IMG/VR virus record: IMGVR_UViG_3300012271_000022 | Location: 1 to 42,718 of that record | Strand: one strand, 5' to 3' | DNA length: 42,718 bases | Origin: a virus | Shown: in pieces, positions 1 to 42,718 of the stretch | Position numbering within the stretch: the stretch's first letter is position 1 | Layout of the letters: each line of letters begins with the position of its first letter | Notes under the pieces: model-generated | Databases searched by the model: none | What the model saw: only the letters and a program-made list of their open reading frames with translations | Told to the model about the DNA's origin: nothing | Position numbers and translations under genes: made by a program

Positions 1-66
1 CTTTTGTTCACGTAAACTGGCTCGTTAGGGTAAAACACAAAATAGGTTTTATAGACATAGTGGCTA

Positions 67-94
67 TTGCAAATATAAGGTTAGAGTATATGAT
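67..94 (+). promoter_or_regulatory. Candidate sigma70-type promoter for packaging/head operon
   Basis: A -35-like TTGCAA (67-72) and a -10-like TATGAT (89-94) are separated by 16 bases, about 40 bases upstream of the small terminase start. The hexamer and the start of the spacer resemble the promoter at 26951-26978. There is no experimental support; this is a pattern match in AT-rich DNA. Confidence 0.45.
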
Positions 95-137
95 TAGGTA
101 AAAACACACAGAATGCAAGAAAATCATGGAGAATGAT

Positions 138-635
138 ATGAAACTACCTGGCTTACCTGCTACTCGTGCTAAACAGGTAGAAAAGAACAAAATACGGCAA
201 TTTGAGGATGAAACAGCACAAAGTTCTGAGGTTCTTATTGTAGACAGAACGAAACTGAGTGTAAAGGATGGTTATCCAAATTTTGTTAGAACTAAAAAAC
301 AAATAGATTATTATCAAGAAATGTATGAAACAACAGTTTGTAACGGCACCATATTAAAAAGTGTTGATTTATATGGTTTGGGAATACTTGCTATTAATCT
401 TGCGCTCATTGACGAATGCAACCTTTCTATATTCAATGACGGTCTGAACATGGAGTACAAAGGTGATCGTAAAATGATCTCAAAGAGAAACCCTGCATTA
501 GATGTATTAAAAGATGCTCAAACTGCCGTAAGGTTCTATCTTAAAGAATTTAATATGACACCTGCAAGTCGTAGTAGGATACTTGACCCAAGTGGTCCAA
601 TGGGCAAACAGGATGATGGATTTGAAGAGATATAA
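138..635 (+). CDS. terS: Terminase small subunit (P27 family)
   Basis: This is the DNA-recognition subunit of the packaging motor; it binds the packaging site and hands DNA to the large subunit. The 165-residue product has the P27-type layout: a basic, helical N-terminus (PGLPATRAKQ), a central helical segment (about residues 75-95) and a C-terminal RNPALDVLKDAQ-like region followed by ...TPASRSRI. The start at 138 is preferred over an in-frame ATG at 126, because GGAG at 128-131 lies 6 bases upstream of 138 and overlaps the earlier codon. It is followed 2 bases after its stop by a small membrane-protein gene and then terL. Family assignment rests on motif resemblance and on position directly upstream of terL. 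Confidence 0.85.
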   Translation: MKLPGLPATRAKQVEKNKIRQFEDETAQSSEVLIVDRTKLSVKDGYPNFVRTKKQIDYYQEMYETTVCNGTILKSVDLYGLGILAINLALIDECNLSIFNDGLNMEYKGDRKMISKRNPALDVLKDAQTAVRFYLKEFNMTPASRSRILDPSGPMGKQDDGFEEI

Positions 636-637
636 TT

Positions 638-898
638 ATGAAAAGATCAAGGTTAGAAAGAACAGATAAGTTTCATAGTAGAAACAGAAAATCACGTGTT
701 AATACTCGCGGTAAAATACCTGCTGCACCTAACGGACCAGGACAAAGGATAATTAACTCTAACCCACCGAAACCAATAGGGCCAGAAAATCAAAACATAA
801 AAGCCATAAGCATAAACACAGACGTATTATATGTTTTGTTAGTCTCATTGTTGGTTTACTTTTTATTCAAGTTCGGTTGTCAATTGGTAAGTTCATAA
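638..898 (+). CDS. Small basic tail-anchored membrane protein
   Basis: I do not recognise this 86-residue protein. The first 60 residues are very basic and rich in Arg, Lys, Asn and Pro (NSNPPKPIGPENQN). The last 25 form one strongly hydrophobic helix (VLYVLLVSLLVYFLF), so a C-terminally anchored membrane protein with a cytoplasmic positively charged tail is likely. It sits between terS (2-base gap) and terL (immediately adjacent), an unusual place for a membrane protein. It could tether DNA or a packaging component to the membrane, or simply be a cargo gene; the sequence does not decide. Confidence 0.6.
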   Translation: MKRSRLERTDKFHSRNRKSRVNTRGKIPAAPNGPGQRIINSNPPKPIGPENQNIKAISINTDVLYVLLVSLLVYFLFKFGCQLVSS

Positions 899-2644
899 AT
901 GGCAGCTAAAACAATAAGTCAATATGCCTATCCTGATCTCGTAGTAGGGGATCAAGACTATAGATGGTGCCACCGGTATGCACACGATGTTGTCAATGGT
1001 GCAATAATAGCCGGTAAATGGATTCGACTTGCTTGTAAGCGTCACTTAGATGACTTAGAACGAAATGATGTTCACTTCGACATTGTTTCTGCGAAGTCGG
1101 TTGTTAAATGGTTCAAATTCGTGCCTATTACCGATGGTGTCAATGTAGGTAAACCAACCATACTGTTACCATGGCAAATATGGGTTGTGTGCTGCCTTAT
1201 GGCTTGGAAGAACACTGCAACCGGATTTAGGAAGTATAAATCAGCTTATGTACAAGTCGGCCGTAAAAATGGTAAGTCAACATTAGCCGGTGGGTTAACT
1301 CTTTACATGATGTATAAGGCACCGTTCAAACCAAGGACGTATAGTGTCGCTACGAAGAAGGACCAGGCAAAAGAATTATGGTCTGCAGCACATACGATGG
1401 TTAAACTATCTCCGCGTTTAAAACAACAATTCTTAGCTAGAACCAACGACATATTAATGCCAGCTAAGGAAGGGTACTTCAAACCTTTAGCCAGCGACAG
1501 TGACAGTTTAGACGGGCTAAATCCTACGATGGTAAATTTAGACGAATGCCATGCAATTAAAAAGCGAAACTTATATGATGTAATGGTGTCTGCTTTCGGC
1601 GCCCAAGATGAAGGGTTGATGTTAACCATCACCACTGCAGGGACAATATTAGACGGTCTTTGTACGACTTTAAATAGTAATGGTAAACAAGTACTTGAAT
1701 TAGGTCTTGAGCAAGATTCTTATTTTTATGCCATATATGAAATTGACACAGATGATAAGAAAGATTGGCAAAAAGAGAAAGTTTGGTACAAAGCCAACCC
1801 CGGCTTAGGTTATCAACCCAGATTAACCTACATGCACGAACAATCATTAGAATCAGGCATGTCTAGTGAGCAAAAGATAAACTTCCTGACCAAACACTTG
1901 AACATATTTGTTTCTGGCTATGATAAATGGTTAGAAATGGATGAAGTTTATAAATGCAAGTTTGATAAGACTTATTCAGATTATGCTGGTAGAAAGTGTT
2001 ACGTTGGTATCGATAGGTCAAAGAACGATGATTTAACATCCATGTGCATGATGTTCCCTAATGATTTATTTACTGCTAGTGATGGTTCAGAAACAAAAGA
2101 AGGTGGTGTCGATTGTTTCTACATAAACTTGCTACCAAGAGCAACAGTCGAAAAATCCACTGACTTGTTAAAGAAAACATACATGAAAGCGATAGAAAAT
2201 GGTAACTTACAATTGGTTGATAGTGCCACTATATTAAATCGTCATATTGATAGTATCGTAGAATGGGCCATAACGAACTTTGATGTTGAAATGATAGGTT
2301 ACGATCCGTGGCATATGTCTGAGTTAGCAATTGAATGGGAGGATAAACAATACCCTGTCGTTGCAGTGTCACAAGGTACAGGAAATATGTCAGAACCGGC
2401 TAAAAAATTAGAGGGATTGATTAAAGAGTCAACCTTCCGCTATAATGACTTTTTATTTGAGTTTGCGGCCCAGTGTGCAATGTCAAAAATAACTGACCAG
2501 AACAACATGAAGATCGTGAAAGATTCGGCAAAAACTGATAAAATCGATCCAATAATTGCGACAATAATTGCATTGTCATGCGCTACATTGCAAAAACCTG
2601 TTGACGAAAATCCATACGATAAACGGGGTTTGATATGCGTCTAA
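899..2644 (+). CDS. terL: Terminase large subunit (HK97-type)
   Basis: This is the ATP-driven DNA translocase and nuclease that fills the prohead and cuts concatemeric DNA. The 581-residue length is normal. The N-terminal ATPase has a Walker A-like GRKNGKST at 121-128 and a Walker B MVNLDECHA at 211-219, with the catalytic Glu after Asp. The C-terminal RNase H-like nuclease has its first metal-binding Asp in YVGIDRSKNDD (about residue 371) and a second acidic segment in IGYDPWH (about 463). The ending overlaps the portal gene start by 10 bases, a usual sign of translational coupling. The HNH protein at the right end is the expected partner for cos-type cutting in this class. Confidence 0.95.
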   Translation: MAAKTISQYAYPDLVVGDQDYRWCHRYAHDVVNGAIIAGKWIRLACKRHLDDLERNDVHFDIVSAKSVVKWFKFVPITDGVNVGKPTILLPWQIWVVCCLMAWKNTATGFRKYKSAYVQVGRKNGKSTLAGGLTLYMMYKAPFKPRTYSVATKKDQAKELWSAAHTMVKLSPRLKQQFLARTNDILMPAKEGYFKPLASDSDSLDGLNPTMVNLDECHAIKKRNLYDVMVSAFGAQDEGLMLTITTAGTILDGLCTTLNSNGKQVLELGLEQDSYFYAIYEIDTDDKKDWQKEKVWYKANPGLGYQPRLTYMHEQSLESGMSSEQKINFLTKHLNIFVSGYDKWLEMDEVYKCKFDKTYSDYAGRKCYVGIDRSKNDDLTSMCMMFPNDLFTASDGSETKEGGVDCFYINLLPRATVEKSTDLLKKTYMKAIENGNLQLVDSATILNRHIDSIVEWAITNFDVEMIGYDPWHMSELAIEWEDKQYPVVAVSQGTGNMSEPAKKLEGLIKESTFRYNDFLFEFAAQCAMSKITDQNNMKIVKDSAKTDKIDPIIATIIALSCATLQKPVDENPYDKRGLICV

Positions 2645-3957
2645 TACCAAATTGGCTGCGAAGTGAAAAAACAGCATTGCAATCGCAGATTAAAGATTTG
2701 ACAAACCAAGTGGAAAAGTCAAAAGCATTTGAAGAACAGTTTGCGGATCTCATAAGACCTAAAACGTTTGCTGGTGAAAATGTCACTGTTGATCGTGCGA
2801 TGGGGTATGATGTTGTTTATTCTTGCATACGTGATAAGTCAGAATCAATCGGACAAATACCTGTCGTATTAAAACGCAATGGTGTAAGGATTGACGAAAA
2901 CAAGCGTGAACATAAAATATTTGCAGTAAAACCAAACGATTATATGACTATGCAAGACTTTGTTGAATTTTATGTAACTTCGATGGAGACTTTAGGTAAT
3001 TTTTATGCACTACCTATTCGCAATCAGTTTGGTAATGTCGCTGAGATAATTCCTTTTCGGTATCAAAGAAATGTAATAACAGAGTTTGATACCAATGGTA
3101 ACGTTTATCATACATACGTTACTAACGATGGTAGACCAGGCATGAGATTCGCTGGTGATGATATAATTCACATAAAATTAAACAGTTTGAATGGTTTAAA
3201 AGGTTTATCGCCGATAACCACAAATGCAATGTCATTAGGTGTAGGTCTAGCGCAAGAAACTTATCTTGGTTCGTTGATGCAAAACTCTGCCATGCCAAGG
3301 GGAATACTCTACACAGATTCAGTATTTAAAGAAGAAAGTAGCGTTGAGAGGTTGCGTGGCCAATGGAAAGAAAGTTTCGGTGGTGCAAAAAATGCAGGTA
3401 ATACACCACTGTTAGAAAACGGAACAAAGTATTTAGGTATTGGTTTATCTCCTGCAGACAGTGAGTTGATCGAACAGAGAGTATTCAGCAAAGTAGGTAT
3501 TTGCGCTATATTTCGCGTACCACCCCATAGAGTAGGTGTACTTGAAGCCGCTAAGTACACAACCCTCGAAGATAACAACAGAGCGTACCTTAGAGACTCT
3601 TTAATACCGTTGATAACCAAACTTGAAGCTGCAATGAATATTGTCGCTGACGGCAAGTTTAAGTGGTCTATGGACGTTACGAAATATGCTCGCGGTGATA
3701 GATTATCTCAAGTTGAAGCATTATCAAAAGAGTTCTCAACCGGTGCTATTAGCATGGGTGAAATGCGTGAAGATTTAGGTCGTGATAGAATTGAAGGTGA
3801 TGATGTTCACGCAATAGATACAAACAACTTTACGTTTGGTAGACTAACAGATATAGAGAAGTTGCAAGAACAAAATCGATTACTTGCTCAACAAGGTAAC
3901 AACCAAGACGAACCTAGTGATCCTGAACCAAAGCCAGAGGATGTACCAAATGAATAA
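2635..3957 (+). CDS. Portal protein (HK97 family)
   Basis: The portal is the dodecameric ring at the capsid vertex through which DNA enters, and the docking site for terminase and connectors. The 440 residues match HK97-family portals: a short helical N-terminus, then YDVVYSCIRDKSESIGQIP (about 59-77), the conserved core around GLKGLSPI (about 188-195), and a long helical region with FRVPPHRVG (about 294-302). The last 30 residues are acidic and Gln/Asn/Pro-rich, as often in these proteins. It overlaps both terL and the prohead protease gene. The assignment is strong from motifs and synteny. Confidence 0.93.
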   Translation: MRLIPNWLRSEKTALQSQIKDLTNQVEKSKAFEEQFADLIRPKTFAGENVTVDRAMGYDVVYSCIRDKSESIGQIPVVLKRNGVRIDENKREHKIFAVKPNDYMTMQDFVEFYVTSMETLGNFYALPIRNQFGNVAEIIPFRYQRNVITEFDTNGNVYHTYVTNDGRPGMRFAGDDIIHIKLNSLNGLKGLSPITTNAMSLGVGLAQETYLGSLMQNSAMPRGILYTDSVFKEESSVERLRGQWKESFGGAKNAGNTPLLENGTKYLGIGLSPADSELIEQRVFSKVGICAIFRVPPHRVGVLEAAKYTTLEDNNRAYLRDSLIPLITKLEAAMNIVADGKFKWSMDVTKYARGDRLSQVEALSKEFSTGAISMGEMREDLGRDRIEGDDVHAIDTNNFTFGRLTDIEKLQEQNRLLAQQGNNQDEPSDPEPKPEDVPNE

Positions 3958-4579
3958 ATTAAACATGGATTGCCAAATCAAAACGGTCAGTGGTACCAGA
4001 AAGTTTACCGCTTATGGTAACGTCAAAAATGTTGAGGATCTAGCAGGGGATGTAGCCCTTGATGGTTGTTATGCTGAGTCGATAAAGATCCATAAACAAA
4101 AAGGCACCGCACCTATTCTGTTTTGGGGTCACAAGCACGATAGTTTACCGATTGGTGGTATCGACACCTTTGAAGAAGATTCAAAAGGGTTTTTAATTGA
4201 GGGTGATTTTGCACCTACCACAATGGGTAAAGATATTGAGATATTAGCCGAACGCGGTGATATAAAAATGCTCAGTATGGGTTATAACGTACTTGATGAA
4301 ATGTATGATGCTAAGAAAAACGTAAATTATTTAAAATCGGTCCATGTAAAAGAAGTTTCGTTTGTAAACTTCGCATGTAACGAAGATTCCGTTATGGTTT
4401 CTATAAAGTCACAAATGGCAGAAGGTATATTACCGTCTGTACGTGAAATAGAAAGATTATTGCGTGATGGTGGTATGAGTAGAAAACAGGCAATGGCTAT
4501 TTGCAGTGCTTACAAACCTAAAACTGAAAAAGCAAAATTTGACCTAGCTGAATTACAAAGATATACTTTGTTCAAATAA
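3950..4579 (+). CDS. Prohead maturation protease (S78/U35, HK97 gp4-like)
   Basis: This serine protease is packaged in the prohead and cleaves the capsid protein's scaffolding arm. From the preferred start the product has 209 residues. Likely catalytic residues are His61 or His63 in GHKHD, Ser109 in LSMGYNV and Glu134 in VKEVSFVNFA, in the order and spacing seen in the family. In-frame ATGs also occur at 3884, 3941 and 3965. AGAGG at 3936-3940 lies 9 bases from 3950 but directly abuts 3941, so 3950 is chosen; 3884 would lie deep inside the portal gene. The start overlaps the portal stop. Two small hairpins separate it from the capsid gene. Confidence 0.9.
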   Translation: MNKLNMDCQIKTVSGTRKFTAYGNVKNVEDLAGDVALDGCYAESIKIHKQKGTAPILFWGHKHDSLPIGGIDTFEEDSKGFLIEGDFAPTTMGKDIEILAERGDIKMLSMGYNVLDEMYDAKKNVNYLKSVHVKEVSFVNFACNEDSVMVSIKSQMAEGILPSVREIERLLRDGGMSRKQAMAICSAYKPKTEKAKFDLAELQRYTLFK

Positions 4580-4628
4580 TAGTGGGACACTATTAAACAT
4601 TGTTGGGATAACGATGATTCGAAATCAT
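4577..4628 (+). promoter_or_regulatory. Two hairpins between protease and capsid genes
   Basis: Directly at the protease stop is an 8-bp stem with a 3-base loop (TAATAGTG-gga-CACTATTA, 4577-4595). It is followed by a 6-bp stem (ATGATT-cga-AATCAT, 4614-4628). Neither has a T-run, so these are not standard terminators. RNA processing or decoupling of protease and capsid expression is a plausible role, inferred from position only. Confidence 0.4.
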
Positions 4629-4657
4629 AACTTAACTTTATTTAATAGGAGTCCATC

Positions 4658-5980
4658 ATGGACGAAGAATTAAAAGCCTTGCTACTAAAAGCACAAGAAA
4701 ACCTTGATGCTACGCAAGCAAAATACACCTTACTACTTGCCAAACAAACCGATGCTGAAACCAAAGGTGAAGAAATTGCCACACAGTTTGCTACGCAAGC
4801 TACTACTCATGCTGAAGCTATGGATGAAATGAAGAATGTTGTTGCTGATCTTAATTTAAAGATTAAGTCACAACGTATTCCTGGTACGAAGTTGACCAAA
4901 GGTGATATGGATGTTGCTATTCAAAAGTCACTTGGTTCGTTCATGCGTAATGGTACTATCGATAAAACTAAATCTGTTGAAGAATTTAGAATCCACATGG
5001 TTGATGGTGTTAAAAATGCACTAAACTTGACTGAAACTAGTTTCGGCTTGGAATCAGTTGATGAAGTTTTATCGGCTGCAATCATAGAACGTGCGCGTGA
5101 GTCTTACCCAATTGTAGGTCAAGTTGGTGTACGTAATATGCCGCGAGTATTGCGTGAAGAAGTGTTAATTTCATTTCCTTCTGTGCAAAAAGGGTTGGAA
5201 AGTGTCGCTGGAACAGATATTGCCGAAACTGATGTTCAAGCGTATGGTGAAGTGTTAAATCACATTGCCAAACTTAATGCTAAACCACGTATTACAGATG
5301 AAGCAATGATGGGTAGTGACTTAGACTTGTATGGTCAGTTAATGCGATTACTTGACGAAGAAATGGGCCGTTACATTGGTTTACAAATATTGTTTGGTGA
5401 TGGTAGTTCAAAGGCCATGCGCGGAATACTATCTAGTAATCGTATTAACATTACAAACGGTACGGGTGAATCATTTAAACCTACGTTTGGTAACGGTTCG
5501 CGTGATCTAGACTTTTACCCTGTCATTGGTACTGGTGTTTCAGGTGATGTACCAGCAACAGACAAAGAGTTAGTTGACTGGTTGATTGACTTCACAACAG
5601 CGTTACCAAGTAAGTATCTTAATGGCGCTAAGTGGGAGTTTAATCGTAAGTTTATGAACCGTATTATGAAGGTTCGTGATGCTGATGACCGTCCTATCTT
5701 TGCTGCAGGTTATATGGGTGAGACATTATCTTTACTTGGGTATCCAATTGTACTTGATGATGACATGCCTAATTATACGGTTGCCAATGCACCATTTTTG
5801 ATTTTTGGTAAAATCAATGAAGCATTCTTTATGTCACCAGGTGCCATTGATAAGTTCTTACCAGATCCTTATTCTGTAGATGGTTGTACAGTAATGAAAA
5901 TCGACAAAGAATTTTACGAGATCGTTGGTAAAAATGATGCTATTATCATAGGTGCTGCGACTACCGCTGGCCCTGCGTAA
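4658..5980 (+). CDS. Major capsid protein, HK97 fold
   Basis: This is the main shell protein. The 440 residues divide into a charged, helical N-terminal arm (about 1-110, Glu/Lys/Ala/Gln-rich, consistent with the delta scaffold domain removed by the protease) and the HK97-fold body. The body includes a FRIHMVDGVKNAL-like segment and an E-loop-like stretch. It continues through ARESYPIVGQVGVRNMP and LDEEMGRYIGLQILFGDG to a C-terminal domain ending in acidic and small residues. A strong ribosome site (AGGAG, about 4649) precedes the start, fitting a highly expressed gene. A terminator follows at once. I cannot place the exact cleavage site. Confidence 0.95.
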   Translation: MDEELKALLLKAQENLDATQAKYTLLLAKQTDAETKGEEIATQFATQATTHAEAMDEMKNVVADLNLKIKSQRIPGTKLTKGDMDVAIQKSLGSFMRNGTIDKTKSVEEFRIHMVDGVKNALNLTETSFGLESVDEVLSAAIIERARESYPIVGQVGVRNMPRVLREEVLISFPSVQKGLESVAGTDIAETDVQAYGEVLNHIAKLNAKPRITDEAMMGSDLDLYGQLMRLLDEEMGRYIGLQILFGDGSSKAMRGILSSNRINITNGTGESFKPTFGNGSRDLDFYPVIGTGVSGDVPATDKELVDWLIDFTTALPSKYLNGAKWEFNRKFMNRIMKVRDADDRPIFAAGYMGETLSLLGYPIVLDDDMPNYTVANAPFLIFGKINEAFFMSPGAIDKFLPDPYSVDGCTVMKIDKEFYEIVGKNDAIIIGAATTAGPA

Positions 5981-6000
5981 TAAGTTTATTAGTTAATTAT

Positions 6001-6034
6001 AAGGGGTACTGGTAAAACAGTTGCCCCTTTTTTA
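6001..6034 (+). terminator. Rho-independent terminator after the capsid gene
   Basis: A stem AAGGGG / CCCCTT, with an inner ACTG / CAGT pairing around a GTAAAA loop, is followed by TTTTTT. It lies 20 bases after the capsid stop and before the connector gene, so it probably limits transcription of downstream connector and tail genes relative to capsid. Confidence 0.8.
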
Positions 6035-6048
6035 TTGGAAGATTTACA

Positions 6049-6543
6049 ATGTTTAGTAAAATAGTAGATAGGATAAACCCGCTTACCGTCATAACAGTTG
6101 ATGAAGCAAAAGACCATCTAAACATTGTCGATTTTTACGATGATGATAGTTATATTGAGTCATTAATTTTAGCTGCTAGTGATATTGCAGAGAAATATAC
6201 AAAACGTCTTTACAGTAGTTGCAGAATAAAAATACAAGTCGATCCAGTGGCTTCAAGTTTCTTCTTGCCTTACAACCCAATTCAAAGTATTGAAACAGTA
6301 TTATCAGGTGAAACTGTTATCACTCACTCTTTTAACAGCTTTTCTGAGCGAATGACTATCAGTAAAATACCCAAGGATGCTGATCCTGTTATAGTGACTT
6401 ATATTGCTGGCTACGTGACACCACCTGAGATAGTAAAACATGCTTGTAAGATTATTGTCGCTGATCTTTATAACGTAAGAGAGAGTCATGTGGACGTTAA
6501 AATGACAACTGTTATGTTTAATGCACTGAGGATATTGAACTAA
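6049..6543 (+). CDS. Head-tail connector (HK97 gp6-like)
   Basis: This is a 164-residue adaptor ring protein that docks beneath the portal. The N-terminus, with TVDEAKDHLNI (about residues 17-27) followed by an acidic DDDSYIESLILAASDIAEKY, is the typical gp6/gp15-like signature of helices opening the fold. The second half is beta-rich with a C-terminal helical HACKIIVADLYNVRES. It is the first gene after the capsid terminator, and its stop overlaps the next start by one base. Position and motif agree. Confidence 0.88.
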   Translation: MFSKIVDRINPLTVITVDEAKDHLNIVDFYDDDSYIESLILAASDIAEKYTKRLYSSCRIKIQVDPVASSFFLPYNPIQSIETVLSGETVITHSFNSFSERMTISKIPKDADPVIVTYIAGYVTPPEIVKHACKIIVADLYNVRESHVDVKMTTVMFNALRILN

Positions 6544-6854
6544 TGCAAGCAGGTAGAAAAAGACATGTCGCTTATATTCTAGCTATACCAAAAGAGTTAG
6601 ATCAGTTTGGTAAACAAAAACCACCTGAAAAAGTATTTAAGCTAAGATGTAATGTTCAAATAATTAGTGGTACTGAGATCATAAAAGCTGGATTTGCAAT
6701 AACTAGTGAATATATCAGCGTGTTGTGTAACTTTGATAAAAGAGTCAGTCAAAACAATTTGTTTGAGTGGAAAGATGGTACCTACAATGTAGATATGGTT
6801 AAACCGGATGACAAAGAAAAAGATATGATCATAACCGGTAGCAGGGAGTTCTAA
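6543..6854 (+). CDS. Head-tail joining protein (stopper, SPP1 gp16-like)
   Basis: This 103-residue small beta-barrel protein is of the head closure/head-tail joining family. Family features visible here are a basic start (MQAGRKRHV), a region equivalent to the D.FGK...W segment (LDQFGKQKPPEKVF, about 19-32) and a C-terminal block WKDGTYNVDMVKPDD with the usual closing MIITGSREF. It lies between the gp6-like and gp10-like genes, overlapping each by one base, which is the canonical order. The protein would close the head and bind the tail terminator. Confidence 0.82.
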   Translation: MQAGRKRHVAYILAIPKELDQFGKQKPPEKVFKLRCNVQIISGTEIIKAGFAITSEYISVLCNFDKRVSQNNLFEWKDGTYNVDMVKPDDKEKDMIITGSREF

Positions 6855-7378
6855 TGGCTGTAAGCATAACAATTCAAGGCATGGAAGAAATAAACTCACA
6901 ATTAAATGTGTTTGAGCAAGATGTTGCTGAAATGGGTAGATTAGCGATAAAGCAATCAATGGCTCAAGTTGAAGCTGCAGCTAAGTCTAACGCTCGGTCT
7001 ATGTTGACTATGAACTATTCAAACGACAAATTAATAAATCTTATTTCTTCTACTGCAGTAATTGGCAAAGACGGTCAACCGGCTGGCAGTGTAGGTGTAT
7101 TTACTAACATGCCTGGCGTTGATATAGCTAACCAATATAAACCCTCACCATTGGTCGCTTTCTGGCTACAGGGTGGTGTACAGAAACACTCACTATCATC
7201 TGGTTCTAGGACCGCTACGCGAGAAACATTTAGGTCAAGAGCTAGGGATTCAAAAGGTCAAGACAGAGAACCGATGCACCCTGGTATTTCACCTAAACCA
7301 TTCTTAGACAATGCGTGGTCATCAAATGCAGCAAGTATTACTGACATAATTATTGAACAATTAAATAAGGTTGGTTAA
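6854..7378 (+). CDS. HK97 gp10-like neck/tail component
   Basis: This 174-residue protein has the arrangement of the HK97 gp10 family: an N-terminal helix (INSQLNVFEQDVAEMGRLAI), a long Ala-rich amphipathic helix (AQVEAAAKSNAR), then a beta domain with GKDGQPAGSVGVF, and a conserved C-terminus including HPGISPKPFLDNAW (about 145-158), the strongest family signature. Members take part in joining the tail to the head. It starts at the preceding gene's stop and is followed 2 bases later by the tail-terminator candidate. Confidence 0.85.
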   Translation: MAVSITIQGMEEINSQLNVFEQDVAEMGRLAIKQSMAQVEAAAKSNARSMLTMNYSNDKLINLISSTAVIGKDGQPAGSVGVFTNMPGVDIANQYKPSPLVAFWLQGGVQKHSLSSGSRTATRETFRSRARDSKGQDREPMHPGISPKPFLDNAWSSNAASITDIIIEQLNKVG

Positions 7379-7380
7379 CC

Positions 7381-7734
7381 GTGAAATTAATAGCTTTACA
7401 AAGACTTTTGTTAGCGTTAAGACCTGTTAATGCTTACTTAGATAATGTGCCTGAAAATGCAACATTACCTGCAGTCAGTTACAAGCATTTGAATCATAAT
7501 TTCACTACGCTGTTAGACGGTAGTAAAACAGGTAAGTCAGATAGGTGGGAATTGAAAATAGTAACAGTAGATGACGCTGATATTGAAATGCTTGTAAATC
7601 AGCTAGAAACGTTACATAATTCATCTAATAGTGATTACCAGCGTATATTTGTTACAGTTGGTAGCATTGGTACAAAAGTGAAAGATCAACCCTTTAGATC
7701 GACCACTGTTAACATTCAAACATACGAGGTATAA
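7381..7734 (+). CDS. Tail terminator/completion protein (DUF3168-like)
   Basis: This 117-residue alpha/beta protein would cap the growing tail tube and bind the connector. Consistent features are the N-terminal helix, the phrase DNVPENATLPAVSYKHLN (about 21-38) matching the 'P..A.LP.V.Y' element of the family, then RWELKIVTVDDADIEML and a C-terminal strand VNIQTYEV. The start codon is GTG. It lies exactly between the gp10-like and tube genes, where the tail terminator is normally found. The family call relies on these short motifs plus synteny. Confidence 0.75.
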   Translation: MKLIALQRLLLALRPVNAYLDNVPENATLPAVSYKHLNHNFTTLLDGSKTGKSDRWELKIVTVDDADIEMLVNQLETLHNSSNSDYQRIFVTVGSIGTKVKDQPFRSTTVNIQTYEV

Positions 7735-7737
7735 ATC

Positions 7738-8196
7738 ATGTCACTTGAAGCAATATTAGCCGCTGGTACAATCGTTAGCTTTAGCTTAGATATAGAAACC
7801 CCAACTTACACACCGATCCCAGGGGTTATATCTGTTGGTGCGTTAGGTATAACTAGTGAAGCAAAAGCAAAAACTACTTTAGCTGATCGACAAGTTAAGT
7901 ACGGTTCTGGTCTGCGTGATGCGCCAGATAAATCGGTAAAAGGTCAACTGTTTAGTTCTTCTACTGAGCAAAAAGCGTTTATAACTGCATGTAAAGCTGA
8001 AAAAGAAATGCTAATAAAAGTAGAGTTTCCCGACAAACCTGATGCCGATGCTGCAGGTACCGGCACAATTGGTACATTCTTATTCAAGTCACTCGGTTAT
8101 GAAATTGATGATCCTAGCGGTGAAGAGTTTATGATGTTCACTGTACCTGGTAAACAAAACTCAATAGTTGACTTCACAGATCCAGTTACGGCATAA
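7738..8196 (+). CDS. Major tail tube protein
   Basis: This 152-residue protein would polymerise into the tail tube. The pattern of strands fits lambda V-like tube proteins: an N-terminal region with PTYTPIPGVISVGALG, a central RDAPDKSVKGQLFSSSTEQKAF segment shorter than the usual family, a short helix of charged residues, and a C-terminal beta strand region ending IVDFTDPVTA. The Ig-like appendage present in some relatives is absent. Supporting context: directly after the terminator candidate and directly before the frameshifted chaperone and tape measure genes. Expect high expression. Confidence 0.82.
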   Translation: MSLEAILAAGTIVSFSLDIETPTYTPIPGVISVGALGITSEAKAKTTLADRQVKYGSGLRDAPDKSVKGQLFSSSTEQKAFITACKAEKEMLIKVEFPDKPDADAAGTGTIGTFLFKSLGYEIDDPSGEEFMMFTVPGKQNSIVDFTDPVTA

Positions 8197-8204
8197 GGTA
8201 ATTT

Positions 8205-8567
8205 ATGAAGGAATTAAGGATTGAAATACAAGATGAAGATGCTAAACAAAAGCCGCTAATCTACATCATAAAGAGAATGAACGTTGCAGCAAGTAACAGA
8301 CGTTTTCAACTGTATGATAAAGAGCTTTCAAAAGAACTTATAGATTCGATTAAGAATCAGAGGTTGTTTGCGTCTAGCTTAGTTACAGTACTTTGCGGTG
8401 AAGATGGTGTCTTGCTTTACCCTGCACCTGTGGATGGTTCAGACGATGATGCAGTAGATAAGTTGTTTGATGATATGTTTGACGACATTTACTCAATACT
8501 TGCAAAATCGTTTGGTGAAATAAACCCACCGGCACCAGGCTTGAAAGCAAAAAAAAAGAAATATTAA
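8205..8567 (+). CDS. Tail assembly chaperone, short form (gpG-like)
   Basis: This is the unshifted product, 120 residues, mostly helical and acidic, ending KAKKKKY at the A-rich slippery run. In the lambda model such a protein coats the tape measure during assembly and helps recruit tube subunits. Identification is by position between tube and tape measure, by the acidic helical composition, and mainly because a -1 shift at its end opens a second frame encoding a T-like domain. The sequence itself is poorly conserved, as usual for G proteins. Confidence 0.82.
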   Translation: MKELRIEIQDEDAKQKPLIYIIKRMNVAASNRRFQLYDKELSKELIDSIKNQRLFASSLVTVLCGEDGVLLYPAPVDGSDDDAVDKLFDDMFDDIYSILAKSFGEINPPAPGLKAKKKKY

Positions 8568-8776
8568 GCAGTCCCGTATTACTTCTTGTAAAACAGATTG
8601 CAATGAAAACATTAAGACCCGTATTTGAGATAGAAGAGTGGCCCGAATCAGAGTTAGAATGGTGGGCTGCTTTCTTCTCTATTGACCAGAATAAAGATAA
8701 ACCAATTATAAAGTATCGCAAATCTACTGTTAGCGTTGTACAATCAATTAGCGATCTAAAAGAGGTATTGCGATAA
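8205..8776 (+). CDS. Tail assembly chaperone, -1 frameshift product (gpGT-like)
   Basis: The run of nine A then G (8549-8558) contains A AAA AAG in the zero frame at 8552-8558. Slipping back one base gives GAA at 8558 and an open frame of 72 further codons to TAA at 8774-8776. The extension reads EILSSPVLLLVKQIAMKT, then a domain with EWPESELEWWAAFFSIDQ that resembles the W..(A)FF element of lambda-type T domains. It ends at the tape measure start (stop and ATG share a base). The heptamer matches the efficient dnaX-type site. I see no obvious strong downstream stem. Confidence 0.85.
8549..8558 (+). promoter_or_regulatory. Programmed -1 ribosomal frameshift site
   Basis: Nine A followed by G; the relevant heptamer is A AAA AAG at 8552-8558, read as Lys-Lys before the shift and after it. 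It controls the ratio of the G-like to the GT-like chaperone. Confidence 0.82.
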
Positions 8777-11100
8777 TGTCTGATCAATTAAAAACCCTAG
8801 TTTATACTGTCAAGATGAATGTCGATGGTGCTGTTAAAGGTGCTAAAACAATGAGTCTAACCATGCTCGGTATGGGTGACGCTGCTGATGGTACAAACTC
8901 TGACATGGATCGTCTTGCCAAGACAATGACGGGTAAATACGGGGTATCTGTAAAAGCTGTTGTCGATAATACTAAATCTGCTCAAGCAGAAATGAAACGT
9001 TTAAATCGTGAAAGTATAAGATCAGAAAAAGCATTTAGAGCAGTAAGTAACCAATATAAACAACTTGCTCAAGGTGCTAAACTCGGCTCAGAAGAGATAG
9101 AGATCTTGAACGCTCAAATGCGTTTGGGTGCCAGTGCTACAGACGCTCAGAAGAATAAAGTTCGTGAACTTGTAACAGCCTTCCAATTGCAACGTAAAGA
9201 AATGACCAAGACCCAAGGATCTATGCGGGGGTTACGTGGTCAAATGTCAAACGTTGGTTTCCAGCTACAGGATATTGCAGTTCAGGCTCAGATGGGTACC
9301 GCGGCGTTTGTCATACTAGGACAACAGGGTTCACAGTTAGCGGGTGGTTTTGGACCCAAGGGTGCCTTGATTGGTGCTGGTATCGCTATCGGCGCAATGC
9401 TGTTAAATGTCTTAGTACCTTCTTTGGTTGACTCTGGCGAAAAAGTAAAAGAGTTAAGAGAAGAACTAGAAAGGCTTAAAAAAGAAACGGGTTTAACCGC
9501 CCTGCAAGCTCAAGTTTTAACAGACGGTAGAAACAAAGCAATTGAAGTAGCAAACAAAGAAATAAAAGCGATTGATAAACGGATAAAATCAGCAAAGGAA
9601 AATGTAGAAACTGAAAAAAACAAGGAGGCTATACAAAGAAGAACAACTGAAAGTCTAAGTAAAGATTCTGGTATGAGAAAACTTCATAATAGACTTTTAG
9701 CTGAAGCCGAAAAAAGAACGAAAGATGCTATTGTAGATTTACGTTCAGAAAAAGAGTCAAGAGAATCACAACTAAGAATAATCAAAGATTCAAACGTTGC
9801 AATCAAAGAGTACGGTGAAACCGTTGGTGATGTAGGATCAGACAAGTTAAACGATTGGACAGAATCAAATAAAAAACTAGTAGATTCATTAAAGGATCAA
9901 GTTGATGCTCTCGGTAAGTCAAAGTCTCAACTGCTAGAAACAGAACGTGCCCTAAAACTAAAATTAGCAGTAGAACGGAGAGCAAGCTATCAACAAATGA
10001 TTGACATTGCTAATGATTATGAAACATTAATCCTCGCCGAACGTCAACTTGAAGCTACACAAGCACAAACAAAAGCTGATGCTGATGCCGCTAAAGCTGC
10101 TGCTAAATTAGCAAAAGAAAAAGCTGCTGCTAACAAAGAGTTGGCAGGTTTACTAAAAGAATATGAGAGTCAAATAAATGAAGTGGCAGCAATTGAAGAA
10201 CGTTTGGATGGTGAAAGTCTAACAAGACTTGCCATGAAGTATACTGCAGAACGCAATATGTTGATAAAGCATGGTAAAGATTTAACCGCATTAGATGAAG
10301 AGTACGAAAAAAATAAGCGTAGAATACAAGCAACAGGTATAGAACGATACATGATAGCAGTAGAGGATCAACTGCAAACATTTGATGAAGTCGTTGAAGC
10401 TAGTCTAACCAACTTTACTAAGTCTTTTGGTCAAGCGTTTTCTGGTGCAATATTGGAGTCTGACAACCTTGGTGATGGATTGAAAAATATATTTGTAGGT
10501 GCTACCAAAGGTTTACTTTCTTTCTTTGGTGAGTGGGCCGCGCAAGAATTATTATTATGGACGTTACGAAAACTCTTAGATAAAACTGCTGCTGTACCTG
10601 CTGCTGCCGCTATGACTTTAAATGCTCAACAGGCTTCATTACAAGCTGGTCTAAACGCATATACTTCAACTGCTGCAATACCTATATATGGACCTGGGTT
10701 AGCCCCTGCTGCTATGGGTAAAGCACTATCGGAAACACAACCGTTCGCCGCCGTTATTGGTGGTATAGCTGCAGCTTTTGCAGGTACGTTCGATAAAGGC
10801 GGTGTCATTCCTCAAGATATGTTTGGTATCGTTTCAGAATATGGTAACGAGCTAGTAAACGGGGTTATGGTTAAAGGTGGCCAAGGTGGTAGTCGTGTTA
10901 CTAGCCGTGAAGAAACAGCAAACATGATGAATGGCGGTAAAGGTGGTGACAACTTTTATATTACTGGTGGCGATAACGCATCTGCAGAACAAATAACCAG
11001 GGCTATGATACGGAAGTTAAAAAGTCGAGGTGGTAAAGACTTAGATACTGCACTGTATGAGTCAGGTCAACGTGGTAGAAGAAATAAAGGTAAAAGATAA
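8776..11100 (+). CDS. Tape measure protein
   Basis: The 774-residue product sets tail length and occupies the tube lumen. Residues 1-60 are a folded start. Then come a long heptad-like helical region (about 70-150), a segment with QLQDIAVQAQMG...GQQGSQLAGGFGP (about 160-195) typical of tape measures, a hydrophobic stretch ALIGAGIAIGAMLLNVLV, long Lys/Glu-rich coiled coils (about 215-470) and a C-terminal Gly-rich domain with TFDKGGVIPQDMFGIVSEYG, seen at the end of lambda-H-type proteins. At about 0.15 nm per residue it predicts a tail somewhat over 100 nm. Its last 20 codons recur in the next gene (see repeat at 11039-11102). Confidence 0.92.
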   Translation: MSDQLKTLVYTVKMNVDGAVKGAKTMSLTMLGMGDAADGTNSDMDRLAKTMTGKYGVSVKAVVDNTKSAQAEMKRLNRESIRSEKAFRAVSNQYKQLAQGAKLGSEEIEILNAQMRLGASATDAQKNKVRELVTAFQLQRKEMTKTQGSMRGLRGQMSNVGFQLQDIAVQAQMGTAAFVILGQQGSQLAGGFGPKGALIGAGIAIGAMLLNVLVPSLVDSGEKVKELREELERLKKETGLTALQAQVLTDGRNKAIEVANKEIKAIDKRIKSAKENVETEKNKEAIQRRTTESLSKDSGMRKLHNRLLAEAEKRTKDAIVDLRSEKESRESQLRIIKDSNVAIKEYGETVGDVGSDKLNDWTESNKKLVDSLKDQVDALGKSKSQLLETERALKLKLAVERRASYQQMIDIANDYETLILAERQLEATQAQTKADADAAKAAAKLAKEKAAANKELAGLLKEYESQINEVAAIEERLDGESLTRLAMKYTAERNMLIKHGKDLTALDEEYEKNKRRIQATGIERYMIAVEDQLQTFDEVVEASLTNFTKSFGQAFSGAILESDNLGDGLKNIFVGATKGLLSFFGEWAAQELLLWTLRKLLDKTAAVPAAAAMTLNAQQASLQAGLNAYTSTAAIPIYGPGLAPAAMGKALSETQPFAAVIGGIAAAFAGTFDKGGVIPQDMFGIVSEYGNELVNGVMVKGGQGGSRVTSREETANMMNGGKGGDNFYITGGDNASAEQITRAMIRKLKSRGGKDLDTALYESGQRGRRNKGKR

Positions 11101-11102
11101 TG
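11039..11102 (+). repeat. Direct repeat copy A (end of tape measure gene)
   Basis: This segment, encoding LDTALYESGQRGRRNKGKR and the stop/ATG junction, recurs at 11266-11329 with only two base differences. The copies bracket a chimeric small gene and mark a recombination scar. Confidence 0.9.
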
Positions 11103-11327
11103 TATGACATAAGCGATTACCCGTGGGCTGAATTTTCACTAACCGAAAACCGAAACCAGTTTATAATCGATACTTTAGCGTTAAGACGTAATAAACGTGG
11201 TAAAGGTCATCACAGATACGACATAGAACTTGTCACTATTGACATGCCTATGGATCAAGGTAGAGACTTAGATACTGCACTGTATGAGTTAGGACAACGT
11301 GGTAGAAGAAATAAAGGTAAAAGATAA
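11100..11327 (+). CDS. Chimeric small gene: 5' end of tail protein fused to 3' end of tape measure
   Basis: The 75-codon reading frame is not an independent family. Its first 55 residues (MYDISDYPWAEFSLTENR...) are near-identical to the start of the tail protein whose internal start is at 14398. Its last 20 (DLDTALYELGQRGRRNKGKR) are the end of the tape measure. It therefore looks like a truncated, fused remnant left when a module was inserted downstream. It is open and overlaps its neighbours by one base at each end, so a product may still be made. Base differences from the 14398 copy are mostly silent, so it has not simply decayed. Confidence 0.75.
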   Translation: MYDISDYPWAEFSLTENRNQFIIDTLALRRNKRGKGHHRYDIELVTIDMPMDQGRDLDTALYELGQRGRRNKGKR

Positions 11328-11329
11328 TG
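11266..11329 (+). repeat. Direct repeat copy A' (recurs from 11039-11102)
   Basis: Second copy of the tape-measure tail end, differing at two positions. The ATG of the next gene (11327) lies in its last bases, just as the chimeric gene's ATG lies at the end of copy A. Confidence 0.9.
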
Positions 11330-14083
11330 CCAAGTAAAAAACATGAGTCATCAATCATTGTGTCTAACACAAACATACCAAACGGTGTTTATAGGTTTGT
11401 CGTTACAGATTGGGACACAAATACATTGTACGAGTCATCGGTTCAGACCGTTGTTGATGGTGAAGTAGATTTTTTAATAGGTGCTGCCCGTGGTCAAAAA
11501 TGTATGGTAGGTGTAACGCCCAATGACTTCCCACCTGAATACAGTGCGTACTTTGGTAGAATATCGGACGGTACTGTTGAAATGTTTGCTAATGAAAGTA
11601 TGAAAATAGGAAATGACTTTGCACCAACAAACATATTGTTACTAGGAAGTGAAAATTTTAATAACGGGAACACGTTTAATATAAACGGTGTATCAGTAAC
11701 TATAACAAGTCAATACAGTTTGCATGTTGGTTTAAACGGTATGTATGATTACTTGGATATTGGACAAAGTGAAACCTTGCAAATACCTTACACAGAAGAA
11801 GATGCAACACTTGGCACTTCTATTTGGGTAGACGGTTGGGACAACTCATTAACAGGATATAACCCTAATGGTGGGGGTAGATGGGTAGATCAAGGTGACG
11901 GTTGGTATTCAACTAATTACAGTGAATTTCCTTTTACTAGAATAGCATTACTTGACGTTGATGAAGATGATATTTACGAGTTTAAAATAGAAATGAGGGA
12001 AAGTTCTCTAGGTGGTAGTTTAGCCGGTGAAATAAAGTTTAGTTTCGTAGATTCCAACAACGATTTTATAGGGCAAGAATATCAGAAGAATATTGGAAGT
12101 GATACGACTGCAGTTAACAGGTTTACGGTACCTTCAAACGCCGTTGGTTTTGTTGTAGATCCAGGTAGCGGTACAAGAGTAGATTTTAGAATAACAACAT
12201 TGTCAAGAGTGGAACCAGCTGAAATTAGCTATATCAATGTTCTTGTAAAAGGTTCTGAACAAGTAAGTGCCAAACTCGCTCAAACCGATTCTTTGTCAGG
12301 TACTAATTGGGTAAAAGACGGGTCCGAGTATACACACACACCTGGTCAGACTGCACCTTTAAGTGTTGCTGTTGCAACCTCAGTTGGTAAAGTAATCCAG
12401 ATAAGTTGTAACACAAAAAACGCTACGGCAGGTTCAATTACAATACCTAACGCAACACGCGACTACAGTACCGTAATGAACGATGGTGATGTTTGGTTAG
12501 TCAAAGCTACTAATAGTTCGTTTACTGTGAACTACACGCCTACAAGCGATTTTGACGGTGTTGTGTACGACACCTTTATAAGAGAAGTAATCACAGAAGT
12601 TTACGCGGCTAACGTATACGATCTAATTTCGGTAGATCACCCTACGTCTGGCAAAGCAACCTTAGAATGGAAGTGGCCTATAATTGCTTTGAGAAATAGT
12701 GTAACAGAAACACCCGACTACTATTTGACAGGTAAACTTGAACAGTCAGAAGATTTTGCACACAGATATGATAATGAAGAACAAAGCGCCGTTTATGAAA
12801 ACGTAAACTATGCAGGTACTAGAAGTGGTATCAGCCTTAGATCTGGCGGGTCGTGGGTAGAAGTTTTTAACGCTGTTGGTTTAGGTGGTTATACAGAGCA
12901 AGGTGTTATAAGTGGACCACTAATTGAAGAAGGTGGGTTTACAATAAGCGGTTCAGGTTTTACGTACTTAGGTTGGGGTAACTACTTTGCTGAAAATTCA
13001 ACTAACGACATTATACGAGCAGACATAAACGGTGTTGAAGGTGAAAAGATACACATAACAGTTTTAAAAAGAGGTGATACAAGCGGTACTATCATACCAA
13101 GACTTGTTGGTGATACTGTCACAACAGGAAACCTTGATTCGAGTTCAGATCAATTGCATGACATTTATGTAATAACAATACCTGCTAATGTTTTAAGAGT
13201 AGAATATGTAGCTAACAATTTTGAAGGTAGAATAAGTAGACTTATCGTTTCAAACTTCTTACGAGAATTAGATGATCCCAGCAATGATCAATATCAATCA
13301 TTGTTTGCTAATGCAAACAGATCAGGACCACAAGTTGACGATTTAAGAATGTATTATTTTGACTTTGATTTGTTTATACCTCCTATGCCTGATAACTACG
13401 GTACTACTAACTCTGATGGTATTTTATTAAATAGGGGTTTTGACACATCTAAATCATATTTAGGGAATGCCTTTATGGTTGGCGGTGACATTAAAAATAT
13501 ATCTGATGCTGGTGTTGATGGTAAAACAGACACATTCTTTAATCACGGCCAAATATTTGGTGGTCATCGTGGTTTTCGTAATCATTCACAAGCACATCAC
13601 GTATTGACAAACTCAGAAATAAATAGACATGGTGAGACACAAGCTGCTTTGTTTTTTGCTACAGTTGAAGAAAGGCTTACACTTTGGAATTTATATGTAG
13701 ATAACGTTCGTTCTACATCTTCTTTACAGTTAAGTGATTTTATGAACATAGACCCACCTGTTCAAGCTATAAGTACAGAAGGCGCTTTGTCAGGTGATTG
13801 CAATGAAACCTCAGTAATTAGACAATGTAATGTTTTAAGAACCGTACCTAAAATAGATCCTAAAGCAAAAGTAGCAATGACTCACATGGAATTTGAACAT
13901 AAACTGTCTAACGCAAGCACGTGGCAAACTTTAGACTTACCATTGGTTGATCTACCAGGGTTCGTGGGTAACAGAAGAAGGACATTTGATTTGTCACCTG
14001 ACACTTATGACTTTAGATGTAGATGTATTAACGGCGAACATACGGGAAGTTGGGCTACAATAAGTAATCAGGTTGTCAACTAA
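11327..14083 (+). CDS. Large tail-tip associated protein, inserted module
   Basis: I do not recognise a single family for this 918-residue protein. The N-terminus (NGVYRFVVTDWDTNTLYESSVQ...) looks like a small beta domain. Two later stretches (about 165-310 and 500-650) share the pattern of beta-sandwich carbohydrate-binding domains, e.g. WVDQGDGWYSTNYSEFPF. The last 80 residues, with FEHKLSNASTWQTLDLP and YDFRCRCINGEHTGSW, look like a fibronectin type III domain. Asn, Thr, Ser and Gly richness and the absence of long helices suit a surface adhesin or tail-tip decoration. It lies between tape measure and hub genes in a segment that interrupts an otherwise contiguous pair, so it was probably acquired. 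Confidence 0.6.
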   Translation: MPSKKHESSIIVSNTNIPNGVYRFVVTDWDTNTLYESSVQTVVDGEVDFLIGAARGQKCMVGVTPNDFPPEYSAYFGRISDGTVEMFANESMKIGNDFAPTNILLLGSENFNNGNTFNINGVSVTITSQYSLHVGLNGMYDYLDIGQSETLQIPYTEEDATLGTSIWVDGWDNSLTGYNPNGGGRWVDQGDGWYSTNYSEFPFTRIALLDVDEDDIYEFKIEMRESSLGGSLAGEIKFSFVDSNNDFIGQEYQKNIGSDTTAVNRFTVPSNAVGFVVDPGSGTRVDFRITTLSRVEPAEISYINVLVKGSEQVSAKLAQTDSLSGTNWVKDGSEYTHTPGQTAPLSVAVATSVGKVIQISCNTKNATAGSITIPNATRDYSTVMNDGDVWLVKATNSSFTVNYTPTSDFDGVVYDTFIREVITEVYAANVYDLISVDHPTSGKATLEWKWPIIALRNSVTETPDYYLTGKLEQSEDFAHRYDNEEQSAVYENVNYAGTRSGISLRSGGSWVEVFNAVGLGGYTEQGVISGPLIEEGGFTISGSGFTYLGWGNYFAENSTNDIIRADINGVEGEKIHITVLKRGDTSGTIIPRLVGDTVTTGNLDSSSDQLHDIYVITIPANVLRVEYVANNFEGRISRLIVSNFLRELDDPSNDQYQSLFANANRSGPQVDDLRMYYFDFDLFIPPMPDNYGTTNSDGILLNRGFDTSKSYLGNAFMVGGDIKNISDAGVDGKTDTFFNHGQIFGGHRGFRNHSQAHHVLTNSEINRHGETQAALFFATVEERLTLWNLYVDNVRSTSSLQLSDFMNIDPPVQAISTEGALSGDCNETSVIRQCNVLRTVPKIDPKAKVAMTHMEFEHKLSNASTWQTLDLPLVDLPGFVGNRRRTFDLSPDTYDFRCRCINGEHTGSWATISNQVVN

Positions 14084-14988
14084 TGAATAATGTATGGGGT
14101 TTATCAGGTGCTTGGAGAACAAACTTTACTGATGTTACACCTCCTGTACTAACATTAATTGGTGGTAATGCTGTAGTCCTTGTCGGGACACTGTATAAAG
14201 AACAAGGTTACTCTGCATCGGATAATGTTGATGGTGACATAACGTATCGAGTTTGGAGTGTGATACCTGCTACAAATGTTGTCGGTTTGTTTTATATTGA
14301 CTACTATGTGTTTGACAACGTAGCTAACTTGACAAAGGTAAGTAGACCTTTAATTGTATCATCTGGTTATACACCAATCCCAGAAGAGGAATTTATAATG
14401 TATGACATAAGCGACTACCCATGGGCTGAGTTTTCACTAACTGAAAATCGTACCCAATTTGTTCTTGATACTTTATCACTAAGACGTAAAAAACGTGGTA
14501 AAGGTCATCATCGATACGAAATAGAGTTAGTCACAATCGATATGCCAATGGATCAAGGTAGGGATATAAAAGCAAGATTATCAGATGCGTATGACGCAAA
14601 GCTGACTTTCATACATCCACGCTTAGGTTTTAGTCGTGGTACTGAACCAGAGGAAGGGATTACTTCAAATAACAATTATGCGAAAGGTTTACGTGAAATA
14701 GCACTTACATCTGAAGGTACTTGGCAAATGAAGTCAGGCGATATTTTTACCTTTGCCAACCATACAAAAGTGTATGAGATTGTTGGTTCTACTGAATTAA
14801 AAAATGGAACTAGTGTTATTAGATTAAGTAGTCAATTACAGAAAGCTGTGGTTCAAGGTGAAGAGATCACCGTTAATGGTGTAGCATGGACATTAATTTC
14901 TGATAGTGTCATAGAAGTGTCTACTGAAGCATCGGAAAACCAAGACATGAAACTGGTACTAAACGCTGTAGAGGATTTATCATTTTGA
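14083..14988 (+). CDS. Ig-like (DUF5011) domain fused to minor tail protein
   Basis: The 301-residue frame has two parts. Residues 20-100, with TPPVLTLIGGNAVVLVG, then DNVDGDI, then a strand pattern ending in VSRPLIV, match a DUF5011/HYR-like immunoglobulin domain. Residues 106-301 begin MYDISDYPWAEFSL and form a separate minor tail protein, whose truncated double lies at 11100. The second part retains its own start (14398) and ribosome site (GAGGA, 14386-14390). So a long fused product and a short 196-residue product may both be made. The C-terminal part probably corresponds to a distal-tail or connector component next to the hub; the precise family is not clear to me. Confidence 0.7.
   Translation: MNNVWGLSGAWRTNFTDVTPPVLTLIGGNAVVLVGTLYKEQGYSASDNVDGDITYRVWSVIPATNVVGLFYIDYYVFDNVANLTKVSRPLIVSSGYTPIPEEEFIMYDISDYPWAEFSLTENRTQFVLDTLSLRRKKRGKGHHRYEIELVTIDMPMDQGRDIKARLSDAYDAKLTFIHPRLGFSRGTEPEEGITSNNNYAKGLREIALTSEGTWQMKSGDIFTFANHTKVYEIVGSTELKNGTSVIRLSSQLQKAVVQGEEITVNGVAWTLISDSVIEVSTEASENQDMKLVLNAVEDLSF
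14398..14988 (+). CDS. Minor tail protein, internal-start product of the 14083 gene
   Basis: This is the same frame as the fused gene, starting at an ATG with GAGGA 7 bases upstream; it would yield 196 residues. The beginning matches residue for residue, with few changes, the chimeric gene at 11100. This suggests that 14398 is the ancestral start and that the Ig-like segment was joined on later. After that, GTEPEEGITSNNNYAKGLREIALTSE and a beta-rich end with ITVNGVAWTLISDSVIEVS follow. The stop overlaps the hub gene start by 4 bases. Confidence 0.6.
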   Translation: MYDISDYPWAEFSLTENRTQFVLDTLSLRRKKRGKGHHRYEIELVTIDMPMDQGRDIKARLSDAYDAKLTFIHPRLGFSRGTEPEEGITSNNNYAKGLREIALTSEGTWQMKSGDIFTFANHTKVYEIVGSTELKNGTSVIRLSSQLQKAVVQGEEITVNGVAWTLISDSVIEVSTEASENQDMKLVLNAVEDLSF

Positions 14989-17900
14989 ACAATGCACCAG
15001 CATCAATAGTAGCACTCTTAGAATCAGATAATTTTGAATATGCAAACCTGGTAAAAGTAAATTTAGGTGACGCTTACGGTTTAGGTGTAGATTTTATCCT
15101 TTATTATAGTGACCATAGGAACACCTTAATTTATGACGGTGATACATACACACCTAACAATCACTTAACAGAGCTTGACGGTATAAGCAGAAAAGCCGAA
15201 ACCGGTTCAGATAAAGTAGATATTTCGTTCGGTGTAACTGATATAAATCTTATTGACGGTATTAGAGCAGAAAGATATATAAACAAACCAACTGAAATAC
15301 TGAGAGTAATCGTTGTTGAAGGTGTTGTGTTTGAAGATTATGCCATACCTATAAGAACTGCTTGGGGTATATCGCATTCTATTGAGGGCGGTTTAAATGA
15401 CCGGTTCATTACCTTAACAATTGATTCTTCATTAGGTGACTTAGAAACTGATAATGGTTGGTACGTATTAAACTCAAGTCACCAACAAAGACAACCGAAC
15501 GATTTAATAATGAATTGGGCCAGTACTGTATTTACAGACGAACAAAAGACTCGATACATAAGCAATCCGAGTGGTGTCATTACGCAAGATGTTAAACCTC
15601 CTTCTTTGCCTGTTATATACGGGTATAAGAACGTCACCCCTGTACCTATTCTTAGATTGCAACATAGAAAGACTCACACTAGTTACAGACATTATTTTAC
15701 TACGTGGATCTACGTAGTGGGTATCGGACAATTAACGAATGTCGATGTGGCTAACCTTCGAAAAGGTGGTGAAGCAATTGATATGAAGAACGTAATTGAT
15801 GACTCTTTTGATGTGGGTGGTTGGTCATATCGTGTGCTGACACCTACTGAAAATACTACTTTCATAAAAACCAATACTAAGTTGAATTTCTGGCGTGAAA
15901 ACATGGACACAAACGAAAGAAATCGTCTAAACGGTATGTTCGGAAAAGGTTTAACACTTCTATTTGTCAAAAATAGAAACCGTGACGATTGGGTGCAGTC
16001 TAATCCTGAATTTACTGTTCCTGTACTTGGAAAAGACATCTACGATCCAAGGGTACCAACAGGACCACAAGCTGATCAGAAGTACCTTAGAAATCCAGCA
16101 CTACAATATTATGATTTTTTACGCTCAACTGATTACGGTGCAGGTAATAAGAATGTTAGTGTTAGTGAAGCAAACATAACTATATTAGCAAATCACTTTG
16201 ACAACTTACCAGGCTCAGAGGGTAATCCAGGTATAGATAGTATTCGATTTGATGTTCAGTTAGATACCGGTAAACCATTAACCGATAACATGAATATATG
16301 GATTGAGGGTGCTAGGCTTTACACTAGCGATTATTATGGCGAGTTTCTAGTAAGGGCTGAAACTATTGCTACCCCTGTTTACTCTTTCACTGAGGACGAT
16401 TTAGAAGGTGATCCAGATTACAGTTCAGGCGATTTTACTGATAAAATAACCAGATTAACTTATAAGGTTAAACAGTTAGCTCCTGACATTTCAGAAGATG
16501 CAGAAGTCGGAGATTTAATCGAGGTTGATGTTGAAGCTACGTTTCCACCAATTAACAGTGGAATATATAATGCTTGGTTAGCTGAAGATGGAGGGATAGA
16601 AAATTTTGAATCCGAACAGTTAGAGTACGTAACAGAGCTACAGCAAGGTTTTTTTTGGGCCATGGTTGACGCTAGGGTGTCAAGACAACCAAGGACGCTT
16701 ACGTTGCCAGTTGGACCTATAGGATGGTTGCTTGAAGCTGGTGATGTAATAGAGTATTCATCTGACATTTCAAAGCATGACGAATCACTTTGGCGTATTG
16801 TTGAAGTAAAAGAGAATGATAGTGCTGGTATTGATTTAGATTGCGTTGGGTATGCTGACGAATTTTATTCACCCGATCCGAATGTTATACCTGACCCCAC
16901 GCCTTTTGCTAAACCACCTACAGAAGATAAGTTAATAGCCGTCATTGGTTTTGAAATACTAAACATACAGGATAATTACTACTTAAACTTTCAACCATTA
17001 GTAACATCAAATGTAGCTTACTATGCTGTCGAAGTTGAAAGTACGTCCGATGAAGGTGTCATAATATATGATGAACCTCAGTTAGCATTCCCACCGTTGT
17101 TACTTCCTGACATAATCGCTGGATCATATATTTCTAGGGTTGTAGCTGTAGGTATCAACAATGAAGGAATTGAAGGTAACTACAGTTTCACAATAAACGG
17201 ATTAGTCACATCTACCGATACACCAGACGTTTCTGATGTGGTACCAGGTCGAATAGTTGTTGAACCTCCTACACCATTATTCGAGAATAGAACGTATGAA
17301 TGGCGCTATTATACTTCACAAAATTCGACTGCTGTTTATTGGGGTGACGCGAGAGTCTTTAACCTTGCACCAATAGTGGAAGATGTTACCTACTTTATTG
17401 AGTATCGTTTAAAATCTATAATTAATAGCGTTACACCTGGCGCTTGGGTTGACATACAGATTAATGGTGTTGAACAAATATTGTATACATGGATCGCCTA
17501 TGCAGATGACGATCAAGGTTCTGGTATAACTACAGACATTGAAGGTAAGAGTTATTACGGTATAGCCACGGGAAGGACAAACCCTACTATTAAAATTGAT
17601 GTGCCTGAGTTATTCGATTGGTTTTTACAACTTGTAGGGGACGGCGCACCCGCGGTAACAGCAACATTAAGCAATGAAGCACACATTATACCCACTGATG
17701 AATTAGGTGAAGTTGTTAGTTACTTTGGTGCTGTTACTACAATGCAAGTTTCCGTTGGTTTAGCCGATGATACTGCAGCATGGAATATATCAGCGACAAC
17801 AGGACCAGGTGTAACTGGAACATTAACCGATGCAACATTTACCGTTACAGGTATGACTTTTGATTCTAGCTTTGTTAGATTGATAGCGACCAGAAGTAAC

Positions 17901-18398
17901 TACCCTAATATAATAAAAATCTTTAGTTTGTCAAAGGGTAGACAGGGAGAAACAGGAGGACCAGGTGCAGACTCACCTGATGCCACAATAATAAAAGATC
18001 AAGGTACTAAAAGGAGTGGAAGCCTAAACGAAATTATAGTTTACTCAATAACTGTACCTGCCGCTGGTTTGTGGGATGTTTCGTGGAATGTATCTGGTGA
18101 ACAATTTTATGTAGAATATGAAGATTATGATCCGAATGACGATCAAGGTGCTGGATCAAGTGACATAATACCTTCTAGGGTAACGATTAGGCTTAATGAA
18201 AATGGAACACCTTTTGCTCAAACAAGCGATCCTTCTACCACCACTTTTGAACTTGACAACACTTTTAGTTATTCAGGATCGTCTGCAGGTAGAAATAATG
18301 ATAAGACATACACTATGAGTATTGATCCTGATATAGACGGTAATGCTGATGCTGGATACACAGAAATAACAGGTTATTTACAGGCGGTAAAACAATGA
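14985..18398 (+). CDS. Tail-tip hub / host-specificity protein (J-like)
   Basis: The 1137-residue protein would form the baseplate hub and carry the central fibre. Residues 1-250 look like a minor tail/baseplate N-domain with DGDTYTPNNHLTELDGISRK and TLTIDSSLGDLETDNGWYV. The middle (about 375-640) has J/hub signatures: YYDFLRSTDYGAGNKNVSVS, DARVSRQPRTLTLPVG, then the GDVIEYSS...WRIVEV block of the hub beta domain. Residues 640-980 are fibronectin/Ig-like, and a short collagen-like RQGETGGPGADSP lies near 985. The C-terminus (about 1000-1137) is a new beta domain, likely receptor-facing. Overlaps at both ends imply coupled translation. Confidence 0.82.
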   Translation: MNNAPASIVALLESDNFEYANLVKVNLGDAYGLGVDFILYYSDHRNTLIYDGDTYTPNNHLTELDGISRKAETGSDKVDISFGVTDINLIDGIRAERYINKPTEILRVIVVEGVVFEDYAIPIRTAWGISHSIEGGLNDRFITLTIDSSLGDLETDNGWYVLNSSHQQRQPNDLIMNWASTVFTDEQKTRYISNPSGVITQDVKPPSLPVIYGYKNVTPVPILRLQHRKTHTSYRHYFTTWIYVVGIGQLTNVDVANLRKGGEAIDMKNVIDDSFDVGGWSYRVLTPTENTTFIKTNTKLNFWRENMDTNERNRLNGMFGKGLTLLFVKNRNRDDWVQSNPEFTVPVLGKDIYDPRVPTGPQADQKYLRNPALQYYDFLRSTDYGAGNKNVSVSEANITILANHFDNLPGSEGNPGIDSIRFDVQLDTGKPLTDNMNIWIEGARLYTSDYYGEFLVRAETIATPVYSFTEDDLEGDPDYSSGDFTDKITRLTYKVKQLAPDISEDAEVGDLIEVDVEATFPPINSGIYNAWLAEDGGIENFESEQLEYVTELQQGFFWAMVDARVSRQPRTLTLPVGPIGWLLEAGDVIEYSSDISKHDESLWRIVEVKENDSAGIDLDCVGYADEFYSPDPNVIPDPTPFAKPPTEDKLIAVIGFEILNIQDNYYLNFQPLVTSNVAYYAVEVESTSDEGVIIYDEPQLAFPPLLLPDIIAGSYISRVVAVGINNEGIEGNYSFTINGLVTSTDTPDVSDVVPGRIVVEPPTPLFENRTYEWRYYTSQNSTAVYWGDARVFNLAPIVEDVTYFIEYRLKSIINSVTPGAWVDIQINGVEQILYTWIAYADDDQGSGITTDIEGKSYYGIATGRTNPTIKIDVPELFDWFLQLVGDGAPAVTATLSNEAHIIPTDELGEVVSYFGAVTTMQVSVGLADDTAAWNISATTGPGVTGTLTDATFTVTGMTFDSSFVRLIATRSNYPNIIKIFSLSKGRQGETGGPGADSPDATIIKDQGTKRSGSLNEIIVYSITVPAAGLWDVSWNVSGEQFYVEYEDYDPNDDQGAGSSDIIPSRVTIRLNENGTPFAQTSDPSTTTFELDNTFSYSGSSAGRNNDKTYTMSIDPDIDGNADAGYTEITGYLQAVKQ

Positions 18399-19033
18399 GT
18401 CGTTATACAATCACAAGTGATTTAGATAATCAGATCATTAGAACATTAGTGTGCAAACCTGAATGGATAGAGTTACAGGTGAAAGAAAATGAAACTTGCC
18501 ATGACGGTAATTTCCCACATGATGAATTTACATACAACAGTGTTGGTTTTGAACGCAAAGAAACCCTTGATAAAAAATCACTCATACATAAATCGAGTAA
18601 AGAATTATCGATGAACATTATGAAAGAGTTAAAACATGCTGGTATTGCATTGCCGATGCACGATGAATCTATGAGATCAAAAATGCAAGCGAAACGATTA
18701 ATTGATCAAGCTGCAGGTCGCGCTCGTTGCAGATTTGCAAGTCCTGGTAACATGATTGAAGAAGAGTACAATCAAGCTAAACGATTTAGTGTTGCGTTCC
18801 TTTTAGATGATACACAATCAGTCCCACCCATGGTTCAAAGTTGGGCTACAGCATCAAATAGAACACCCGTTGAAGCTGCTCAGAATATTGTAGATACTGG
18901 TGCCGGTTGGGAACGAATACTAAACGTAACCTACGATCTACGACTACGAGGCAAAGCCGCTGTTGATTTAGCAACACTAGAAACTTTTGTATCTGTTGCC
19001 GAAAATTATATAAACCAATTGGATGCTATATGA
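18395..19033 (+). CDS. Tail-fibre associated protein of unknown function
   Basis: The product has 212 residues. The N-terminal 130 residues, helical with DESMRSKMQAKRLIDQAAGRARCR, are not recognised. The last 75, with VPPMVQSWATASNRTPVEAA, then W..ILN and YDLRLRGKAAVDLA, resemble a C-terminal domain often found on phage tail fibres or their companion proteins, having the pattern 'VP..V..WA...G....A...I...A..W......IR..RL.GKAAV'. Position immediately after the hub (4-base overlap) and before lysis genes fits a tail-tip/fibre accessory. Chaperone versus structural role cannot be separated. Confidence 0.6.
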   Translation: MSRYTITSDLDNQIIRTLVCKPEWIELQVKENETCHDGNFPHDEFTYNSVGFERKETLDKKSLIHKSSKELSMNIMKELKHAGIALPMHDESMRSKMQAKRLIDQAAGRARCRFASPGNMIEEEYNQAKRFSVAFLLDDTQSVPPMVQSWATASNRTPVEAAQNIVDTGAGWERILNVTYDLRLRGKAAVDLATLETFVSVAENYINQLDAI

Positions 19034-19398
19034 GAACTGCAGTCAGAACATATTACAAGGATAGAACAGAAAGTTTGATGGAGTTACCGGACGGTCAAGT
19101 AATATCAATATTAGAACGACCATGGTTAGATAATAAACCTTTTGTCTCATGTATCAAAGAGGGAGTCTACAAGGTCAAACGAGATCATACAGGCAAACAT
19201 CGATGGTATAAATTGATGGACGTAGAGGGCCGCACGTTCATTGAGATACACCCTGTCAACTTTGTGTATGAATTGGAAGGTTGCTTAGGTCCATGTATGT
19301 TTATTAAAAATGGTGTAGCACATGATAGCGTTGAAGCATGTCAATTGTTACTTGGTTGGTTTGGTGAAGATGATTGGCTATTGGAGATAAGATCATGA
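19030..19398 (+). CDS. DUF5675 family protein, candidate lysis enzyme
   Basis: This 122-residue protein has the recognisable DUF5675 layout: an N-terminal strand pair, then a 'GVYKV' element (about 46-50), then FIEIHPVNFVYELEGCLGPC (about 74-93) with a conserved His and Cys in an H..N......GC arrangement. That arrangement is reminiscent of L,D-transpeptidase-type catalytic sites, though this is my inference. No lysozyme, amidase or transglycosylase is seen elsewhere in the window. The holin gene begins in its stop (ATGA overlap), so a role in host cell-wall release is likely. A structural or regulatory role is not excluded. Confidence 0.65.
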   Translation: MRTAVRTYYKDRTESLMELPDGQVISILERPWLDNKPFVSCIKEGVYKVKRDHTGKHRWYKLMDVEGRTFIEIHPVNFVYELEGCLGPCMFIKNGVAHDSVEACQLLLGWFGEDDWLLEIRS

Positions 19399-19883
19399 GC
19401 ATTTGGGGTAAAATTTTTGGTACGGACAAACACGTTGAGCAAGGTTTAGGTATTATAGAAAGGGCCGGTGACGCTTTGTTTTATACTGACGAAGAAAAGG
19501 CCAGTGATAGAAACAATAAGGCACAACAAGTACGTCAATTTATAGCTGATTGGATGGAGACAACCAAAGGTCAGAACATAGCGCGTAGAACACTTGCTGT
19601 TGCGATAACTGCTGTTTGGTTAGGCATGTATTGTGTCAGTACTATTATGGGTGTTATATCGCCTTGGGTTGACGCAACCATGCCTGTAAATGAAATGGGT
19701 GTATTGATTGATGGTGCTGCGAGTACGTACCAGAAACTAAAAGCCAGTGAAATATCGCTAGACTTAAAAGCGGATCGAATGAGTGGAGCAGTAATGCTGA
19801 TACTTGCTTTTTACTTTGCTGCCCCACATATGGGTAAAATAGTTGTTGGTGCTATGGAAAAGTTTGGCGGTAAAAAGTCTTAA
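19395..19883 (+). CDS. Holin of the GTA/3TM type
   Basis: From the ATG at 19395 (GGAG at 19383-19386, overlapping the previous stop as ATGA) the product has 162 residues. The N-terminal 55 residues are amphipathic and charged (MSIWGKIFGTDKHVEQGLGI...), as in 3TM holin/GTA holin proteins. Then come RRTLAVAITAVWLGMYCVS, TIMGVIS..., and a C-terminal hydrophobic VMLILAFYFAAPHMGKIVVG. Two to three membrane segments fit a pore-forming lysis protein timing the end of infection. An in-frame start at 19374 lies before the ribosome site and is rejected. Confidence 0.8.
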   Translation: MSIWGKIFGTDKHVEQGLGIIERAGDALFYTDEEKASDRNNKAQQVRQFIADWMETTKGQNIARRTLAVAITAVWLGMYCVSTIMGVISPWVDATMPVNEMGVLIDGAASTYQKLKASEISLDLKADRMSGAVMLILAFYFAAPHMGKIVVGAMEKFGGKKS

Positions 19884-20227
19884 ACCATGGGTTGAGATAG
19901 TTCTGCTATCTGCTCTAAAGTATCACGGTGAGTTAATACTTCTTCTAATATTTGTATTAAATCACCGTGGTCTATCCCATCAACAATAGTATCAAATCGA
20001 CCATTGTTAAAATGAAGTATTAGTTTATTTACTATGTCTTTATCAATCATATTTACACCTTTGTTCTGAAACCAACCATAAGCCCAGTAATTTTCATTAC
20101 CGCAAATGATACATTCGGTTTCACATTCTTCTATTAAATTCGTGTCAAAATTAAATACTTTCACATTTAAGGAGTTTACAGAATTGCATCTGTCACACTT
20201 GTCTTTGTCATCATATTTAGTAGTCAT
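19880..20227 (-). CDS. Small zinc-ribbon protein
   Basis: Unrecognised 115-residue protein. Cysteines in a CDRC pair (11,14) and C35, C39, C42 (ETECIICGN) form a probable zinc ribbon in the first half; the second half is helical and acidic (GDLIQILEEVLTHRD). It is the last gene of the minus-strand replication block and converges on the holin gene with a 4-base overlap, leaving no room for a terminator. The upstream tiny gene's stop shares a base with this start, so the two are translationally linked. DNA- or RNA-binding is plausible; no function is known to me. Confidence 0.7.
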   Translation of the reverse strand: MTTKYDDKDKCDRCNSVNSLNVKVFNFDTNLIEECETECIICGNENYWAYGWFQNKGVNMIDKDIVNKLILHFNNGRFDTIVDGIDHGDLIQILEEVLTHRDTLEQIAELSQPMV

Positions 20228-20394
20228 TATTTTAAATACCCATCATATTCTCTTGGTACAGTAATGTGACGTCTACATCGGTTACATGTGTTTTTAATTC
20301 CACCTCTAAAATTATAGGCTACTCTACCTTTAAAATTGTGACCAAAGGTATCGCAAAACCAAAATAAAAACCGTTCTTTTAATGATTGTTCCAT
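20227..20394 (-). CDS. Tiny CxxC knuckle protein (DUF1660-like)
   Basis: A 55-codon gene reading MEQSLKERFLFWFCDTFGHN..., with C14, H19, then CNRCRRH (about 37-43). The C..GH ... CxRC pattern resembles the small DUF1660-type prophage proteins that bind zinc. GAGGA lies about 8 bases before the ATG, at the end of the polymerase gene; its stop overlaps the next ATG. Good ribosome site, overlap with both neighbours and an intact cysteine pattern argue that it is real although very short. Confidence 0.65.
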   Translation of the reverse strand: MEQSLKERFLFWFCDTFGHNFKGRVAYNFRGGIKNTCNRCRRHITVPREYDGYLK

Positions 20395-20396
20395 TG

Positions 20397-22460
20397 CTAT
20401 TCTTCCTCAGTACTCATTGCGTGAACTAGTTTTTCGGCTTCACCGATGTAATAGTCATAGTTAATATCATAGTCAGATGCTTTATCTGACCCTACCTTGT
20501 CATGCACTGTACACAACATATCCTTTGCTACTTCAAACATTCTTAATTTACCTATTTCATACGTACCCCCATCTTTCGTTTTATACCCTTTTTGCCTAGC
20601 AATTTCATACTCGATAAGTGACGTTACTTTTAAGTTCTTGTTACATCCAGTATCTTTTTTACTGCGCCACAATGGAAAAATCATATCTACGTTATTGGTT
20701 CTACGTCTTAAAGGTGGCATTGTTTTAGTCAACTTTAAACCAATGTCTGATACCAGATACCTTGTCACTCTATTGTGATGTTCATTTATCTTATCTGTTG
20801 CAATAACCTTACCTTCCCACATGACATTGTAACGAGTTTGGACCCCATCCCGTTTACCAACACTAATCACTTTAAAGAAGTCGTATATATTGTCGTGGTT
20901 GCGTATAAATCGATCCACGGGTACCCCTTCTAGGATAGCCTTTACTGCAGCTTTCTTGACAATCAATGATGAATGGTTTTTATTCCAATCTAGTTCGCCA
21001 GCTTCATGCGCCCCTGTGTGAACATATGCACCTTTAAACTTGACCTTACCTTTGAACGGGATTGCTATATAACTGTTAACATCACGCACAATCATTTTTT
21101 TGTATTCTATAAACTCAAGATTTAATAAAGTCAGTTTTTGCCACCATTCACACACTTCTTCGTAATGTTTCTGGTATTGACGAGGTAACTTAACTGTCAT
21201 ACCGTCAGTGTTGATCTGGATCATAGTCAAACCAGGTATTGCCATTAACTGTTCGGCTAACATACATAGTAGTAATTGTCCGTTGACTGTAACTGTCATT
21301 GTATATTTCGAATCATAAAAGACACTGTATTGATTGTTGCTATCACCGTAGACACCGTTTAACGCCAACTTCATTGCTGCGTTCTCTACAGTGCCTTTAG
21401 GATGACTCGCTCTTTGCTGAAACACATCTTCATACACATCACAAAACACATCTGTTAAGTGTTCAGGGTACACGCGATTGACTATGGCGAGCTTTGGATA
21501 AAAACTTGTCACATCTGCATCAATGATAATAAAGTCATCATCTGATTCGAATTTGGCACCTTTAACGCTACCGTGAATACCACCTAAACCAAAGTCAAAA
21601 CTAAAACCGTCTAACACTGCAGATAATTTTAGTGAACCTTTGGTAACGTAAACAACTGTCTTAGCTATCTTGTCATAAGCCGCTTGAAACTCAGGACGCA
21701 TAAACTGGACATACGGAAAAATACATTCACTCAGTTTTATACCGTTGCGGTGAGTTTGTCTTGGTTGACGATTATGATCATAACAATTAACACCGGCTTT
21801 TTCTAATGCCATAATAAAGTAGTCTTTACCTATCTTTGTGTCATTGTGGTTTATAAAGTTCTTGTTGTACTTCTCTGTCATCATAAAGCGAAATTCGATC
21901 TGCTTGTAAGAGTATTCAAAGAACTTTTTTGTGTTCAGTGTATCTGACTTATTGTAATTAAGGGTTTCATCTGCAGCTTGATCAGTTTCAGGTAATGGAA
22001 CACCAAACGGGTACTTTGATTCCTCAATTGATTTTGCTCGCATAACAAACTCAATTTTCTTTAAACTAGTAGACTTATTCACATTGTCAAAGTGGTGAAT
22101 TTTAAACAGGTCAATCTGTTTAACCATCACTTTGTAAGGAGGTATAACATTCTTTCTGCGTTCGTTAAAGGGTGTCTTTATGATCCTGTCGTTTATACGA
22201 TAAATATCAGATGCGGTTCTAATAAATGTATCTTCCAGTATTGCATGGAGCAATGGGTAATCGTAACCGATGTTATTAAAGCCGACCATGTAGTAATCGT
22301 ATCTTATCCAGCGTTCAGCCAACTCACGCAATTTATACAACTCGTTCTTGCGCCAAGAAACCTCAATGCTGATCAACGTTTCTGTCGTGTGATCAATGGC
22401 AACCAGACTGTAGAAGTTTGGGAATGATTCTTCATCGTATGACAGAAAGTTATGGTTCAT
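20397..22460 (-). CDS. DNA polymerase, family B with 3'-5' exonuclease
   Basis: This is the replicative polymerase, 687 residues. The exonuclease motifs are YDEES (D9, E11), GFNNIGYD (60-67) and YNKSD (169-173). The polymerase motifs are a YxGG-like GLGGIHG (291-297), motif A DADVTSFYP (314-322), motif B KLALNGVYG (364-372) and motif C INTDG (416-420), where the first Asp of the usual DTD is Asn and the second catalytic Asp is kept. Several phage enzymes of this lineage show the same change. A palm insertion of the protein-primed type is not evident. The ATG is preceded by GGTAGGAAG. It is the distal large gene of the minus-strand replication block. Confidence 0.88.
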   Translation of the reverse strand: MNHNFLSYDEESFPNFYSLVAIDHTTETLISIEVSWRKNELYKLRELAERWIRYDYYMVGFNNIGYDYPLLHAILEDTFIRTASDIYRINDRIIKTPFNERRKNVIPPYKVMVKQIDLFKIHHFDNVNKSTSLKKIEFVMRAKSIEESKYPFGVPLPETDQAADETLNYNKSDTLNTKKFFEYSYKQIEFRFMMTEKYNKNFINHNDTKIGKDYFIMALEKAGVNCYDHNRQPRQTHRNGIKLSECIFPYVQFMRPEFQAAYDKIAKTVVYVTKGSLKLSAVLDGFSFDFGLGGIHGSVKGAKFESDDDFIIIDADVTSFYPKLAIVNRVYPEHLTDVFCDVYEDVFQQRASHPKGTVENAAMKLALNGVYGDSNNQYSVFYDSKYTMTVTVNGQLLLCMLAEQLMAIPGLTMIQINTDGMTVKLPRQYQKHYEEVCEWWQKLTLLNLEFIEYKKMIVRDVNSYIAIPFKGKVKFKGAYVHTGAHEAGELDWNKNHSSLIVKKAAVKAILEGVPVDRFIRNHDNIYDFFKVISVGKRDGVQTRYNVMWEGKVIATDKINEHHNRVTRYLVSDIGLKLTKTMPPLRRRTNNVDMIFPLWRSKKDTGCNKNLKVTSLIEYEIARQKGYKTKDGGTYEIGKLRMFEVAKDMLCTVHDKVGSDKASDYDINYDYYIGEAEKLVHAMSTEEE

Positions 22461-22633
22461 TTCTTCCTACCCCTTTGGTTGTTATCGTATATGATCAAAT
22501 CGATAACAATTAATATTAAGAGAACAAGAATAACTATTGTTCGTTGCGCCCAATTCATTGACGGAATTTCTAACCAACATACTAAATCCCATATAATAAA
22601 TGAATAAATCAGAAACCCTATAGACGTGATCAT
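22457..22633 (-). CDS. Small two-helix membrane protein
   Basis: A 58-residue reading frame with a first hydrophobic helix (SIGFLIYSFIIWDLVCWL), a short turn, a second (TIVILVLLILIVIDLIIY), and a basic tail NNQRGRKK. Its TGA overlaps the polymerase ATG as ATGA. The ATG at 22633 has GAGGG about 10 bases upstream. It is unlike any family I can name. Membrane placement of the replication complex or interference with the host envelope are guesses. Confidence 0.55.
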   Translation of the reverse strand: MITSIGFLIYSFIIWDLVCWLEIPSMNWAQRTIVILVLLILIVIDLIIYDNNQRGRKK

Positions 22634-22645
22634 TAGTTTTTACCC

Positions 22646-22840
22646 TCAGTTAACCGTTAACGTAATTGACGTAAATATTTCATACCAGGCTATGCAGGTA
22701 CCAACACAACAAATTAAGGCGCAAAACCTAGTAAACTTATCAACACCACCTTGTGTAGACCAGATAGAAATTACTACTGTAAATATTGTTAACAACAATG
22801 CACCAATTAGTATTGCAACCATTCCTATAATCTCAACCAT
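22646..22840 (-). CDS. Small membrane protein
   Basis: The product is 64 residues from the ATG at 22840, chosen because GAGGA lies about 8 bases upstream, whereas the in-frame ATG at 22855 sits before it. Two hydrophobic helices (EIIGMVAILIGALLLTIFTV and ALICCVGTCIAWYEIF) flank a short polar loop with TQGGVDKFT. Its start overlaps the upstream RMF-like gene's stop. With the 22457 gene it forms a pair of tiny membrane proteins before the polymerase. Function unknown. Confidence 0.55.
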   Translation of the reverse strand: MVEIIGMVAILIGALLLTIFTVVISIWSTQGGVDKFTRFCALICCVGTCIAWYEIFTSITLTVN

Positions 22841-23006
22841 CGTCAAATTCCTCACTTAATAGTTCTTGTTTTCTATCGTGGTATCCGTTTTCCCATTGTT
22901 GCTGTGACGCTTTGTGAGTGTACGGATTCGTTGGTTTATTTGTTTTACGTGCTGCCCTTACACCTTTCATGTAGGCTATAAAACGTCTTGATGAATCGTT
23001 AGGCAT
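22833..23006 (-). CDS. RMF/CrpP-like small protein
   Basis: From the ATG at 23006 this is 57 residues (GTG at 23033 would give 66). The stretch YMKGVRAAR...NPYTHKASQQQWENGYHD matches ribosome modulation factor. A Gly is followed by a basic run and a PY pair, then exactly seven residues to QW, then a Gly-aromatic pair, as in the PY.......QW.GGW pattern of RMF. In bacteria RMF dimerises and silences 70S ribosomes in stationary phase; small RMF-like proteins also occur in phages. Similarity is limited to about 35 residues, so the call is tentative. Confidence 0.55.
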   Translation of the reverse strand: MPNDSSRRFIAYMKGVRAARKTNKPTNPYTHKASQQQWENGYHDRKQELLSEEFDDG

Positions 23007-23029
23007 AAGAGTATCCCCGTTATGTTCGA

Positions 23030-23212
23030 TCACACAACGATACCGGCAACATTATAGTAATTGTCTTTAAAATTACTACGACCAGTTACCTGTGTTTGCT
23101 TATGACCAATACGGGCATAGTGTATACGGGTACCTGTGTCAAGTAACTCAACCTTGAACACCGTTACACGTTTGTTAGTTTTTCTGTCTGCGTAGACTGC
23201 TATAGTTTCCAT
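23030..23212 (-). CDS. Hypothetical small protein
   Basis: The product is a 60-residue, beta-rich basic protein (METIAVYADRKTNKRVTVFK...), ending DNYYNVAGIVV. The ATG at 23212 has AAGG 8 bases upstream; an in-frame GTG at 23221 is less likely. Its TGA overlaps a possible GTG start of the RMF-like gene. Two strands (VFKVELLDTGTRIHYARIGH) could form a small beta barrel. No family recognised; it is the first small gene after the helicase. Confidence 0.5.
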   Translation of the reverse strand: METIAVYADRKTNKRVTVFKVELLDTGTRIHYARIGHKQTQVTGRSNFKDNYYNVAGIVV

Positions 23213-23248
23213 CTTGTACACCTTATTAAATATAATAATATGAAATTA

Positions 23249-25981
23249 TCAGTTAAACATACACTTGTCAAGCATATTTACGATAATCTTGTTTGTTAAT
23301 TCTTTGGCTTCACTGGCACTAATTGTTTGTGCTACAAATACATTATGTCCAAACTGTCTGTTAAACTCACCTTGTACAACTTCGATACTTAAACCCTTCT
23401 TAAAACCTATTTCGTTACACCACTGCACCACCCAATATCGTAGCTTGGTTTGGTTGGTTTGACGAAGAGTGTGCTTTTTAACTGCAGATGAAACTATCAT
23501 GTGACTCATGTTAGCGTAAGTCATTCTAGCTTTCATGTCCTCTGGTAGTTCATCGACTTTCTTGATTTGGGCCATGACTTTGACTTGCCAACCGGTATCA
23601 TATTCAACCAATATGCCGTCATCTTCTAATCGCTTTTTGGCTGTTTCATCACGTTGGTCTTGTGTCTCTTTGTGAGTACACTGAGGACAGACATATGAAT
23701 TGATGTTTGCTGAACTAGGTTTGTAATAGTTCCTACACTTAGGGCACGTTCTTGATAATATATCTAAACCATCATTGCTAGATTTTTTAGTGTCATCGTA
23801 TCTATCAAGTGTCCAAACAGGGCTATCATGTACGTGCGCTAAGTAACGACAATGACGATCAACGTTGCCTACGTGGTCAATCAGTATGCCAAACTCTTTA
23901 CCCTCAAACACTCTTAATCCCCGTCCAAACATTTGCATGAACAAAGCATAGGATTCTGTTTTACGTAACATCTGGATCACTGCGACTGCAGGTACATCAA
24001 AGCCTTCACCGAACAAATCATAGTTTACCAGTAGATCTATTTTACCTTGCCTGAACTCTCGGATCTTTTGCTGTCTGTAAGTCTCTTTGCTTTTACTTGA
24101 TAGTGATACGGCATTGACACCTTTGTCTCGAAACTCTTTGGCAACATGATCTGCATGGGCAATACTTGCTGCAAATATTATACCCTGCTTTCCGTCTGCT
24201 AATCGCTTGTAGTGTTTGTAAGCGTCACCGGTAATTTCTGCTTTATCTGTTGCCTTTGCTAGTTTAAGTTGGTTCCAATCACCACCTTTGGTTTTGTTTA
24301 CACCTGTCATGTCTACTCGATCTAGTGGGGTATAAACCTTATAGTCTGATAACCTACCTCTGTTGATAAGTTCACCCATGCCAGGCGTTTCTACTATGCT
24401 GTCAAACACACCGTCTGTGTGCCTACCTAGACCCTTGTTATCCGCACGTTTTGGTGTTGCTGTAACACCTAACCCGATTGCATTTACTAATGGTTTAACT
24501 GCTAGTCCCCACATATTATCTGCAAGGCAGTGATGACATTCATCTAATAACCATAGTCCGATCGCTTCATCTAACAATGTGGTGTCGCGCTTGATCCAAG
24601 TGGGGACCGATGCAATTATTAATCGTGAATTGTCAGTAATAAACGTTTCGCCTAGTTCTTCTATTTGTGCGTTAGAAATTAGTCGTTCTGTTGCTTTGGA
24701 GCATAACATTCGGTGAGGTATACCAACCATGGCTATTGACATTGCTATTTGATTTAACAATATGTCCCTGTGTGCAAAGATTATAGCTACACCGTCAGGG
24801 TTTTTTGCTAACCATCGTTTAGCCACGAATGCTTTTATAATTGTGTTATGAGTTACAGTAAAATCACCTAGTAAAAATAATCTGTCACCTGTGATCTCAA
24901 AACCGTAGTAATCACCTACACCTATAGGTTCTACTTTTATACCTGTTACTAACACATCTTTCTTTTGCTTTCGTGTTGGCGGTTGGTGCCTTTTTAGCTT
25001 GGTAGGTATTACCGACACATCACCTGATATACTTAGTCTAAAGTAAGTTTTAGTAACACCATTGTTGCAACAGGTTTTCCTACAAGGTTTAATATAGGAT
25101 GCAAAACCTAAAGACCTAGCAAGGTAAACCGTATCATTTGCTAATATTTCATTCTTGAAAATAACATCATAATAACCTTTGGATAGATGACCATCACTAT
25201 CTAATAAACCGGCTAGTAACTCCAACCTATCCTGTCTATTAGACATTTTATATTTATCAGGTATGTGTTTGTTAGTTAGCAGGTTGTTTGATTTAAGGGA
25301 TTTTCTTGTTGAAGGTTTTATTCGCATTCTTAAATTTGATAAACAATAATTACTAGACTTGTTATTTATCATTGTTTCTTTACGTAACTGTTGGTTAGTA
25401 TCGATTGTAAATTTGTTTAAGTAATCAACTACTTCAACATCTGCAGTTGTAATGGTTGCATGATAAGAACTACCATCACCTAACCACACGCCTAATAAAT
25501 AAGGAGGTAAACATTCATCGTCAATACTTTTACTTTGGAAATCAACACCAGTTCTGTAACCCTTGTGACAATGTTTCCAATATTTAGATTTGGATAGATA
25601 ATCTTTAACGGTGATGTTTACAATCCCACCTTTAATTGTATTTTTGTCACCTGTGCGTTTAAGGCTGAGTATGTGACTTTCATTAACTGTATAGCTTTCG
25701 CCCTTAACAGGTGTAATCTTATAAAGCATTTCTTTACCTGTACAAGTAGACATAACTTTACGTTTCTTACTATCCGGTCCCATTAATGTTTCACCAACAG
25801 TTATATCTTGAACCATTTTTATTGAACCATTATACATTAGAACAGGAGTGTCTTTCCCCAGACATTTACCTGCGCCGGTGGGTGCCACTAAGCAAACATT
25901 AATCACACCAGCTAACCATTCATCAAAGATGTCAGTTATGGCTTGTTCTTGGTAGTCGTGAGGGCGTTTGATCTTTGGCAT
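23249..25981 (-). CDS. SF2 DNA helicase interrupted by a homing-endonuclease intein
   Basis: The precursor has 910 residues. Host protein: a P-loop APTGAGK (33-39) continuing as TIIKAF (380-385) after splicing, motif II DECH (480-483), motif III-like TATPKR (507-512), motif VI QMFGRGLR (683-690) and a zinc ribbon (C746, C749, C765, C768), i.e. an SF2 ATP-dependent DNA helicase of the phage replication type. Without the intein it is 570 residues. It starts right after the methyltransferase stop. The intein splits the ATP-binding loop between Lys39 and Thr380, so the helicase is inactive until splicing. Confidence 0.9.
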   Translation of the reverse strand: MPKIKRPHDYQEQAITDIFDEWLAGVINVCLVAPTGAGKCLGKDTPVLMYNGSIKMVQDITVGETLMGPDSKKRKVMSTCTGKEMLYKITPVKGESYTVNESHILSLKRTGDKNTIKGGIVNITVKDYLSKSKYWKHCHKGYRTGVDFQSKSIDDECLPPYLLGVWLGDGSSYHATITTADVEVVDYLNKFTIDTNQQLRKETMINNKSSNYCLSNLRMRIKPSTRKSLKSNNLLTNKHIPDKYKMSNRQDRLELLAGLLDSDGHLSKGYYDVIFKNEILANDTVYLARSLGFASYIKPCRKTCCNNGVTKTYFRLSISGDVSVIPTKLKRHQPPTRKQKKDVLVTGIKVEPIGVGDYYGFEITGDRLFLLGDFTVTHNTIIKAFVAKRWLAKNPDGVAIIFAHRDILLNQIAMSIAMVGIPHRMLCSKATERLISNAQIEELGETFITDNSRLIIASVPTWIKRDTTLLDEAIGLWLLDECHHCLADNMWGLAVKPLVNAIGLGVTATPKRADNKGLGRHTDGVFDSIVETPGMGELINRGRLSDYKVYTPLDRVDMTGVNKTKGGDWNQLKLAKATDKAEITGDAYKHYKRLADGKQGIIFAASIAHADHVAKEFRDKGVNAVSLSSKSKETYRQQKIREFRQGKIDLLVNYDLFGEGFDVPAVAVIQMLRKTESYALFMQMFGRGLRVFEGKEFGILIDHVGNVDRHCRYLAHVHDSPVWTLDRYDDTKKSSNDGLDILSRTCPKCRNYYKPSSANINSYVCPQCTHKETQDQRDETAKKRLEDDGILVEYDTGWQVKVMAQIKKVDELPEDMKARMTYANMSHMIVSSAVKKHTLRQTNQTKLRYWVVQWCNEIGFKKGLSIEVVQGEFNRQFGHNVFVAQTISASEAKELTNKIIVNMLDKCMFN
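24845..25864 (-). mobile_element. Intein with LAGLIDADG homing endonuclease, in helicase Walker A
   Basis: A 340-residue element (precursor residues 40-379). It starts with Cys40 (CLGKDTPVLMYNG), has a block B-like KGESYTVNESHILSL (93-107) and ends FTVTHN before the +1 Thr380: Cys1, terminal His-Asn and a Thr nucleophile, the standard splicing set. Two LAGLIDADG-type motifs, LLGVWLGDGS (162-171) and LLAGLLDSDGHL (255-266), indicate a homing endonuclease that is probably still complete. Placement in a P-loop is a known intein hot spot. Confidence 0.93.
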
Positions 25982-26566
25982 CTACATATCGCCTTTTTCA
26001 TCACTAATCCACTCAAACGTAGTCGCGCCACTTCCATAACTAAAATCCCACACTAACCAACAATACATTACGCTACCGTCATTTTTACCATCTTCACCAC
26101 CTTTGGCACATTTAACCCTGTTAACAAAACTGTATATCTTAGAGGGTGGGTTGTCCCTATGAATTGCTTTGTATCGTTTCTCAGTTTCTAATGAGTTTAT
26201 ACGTGCAAAGATTGCCACTTTTTTCGTAGCTAACTTTAGTGACTTTAAAACAAACGGTGTAAATAATAAAAAGGGTGGGTTGCTGACAATATTATCAACA
26301 GTCTCATAAGGGTCAAAGTCTGCATAGTCCAGTAATACGTCCAGATCTTTGTATCCCTGGTCATATTTATCGATTGTTGTTATGTCGTCACGATCATAAC
26401 CTTGGTCTACCAATACATTTACTATGTTGCCAGTACCGCAACCGGCATCTACAATATTGCCACTGAACTTTTCACGACTTAGTAATGCACGAATAGCCCA
26501 TGGCGGGGTTGTATATAAGTCATCACCCCTTGCATCTGCGTTACGTCTTGTGTTACTTGTTGCCAT
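25982..26566 (-). CDS. DNA adenine-type methyltransferase
   Basis: This 194-residue class I SAM-dependent methyltransferase has motif I IVDAGCGTG (38-46) and motif IV NPPF (96-99), the signature of N6-adenine or N4-cytosine methylases acting on DNA. It has the short length of solitary phage enzymes. A target-recognition domain is small or absent, and no restriction partner is visible. It may protect phage DNA from host restriction or mark replicated DNA. The stop is adjacent to the helicase ATG; the start overlaps the upstream gene by 14 bases. Confidence 0.82.
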   Translation of the reverse strand: MATSNTRRNADARGDDLYTTPPWAIRALLSREKFSGNIVDAGCGTGNIVNVLVDQGYDRDDITTIDKYDQGYKDLDVLLDYADFDPYETVDNIVSNPPFLLFTPFVLKSLKLATKKVAIFARINSLETEKRYKAIHRDNPPSKIYSFVNRVKCAKGGEDGKNDGSVMYCWLVWDFSYGSGATTFEWISDEKGDM

Positions 26567-26897
26567 TGTTTAATTCCTTGCATTTTTGCTCGGCTTCGAG
26601 TCTAGTGTTTTGATAACTTTCAATGGAACCATCCAGCCCTTCTACTGCAAATAAGTTAACACCAAAGATAATATAAGGCATGACGTAAAAACGTTGGTTT
26701 AATGATATTTTATAGTTAATCTTTACATAAATTGTTTCACGCTGTCTGAACCTCTTGTTTTCACAATAAGATTTGTAGCCAGGTATAAACTGATAAAGAT
26801 CTATTAAGTACTTTGGGTTTTCTATAAAAAACCTACCGTCTGTTCTACTGTTGTTTTCAGCCATTAATAGTCCACGCATCCACTCTGAGCGTTTCAT
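26553..26897 (-). CDS. Hypothetical protein, first gene of minus replication block
   Basis: Unrecognised 114-residue protein. The start MKRSEWMRGLLMAEN is a short amphipathic helix; the middle is beta-rich and aromatic (YQFIPGYKSYCENKRFRQRETIY); the end is helical and charged. The first ATG (26897) is chosen because AAGG lies about 8 bases ahead; ATGs at codons 7 and 12 also exist. It would be the first gene transcribed from the divergent promoter at 26928-26956, so expression is probably early. Function unknown. Confidence 0.6.
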   Translation of the reverse strand: MKRSEWMRGLLMAENNSRTDGRFFIENPKYLIDLYQFIPGYKSYCENKRFRQRETIYVKINYKISLNQRFYVMPYIIFGVNLFAVEGLDGSIESYQNTRLEAEQKCKELNNGNK

Positions 26898-26927
26898 AAA
26901 TAAACCTTGTTTGTATAAAGTAGGTTG

Positions 26928-26956
26928 ATATTAAGATAATAAAATAATATTTGCAA
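26928..26956 (-). promoter_or_regulatory. Minus-strand promoter for replication block
   Basis: On the minus strand, TTGCAA (26956-26951), a 17-base spacer and TAATAT (26933-26928) make a good sigma70-type promoter about 30 bases upstream of the first minus gene. It shares its -35 hexamer with the plus promoter, because TTGCAA is its own reverse complement. Confidence 0.6.
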
Positions 26957-26978
26957 ATTTAATTTTAGTATGTATAGT
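26951..26978 (+). promoter_or_regulatory. Plus-strand promoter for recombination block
   Basis: TTGCAA (26951-26956), 16-base spacer, TATAGT (26973-26978), about 45 bases ahead of the first plus gene. The spacer begins ATTTAA, close to the ATATAA of the promoter at 67-94. Confidence 0.6.
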
Positions 26979-27023
26979 GGTGTCTCCAAGTCGAAACATC
27001 AAACTAACTTATAGGATATGAAA

Positions 27024-27914
27024 ATGAAAAAAACTGACTTAGCACTGGCGATACATTGTGCAACACTTGCGCTAACTAAACTCGCTGCAGTGACACAAGA
27101 TTTGAATGATGACCTAATTGTAGAAGGTAATCAAGCTGCTGTAACTGAGCTACCCACTCAACCGATTGTTGATCTTAGTGGGGATGAACCAATTGCAAAA
27201 GAACAATTGGGTGAGTTAGACGATGAAGGTCGTCCGTGGGTTAGTGGTATTCACGCTGCAACCAGAGGTAAGTGTAATTCTACTGAGGTTAAAGGTGGTA
27301 AGAAATGGCGTTTATTTAAAGGTCTTGATAAAGCTATCGGTGAAAAATTCTATGCAGACCACCCTCTTAACCCCCAGGGTGGTTCAGTAGGTGAGCTAGA
27401 AGAAACTAAACCGGCTTTACCATCTAGTCCTGCTTTACCTGGTGTCGTAGCAAACAAACCTGCTGGCCCTGCTTCACCGGCTTCACCGTCTGGTCCTTCT
27501 TTACCTGCAAAGGTTGCTGATCCGTATACAGCAATTAGAAATGAAATTATCATTGTCTGTAAAAACCTGATTGATGATTACGAACTAGATTGGGATGACT
27601 TAAAAGAAGTGTTTGTGGAAGAGTTTAAAGCAGAACAGAACGGTGAACAGGTTGTGTTCGGTTCTCTTAAAACCAGTGAGTATCCACGCTTAAAAACGTT
27701 TATGCTTACTCTCCTTGCTGACTTTCAAGCAACAGATGAAGCTGTTAAAGAAATTTACACCTTGGCCGGCACTGAACATAAAGAGTTTGTTGACACTACC
27801 GTCATTGAGCAGTTGAAACCATATAACACAGAGGTTGTTGCTGGCGTTCATTACAGTCAAATCAGTCAATTTAAGCAAGTCATGGTTGATTGGTTGGCTG
27901 CATGGAAAAGCTAA
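27024..27914 (+). CDS. Recombination-block protein with PWxxxIH-type domain and collagen-like linker
   Basis: The start at 27024 is chosen over the ATG at 27018, because AGGA (27012-27015) is 8 bases from 27024. The product has 296 residues. Residues about 70-112 (RPWVSGIHAATRGK ... KKWRLFKGLDKA) match a short domain found in phage operon proteins with the consensus 'PWD.RIHSS.K.....WR.RRGVD'. Next comes an Ala/Gly/Pro/Ser linker (about 130-170, PAGPASPASPSGPS) and an acidic helical C-terminal half. It precedes a Cas4-like exonuclease and an ssDNA-binding protein, suggesting a recombination or replication accessory role. Function not known. Confidence 0.6.
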   Translation: MKKTDLALAIHCATLALTKLAAVTQDLNDDLIVEGNQAAVTELPTQPIVDLSGDEPIAKEQLGELDDEGRPWVSGIHAATRGKCNSTEVKGGKKWRLFKGLDKAIGEKFYADHPLNPQGGSVGELEETKPALPSSPALPGVVANKPAGPASPASPSGPSLPAKVADPYTAIRNEIIIVCKNLIDDYELDWDDLKEVFVEEFKAEQNGEQVVFGSLKTSEYPRLKTFMLTLLADFQATDEAVKEIYTLAGTEHKEFVDTTVIEQLKPYNTEVVAGVHYSQISQFKQVMVDWLAAWKS

Positions 27915-29089
27915 TGGCTGCTCATAGCGCCCATGGTATGTCTGCTCAGGGTAGAATCATGTCTTGCCCTGACAGTGTTAACATGGGGTCTTATGGCGAA
28001 GATGAATCAAGTTCTGCATCGGAAAAAGGTACCGCTGTCCATGAAATGATTGAGTTTGCATTCTCTTTTGGTTTACAAGCATTAGATTTAAAGGGGATGT
28101 ATTTTAACAAGTACAAAGTTAATGGCCCAATGATGGATGCTGCTCAAGAATGTTTAGATGTTTTATACAAGTTCAGTAGCATAAAAACTGTCACTTCACA
28201 CATTGAAAAGAGGGTTGTTCTGAGTAGTATTGATAAGGATCTACTATGGGGTACTAGCGATTACATTGGGGTAGATCTAGTTAATAGAGTACTTTACGTT
28301 GGTGATTACAAGAATGGTTTTGTTTGGGTAGAGGTGAACGGTAAACAAGAAATTTATGGCATGGACAGTTTAAATGGTAATGCTCAGTTAGCCGGTTATT
28401 CAATTGGTGCATTAGATACATTTGAGTTGTGGGATAAAGTTGATCATGTTGTCACCTTTATAGTTCAACCAAACAAAGATCATGTTGACGGAACCGTTAG
28501 AAGTGAAACCTATAACATGTCTGAAATTCGTTCTTGGCATGAAGCATATTCTTACACACACAGTTTAGCAAAGGTAAAAAATGCACCACGCAAATCTGGT
28601 AAGCATTGCAAGTACTGTAAAGCCCGTGGGTTTTGTGGTACCAGAATTACGGACCAGATGAACTTACTTAAACTTGACAGTAGTATTGAACTTGCTTCAC
28701 CTGAACACTTAATTGCTATATTTGAAGATGCTGATGTAATGATTAAATCAATTGAAGCAATAAAAGATCGTGTGCAATTCTTGGCCCGTAGCGGTTTAAA
28801 GATACCTGGTCACAAGTTAGTTAAAGGTATCGCAAGGGCTATAATTGAAGATGAACAAGGTTTCATTGATGAAGCATTAAAAAATGGTGCTAATGAGGAT
28901 GACTTATACAATAAAAAATTGAAAGGTAAGACTGCAATAAAACCGTTTGTGGGTAATGAATTAGCTCACAAGTATTATAAAACACCTACTGTTGGTTTAA
29001 CTTTGGTTGGTACCTCTGATACTAGGGTTGCACAAAGACCAGATAAATTAACAAATGCTGTTGGTGTATTCGGGAGTGTTAAGTTATGA
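27914..29089 (+). CDS. Cas4/RecB-like exonuclease (DUF2800)
   Basis: The PD-(D/E)XK nuclease core is clear: GTAVHE (39-44, His43), Asp116 in GTSDYIGVD, D131-Y-K133 in VGDYKNG and the QxxxY motif Q158-Y162 in AQLAGY. Cysteines in HCKYCKARGFC (about 232-241) fit the iron-sulfur or zinc cluster of Cas4/AddB-type enzymes. The length of 391 residues matches DUF2800 proteins. Paired with an ssDNA-binding protein, it would resect DNA ends for phage recombination. The ATG at 27914 (stop overlap TAATG) is preferred over ATG 27902 or TTG 27890, because the family starts close to this residue. Confidence 0.85.
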   Translation: MAAHSAHGMSAQGRIMSCPDSVNMGSYGEDESSSASEKGTAVHEMIEFAFSFGLQALDLKGMYFNKYKVNGPMMDAAQECLDVLYKFSSIKTVTSHIEKRVVLSSIDKDLLWGTSDYIGVDLVNRVLYVGDYKNGFVWVEVNGKQEIYGMDSLNGNAQLAGYSIGALDTFELWDKVDHVVTFIVQPNKDHVDGTVRSETYNMSEIRSWHEAYSYTHSLAKVKNAPRKSGKHCKYCKARGFCGTRITDQMNLLKLDSSIELASPEHLIAIFEDADVMIKSIEAIKDRVQFLARSGLKIPGHKLVKGIARAIIEDEQGFIDEALKNGANEDDLYNKKLKGKTAIKPFVGNELAHKYYKTPTVGLTLVGTSDTRVAQRPDKLTNAVGVFGSVKL

Positions 29090-29337
29090 AAATAGACCTA
29101 GAACAAAACTTTGATGCTTTCATGGTCCAAGTTTATCCCGAGTTACTAATGGATAGCACACAGTATAAAGCCATGAAAATGATGTGGTTCGCTGGTGTAA
29201 CTGATTTTACTAACAGCTTGATGGTTGGAATGGTAAATAAAGATTTTAGTAAGTCGTTACCAGTAATGGTAGAAAGCATCCTTAACGTAAATAAACAGTG
29301 CTGTACATACGCGCAAACAATAATTAAAGGAAATTAA
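29086..29337 (+). CDS. Hypothetical protein between exonuclease and SSB genes
   Basis: This 83-residue protein is mostly helical and acidic with a hydrophobic middle (MKMMWFAGVTDFTNSLMVGM) and several Met and Val residues. It overlaps the exonuclease stop by 4 bases and is followed 4 bases before the ssDNA-binding gene, so it is embedded in the recombination operon. The pattern '..FAGV.....' could be a short helical bundle. No family recognised. Confidence 0.6.
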   Translation: MKIDLEQNFDAFMVQVYPELLMDSTQYKAMKMMWFAGVTDFTNSLMVGMVNKDFSKSLPVMVESILNVNKQCCTYAQTIIKGN

Positions 29338-29341
29338 TAAC

Positions 29342-30457
29342 ATGGCAAATCGTGAAGTAATAACAAATTTCTGTCAGATCCATTACCCGCATTTGGTAAC
29401 ACCACAAAAGCCACGTAAAGAAGGTGACGTTGGTAAGTATGGCCTTAGAATGGCGTTCCCAATGGCAGGTACATTACCTGCTCATATCGGTACAGAATCA
29501 ACCGATATTAGTAATATTCAGATTGCTTTAGAGGAAGTCTGTCAGGAGGAATGGGGTTGCTCATTTCAAGATGCACCTGAAATTCGTTCTATTGCCTACC
29601 CTCCTAAATGGGTGAACGGTGATCACGATTGGAAGAAAGACGATAACGGTAATAAGTTAATTAACCAACCCAATGAAGCAAGTGTCGGCAAGTGGTTAAT
29701 GGGTGCTAAAAATGCTGATCCAATCGGTTGTGCTGATCATACAGGGGGCATTGAACTTAACCCGAAAGAAATTTATGCTGGTTGTTGGGGTCGAGTAGAA
29801 CTTCTAGTATCTGCTTACACACTAGAAGATAAGACGAGCATCATTGTCATAAAAGTAGTTAACATTCAGAAATGTTTTGACGATGAATCAATTGGTGGTG
29901 GTGCTGGACCTGCACGTAAATCAACACAGACCTTTGCAAATATGGCTGTCACTAATAGTAATTGTCAACCAACAGGTTTTGCTGGTCAAGCAAAGCAAGC
30001 TACTGGACCGGCTTCACCATCTAAACGTATTTATACTATGACACCGGCTGCAGGTGCATTCACCCGTGAAGCCTATCTAGCTATTGATGGGTGGACAGAT
30101 GAAGTGTTAGTCAGTAACGGTTATATGACAATCACCGAACCTGCTGCACCTGCTACACCGGCTGCACCTGCTACACCGGCTGGACCGGCTTCACCTGCTG
30201 GCCCTGCTGGTCCGTCTGCACCTGGTAAGCAGTATCTTGCACCACCTGTTTTACCGGCGAAACCTGCTGGACCTACTTACACTATGACTGCACTTGCTGG
30301 TGATTTTACACGCGAAGATTATCTTGCTATTGATGGTTGGACAGATGAATTGTTAGTTAGCCAAGGCTATATGACAATCACCGAACCTGCTTCACCTGCT
30401 GGACCTGCTTCACCGTCTAAACCTGCTGGACCAGCTTTACCAGGTATGCCAAAGTGA
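29342..30457 (+). CDS. Single-stranded DNA-binding protein (DUF2815) with duplicated C-terminal module
   Basis: The N-terminal 180 residues are DUF2815: NREVITNFCQIHYPHLVTPQ, PPKWVNGDHDWKK, then LNPKEIYAGCWGRVELLVSA, consistent with an OB-fold ssDNA-binding core. The rest is unusual. Two copies of a module of about 38 residues (YTMTPAAGAFTREAYLAIDG.. and YTMTALAGDFTREDYLAIDG.., each with WTDE and GYMTITEP) start near residues 231 and 311. They are joined and followed by Ala/Pro/Gly triplet linkers (PAAPATP, PAGPAGP, SPAGPAGPS). The WTDE.L...GYM shape recalls short helical tails appended to some phage proteins. It would coat replicating DNA and recruit partners through the tail. Confidence 0.85.
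   Translation: MANREVITNFCQIHYPHLVTPQKPRKEGDVGKYGLRMAFPMAGTLPAHIGTESTDISNIQIALEEVCQEEWGCSFQDAPEIRSIAYPPKWVNGDHDWKKDDNGNKLINQPNEASVGKWLMGAKNADPIGCADHTGGIELNPKEIYAGCWGRVELLVSAYTLEDKTSIIVIKVVNIQKCFDDESIGGGAGPARKSTQTFANMAVTNSNCQPTGFAGQAKQATGPASPSKRIYTMTPAAGAFTREAYLAIDGWTDEVLVSNGYMTITEPAAPATPAAPATPAGPASPAGPAGPSAPGKQYLAPPVLPAKPAGPTYTMTALAGDFTREDYLAIDGWTDELLVSQGYMTITEPASPAGPASPSKPAGPALPGMPK
30035..30430 (+). repeat. Duplicated module and Pro/Ala/Gly linker in SSB gene
   Basis: Two in-frame copies of a unit of about 115 bases starting near 30035 and 30276; they share the 21 bases at the end that encode MTITEPA. Between and after them lie GCT/CCT-rich triplet repeats. A recent internal duplication in a flexible tail. 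Confidence 0.8.
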
Positions 30458-30474
30458 GTTACAAAAGAGGTGTA

Positions 30475-30606
30475 ATGGGGCGTTCTGTAGTCCCCGTTAT
30501 CCCACCTGTTAAACACGAACCTAACCTTAAACGGTCTATGGTTTCACTATCTGTACAGATAGCTCTATCAACTTGGGGTCAACACAATGGCAACACTGGA
30601 AGGTGA
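30475..30606 (+). CDS. Tiny hypothetical protein
   Basis: A 43-codon frame (MGRSVVPVIPPVKHEPN...) between the SSB and VRR-NUC genes. An AGAGG lies 4 bases ahead of its ATG, which is close. An in-frame GTG at 30454, overlapping the SSB stop, would add seven residues. It runs 20 bases into the VRR-NUC gene in another frame. Basic and Pro-rich start with a helical end. Existence is uncertain; without it this would be a 129-base gap. Confidence 0.4.
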   Translation: MGRSVVPVIPPVKHEPNLKRSMVSLSVQIALSTWGQHNGNTGR

Positions 30607-31021
30607 AGCTACTAAGAGGGTGCGGTTAGCCGCATCTTCTTTAGGTATGAAGTTAATGCGTAATAATTCTGGCGCTGTAACTACTGATGATGGTCGATTC
30701 TTTAGGTTTGGTTTAGGTAATGAATCACCAAAATTAAATGCTGAAATGAAATTCGGTGATCTAATTGGATGTACAAAAGTTCTTATTACACCTAACATGG
30801 TAGGTAAAGAAGTCGCTGTCTTTACAATGTTTGAAGTCAAACAAGAGGGTACTTTAACTAAGGTACTAAAGCGAGCTACGTCCAATGAAAAGAGTCGTGA
30901 AGCCGGTCAATACAGGGCAATAAACTTTATACGTGACCAAGGTGGCATTGCATGGTTTGCCGGTAATGAAGGTGATGTTAACGCCGTATATAATCTATTT
31001 TTACAGGGTTTAGAAAAATGA
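30587..31021 (+). CDS. VRR-NUC domain nuclease
   Basis: This 144-residue protein has the compact PD-(D/E)XK layout of VRR-NUC domains: an N-terminal Glu7, Asp58 in KFGDLIG, E83-V-K85 in MFEVKQEG and Gln108 (AGQYRAINFIRDQGG) before the closing strand IAWFAG. Such stand-alone domains in phages act as structure-specific nucleases, cutting Holliday junctions or flaps. It belongs to the recombination set with the exonuclease and SSB. Its stop overlaps the next ATG as ATGA. Confidence 0.88.
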   Translation: MATLEGEATKRVRLAASSLGMKLMRNNSGAVTTDDGRFFRFGLGNESPKLNAEMKFGDLIGCTKVLITPNMVGKEVAVFTMFEVKQEGTLTKVLKRATSNEKSREAGQYRAINFIRDQGGIAWFAGNEGDVNAVYNLFLQGLEK

Positions 31022-31275
31022 AAGACAATAAATTAAAAATGATACGTGAAAGGTTGGCAGCGTATAGAAACTCAAGACAAGTAGCAGTCTTTGAAACCTA
31101 CCGTAATAACCAAGAACGGTTGCAATTATTAGTCGCTAAACACGGTTTTAGTGCCGTGGTTTTGGCTGGTGATTATGCAGAAGGTACGTTAAAGCAGTAC
31201 TTGTCTGTTAACCAACCGCCGCCAATAAAAACAGAAAAGGTTGATCAAGCTGAGTCTATTTTAAAAGGGATATAA
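31018..31275 (+). CDS. Hypothetical protein, possible small helix-turn-helix
   Basis: The product is 85 residues: a basic N-terminal helix (KLKMIRERLAAYRNSRQ), then NQERLQLLVAKHGFSAVVLAGDYAEGTLKQYL, whose helix-turn-helix shape (L..L....G.S......G...GTL..YL) is suggestive, and a proline-bearing tail. The start overlaps the VRR-NUC stop by 4 bases, and the primase-helicase gene follows one base after its stop. A DNA-binding helper for the primase is possible. Not recognised as a named family. Confidence 0.55.
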   Translation: MKDNKLKMIRERLAAYRNSRQVAVFETYRNNQERLQLLVAKHGFSAVVLAGDYAEGTLKQYLSVNQPPPIKTEKVDQAESILKGI

Positions 31276-31276
31276 T

Positions 31277-33769
31277 ATGTCGAGTACTGACTTAAATCAG
31301 GCTCGAAAATACATTGAACTATTGAGAGGTGATGTAAATACACCTGTATTCTGGCAACTCTTTAGTGATGTAGACTCTGATAACAAAGACTTAATACCAG
31401 AAAATTTTAGTGCAAGTTTAGATTCTGCATTACCTGAAATACAGAGATTACAAAATAGGGGTTATGGTGTTTATGTAACGGTAAACCCTACCGATGGTCG
31501 CGGTAGGAAGATTGAAAATATAGTTGAATACAATTGGGCCTTTGCTGACATTGATAACGGTTCTAAAGTGTTAGTAGATTACCCGTTGAAACCTGCATTT
31601 ATTACGGGCCGTGATGAAACTCATGGGCATATTTATTGGCCTGTTACTGGTTGTACTACTGTTACACAGTATAATAGGATGCAAAAACAGATTGCGTTGT
31701 ATCTAGGTTCGGATGAACAGGTAATAGATCCATGTAGGGTGTTGCGGATACCTGGCTTTTTACACCTTAAAGATCCAAGTGCCCCAAAGACATATACTGT
31801 CATGCAAGATAACAGTGCTGAAATTGATTTTGAGTACAGCTACGAAGAAATAATATCGGCGTTTAAACTCGATGAAGTTAAATCAAAAGAGTTAGAAAAG
31901 TTTGTTGGCAGTAGACAAGCATACCTTGATGGTACCGGTTACAACGAAACACCGGTATACAGACAACAGATGATCAACTTTGCTGCTAACCATGCACCTA
32001 TCAGTGTTTCTGGCTCAGGGTCGCTTAATTTGATACGTGTAGCATCATTTGGTTATGATCGTGGGTTGTATGCAGAAGAAACTACTCAGATACTATGGGA
32101 ACATTTTAACCCAAGATGTGATCCACCGTGGCAAGACAAAGAATATCCGATGTTTGCTACCTATGTTGAACGAGCATACATATTTGCTAAGAATGCGTTA
32201 GGTTGTAAAACAGCCACCTCTGTAAAATGGGGTGATGTACCTGAACCTGCAGGTGGTTGGGATCATAATAAATCATTAGTTAAAACCAGTAAACCTGACA
32301 GAGAGTTTACACCTACTGAACACGACATCGGTTTTGTCACAGAAACTACCGCAAAGATGAACAGTGCTTTAATAACTGAAAAGTCTACTTCATATGAGCA
32401 TAGTATAAAATTCATCGGTGAGAACTACCCTAACAAAACATTAATGCGGTTCGACAGTATGTTCTATAAGTTTAACGGTAAGCATTGGGAAGAAGTATCA
32501 GACGAAGATATGTCTGCTCAGATATTAAATAAGTTTGCCTGTTGGTTACTGTCTGCATCAAAAGTAAAAAATATATTGGATGTGATGAAGATCCAGGTGT
32601 TTGAAAGAAATTTAAAGCGGGGCATGTATTTGGATGATAGAAGTAAAAATCAAATGACTTCGCTCATAATGAAAAACGGTATTGTTGAGATTGAAAACGG
32701 TAAGGCTGTATTAAAACCACACTCTTCAAACTTTTTTGACATTAACATGCTTGACTATGACTTTGATCCAACTGCCACATGCGAAGAGTTTGTCAGTTTC
32801 GTTGAGCAACAATGGCCTAACAATCCTGAAATGATGTTGCAGGTACAGGAATTATACGGGCTATGTTTAATACCGAACCGGACCCATGGTAAGTGCGCAT
32901 TGATGATAGGTAAAACTAGATCTGGTAAAGGTACACACGCCAGGGTTATTTCATCGTTGGTTGGAAAACATAATATTGCATCACCATCGATGGAAAGTCT
33001 TATTGAACATGATGCAATTAGTTCACTTAGTAAAGCCAAGGTTGCAATAATACCTGAAGCTAATAGCATTAGTCACATGGTAAAAGATCGTGTCTTAAAC
33101 AGGCTTAAATCAATCACAGGTGGTGACTCTGTTTACTACAATCGTAAATACAAGGACGGTGCCGATTGTGACCTATGGCCTTTGATGATCATACAAGCAA
33201 ATGAGTTTCCACAATTCGCGGATTCGTCTGGTGCATTAGCAGGTCGCATGTGGCCTTTTCCTATGACAGTTTCATTTGCAGGTAAAGAAGATAGAGGTTT
33301 ATCAGACAGATTATGTTCACCACAATCAATAGCCGGTGTATTAAACTTTGCGTTAGCGGGTTTGGCTCGGTTGATCCAGAACGGGATGGAGGTCACAGTT
33401 TGTGAACTTTCAAAAGACTATGTTGATGATATTAAGTACGACACCTTTCCACTGGCTTCATTCTGTGAAGAGTGTTGTTTAATGACACCTGCAGCAATAA
33501 CGTATGTTGACGATCTTTACATGGTTTATCAGCGTTGGTGTCGTGATAAAGGTATTAAAATTCCTATTGGTGCTGTTAAATTTACTAAGATGTTAGATTC
33601 TAGTCACCTGTTAATAGTTAAGTCGCGTGAAAGTAAATCCACTGACGGTGTACGTAGGCGGTATTTCTTTAAAGGCGTAAAAACCAATGATATTGCAAAG
33701 CAAAAATACAGTGAAGATCCACAAGGGATAGTAGGTAGATTTGATAGTGTAGAAAGTATTCACAAATAA
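31277..33769 (+). CDS. Primase-helicase (RepB-like primase with D5/P4 family helicase)
   Basis: 830 residues with two enzymatic halves. The N-terminal part (about 40-180) shows VTVNPTDGRGRKIENI, AFADIDNG and TGRDETHGHIYWP, the RepB/AEP-like primase pattern with an acidic pair and a downstream His. A linker follows, then the D5-type superfamily III ATPase: GKTRSGKGT Walker A (about 544-552), IIPEAN acidic box (about 591-596) and IIQANEFP sensor region. The C-terminus carries a winged-helix-like end. It would prime and unwind DNA at the origin for the family B polymerase. The start has AAGGGA 5 bases upstream. Confidence 0.85.
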   Translation: MSSTDLNQARKYIELLRGDVNTPVFWQLFSDVDSDNKDLIPENFSASLDSALPEIQRLQNRGYGVYVTVNPTDGRGRKIENIVEYNWAFADIDNGSKVLVDYPLKPAFITGRDETHGHIYWPVTGCTTVTQYNRMQKQIALYLGSDEQVIDPCRVLRIPGFLHLKDPSAPKTYTVMQDNSAEIDFEYSYEEIISAFKLDEVKSKELEKFVGSRQAYLDGTGYNETPVYRQQMINFAANHAPISVSGSGSLNLIRVASFGYDRGLYAEETTQILWEHFNPRCDPPWQDKEYPMFATYVERAYIFAKNALGCKTATSVKWGDVPEPAGGWDHNKSLVKTSKPDREFTPTEHDIGFVTETTAKMNSALITEKSTSYEHSIKFIGENYPNKTLMRFDSMFYKFNGKHWEEVSDEDMSAQILNKFACWLLSASKVKNILDVMKIQVFERNLKRGMYLDDRSKNQMTSLIMKNGIVEIENGKAVLKPHSSNFFDINMLDYDFDPTATCEEFVSFVEQQWPNNPEMMLQVQELYGLCLIPNRTHGKCALMIGKTRSGKGTHARVISSLVGKHNIASPSMESLIEHDAISSLSKAKVAIIPEANSISHMVKDRVLNRLKSITGGDSVYYNRKYKDGADCDLWPLMIIQANEFPQFADSSGALAGRMWPFPMTVSFAGKEDRGLSDRLCSPQSIAGVLNFALAGLARLIQNGMEVTVCELSKDYVDDIKYDTFPLASFCEECCLMTPAAITYVDDLYMVYQRWCRDKGIKIPIGAVKFTKMLDSSHLLIVKSRESKSTDGVRRRYFFKGVKTNDIAKQKYSEDPQGIVGRFDSVESIHK

Positions 33770-33770
33770 T

Positions 33771-33799
33771 TTGATATTATTATATTTATCGTTTATATT
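33771..33799 (+). promoter_or_regulatory. Strong promoter-like element for small-gene cluster
   Basis: TTGATA (33771-33776), 17-base spacer, TATATT (33794-33799). It starts right after the primase-helicase stop, about 30 bases ahead of the first tiny gene. Confidence 0.6.
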
Positions 33800-33829
33800 T
33801 AATTCACATTCACACAAAAGGCAATTAAA

Positions 33830-33937
33830 ATGATTGATCTAGGACCAATACTGTTAGTAACTGCAGTTACATTTGTCGTAGTACTCTTACTCGTTTACTT
33901 CAACGAAGAGATAGATGATTTTTTTAACGGTAAGTAG
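33830..33937 (+). CDS. Tiny single-pass membrane protein
   Basis: A 35-codon gene; AAAGG is 9 bases before the ATG. The product is almost entirely one hydrophobic helix (LLVTAVTFVVVLLLVYF) with an acidic tail (NEEIDDFFNGK). The next gene begins with an identical ribosome site block (AAAAGGYAATTAAAATG-like), which suggests shared translation signals. Role unknown; such mini-proteins often modulate host membrane processes, but that is a guess. Confidence 0.5.
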   Translation: MIDLGPILLVTAVTFVVVLLLVYFNEEIDDFFNGK

Positions 33938-33971
33938 TCAGTAAAGTGACACTAATTAAAAGGTAATTAAA

Positions 33972-34139
33972 ATGCCAGTTACATACACAACAACAGAATT
34001 AGCTATAAAATTCGGTGTTAAAGGTAGGACAGTTACGCAAGTAAAAAGTTGTTATGGTCATTATAAAGGGTACGAACCAATTGGCAGGTTACCTGGTAAA
34101 AGAATATTAATTTGGGAATTTAAAGGTTTATTAAAATAA
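33972..34139 (+). CDS. Small winged-helix/excisionase-like DNA-binding protein
   Basis: The product has 55 residues, MPVTYTTTELAIKFGVKGRT..., with the T..EL...F.V..RTV...K helix-turn-helix form of small MerR/excisionase-type regulators. A beta-wing-like PGKRILIWEF follows. AAAAGG is 8 bases before the ATG. It lies in the small-gene cluster behind its own promoter. It is the only clear small transcription-factor-like candidate in the window together with the 34338 gene. Confidence 0.6.
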   Translation: MPVTYTTTELAIKFGVKGRTVTQVKSCYGHYKGYEPIGRLPGKRILIWEFKGLLK

Positions 34140-34167
34140 AATACCAATATGTTAGGAGTAATTAATT

Positions 34168-34341
34168 ATGGAAACAACAGATTTTATTATCGTTAGTGCA
34201 TTTATTTCATCCATTGTAATAGGTGCTTTGGTCGCGCTTGAAGTTAAGCGACCTGCATTGGTTACGAGTATCTTGAAGGTTCTTGGTTTACTATTTATGC
34301 TAACGTTTTTCGTTGGTGCCTATTACAGTCTACCACTATGA
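34168..34341 (+). CDS. Small two-helix membrane protein
   Basis: A 57-residue protein from the ATG at 34168 with AGGAG 9-10 bases upstream. Helix 1 is FIIVSAFISSIVIGALVAL; a short basic connector EVKRP follows, then LVTSILKVLGLLFMLTFFVG. The stop overlaps the next start as ATGA, so the two are likely coupled. It resembles holin-like or inhibitor-sized phage membrane proteins in size only. Confidence 0.55.
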   Translation: METTDFIIVSAFISSIVIGALVALEVKRPALVTSILKVLGLLFMLTFFVGAYYSLPL

Positions 34342-34652
34342 AGTATTATGTGCCTGGAATGGAATCTAAGGCGTTATTCTTAATAGTGGTGAAGTTAACC
34401 AACATACGGTCACCAGACATTGTGAGGGCCATGGAGTTACACATAGTAGATGGTATGGATGTATCGTTAGCTGCCCTTGGCGCTGTAGATGAAAGTAATT
34501 TAAAACGTGCCTTGGTTAAGTATAATGATGCAATGACATTCATTGAGCAAGTTAAAGAATTAACGTGGAGTGGATACAATGCCAGTAAGCAAAAACAAGA
34601 GAAGGAACAAGAAAAAGAAAGGCGTGTCACAGTTACAGAGAGCAAGGGGTAA
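34338..34652 (+). CDS. PapB/FocB-like small regulator candidate
   Basis: The product has 104 residues. Residues 15-70, including LIVVKLTNIRSPDIVRAMEL, VDGMDVSLAALGAVDESNL and a following helical 'ALVKYNDA', follow the layout of PapB-type fimbrial regulators (a DNA-binding helical bundle with I...T.IR...I..A...H...G). The last 30 residues are Lys/Glu/Gln-rich and partly disordered. It overlaps a 47-codon gene in another frame (34579). The family call is moderate; a regulatory role in late or early switching is inferred. Confidence 0.5.
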   Translation: MKYYVPGMESKALFLIVVKLTNIRSPDIVRAMELHIVDGMDVSLAALGAVDESNLKRALVKYNDAMTFIEQVKELTWSGYNASKQKQEKEQEKERRVTVTESKG

Positions 34653-34722
34653 TGTTCAGCAAGCACAAGCAGAAATTGAGAACCTACAAAGGTTGCTTGA
34701 TATGGGTATTGGTAGGGTCTAA
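34579..34722 (+). CDS. Small basic coiled-coil protein, overlapping gene
   Basis: A 47-codon gene nested in the 3' end of the previous one in a different frame. GGAG at 34567-34570 lies 8 bases before the ATG. The product begins MPVSKNKRRNKKKK and ends in an amphipathic helix (QQAQAEIENLQRLLDM). It is the last plus-strand gene; its stop overlaps the convergent minus gene's stop by 3-4 bases. Nucleic-acid binding is likely from charge alone. Confidence 0.55.
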   Translation: MPVSKNKRRNKKKKGVSQLQRARGNVQQAQAEIENLQRLLDMGIGRV

Positions 34723-35042
34723 ACGACCACTACCTTACCAAGTCTACATATCGCATTTGATGCCAGTTCATAACCGTTAGAGTACTTAGGATTAAACCCT
34801 GTAACGGTTATTTCATATTCACCAATGTCAAGTTGAGTGTCAACACCAATAGAAAAATGTAATTCTTTAGCTGTTATTATAGTTACTTCTGGTCCGTCAG
34901 TATCATAAGTAGTACCATTAATTTCTACTTCAATCTTAGTAAAGTTATTCAAACCTAATTGTCTAAAAGGAGGTTTAAACTCAAACTTTAAGGCAACCTC
35001 GTTACCTCTACCCTTGACTATTTTGTTTTGAATACAAGACAT
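34719..35042 (-). CDS. Structural protein of the adhesin block, hypothetical
   Basis: This 107-residue beta-rich protein (MSCIQNKIVKGRGNEVALKF...) has no recognised domain; the pattern of alternating strands with DTDGPEVTIITAKELHF and GEYEITVTGF resembles small phage Ig-like or head/tail decoration domains. It is the last gene of the minus-strand adhesin block and converges with the small plus genes. It likely forms part of the same tail-fibre complex as the 948-residue protein. Confidence 0.5.
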   Translation of the reverse strand: MSCIQNKIVKGRGNEVALKFEFKPPFRQLGLNNFTKIEVEINGTTYDTDGPEVTIITAKELHFSIGVDTQLDIGEYEITVTGFNPKYSNGYELASNAICRLGKVVVV

Positions 35043-35043
35043 T

Positions 35044-35466
35044 TTACGAACTCACAAAAAGATTGTCGCTTGGTGTTAGGTTAAGTTTTTCACCGTCATT
35101 TAGCGTTAACGCTGAACCGTAATCAAAGAAAGATATTAACGGGTCGTTTGCAGGTGTACTGTTGTAACAAACAGCATATCTAAACGGACCTATGGTTCCA
35201 CCGGCTGCAGTGATAACAATAGGTGTTTCATCTACATCTAGTTCATAGTTACCACCCGATTGATCAGATGAAGTAATAGGAATAGTAACGCCACCGGCAT
35301 CATATCCATTTTCTGCTGTTATTTCTGCTAAGTTGGCTTTTATACCATTACTTGCTTGGTTAGGTGTCGCATTAGTTAAATACACTTTAATTGTGTTACT
35401 AGAAAGATTATGCACACCGTTATGTACATCTGCTATGAATTTGTGAAACTTATTATAACCAGCCAT
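35044..35466 (-). CDS. Structural protein of the adhesin block
   Basis: This 140-residue protein begins MAGYNKFHKFIADVHNGVHN and continues with beta-rich, Asn/Gly/Thr-rich sequence (TIKVYLTNATPNQASNG, YAVCYNSTPANDPL). Similar small proteins accompany LamG adhesins and decorate tails or heads of marine phages; this is my inference from composition and position. The start overlaps the end of the 948-residue gene by 14 bases. No enzymatic motif. Confidence 0.55.
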   Translation of the reverse strand: MAGYNKFHKFIADVHNGVHNLSSNTIKVYLTNATPNQASNGIKANLAEITAENGYDAGGVTIPITSSDQSGGNYELDVDETPIVITAAGGTIGPFRYAVCYNSTPANDPLISFFDYGSALTLNDGEKLNLTPSDNLFVSS

Positions 35467-38299
35467 AATAATTAACCTTAATGTTTGTTTGTTTATATGT
35501 TGTGTTAACTAATGAGTCATCATAATACGCTTTAACTGGTGTTTGCACAAAACTAATTGAGTAACTACCAATTTCAAACCCTGAGAACTCGCTGTAATCA
35601 ATACTAACAGATGATCCAATCGTAGTATATACACCAGTGTTCATTGTTAACTGTCTGTGAAGCAAAGCCGAAACAGGCGATCCTTCGGTAGTGTATGAAC
35701 CTGGACTCATTGCTAACATTCTATTAGTTAACAGTGGTATATCATTACCAGTGACAGAATATAAACCTGTACTCATATTCAACATTCTGTCAACTAACAA
35801 TGATACATCATCACCAACGGTTGAATATGAACCTGGACTTATTGCTAACATTCTATTAGTTAACAGTGATAGATCATCACCAACGGTTGAGTATGAACCT
35901 GACGCAAGCGTGATGTTGTATTGGTTTGGAACCACATAATCGAACGTAAAATCAGATCCAACGGTACTATAGGTACCCTGGCCTAACACTAAATCATAGG
36001 CGTTTGTCTCTATATAGCTAAAAGTAATAGAACGGCCTGTTACACTGTATGATCCCTGTTGAAGATCCAATACCCTATCAGCAAGTAAGTTTACCGGTTG
36101 TCCTGTTACATCATAGTTACCTTGATCAAGTGACATAGCACGTTGAGTTAATAACGAAATGGGTTGTCCGGTTCTATCGTAGTTACCTTGGTCAAGCGAT
36201 AAGGACCGGTTAGCTAATAACGAAACGGGTTGTCCAGTTACATCGTAAGTGCCCTGGTCAAATACAATAGACCGATCAGCAAGTAAGTTTACCGGTTGTC
36301 CGGTTGTATCGTAAGTGCCTTGGTCGAATGATATGGCACGTTCAGTAATTAAACCAACATCATTGCCGGTGGTAGAGTAGTTACCTTGATTAAGGGTCAT
36401 AGCACGTTCGGATAATAAAGAAAGTTCATTACCTGTAATAGAGTATGTGCCAACGTTTAATAAAAAATTGTAGGTTGAAGTTTGAGCGTAATCAAAACTA
36501 AAAGTAGAACCTGTTGTTGAATAACTACCTTGTTCAAGCGATATGGCACGTTCAGTTAAAATACTTACCGGTTGTCCGGTTACATCATAACTACCTTGAT
36601 TAAGGGGTAAAGACCGGTTAGCTAATAACGAAACAGGTTGTCCGGTTACATCGTAACTGCCTTCATTAAGGGGTAAAGACCGGTTAGCTAATAACGAAAC
36701 AGGTTGTCCGGTTACATCGTAACTGCCCTGATCGAATAATATGGAACGTTCAATTGATAGATTTAGCTGCTGTCCAGTTACATCATAGTTACCTTGGTCA
36801 AATGATAGGGAACGTTCAGTTAAAAGATTTAGCTGCTGTCCAGTTACATCATAGTTACCTTGGTCAAAGCTAAACATGTAGGTTGTTATATCAGATTGTC
36901 TACCCCAGGCGTTTATGTCGAACGCTTCGGTTCCTGTTAACTCAATTTCTGACCAGTAAACTATGTCTTGAATTTTACCTTCAAAGGGATCAAAATTTCT
37001 ATTGCCGTTGCTATCTCTTATATCTGCTACACCACCTATACTAATGTCCCCTCCGTGAGCGGCTAGTTCGTTCCCTACATTTGGTTGTTCTTCGCCAATT
37101 GATACACCATCAATCCAAAAATTCATTCGGTCTAGGCTGAAATCAAATGAATAAAATACATGATATGTTTGATTTGCATTAATAGCGTGTCGTATAAAAC
37201 CTTGCGAGTTACTTGATTCACCAACTAAAAATAGCAGGTCGCTACCTTCTTGAATCATTGTGATCCAGTTAACAGATCCGCCTTGCTCATAAACTGCCCT
37301 GGCTCTGTTATTTGTAGGTAAAGAGTCTGCTGTAAACCACATACTCATAGACCCTTTTACACGAGTCGAGTTTATTCTAGCATCGTTTGTTACGTTTATT
37401 TCTGAGTTACCACGATCAAAAAAAGCTGACTGATCATCTGGTAAAGACGGTATGATACTGTCAGTGTATGCCGTTCCTGCGCTTGCTTCGGCGTTGTAAC
37501 CCTCAACTGCATCGTCAGTGTTGCCGTTTAACTTCCATCTAAATGTTGGGCTTAGGTCCGGTACTGGGTCGTCTGACGATGTGCCAGGTGACGATAATGT
37601 TAATGGTTGACCTGTTAGAGAATAAACACCTTGATCTAAAGTTAAATCGTATTCTGTTGCATTGCTGCCGTTATCATAAAATACCCACTGGTCCCCATTT
37701 GTAGCTGTACCCTGTAAGTCACCGTCAGTTGACCCTGTACCCTCTGAATCAGGGAGTTTAAGGCCTGTGCCGTTTGATTCGGTTGCATTGTAGTCACATA
37801 ACCTATTTCCCCCTGTTACAGCATCAAATTCTTGATAGCGGTATATATGAAAATTTAGCGATCTAAAGTCGTTGCCAAAATACGTCATTCCGCCGAACGC
37901 GCCAGTAGATGTAGACTCGGCCCTAGAAGTAGTGCCAATTACTATATCTTGTGATACTCCATCTATGAAAAGTTCGTGAGTGGCCCCATCCCCCGTAATT
38001 ATAATTTCATGTGGGTTTTCGTCATGTACAGTAGCCGTATACTCAAAAGTTATTGGTACAATTGGATTATTATACCCATAGTAAAGGTCCATGGTTTTAA
38101 AATCATCTGCGTGAGAAATAGACAGAAGGTAGTCTACATTACTCTCTAAAGTACCTGTTATAAAGTAGTAACCACTTGTAGCAGAGGTCGTAGGAATCGC
38201 GATATCAATGACAACCCTGTACTGGTTTAGAGTATAAGCAGAGAGGTTTATGTTGGTAACAGTAGCACCTGCTATTAGGTCAAGATAATAGTTAGACAT
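35453..38299 (-). CDS. LamG-domain tail adhesin with tandem 22-residue repeats
   Basis: This protein has 948 residues. Two concanavalin/LamG-type beta-sandwiches occupy about 15-200 and 250-470: in the second, FRWKLNGNTDD, the SMSMWFTAD strand and NFWIDGVSIG are typical. From about 474 to 915 there are repeated units of 22 residues with core (D/N)QGxYxxTGQ and end (S/N)LLxxR; counting the early copy near 220 I see about 20 full units plus one degenerate. Three longer spacers break the array into blocks. The last 40 residues form a distinct end (TPVKAYYDDSLVNTTYK). It is likely a repetitive stalk or receptor-binding fibre; glycan binding by LamG is family knowledge, the role here is inferred. 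Confidence 0.8.
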   Translation of the reverse strand: MSNYYLDLIAGATVTNINLSAYTLNQYRVVIDIAIPTTSATSGYYFITGTLESNVDYLLSISHADDFKTMDLYYGYNNPIVPITFEYTATVHDENPHEIIITGDGATHELFIDGVSQDIVIGTTSRAESTSTGAFGGMTYFGNDFRSLNFHIYRYQEFDAVTGGNRLCDYNATESNGTGLKLPDSEGTGSTDGDLQGTATNGDQWVFYDNGSNATEYDLTLDQGVYSLTGQPLTLSSPGTSSDDPVPDLSPTFRWKLNGNTDDAVEGYNAEASAGTAYTDSIIPSLPDDQSAFFDRGNSEINVTNDARINSTRVKGSMSMWFTADSLPTNNRARAVYEQGGSVNWITMIQEGSDLLFLVGESSNSQGFIRHAINANQTYHVFYSFDFSLDRMNFWIDGVSIGEEQPNVGNELAAHGGDISIGGVADIRDSNGNRNFDPFEGKIQDIVYWSEIELTGTEAFDINAWGRQSDITTYMFSFDQGNYDVTGQQLNLLTERSLSFDQGNYDVTGQQLNLSIERSILFDQGSYDVTGQPVSLLANRSLPLNEGSYDVTGQPVSLLANRSLPLNQGSYDVTGQPVSILTERAISLEQGSYSTTGSTFSFDYAQTSTYNFLLNVGTYSITGNELSLLSERAMTLNQGNYSTTGNDVGLITERAISFDQGTYDTTGQPVNLLADRSIVFDQGTYDVTGQPVSLLANRSLSLDQGNYDRTGQPISLLTQRAMSLDQGNYDVTGQPVNLLADRVLDLQQGSYSVTGRSITFSYIETNAYDLVLGQGTYSTVGSDFTFDYVVPNQYNITLASGSYSTVGDDLSLLTNRMLAISPGSYSTVGDDVSLLVDRMLNMSTGLYSVTGNDIPLLTNRMLAMSPGSYTTEGSPVSALLHRQLTMNTGVYTTIGSSVSIDYSEFSGFEIGSYSISFVQTPVKAYYDDSLVNTTYKQTNIKVNYYGWL
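35557..36880 (-). repeat. 66-base tandem repeats in adhesin gene
   Basis: About 20 copies of a 66-base unit encoding the G-x-Y-x-x-x-G repeats. Two adjacent units (36601-36661 and 36667-36727) are identical over 61 bases, so copy number has changed recently. Diverged units towards the 3' end of the gene are older. Confidence 0.9.
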
Positions 38300-38300
38300 T

Positions 38301-38942
38301 TTAAGCCACTACACCATAAGCATTATCCACATACATATCTTCATAAATCGGGCATTGAACACGATAAGTATTTAATTCTTGTACATTACGAAAACCGGCA
38401 ACTCTTACGTACTCAAAAGACCCATCACCAAAAGTAACTCTACGATATATTTGTGGGTTATGTTTTTCGGGTGCATCTGCATTTAGTAATATTGTACAGA
38501 ACCCTTTTTCAATACTTACAGATTTGCGGTTGATTGTACCATGGGCTATATCAAAGTCTTGCTTGGTTGCGTTCTCATGTGGGTAATACAAACTATTAGC
38601 ACGTGACAACACGACCACTTTTAATTGACCTAAAATTGTAGATACAGCGACAGATTCACCGTTCATTTCAATGGTAATATTAGCATCAATTAAAGATTGA
38701 TATGCAGCAATTTGCAAAATACCCGTTGGGCTGTTTTGCATAAAATTGTAATCAACAGAATCCATAAAAGCATCCATTTCATTTTGTGCCGGATGACCTT
38801 CTGTTCTCGCTATTTTCTTCATTGCTGAATATACTTTAACTGACGCTAAATAACCGTTAAAAGTGTCACGGTGTATCAATGATTCAGTCCATTGTGGATA
38901 TTCTTTAGCGAGTTGTAGCGTGGTAAAATTTACGAGTGACAT
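38301..38942 (-). CDS. Hypothetical structural protein
   Basis: This 213-residue protein starts MSLVNFTTLQLAKEYPQWTE and has a helical N-terminal half (with DAFMDSVDYNFMQNSPTG) and a beta-rich C-terminal half (NADAPEKHNPQIYRRVTFGD, YRVQCPIYEDMYVDNAYG). It looks like a tail or fibre-base component from position directly before the adhesin gene (one-base gap). No motif for an enzyme; not a family I can name. It is preceded by the membrane-protein gene 38947. Confidence 0.5.
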   Translation of the reverse strand: MSLVNFTTLQLAKEYPQWTESLIHRDTFNGYLASVKVYSAMKKIARTEGHPAQNEMDAFMDSVDYNFMQNSPTGILQIAAYQSLIDANITIEMNGESVAVSTILGQLKVVVLSRANSLYYPHENATKQDFDIAHGTINRKSVSIEKGFCTILLNADAPEKHNPQIYRRVTFGDGSFEYVRVAGFRNVQELNTYRVQCPIYEDMYVDNAYGVVA

Positions 38943-38946
38943 GGTG

Positions 38947-39378
38947 TTACCTCAATAAGTATGTGACAAGTTGAAAGGACCAGTATACAGATGAATAGTA
39001 TATTAATGAACCTAATATTGCACGCCTGGCACTGAACGTAAATATATCGCTTTCTTCCATGGACACCAGGCAATGATCATCCTGGTTGATAGCTGTCTTG
39101 AATAACCAATTGACGAACTTAGCTGCTATATCGCCTGTAGTGCTACCCATTAACTGCAGGTGACCTAACATTGATGATATGGTTGTCAAGTGATGACCGC
39201 CCATTATGGCGTGTACATAGTGGTCTTGTGCAATCAGTATTGAATATTGCCAGCGTATTTTTACTAAAAACTGGTCAGTAATGTATGCTATACAAAGGAG
39301 AGGTATTGACATTAATATCAAGGTTCCCCAATTGATACCAATTAAACCAACAAAAACGTATGACCTTAAACGATCCAT
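38947..39378 (-). CDS. Predicted membrane protein
   Basis: The product is 143 residues: an N-terminal hydrophobic helix (FVGLIGINWGTLILMSIPLL), a short gap, a second hydrophobic piece near the C-terminus (AILGSLIYYSSVYWSFQLVT), and a polar middle with GGHHLTTISSMLGHLQLMGS and a TGDIAAKFVNWL helix. It is the first gene of the adhesin block downstream of the terminator at 39427. Holin-like or receptor-exclusion roles are guesses; no family is recognised. There is only a weak candidate promoter ahead of it. Confidence 0.5.
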   Translation of the reverse strand: MDRLRSYVFVGLIGINWGTLILMSIPLLCIAYITDQFLVKIRWQYSILIAQDHYVHAIMGGHHLTTISSMLGHLQLMGSTTGDIAAKFVNWLFKTAINQDDHCLVSMEESDIFTFSARRAILGSLIYYSSVYWSFQLVTYLLR

Positions 39379-39426
39379 GGGTACATGCTCAGTTGTTTAT
39401 TACTTATACAGTATTAATCATCGGGC

Positions 39427-39454
39427 AAAAAAAAGCCACCTATAAAAAGTGGCT
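39427..39454 (-). terminator. Rho-independent terminator of the HAD/receiver operon
   Basis: Read on the minus strand: AGCCAC, 9-base loop, GTGGCT, then eight T. It lies just past the stop of the receiver-like gene and separates it from the adhesin block. Confidence 0.85.
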
Positions 39455-39481
39455 AAAAGGATTTACAATCACACCAAAACA

Positions 39482-39973
39482 CTAGGACAGTAGGTTGTTG
39501 GAATATTTAGAGTACTTAGTTAATTCATGCTTGTCAACATTATATTTAGCGCACATTAATTTCACGTTGTTTTCAAACCCTTTAAGTTCTTGTGTAATGC
39601 TTGAGGAAAAATCGAGGATCATAATGTGGTCAAGTAGCGTCTGTATTGCTATTGGTTTTTCAATAAAATCTACCACCATTAGTTTTACGCCGGTCATAAC
39701 ATCTTTTACGTTATCGTCTGCAGATAAACAAATGAACTGTATATTTTGAGTTTCAGGGTTGGACCTTACCTGTTTATAAAGATGGTTATCTGCTATCTGT
39801 GGCGATTTAATATCCATGATGATTATACTAGGTTCGTACTCTTTTATCAGAGGTAGTGCAAGATCGCTATCATTCACCTTTCTAAACTCGATACCTGAAT
39901 GCAACAAGGCATCACAGACGACAGACATAGAACCACCGCCAATACCTACCAGTAACACTCGTAAACGTTTCAT
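39482..39973 (-). CDS. CheY-like receiver-domain protein, acidic pocket missing
   Basis: The product has 163 residues. The fold of a response regulator receiver is visible: strand 1 RVLLVG, Asp54 in IIIMDIKSP (the phosphorylation site position), Ser84 in ICLSADD and Lys106 in FIEKP. The acidic pair that normally binds Mg2+ after strand 1 (DD) is replaced by GIGGG, so normal phosphorylation is doubtful and this may be a pseudo-receiver. About 40 C-terminal residues are helical and extra. Phage receivers are rare. It overlaps the coiled-coil membrane gene by 4 bases, and a terminator follows. Confidence 0.75.
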   Translation of the reverse strand: MKRLRVLLVGIGGGSMSVVCDALLHSGIEFRKVNDSDLALPLIKEYEPSIIIMDIKSPQIADNHLYKQVRSNPETQNIQFICLSADDNVKDVMTGVKLMVVDFIEKPIAIQTLLDHIMILDFSSSITQELKGFENNVKLMCAKYNVDKHELTKYSKYSNNLLS

Positions 39974-40290
39974 TGTTTCCCCAATATCTTTAATGTAATT
40001 TCGGTTAACTTAGAGTAGAAAGTATCCACAAACTTCATAAAATCCCTATTAATCACCTTGAAATCTGCTTCAAGTTCTTCTTGGTCTTTTACGACTTTAT
40101 CAATTTTTTCGTTGATTGTCTTTTCTAATTCAGCAATGAGTTCTTTTATCTCTGCCTTGGTCATTGTCTGTGATGTACGTTTCTTTGCTAACTTTCGTTC
40201 TGTGAGTATGTTATTGATCCAGAAACCTATGGGTATAATAACTAAGGCCCATAAATATTTAAACACTTCGTTGTTTTCAAGGCCAAACAC
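39970..40290 (-). CDS. Membrane-anchored coiled-coil protein
   Basis: The product has 106 residues: an N-terminal hydrophobic helix (VFKYLWALVIIPIGFWINNI), a basic patch (TERKLAKKRTSQ), then a heptad-bearing helix of roughly 60 residues (AEIKELIAELEKTINEKI...), i.e. an inner-membrane anchor with a cytosolic or periplasmic coil. The size would also suit an i-spanin-like protein, but the coil carries no obvious partner gene. Its stop overlaps the receiver-like gene start by 4 bases, so a functional pair is likely. Confidence 0.6.
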   Translation of the reverse strand: MFGLENNEVFKYLWALVIIPIGFWINNILTERKLAKKRTSQTMTKAEIKELIAELEKTINEKIDKVVKDQEELEADFKVINRDFMKFVDTFYSKLTEITLKILGKQ

Positions 40291-40352
40291 TAGATACCAT
40301 CCATCGTTGTTATTTTATTGAATGGTATCAGCTTTTTAAACTATGGTCTAAG

Positions 40353-40850
40353 TCATTTCTGTAGACTTGAACAATAACTGTCAACCTGAACCGCTATTAT
40401 CCGTGGGTAGTTGAGTTTGACCATTTCAATGATCCCAGGATGATCGTCAAACAGTATCGCTATACCATCATCTTCCGGTTTAACAATACGTTCCAACATC
40501 CTGTCTTTAAACTCTACAGGTAAATGGTTACAATCCATTTGTCGCATTATTAATCTTTGTCGTTGAAATACATGTTTAGGGAAGTGTATTACTAATTGTT
40601 CTTTGGTTTGTGGTTCGGCGTCTGCCCTTCGACTGGTTAAGAATATTAGCTGCTTGGATGGTCCTGGTATACCCCAATACAATGCTTTGACTTGTGCGAT
40701 AACGTGAAGTATTGGTTTATCATATATAAGACACGCTTCATTAAAAGGTTTCCACGCTGCAGTTGACGACTGTTGGTCTGTTGGTGGTATTAAATGTGCC
40801 CTAGCTCTGTTGTCAAACAATGTACCGTCTAGATCTACTATTATTTTCAT
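40353..40850 (-). CDS. HAD-family phosphatase (PNK 3'-phosphatase / nucleotidase-like)
   Basis: The 165-residue product has the HAD signature DLDGT (D6, D8), motif II FLTSRR and motif IV LFDDHPG, as in PseT-like 3'-phosphatases and 5'-nucleotidases; AHLIPP and KPFNEACLIYDKPI match the PNK-type phosphatase capping region. No kinase half is present. It would remove phosphates from DNA/RNA ends or from nucleotides. It is the first gene of a three-gene minus operon leading away from the repeat-rich non-coding segment. Confidence 0.78.
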   Translation of the reverse strand: MKIIVDLDGTLFDNRARAHLIPPTDQQSSTAAWKPFNEACLIYDKPILHVIAQVKALYWGIPGPSKQLIFLTSRRADAEPQTKEQLVIHFPKHVFQRQRLIMRQMDCNHLPVEFKDRMLERIVKPEDDGIAILFDDHPGIIEMVKLNYPRIIAVQVDSYCSSLQK

Positions 40851-40966
40851 GTGTAACCCGTTAGTTTATCGTAAAAGTAATATTATGATATATTTAAACC
40901 TGTTTGTCACCTTGTATGTTTGGTATTTTTATAGGTATGAATGTGTATAAGCTGCTAGTTTTAAAT

Positions 40967-40998
40967 CCGTCCGAGTACGTCCCAGAATACTAGGACGG
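40967..40998. repeat. Inverted repeat (hairpin 1)
   Basis: CCGTCC-g-AGTA ... TACT-a-GGACGG: a stem of ten pairs with one mismatch around a 10-base loop. It is followed by CTGTA, as is hairpin 2. Confidence 0.75.
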
Positions 40999-41044
40999 CT
41001 GTATGTGTTGGTGTATATGGTCTACAGAGAATTTGACAGGTTTC

Positions 41045-41075
41045 CCGTCCAAGTACGTTTTTTGTACTAGGACGG
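41045..41075. repeat. Inverted repeat (hairpin 2)
   Basis: CCGTCC-a-AGTAC, 7-base T-rich loop, GTACT-a-GGACGG: 11 pairs with one mismatch, the best-formed copy; followed by CTGTA. Confidence 0.8.
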
Positions 41076-41339
41076 CTGTATCCTTTTAACCATATAGCCT
41101 GTAGAGCATCCGTCCTAGGATCTTAGACTTATAGGACAACTTTTTCAGATTATAGTTAATATTTATTATAGTATAGACTATGTATCTATATGAATAATAT
41201 GTATAGTTAAACTGTCTATTAATAGTATATGTAGTAGTTATAATATGTCAGATATATTTAGAAAGTTTCAGAGAGTCGCGATATTCTGGGACGGATGGGT
41301 TTTTTTGGTTGTAAGTTATTGTTATCGTTAAAAAAATTA

Positions 41340-41384
41340 CGTCCTAGTATACTCGGACGGATTAGGACCGTACTCGGACGGATT
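41340..41384. repeat. Palindrome and direct half-site repeats
   Basis: CGTCC-t-AGTATACT-c-GGACG, followed by a second TACTCGGACGGATT copy 21 bases later. Confidence 0.75.
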
Positions 41385-41489
41385 CGATGCAGCCCTAGAA
41401 CCATGTTGGTTTGCTAATTTAAGCACTTTTAACTGTACTAGGACGTACAGTTTGTTATAAATATGTTAATAGGTATGATTAATAGATAT

Positions 41490-41517
41490 TTGCATAGTCG
41501 CATGGTTGGTGTATTAT
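41490..41517 (+). promoter_or_regulatory. Weak promoter-like element before the HNH operon
   Basis: TTGCAT (41490-41495), 16-base spacer, TATTAT (41512-41517), about 30 bases before the 41548 start. Confidence 0.4.
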
Positions 41518-41547
41518 TGTGAGGTGTTAACACAGGAGAACAAACAC

Positions 41548-41808
41548 ATGTTAGATCATGAACTGAGAGTCAAAGTAAAGAAGTCAGGTAAAGAACTTAT
41601 CGTTAGTCAAAAGTACTATGCAGCTAATGCTGATCTTTATGAAGTGTTAGAAGGTGAAGTCGCAGAAATTGTGCCAGCTAAAACGTTTGAGTTGCCGGTG
41701 GTTCCTGATACGAAATTAGCTAAACCTAAATCAGATAAGAAAGAAGTAGCGCCAGTTGAAGCAGTAAAGGCACCGGTAAAACCTGCAGTTGAAGCACCCA
41801 AAGTATAA
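41548..41808 (+). CDS. Small Lys/Ala/Pro/Val-rich protein
   Basis: The product is 86 residues (MLDHELRVKVKKSGKELIVS...) from the ATG with AGGAG 10 bases upstream; an earlier in-frame non-ATG codon at 41506 is ignored. The first half is a short beta unit. The second half is low complexity with repeated APV/PVEA elements and alternating Lys/Glu (KLAKPKSDKKEVAPVEAVKA), likely disordered. The HNH gene starts at its stop. Not a family I recognise; a companion to the HNH/packaging functions is possible. Confidence 0.55.
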   Translation: MLDHELRVKVKKSGKELIVSQKYYAANADLYEVLEGEVAEIVPAKTFELPVVPDTKLAKPKSDKKEVAPVEAVKAPVKPAVEAPKV

Positions 41809-42215
41809 TGAAGCGCCTATGTACATTTGGTGGCTGTAATATTGCTGTTGAGCATGACGGTAGTAAGACCAGCCCCAGGTGTACAAAACATAAGACGGTT
41901 CAAACTCAAGCGGGTAGGTCTAAATACACACACCACATCGATGATCGTGGTAGGAACATCTACAATACTGCGAAGTGGCGAAAAATAAGACGGGTACACT
42001 TATTGAGAAACCCACTCTGTGTGCGTTGCCTTAAATACAATCAATCTACCCTTGCCAATGTAGTTGATCACATCCTAGAAATAGCTGATGGTTCAGATCC
42101 ATATGATATGAGCAACCTACAATCTCTTTGTCCACGACACCACAATGTAAAAACAGGTGAAGAGAAAGCCAAACGCAACAAACCTGCAGTAACTAAACTG
42201 TCTGACTTCCCCTAG
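41808..42215 (+). CDS. HNH endonuclease (HK97 gp74-like)
   Basis: The product has 135 residues. The HNH core with its zinc frame is C71-x-x-C74, VVDH (86-89) and the closing MSNLQSLCPRHH (about 101-112). An extra N-terminal cysteine pair (C5, C10) and C25 sit in a CTFGGC...PRC..H arrangement. Stand-alone HNH proteins next to the terminase genes stimulate cos cleavage by the large terminase in HK97-type phages. Here the gene lies at the right end, and by circular order just upstream of terS, as expected. Confidence 0.85.
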   Translation: MKRLCTFGGCNIAVEHDGSKTSPRCTKHKTVQTQAGRSKYTHHIDDRGRNIYNTAKWRKIRRVHLLRNPLCVRCLKYNQSTLANVVDHILEIADGSDPYDMSNLQSLCPRHHNVKTGEEKAKRNKPAVTKLSDFP

Positions 42216-42440
42216 CACGATCCAGTGGAGGGTCTAGCAAATCTCAAACGATCCAGTGGAGGGTCTAGCAAAATATTTTAGTCGATCACTTTGATTGCTG
42301 CCTGGCACCTGGGTTGCTGCCTGGCACCTAGATGACTCTCAAACGATCCAGTGGGGGGTGTAGCAAAAAACGCATAAATCGGGCCAAATCATAATATTCA
42401 ATGAAATCAATAACTTACTAGTCGATCCAGTGGGGGGTCT
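42216..42440. repeat. Interspersed direct repeats, candidate terminase-binding/cos region
   Basis: Four copies of a unit with core CGATCCAGTGGRGGGTCT (42218, 42249, 42344, 42423; most followed by AGCAAA). Between copies two and three lie two copies of TTGCTGCCTGGCACCT (42295-42310, 42314-42329). No gene. Its place between the HNH gene and (across the window ends) terS fits a packaging site with repeated recognition sequences. Confidence 0.6.
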
Positions 42441-42596
42441 TTGATTTTATTGACTTTTTTCGGTAAAATCATCAAATCGTTATAAATCAATGACTTAGCA
42501 CCAAAATTATCGGTCGTTTTTTGTACAATTGATAAACCGCATTCGTTTATAGTCATATGTGGCGCGGCCTGTAGACCGATTACCAATTATTCAATA
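42441..42596. other. Non-coding AT-rich stretch
   Basis: No open frame with a plausible start. AT-rich with short TTGATTTTATTGAC-type words; it links the interspersed repeats to the tandem 16-mers. Continues across the window edge into 1-137, which also holds no gene. Confidence 0.5.
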
Positions 42597-42718
42597 AATC
42601 AAATCACCTGGCTATCAAATCACCTGGCTATCAAATCACCTGGCTATCAAATCACCTGGCTATCAAATCACCTGGCTATCAAATCACCTGGCTATCAAAT
42701 CACCTGGCTATCAAATCA
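42597..42718. repeat. Tandem 16-base repeats at window end
   Basis: Seven full copies plus part of an eighth of the unit ATCAAATCACCTGGCT, identical to each other, run to the last base. The true copy number is not known, since the window stops inside the array. The CACCTGG word echoes the CCTGGCACCT of the nearby repeats. Confidence 0.9.

What the first reader, a model, noticed from the sequence alone, without database searches (positions are those of the whole stretch)
35453..38299. Adhesin with about twenty 22-residue repeats and a recent 66-base duplication
LamG domains suggest glycan binding. The array breaks into blocks with older and younger copies, and two neighbouring units are identical over 61 bases, so the stalk length may vary between isolates and alter reach or host range. 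The gene lies on the opposite strand from the tail genes, unusual for a fibre.
Basis: partly seen in the sequence, partly recalled or inferred. Interest (0 to 1): 0.6.

Follow-up and report, generated by a model that had tools for sequence, protein, structure and literature searches.

The report
Phage adhesin with swappable head, repeat stalk
This phage gene encodes a probable surface adhesin whose front end has been exchanged and whose repeat-built stalk differs in length between two close relatives, and its repeat belongs to a widespread, apparently unnamed phage family that usually sits beside one small protein with a tail-fibre-adaptor-like fold.

Summary
ORF 35453-38299(-), 948 aa, carries 20 copies of a GxYxxTG repeat: 19 contiguous plus one lone copy. 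Most are 22 aa and three are 26 aa. Two neighbouring copies share a 63-base identical run (reader: 61). One LamG domain passes Pfam's cut-off; the first head domain matches nothing.

Its homologue has 12 units. Eight framework units are conserved in order, three intervals differ in number, the second LamG is absent, and the whole N-terminal head and the gene upstream are unrelated. The locus is more divergent even at synonymous sites, so this is not recent slippage alone.

The repeat is a phage family: at least 120 viral stretches against 11 in 257 Gb of genomes. It is tied to a 140-aa neighbour (phrog_644): 92 of 119 repeat loci against 0 of 120 control loci, always on the same strand. That partner's model (pLDDT 92) resembles phage fibre, adaptor and baseplate proteins.

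Best reading: a virion side-fibre of inverted polarity, with an exchangeable N-terminal lectin head, a beta-solenoid-like stalk and a C-terminal anchor. Presence in the particle is inferred, not shown.

The parts
35453..38299 (-). 948-aa repeat-stalk adhesin gene
37658..38299 (-). N-terminal head domain 1 (residues 1-214); no Pfam match, no counterpart in the relative G001
37589..37654 (-). lone repeat unit W0 (residues 216-237), counterpart of the first unit of the relative's array (52 of 66 bases)
36947..37408 (-). Laminin_G_3 domain (residues 298-451), lying between units W0 and W1 and absent at that place in the relative
35594..36883 (-). contiguous repeat array W1-W19, sixteen units of 22 residues and three of 26
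36599..36727 (-). recent 66-base duplication: 63 identical bases at 36599-36661 and 36665-36727
35456..35590 (-). C-terminal tail (residues 904-948), shared only with the relative G001 (first 33 residues); proposed anchor
35044..35466 (-). 140-aa phrog_644 protein, proposed fibre adaptor or bead; overlaps the end of the adhesin gene
34719..35042 (-). 107-aa protein downstream in the same operon; 98% identical in G001; function not assigned
38301..38942 (-). 213-aa protein directly upstream, replaced in G001 by an unrelated 122-aa gene together with the head

Best explanation
The gene most likely encodes a virion side-fibre (adhesin) of inverted polarity. The exchangeable N-terminal head, which includes a LamG lectin-like domain, points away from the particle and binds a surface glycan. 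The 22-residue repeats form a beta-solenoid-like stalk whose unit number sets its reach. The C-terminal end docks to the particle through the 140-aa phrog_644 protein, which has the predicted fold of phage fibre-adaptor proteins. The repeat units also act as homologous joints: unequal recombination changes stalk length, and head modules are swapped on the 5' side. Shown: the anatomy, the repeat-number and head differences between two relatives, the phrog_644 linkage, and the partner's predicted fold. Inferred: particle location, direction of the stalk, glycan binding, and the role in host range.
For: Relative G001: 12 units against 20. Framework pairs W0=G1, W6=G3, W7=G4, W13=G8, W14=G9, W15=G10, W18=G11 and W19=G12 keep their order (43-58 of 66 bases), while the intervals hold 5 units plus a LamG against 1, 5 against 3, and 2 against 0. 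Heads are unrelated, and 38301-38942 has no counterpart. Most other genes are about 84-100% identical; the remaining divergent ones are at the tail tip (11327-14083 absent, 14985-18398 at 80%, 18395-19033 at 36%), so this locus varies like receptor-binding genes. Linkage: a phrog_644-like ORF in 92 of 119 repeat loci and 0 of 120 control loci of equal total length; 77 of 96 after grouping similar repeat proteins; same strand in 92 of 92. Partner model: pLDDT 92. All nine VIA rows with Z of 4.7 or more are tail, neck, baseplate or fibre proteins of tailed viruses, led by 9f4a (Z 11.6, rmsd 2.6 A, 125 aligned) and 8jou chain a, 'Fiber I and fiber-tail-adaptor of phage GP4' (Z 8.8, rmsd 3.6 A, 121 of 136); the next row is Z 2.9. 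Polarity: of 115 distinct complete repeat ORFs, 41 have an N-terminal head of 100 aa or more with a C-terminal tail of 90 aa or less, and 2 have under 60 aa before and 150 aa or more after the repeats. In EBPR siphovirus 2 gp72 the repeats (profile E 2.6e-19) lie N-terminal to a large phrog_8917 domain (410-919). Of 54 heads scanned, 11 match Laminin_G_3. Literature: phage LSH1 has a three-gene module (gp34-36) with an N-terminal payload, a poorly predicted beta-helix-like C-terminal part, and a gp35 matching PDB 8JOU; the authors treat the module as virion-associated because it was in their mass-spectrometry survey (PMC13243795, section 16 and passages).
Against: No particle data for this phage; host unknown. 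Foldseek itself found no PDB match at E 0.001 or better for either model, and the partner's fold match rests on VIA's second look. The stalk model is only pLDDT 68.8, pTM 0.60. No profile match of the partner to a phage protein in the PDB by sequence. Of 115 complete repeat ORFs, 45 have under 60 aa before and 90 aa or less after the repeats, so a head is not essential to the family. The clearest fusion of a 22-residue array to a known tail protein (MW202473, phrog_394) has repeats that my profile does not recognise (5.2 bits), so it counts only as an analogue. Only one relative covers the locus.
Confidence: 0.66

Rival explanations
1. It is a capsid-bound (head) adhesin or decoration rather than a tail fibre: the module attaches to the head, and the lectin head tethers the particle to mucus, mats or the cell surface before the tail engages.
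For: In L004 the pair follows the probable capsid genes directly (judged there by gene order and size, no family scan was run); in MW202473 it follows genes annotated major capsid protein, and in Pam1 it follows capsid, cement, adaptor and needle-head genes.
Against: The nearest folds to the partner are neck, tail, baseplate and fibre-adaptor proteins; its homologue in Gordonia phage Sixama is annotated minor tail protein among tail genes.
Confidence: 0.18
2. The protein is not in the particle. It is made in, or displayed by, the infected host, for example to block superinfection or to bind debris, and its separate operon on the opposite strand reflects that.
For: Opposite strand from the tail genes, near a response-regulator-like receiver protein on the same strand (39482-39973).
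Against: No signal peptide or membrane segment was noticed by eye (not computed); linkage to phrog_644, the partner's fold and the LSH1 mass-spectrometry module argue for a virion role.
Confidence: 0.09
3. Variation in repeat number is neutral: repeats expand and contract by recombination and the length has no effect on reach or host range.
For: Unit counts in the family range widely (median 11, range 2-28 by a loose motif count in 115 complete ORFs); a 63-base identical pair points to continuing turnover.
Against: Framework units keep order and sequence at synonymous difference 0.44 with nonsynonymous difference 0.13, so the units are under purifying selection; that does not by itself show that array length matters.
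Confidence: 0.35
4. The repeat array itself binds carbohydrate along its length, like a beta-helix binding module, and is not merely a stalk.
For: Weak Pfam match of residues 540-708 to Cthe_2159, a carbohydrate-binding family (26.0 bits, cut-off 25.8); the predicted solenoid resembles pectate-lyase beta-helices (Z 9.6-10.1, rmsd 2.7-3.0 A).
Against: The match is at the threshold and in L059 falls below it (16.5 bits); regular solenoids align to one another readily.
Confidence: 0.15

Closest known systems
Alishewanella phage LSH1 structural module gp34-gp35-gp36 (PMC13243795)
   Same: Three adjacent genes: a large protein with an N-terminal polysaccharide-lyase-like payload and a C-terminal part only poorly predicted as beta-helix; a small protein matching PDB 8JOU; a further protein (gp36, Ig-like fold). 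The authors' working model puts gp36 on the virion, gp35 as a fibril, gp34 as payload.
   Different: Paper seen: section 16 and passages.
Ralstonia phage GP4 fibre I and fibre-tail adaptor (PDB 8JOU)
   Same: A 136-residue chain has the predicted fold of the phrog_644 partner (Z 8.8, rmsd 3.6 A, 121 aligned). Recalled from the 2023 abstract, not seen here: fibre I is a chain of dimers linked by an elongated rope protein.
   Different: No sequence match by profile; which of the two molecules chain a is was not established; no LamG head known to me in GP4.
Classical trimeric tail fibres and tailspikes
   Same: Modular, exchangeable receptor-binding end; co-varying neighbouring gene.
   Different: Classical fibres anchor by the N-terminus; here the conserved end is C-terminal.
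Domain shuffling in phage receptor-binding proteins (PMC10684548, abstract and section list seen)
   Same: Recent swapping of domains in receptor-binding proteins.
   Different: Here the swap lies beside a repeat array whose unit number also differs.

Membership tests
Laminin G / concanavalin A-like lectin domain | Profile match above curated cut-off | tested here: met
   Residues 298-451, Laminin_G_3 31.8 bits, cut-off 27.6; residues 1-214 no match
Laminin G / concanavalin A-like lectin domain | Carbohydrate binding | not tested
   Needs protein; inferred from the family
phrog_644 (neighbouring 140-aa protein) | Profile match | tested here: met
   E 4.3e-12, 47.2 bits
Phage fibre-tail adaptor / GP4 8JOU chain (neighbouring protein) | Same fold over most of the chain | tested here: met
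   VIA Z 8.8, rmsd 3.6 A, 121 of 136 residues; KP1 baseplate interface 9f4a Z 11.6, rmsd 2.6 A, 125 aligned; Foldseek itself not significant
Phage fibre-tail adaptor / GP4 8JOU chain (neighbouring protein) | Sequence homology detectable by profile | tested here: not met
   Profile A3 against PDB: 7 hits, all E 0.17 or worse, none of them 8jou; so 'works like', not 'is a member'
Phage tail fibre / side fibre | Present in the virion | not testable with these tools
   No particle data
Phage tail fibre / side fibre | Encoded beside a protein with a virion-protein fold | tested here: met
   phrog_644 linkage 92 of 119 against 0 of 120; partner fold
LSH1 gp34-36 module | Sequence homology of all three proteins | not testable with these tools
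   PX020959 not held
Cthe_2159 beta-helix carbohydrate-binding family (repeat array) | Profile match clearly above cut-off | tested here: inconclusive
   26.0 bits against cut-off 25.8; 16.5 bits in a relative, L059
Parallel beta-helix / beta-solenoid (repeat array) | Fold | tested here: inconclusive
   Model with three short strands per repeat, pLDDT 68.8; VIA 4yzq Z 10.1, rmsd 2.7 A, 120 aligned; Foldseek not significant

The most novel reading that the evidence does not exclude
The repeat array is the rope and the phrog_644 protein the bead of a widespread class of chain-like phage fibres. Dimers of the phrog_644 protein clamp onto successive 22-residue units, so unit number sets both fibre length and bead number. 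The lectin or lyase head sits at the free N-terminus and is exchanged by recombination on the 5' side of the units. This would be a modular, length-adjustable, reverse-polarity adhesion device found in many unrelated tailed phages and not yet named.
Probability: 0.2. Interest if true: 0.78.

Novelty: new variant of a known kind. Interest (0 to 1): 0.56.

Why it matters
A repeat that no curated family covered clearly turns out to mark a common phage adhesion module: a linkage of 92 of 119 loci against 0 of 120 gives an unknown family (phrog_644) a testable role as fibre adaptor or bead. Two close phages with different heads and different stalk lengths are a natural experiment on whether fibre length and head identity control adsorption. 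It also offers an explanation for the poorly predicted, perhaps repetitive C-terminal part that the LSH1 authors could not account for, although that link is untested.

Tried and rejected
Simple recent slippage as the whole cause of the length difference: rejected, because synonymous difference is 0.44 in framework units and 0.34 in phrog_644 but 0.09-0.22 in three flanking genes, so the cassettes diverged further than the backbone.

Searching with the whole adhesin in viral contigs found nothing; with another phage's repeat protein, 2 loci in viral contigs, one of them the query's own, and none in genome contigs. The DNA pattern for two in-register units worked; my first attempt had the wrong spacer and returned 0.

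MW202473 as proof that the repeat family is fused to a tail protein: downgraded. Its array has the 22-residue period (22.5% identity at lag 22, 6-10% at lags 20, 21, 23, 24) and lies N-terminal to a phrog_394 tail-protein domain, but the repeat profile scores only 5.2 bits.

PDB profile match of the repeats to a Marinobacter-type Lap adhesin, 6xi3 (E 1.8e-8; the genus is recalled): set aside, because it aligns a short GSYxLTG stretch inside longer domains and no single stretch scores better than E 0.13.

Slicko01 as a stand-in for LSH1: 0 matches for repeat and for phrog_644 (the tool warns that an empty answer without a positive control shows nothing). No more isolates of this phage holding the locus: queries with the two flanking genes returned only the relative's own contig; a capsid query gave 4 short contigs beside it, whose returned stretches gave no repeat-protein hit (L017-L021); their remaining parts were not searched. 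Absence from the VIA lists is not used as evidence.

Literature: searches returned no paper that I could see describing this 22-residue repeat or phrog_644 (0 papers; for 78 and 79 only listings and abstracts were seen). Subscription journals are not covered.

Row drops: the architecture counts leave out incomplete ORFs and exact duplicate proteins, and seven loci that duplicate the window or the relative. Similar but non-identical loci remain in the 92 of 119; grouped, 77 of 96. Most of the 26 repeat loci without a partner are short stretches. For the Pfam scan of heads I gave 54 sequences: 53 of the 55 heads found, two near-duplicates left out, plus the window's second LamG region.
Full report
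WHAT IS THERE. The window is one virus record of 42,718 bases with a siphovirus-like gene set (terminase and capsid by Pfam; a distal tail and other tail proteins by PHROGs). ORF 35453-38299 on the - strand encodes 948 residues: an N-terminal head (1-214, no Pfam match), a lone repeat unit (216-237), a Laminin_G_3 domain (298-451, E 1.8e-7), 19 contiguous repeat units (473-902) and a 45-residue C-terminal tail. Three units have 26 residues, the others 22. The motif is far beyond chance: 18 GxYxx[TVE]G in residues 471-948 against a mean of 0.06 and a maximum of 2 in 2000 shuffles; identity at lag 22 is 48%. The recent duplication is real: 63 identical bases at an offset of 66, and a second neighbouring pair with 44.

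One other contig (IMGVR_UViG_3300037329_000042, 41,299 bases, handle G001) carries the same operon. Long aligned blocks of the two genomes outside the variable places are mostly 91-97% identical in DNA; the tail-hub block is 83%. Of 42 window genes compared with G001, three at the left end lie beyond the aligned end of the G001 contig; of the rest, the ones clearly divergent are the tail-tip genes (11327-14083 absent; 14985-18398 at 80%; 18395-19033 at 36%), this adhesin (57% over 610-944) and the gene upstream of it (38301-38942, none). The relative's homologue has 655 residues and 12 units. Comparing all units base by base, eight framework units keep their order while the intervals between them hold different numbers of units: W1-W5 plus the LamG domain against G2; W8-W12 against G5-G7; W16-W17 against none. 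The lone unit W0 in the window is the counterpart of the relative's first unit, so the LamG domain lies inside what is a continuous array in the relative. The rest of the head differs entirely; the relative's head carries its own LamG domain.

NOT SIMPLY RECENT SLIPPAGE. Synonymous difference is 0.44 in framework units and 0.34 in the phrog_644 gene, against 0.09, 0.22 and 0.11 in three flanking genes. The cassette is therefore older in its divergence, or imported, relative to the backbone. Nonsynonymous difference in the same units is 0.13, so the units are under purifying selection.

THE REPEAT IS A PHAGE FAMILY. A two-unit HMM confirms 118 of the 119 newly fetched viral loci and 0 of 120 control loci chosen by an arbitrary 14-mer. 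Over 806 distinct units picked by the motif itself, the consensus is roughly G-R-x-L-x-A-x-x-G-S-Y-A-L-T-G-Q-A-A-x-L-x-x; its core positions are fixed by the selection. Neither PHROGs (best E 0.011) nor Pfam (only Cthe_2159, at threshold) covers the repeats clearly.

THE PARTNER. A phrog_644-like ORF lies in 92 of 119 repeat loci and in 0 of 120 control loci (1.07 and 1.06 Mb); single-sequence phmmer gives 91 and 0. It is on the same strand in 92 of 92, upstream in 83 and downstream in 9, with a median gap of 587 bases; in the window it is downstream. After grouping similar repeat proteins the count is 77 of 96. In the phage records, all five that match through the repeat region (four Manatee Spring records and EBPR siphovirus 2) also match the partner. 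Of the 8 profile-confirmed genome loci, 5 have it. The partner's model is confident (pLDDT 92). Foldseek alone gives nothing significant; VIA-align on Foldseek's top 1000 ranks nine phage or archaeal-virus neck, tail, baseplate or fibre chains first (Z 11.6 to 4.7), then drops to 2.9. The second is from PDB 8JOU, 'Fiber I and fiber-tail-adaptor of phage GP4'. A homologue in Gordonia phage Sixama is annotated minor tail protein.

POLARITY. In 41 of 115 distinct complete repeat ORFs a head of 100 aa or more is N-terminal and a tail of 90 aa or less C-terminal; 2 have under 60 aa before and 150 aa or more after the repeats; 45 are essentially repeats alone. In EBPR siphovirus 2 gp72, profile-confirmed repeats lie N-terminal to a phrog_8917 domain of unknown function. 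In MW202473 an array of the same period, which my profile does not recognise, lies N-terminal to a phrog_394 tail-protein domain. Of 54 head sequences, 11 match Laminin_G_3, and others single glycan-related families. The window's C-terminal tail is found only in G001, as expected for a phage-specific dock. Together these suggest that the C-terminus faces the particle, the reverse of classical fibres; this is an inference.

FOLD OF THE REPEAT. AlphaFold2 on six units with 51 rows gives three short strands per unit (pLDDT 68.8, pTM 0.60). VIA-align finds beta-helices (pectate lyase 4yzq Z 10.1, rmsd 2.7 A, 120 aligned; a Caldicellulosiruptor adhesin domain 4wa0 Z 9.8, rmsd 2.5 A, 119 aligned). 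This favours a solenoid but is not strong.

LITERATURE. The closest description is the three-gene module gp34-36 of phage LSH1 (PMC13243795; section 16 and passages). The authors note that the payload's C-terminal part may contain 'some repetitive motif' and that gp35 matches PDB 8JOU. The window's order (adhesin, phrog_644, 107-aa protein) parallels it. I could not obtain the LSH1 sequence, so this is a lead. What I say of GP4's rope protein is recalled, not read.

VERDICT. The more interesting facts are that the head is exchanged, that the family is widespread and tied to one small partner with a fibre-adaptor-like predicted fold, and that the polarity appears inverted. Particle location and function remain to be shown.

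Noticed in passing
window 42598-42718: Perfect 16-base tandem repeat (7.6 copies) runs into the end of the record; absent from the relative's contig. May be an assembly end or a genuine terminal array.
   Followed up: partly
window 24848-25866, in ORF 23249-25981(-): Intein with Hint and homing-endonuclease domains inside a helicase; the relative G001 has the empty site.
   Followed up: partly
window 11327-14083: 918-aa ORF between tape measure and distal tail genes is absent from the relative; a 170-base direct repeat, 84% identical, lies at 11097-11266 and 14395-14564, suggesting loss or gain by recombination.
   Followed up: partly
window 39482-39973(-): Response-regulator receiver domain protein (E 1.2e-10) in a phage, upstream of the adhesin on the same strand.
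   Followed up: no
window 38301-38942(-); L001:5649-6017: Unrelated genes (213 aa and 122 aa) occupy the same place upstream of the adhesin and change together with its head; possibly a head-specific chaperone or partner.
   Followed up: partly
window 16.5-19.0 kb; L027:6240-9825: C-terminal part of the tail hub ORF and the 212-aa gene after it are divergent between the two phages; the relative's hub ORF is 1799 aa against 1137.
   Followed up: no
L031:6430-8691: Public record MW202473: an array with a 22-residue period but another motif lies N-terminal to a phrog_394 tail-protein domain, next to a phrog_644 homologue; a distant form of the same repeat or an analogue.
   Followed up: partly
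L029:7395-8126: Cyanophage Pam1 gene 10, next to its phrog_644 homologue (gene 9), begins with two degenerate repeat-like units seen by eye.
   Followed up: no

Follow-up and report, generated by a model that had tools for sequence, protein, structure and literature searches.

Genes at the Locus

The window, meaning the whole stretch of DNA analyzed here, is 42,718 bases long and is an entire IMG/VR virus record. Terminase, portal, and major head genes are present, which identifies it as a tailed phage. On its minus strand lie three open reading frames, at the positions the first-pass annotation had given them. They code for a HAD-type polynucleotide phosphatase-like protein of 165 amino acids (aa; 40353–40850), a membrane-coil protein of 106 aa with a GTG start (39970–40290), and a stand-alone receiver of 163 aa (39482–39973). 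The coil gene comes first and the receiver gene second, with an overlap of 4 nt. The intrinsic terminator claimed 3′ of the receiver gene was recovered by folding on the minus strand (39434–39454); a 52-nt stretch there folds at −12.5 kcal/mol (z = −2.2), and the terminator is kept in L002, the only close homologue found in IMG/VR.

The earlier description of three coupled genes holds for the coil and receiver genes, which overlap, but not for the upstream HAD gene, whose stop codon is separated from the coil start by a 62-nt gap containing a hairpin. This leader (40291–40352, minus strand) stands out against shuffled sequences. The fold of 40286–40352 reaches −16.9 kcal/mol (z = −3.8), and only 1 of 200 shuffles was as good. 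The hairpin encloses a Shine-Dalgarno-like GGATGG, and its end adjoins the GTG start of the coil gene. A predicted hairpin over the ribosome-binding site makes translational control of the coil gene possible. The leader of L002 is identical to that of the window, so it gives no covariation signal.

The HAD protein matches phrog_415 (phage polynucleotide kinase/phosphatases; E = 9.5e-30) and scores 26.1 bits against Pfam HAD_PNKP, for which the cutoff is 27.6. Its relatives occur in 890 phage records, making it widespread in phages, and among relatives its gene adjoins the coil-receiver pair in L002 only. A three-gene operon that includes the HAD gene was therefore rejected, given the 62-nt gap with its hairpin and the lack of adjacency outside L002, and the HAD gene, which had been counted as part of the cassette, is treated here as separate.

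L002 keeps all three genes in the same arrangement. Its coil protein is 100% identical to that of the window, with 0 amino-acid-changing and 7 silent differences between the genes, and its receiver is 96% identical, with 7 amino-acid-changing and 11 silent differences (dN/dS 0.16); these estimates of selection rest on few differences (18 in the receiver, 7 in the coil). The coil and receiver are taken to be real genes because the differences are silent in the first and mostly constrained in the second. The HAD gene shows 6 amino-acid-changing and 4 silent differences.

Two other features lie close by. Just past the terminator, 38947–39378 codes for a protein of 143 aa that has a hydrophobic segment at its N-terminus and belongs to phrog_3342 (function unassigned); with 6 amino-acid-changing and 20 silent differences from L002, it is well constrained. 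The non-coding region 40960–41450 separates two divergent gene groups and carries about ten half-sites, TACTAGGACGG / CCGTCCTAGTA, in both orientations, some of them palindromic. The arrangement resembles an array of iterons or operators.

The Receiver

The 163-aa protein matches Pfam Response_reg (PF00072) with E = 1.2e-10 and 42 bits (cutoff 30.2). Structure prediction upholds the assignment rather than pointing to a different fold: five strands in receiver order form a (beta-alpha)5 arrangement at a mean pLDDT of 72, with a long last helix (residues 110–143) and one further helix. The listed PDB matches of the predicted structure are receivers, for example RR468, PhoB, and DivK. Like the bacterial single-domain receivers DivK and CheY, it has the receiver fold without an output domain; unlike these and the bacterial pseudo-receivers, it is phage borne and coupled to a membrane-coil gene.

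The residue table bears out what had been noticed from the sequence. Asp54, Ser84, and Lys106 are kept, and Gly10-Ile11 stands where receivers have the Mg2+-binding acidic pair. In receivers, this pair binds the metal ion required for phosphotransfer. A pseudo-receiver has been defined as a receiver in which any one of five residues is missing (Bourret and colleagues, PMC12632262), so the name given earlier to the window copy fits. The five-residue set of a phosphorylatable receiver, made up of two acidic residues, an Asp, a Ser or Thr, and a Lys, is incomplete in the window and L002 and intact in all 11 of the other receivers examined from distinct lineages. Among the receivers examined, the loss thus appears to be private to the window lineage. 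The window receiver also sits on a long branch in the trees. A free receiver tree gives three phage groups, and a single phage clade is not rejected (p-AU 0.76); a single phage origin of the receivers is neither shown nor excluded by the trees.

Some of these proteins have carried names that do not suit them. Identification as PhoB or as a hybrid histidine kinase was considered and rejected, as there is no DNA-binding or kinase domain. The window receiver reaches 40.6 bits against the PhoB model (cutoff 296.2), in the receiver half only. R8W gp48 (153 aa) and PT11-V22 ORF30 (149 aa) are stand-alone receivers, for which the names PhoB and hybrid sensor histidine kinase - response regulator are a misfit.

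The Coil Protein

The window coil protein, recognized from its open reading frame, hydropathy, helix prediction, and comparison with L002, has an N-terminal membrane helix at about residues 9–25 with a basic flank, followed by a long helix. Mean hydropathy is 1.91 over 17 residues, with a charge of −2 in the N-flank and +4 in the C-flank; helices are predicted, with low confidence, at 8–38 and 45–103. A stricter 19-residue hydropathy scan did not flag the membrane helix of the window coil. The membrane segment is modest in the window coil and weak in those of PT11-V22 and PT15-A5. Flank charges predict N-out, C-in for all seven coil proteins examined, so the coil helix is probably cytosolic, where coil and receiver could meet. 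An Rz-type inner-membrane spanin, which would be N-in, C-out with its coil in the periplasm, was considered for the coil protein and is disfavored by this predicted topology. The flank charges of the PT11-V22 spanin are opposite to those of the coils, and those of the PT15-A5 spanin are less clear.

No convincing match to the coil family was found in Pfam, PHROGs, or NCBIfam, and matches to the holin families of Pfam and PHROGs were at chance level. Compared over their cytosolic parts, the window coil and that of R9Y, its closest coil by sequence, align at a score of 66; the maximum was 56 in 3,000 heptad-preserving shuffles, and the best of 1,979 open reading frames from bacterial loci scored 57. 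Further links join R9Y to H4/4 (z = 11), H4/4 to L023 (z = 19), L023 to PT15-A5 (z = 5), and PT15-A5 to PT11-V22 (z = 4). Direct alignment of the window coil with that of H4/4 is not significant, nor is its similarity to the PT11-V22 and PT15-A5 coils on its own. The kinship of the coils rests on this chain of alignments, strong across the window, R9Y, H4/4, and L023 and weaker where it reaches PT15-A5 and PT11-V22. The C-termini are most alike in SKLTEITLKIL (window), ARLTELTMHLL (R9Y), and SRLDDLMLHLM (H4/4).

Distribution of the Pair

When the receiver was used as a tblastn query against 50,697 phage records, the top matches were the Alteromonas phages R9Y1-3, H4/4, and R8W. In each of these, as in the window, the gene for a one-helix coil protein precedes that for a stand-alone receiver with a 4-nt overlap (gp47-gp48 in R8W and gp43-gp44 in H4/4). 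They differ from the window in that the active site is complete; the R8W and H4/4 receivers are about 25% identical to that of the window, and both genes of R9Y1-3 are annotated "hypothetical protein." Later searches added pairs in L010, L011, L015, and L016. The pair of PT11-V22 (ORF29-ORF30) was first reached through a viral fold match, and those of PT15-A5 (gp10-gp11), L107, and L108 followed. In PT11-V22 and PT15-A5 a coil gene again precedes a stand-alone receiver gene, with a gap of 1–2 nt instead of an overlap. The L010 record (IMGVR_UViG_2785511424_000001) also has the length 42,718; the stretch fetched from it shares no 20-mer with the window, and the agreement is taken as a coincidence.

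A scan of genome contigs with the receiver alignment returned mostly ordinary bacterial receivers. Eighty loci from it were screened for a small membrane open reading frame upstream, and L023 (NHBR02000063.1), a marine phage contig binned as Muricauda, held the only convincing pair. Given its tail-spike, receiver-pair, and DNA polymerase genes, it is probably a mis-binned phage. L038, L027, and L024 were read as candidate pairs and rejected. When a coil profile was run on 369 genomes from a single bacterial class, the one match was weak, lay inside a 699-aa open reading frame, and was judged to be chance; as the profile recovers L023 and misses coils of the PT11/PT15 type, absence from these genomes is weak evidence.

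At least six unlike marine phage lineages carry the two genes in this order. They are the window type, the R9Y-type siphoviruses, Foturvirus (Autographiviridae), the L023 type, Myoalterovirus, and Schitoviridae. The first-pass annotation's association of coil with receiver is thus borne out in at least five phage lineages besides that of the window, and the two form a true two-gene unit.

All named hosts of the pair-bearing phages are Alteromonas. Because the terminase of the window phage is nearest to those of Vibrio phages (55%), a restriction of the pair to Alteromonas phages is a lead and not a result. The few non-Alteromonas "phage" matches that were read are bacterial DNA. Bacterial genes flank the receiver in two fecal "Bacteriophage sp." records and in Pseudomonas phage Y1 (MT836384, MT835983, and OQ572403), and these records, filed as phages, are probably bacterial contamination.

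Gene Neighborhood

The cassette had been described as part of no known structural or replication module. This view is not supported for the pair, since its usual neighbors in the relatives are tail-fiber and lysis genes; the pair lies in or beside lysis genes in most of the six or more lineages. For example, in R9Y an endolysin/lysozyme gene (phrog_315) follows directly, and in the Foturvirus phages H4/4 and R8W a holin gene comes before the pair (phrog_1356 in H4/4). In PT11-V22 and PT15-A5, an Rz-like spanin gene (phrog_4297) overlaps the receiver gene. L107 and L108 have this overlap too, and an embedded frame there codes for a lipoprotein-like product similar to Rz1; after the spanin comes a small membrane protein, probably with two helices. 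An endolysin gene is next in PT15-A5, where it is annotated as such, and in L108. The pair stands at the head of what reads as a spanin-holin-endolysin stretch in Schitoviridae and Myoalterovirus. In L023, the next gene after the pair codes for a membrane protein that matches GTA_holin_3TM below the threshold.

Tail-fiber, tail-spike, or fiber-chaperone genes are near the pair in every lineage, the window included. The window pair adjoins tail-fiber-like genes, and candidate lysis genes are far off at 19–20 kb. These are a gene for a DUF5675 protein (19030–19398, plus strand; Pfam PF18925, E = 3.3e-16) and one for a protein with two membrane segments predicted from hydropathy (19374–19883, plus strand); their role in lysis is a guess.

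What the Pair May Do

The reading preferred here, held tentatively, is that the pair works as a receiver module that is tethered to the membrane and acts on lysis. The coil, with its helix facing the cytoplasm, would be translated together with the stand-alone receiver and would hold it at the inner membrane. The state of the receiver would alter the activity of a membrane lysis protein, either the holin of the phage or the coil, and lysis would be held back or released by a host signal. In the relatives, this state would be phosphorylation; the window receiver, which lacks the Mg2+ site, would depend on binding or be fixed in one state. As an analogy, the holin T and the antiholins RI and RIII of phage T4 set the time of lysis, and RIII is cytoplasmic, according to the account in PMC8385771. 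The likeness is only in how the parts would work, with a separate protein acting on a membrane lysis protein, and no kinship is claimed. To our knowledge, the T4 holin and antiholin proteins are not receivers.

Several points count against the lysis reading. The window pair is away from the candidate lysis genes, the predicted membrane helix is weak in the PT11/PT15 coils, and the binding of coil to receiver is presumed. Tail-fiber genes are equally constant neighbors, which means that the order of late genes could by itself account for the linkage to lysis.

A second reading, possible if on the unlikely side, is that of a host-signaling decoy; it takes up the interference with host signaling raised in the first-pass annotation and is, with lysis control, one of the two leading readings. 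The tethered receiver would bind the histidine kinases or response regulators of the host and divert or block the phosphorelay, changing host gene expression during infection; the window copy, without normal phosphate uptake, would be a dominant-negative binder. A receiver without an output domain suits this role, as do the intact five-residue site of the 11 other receivers and the Asp, Ser, and Lys kept in the window and L002, and membrane anchoring would put the receiver near membrane kinases. However, the decoy leaves the repeated lysis-gene neighborhood unexplained. The gene order in the relatives tips the preference somewhat toward control of lysis.

The constant presence of tail-fiber, tail-spike, or fiber-chaperone genes could also be taken to indicate superinfection exclusion or a role at the receptor, in which a late membrane protein keeps out a second phage or modifies the receptor and the receiver is its partner. 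This is rather improbable, since phage tail-fiber genes often adjoin lysis genes in any case and a cytosolic receiver would be an odd part of such a system. Models of defense systems gave only weak matches. It is more doubtful still, and quite improbable, that the receiver of the window lineage is decaying and without function. The acidic pair is gone and the tree branch is long, but the frame is open, Asp, Ser, and Lys are kept, dN/dS against L002 is low on small counts, and the coil protein is unchanged.

Least probable of all, and largely refuted, is an auxiliary metabolic gene, coding for a regulator like PhoB or a hybrid histidine kinase and of benefit when nutrients are limiting, as in the published listings of R8W g48 (annotated PhoB; PMC8228385) and V22 CDS-30 (annotated histidine kinase/response regulator; PMC7289586), because the receivers, at 147–163 aa, have no DNA-binding or kinase domain and that of H4/4 matches the PhoB model at 3–116 of 226 only (76.8 bits against the cutoff of 296.2).

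Meaning for Alteromonas Phages

The receiver domain is already known, and stand-alone phage receivers have been annotated before. In the open-access papers searched, no description was found of the coil-receiver pair or of any connection between it and lysis genes, and nothing turned up on phage receivers tied to lysis. The receivers of these phages have so far been filed singly as metabolic genes. The recurring coil partner and the lysis neighborhood, in at least six lineages, suggest that they belong to a single common module that has a role of its own.

A broader picture, unlikely as it stands, is that unrelated Alteromonas phages share a two-component-style control of lysis, in which a coil-tethered receiver reads host kinase signaling and gates the holin or spanin, and that one lineage has become independent of phosphorylation. 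The isolates H4/4, R8W, R9Y1-3, V22, and PT15-A5, which grow on culturable Alteromonas, offer a system for the question of host two-component signaling and lysis timing, and the window phage is a natural variant without the metal site for phosphorylation. The recurrence of the pair, most often among lysis genes, suggests an undescribed signaling-type control on lysis.
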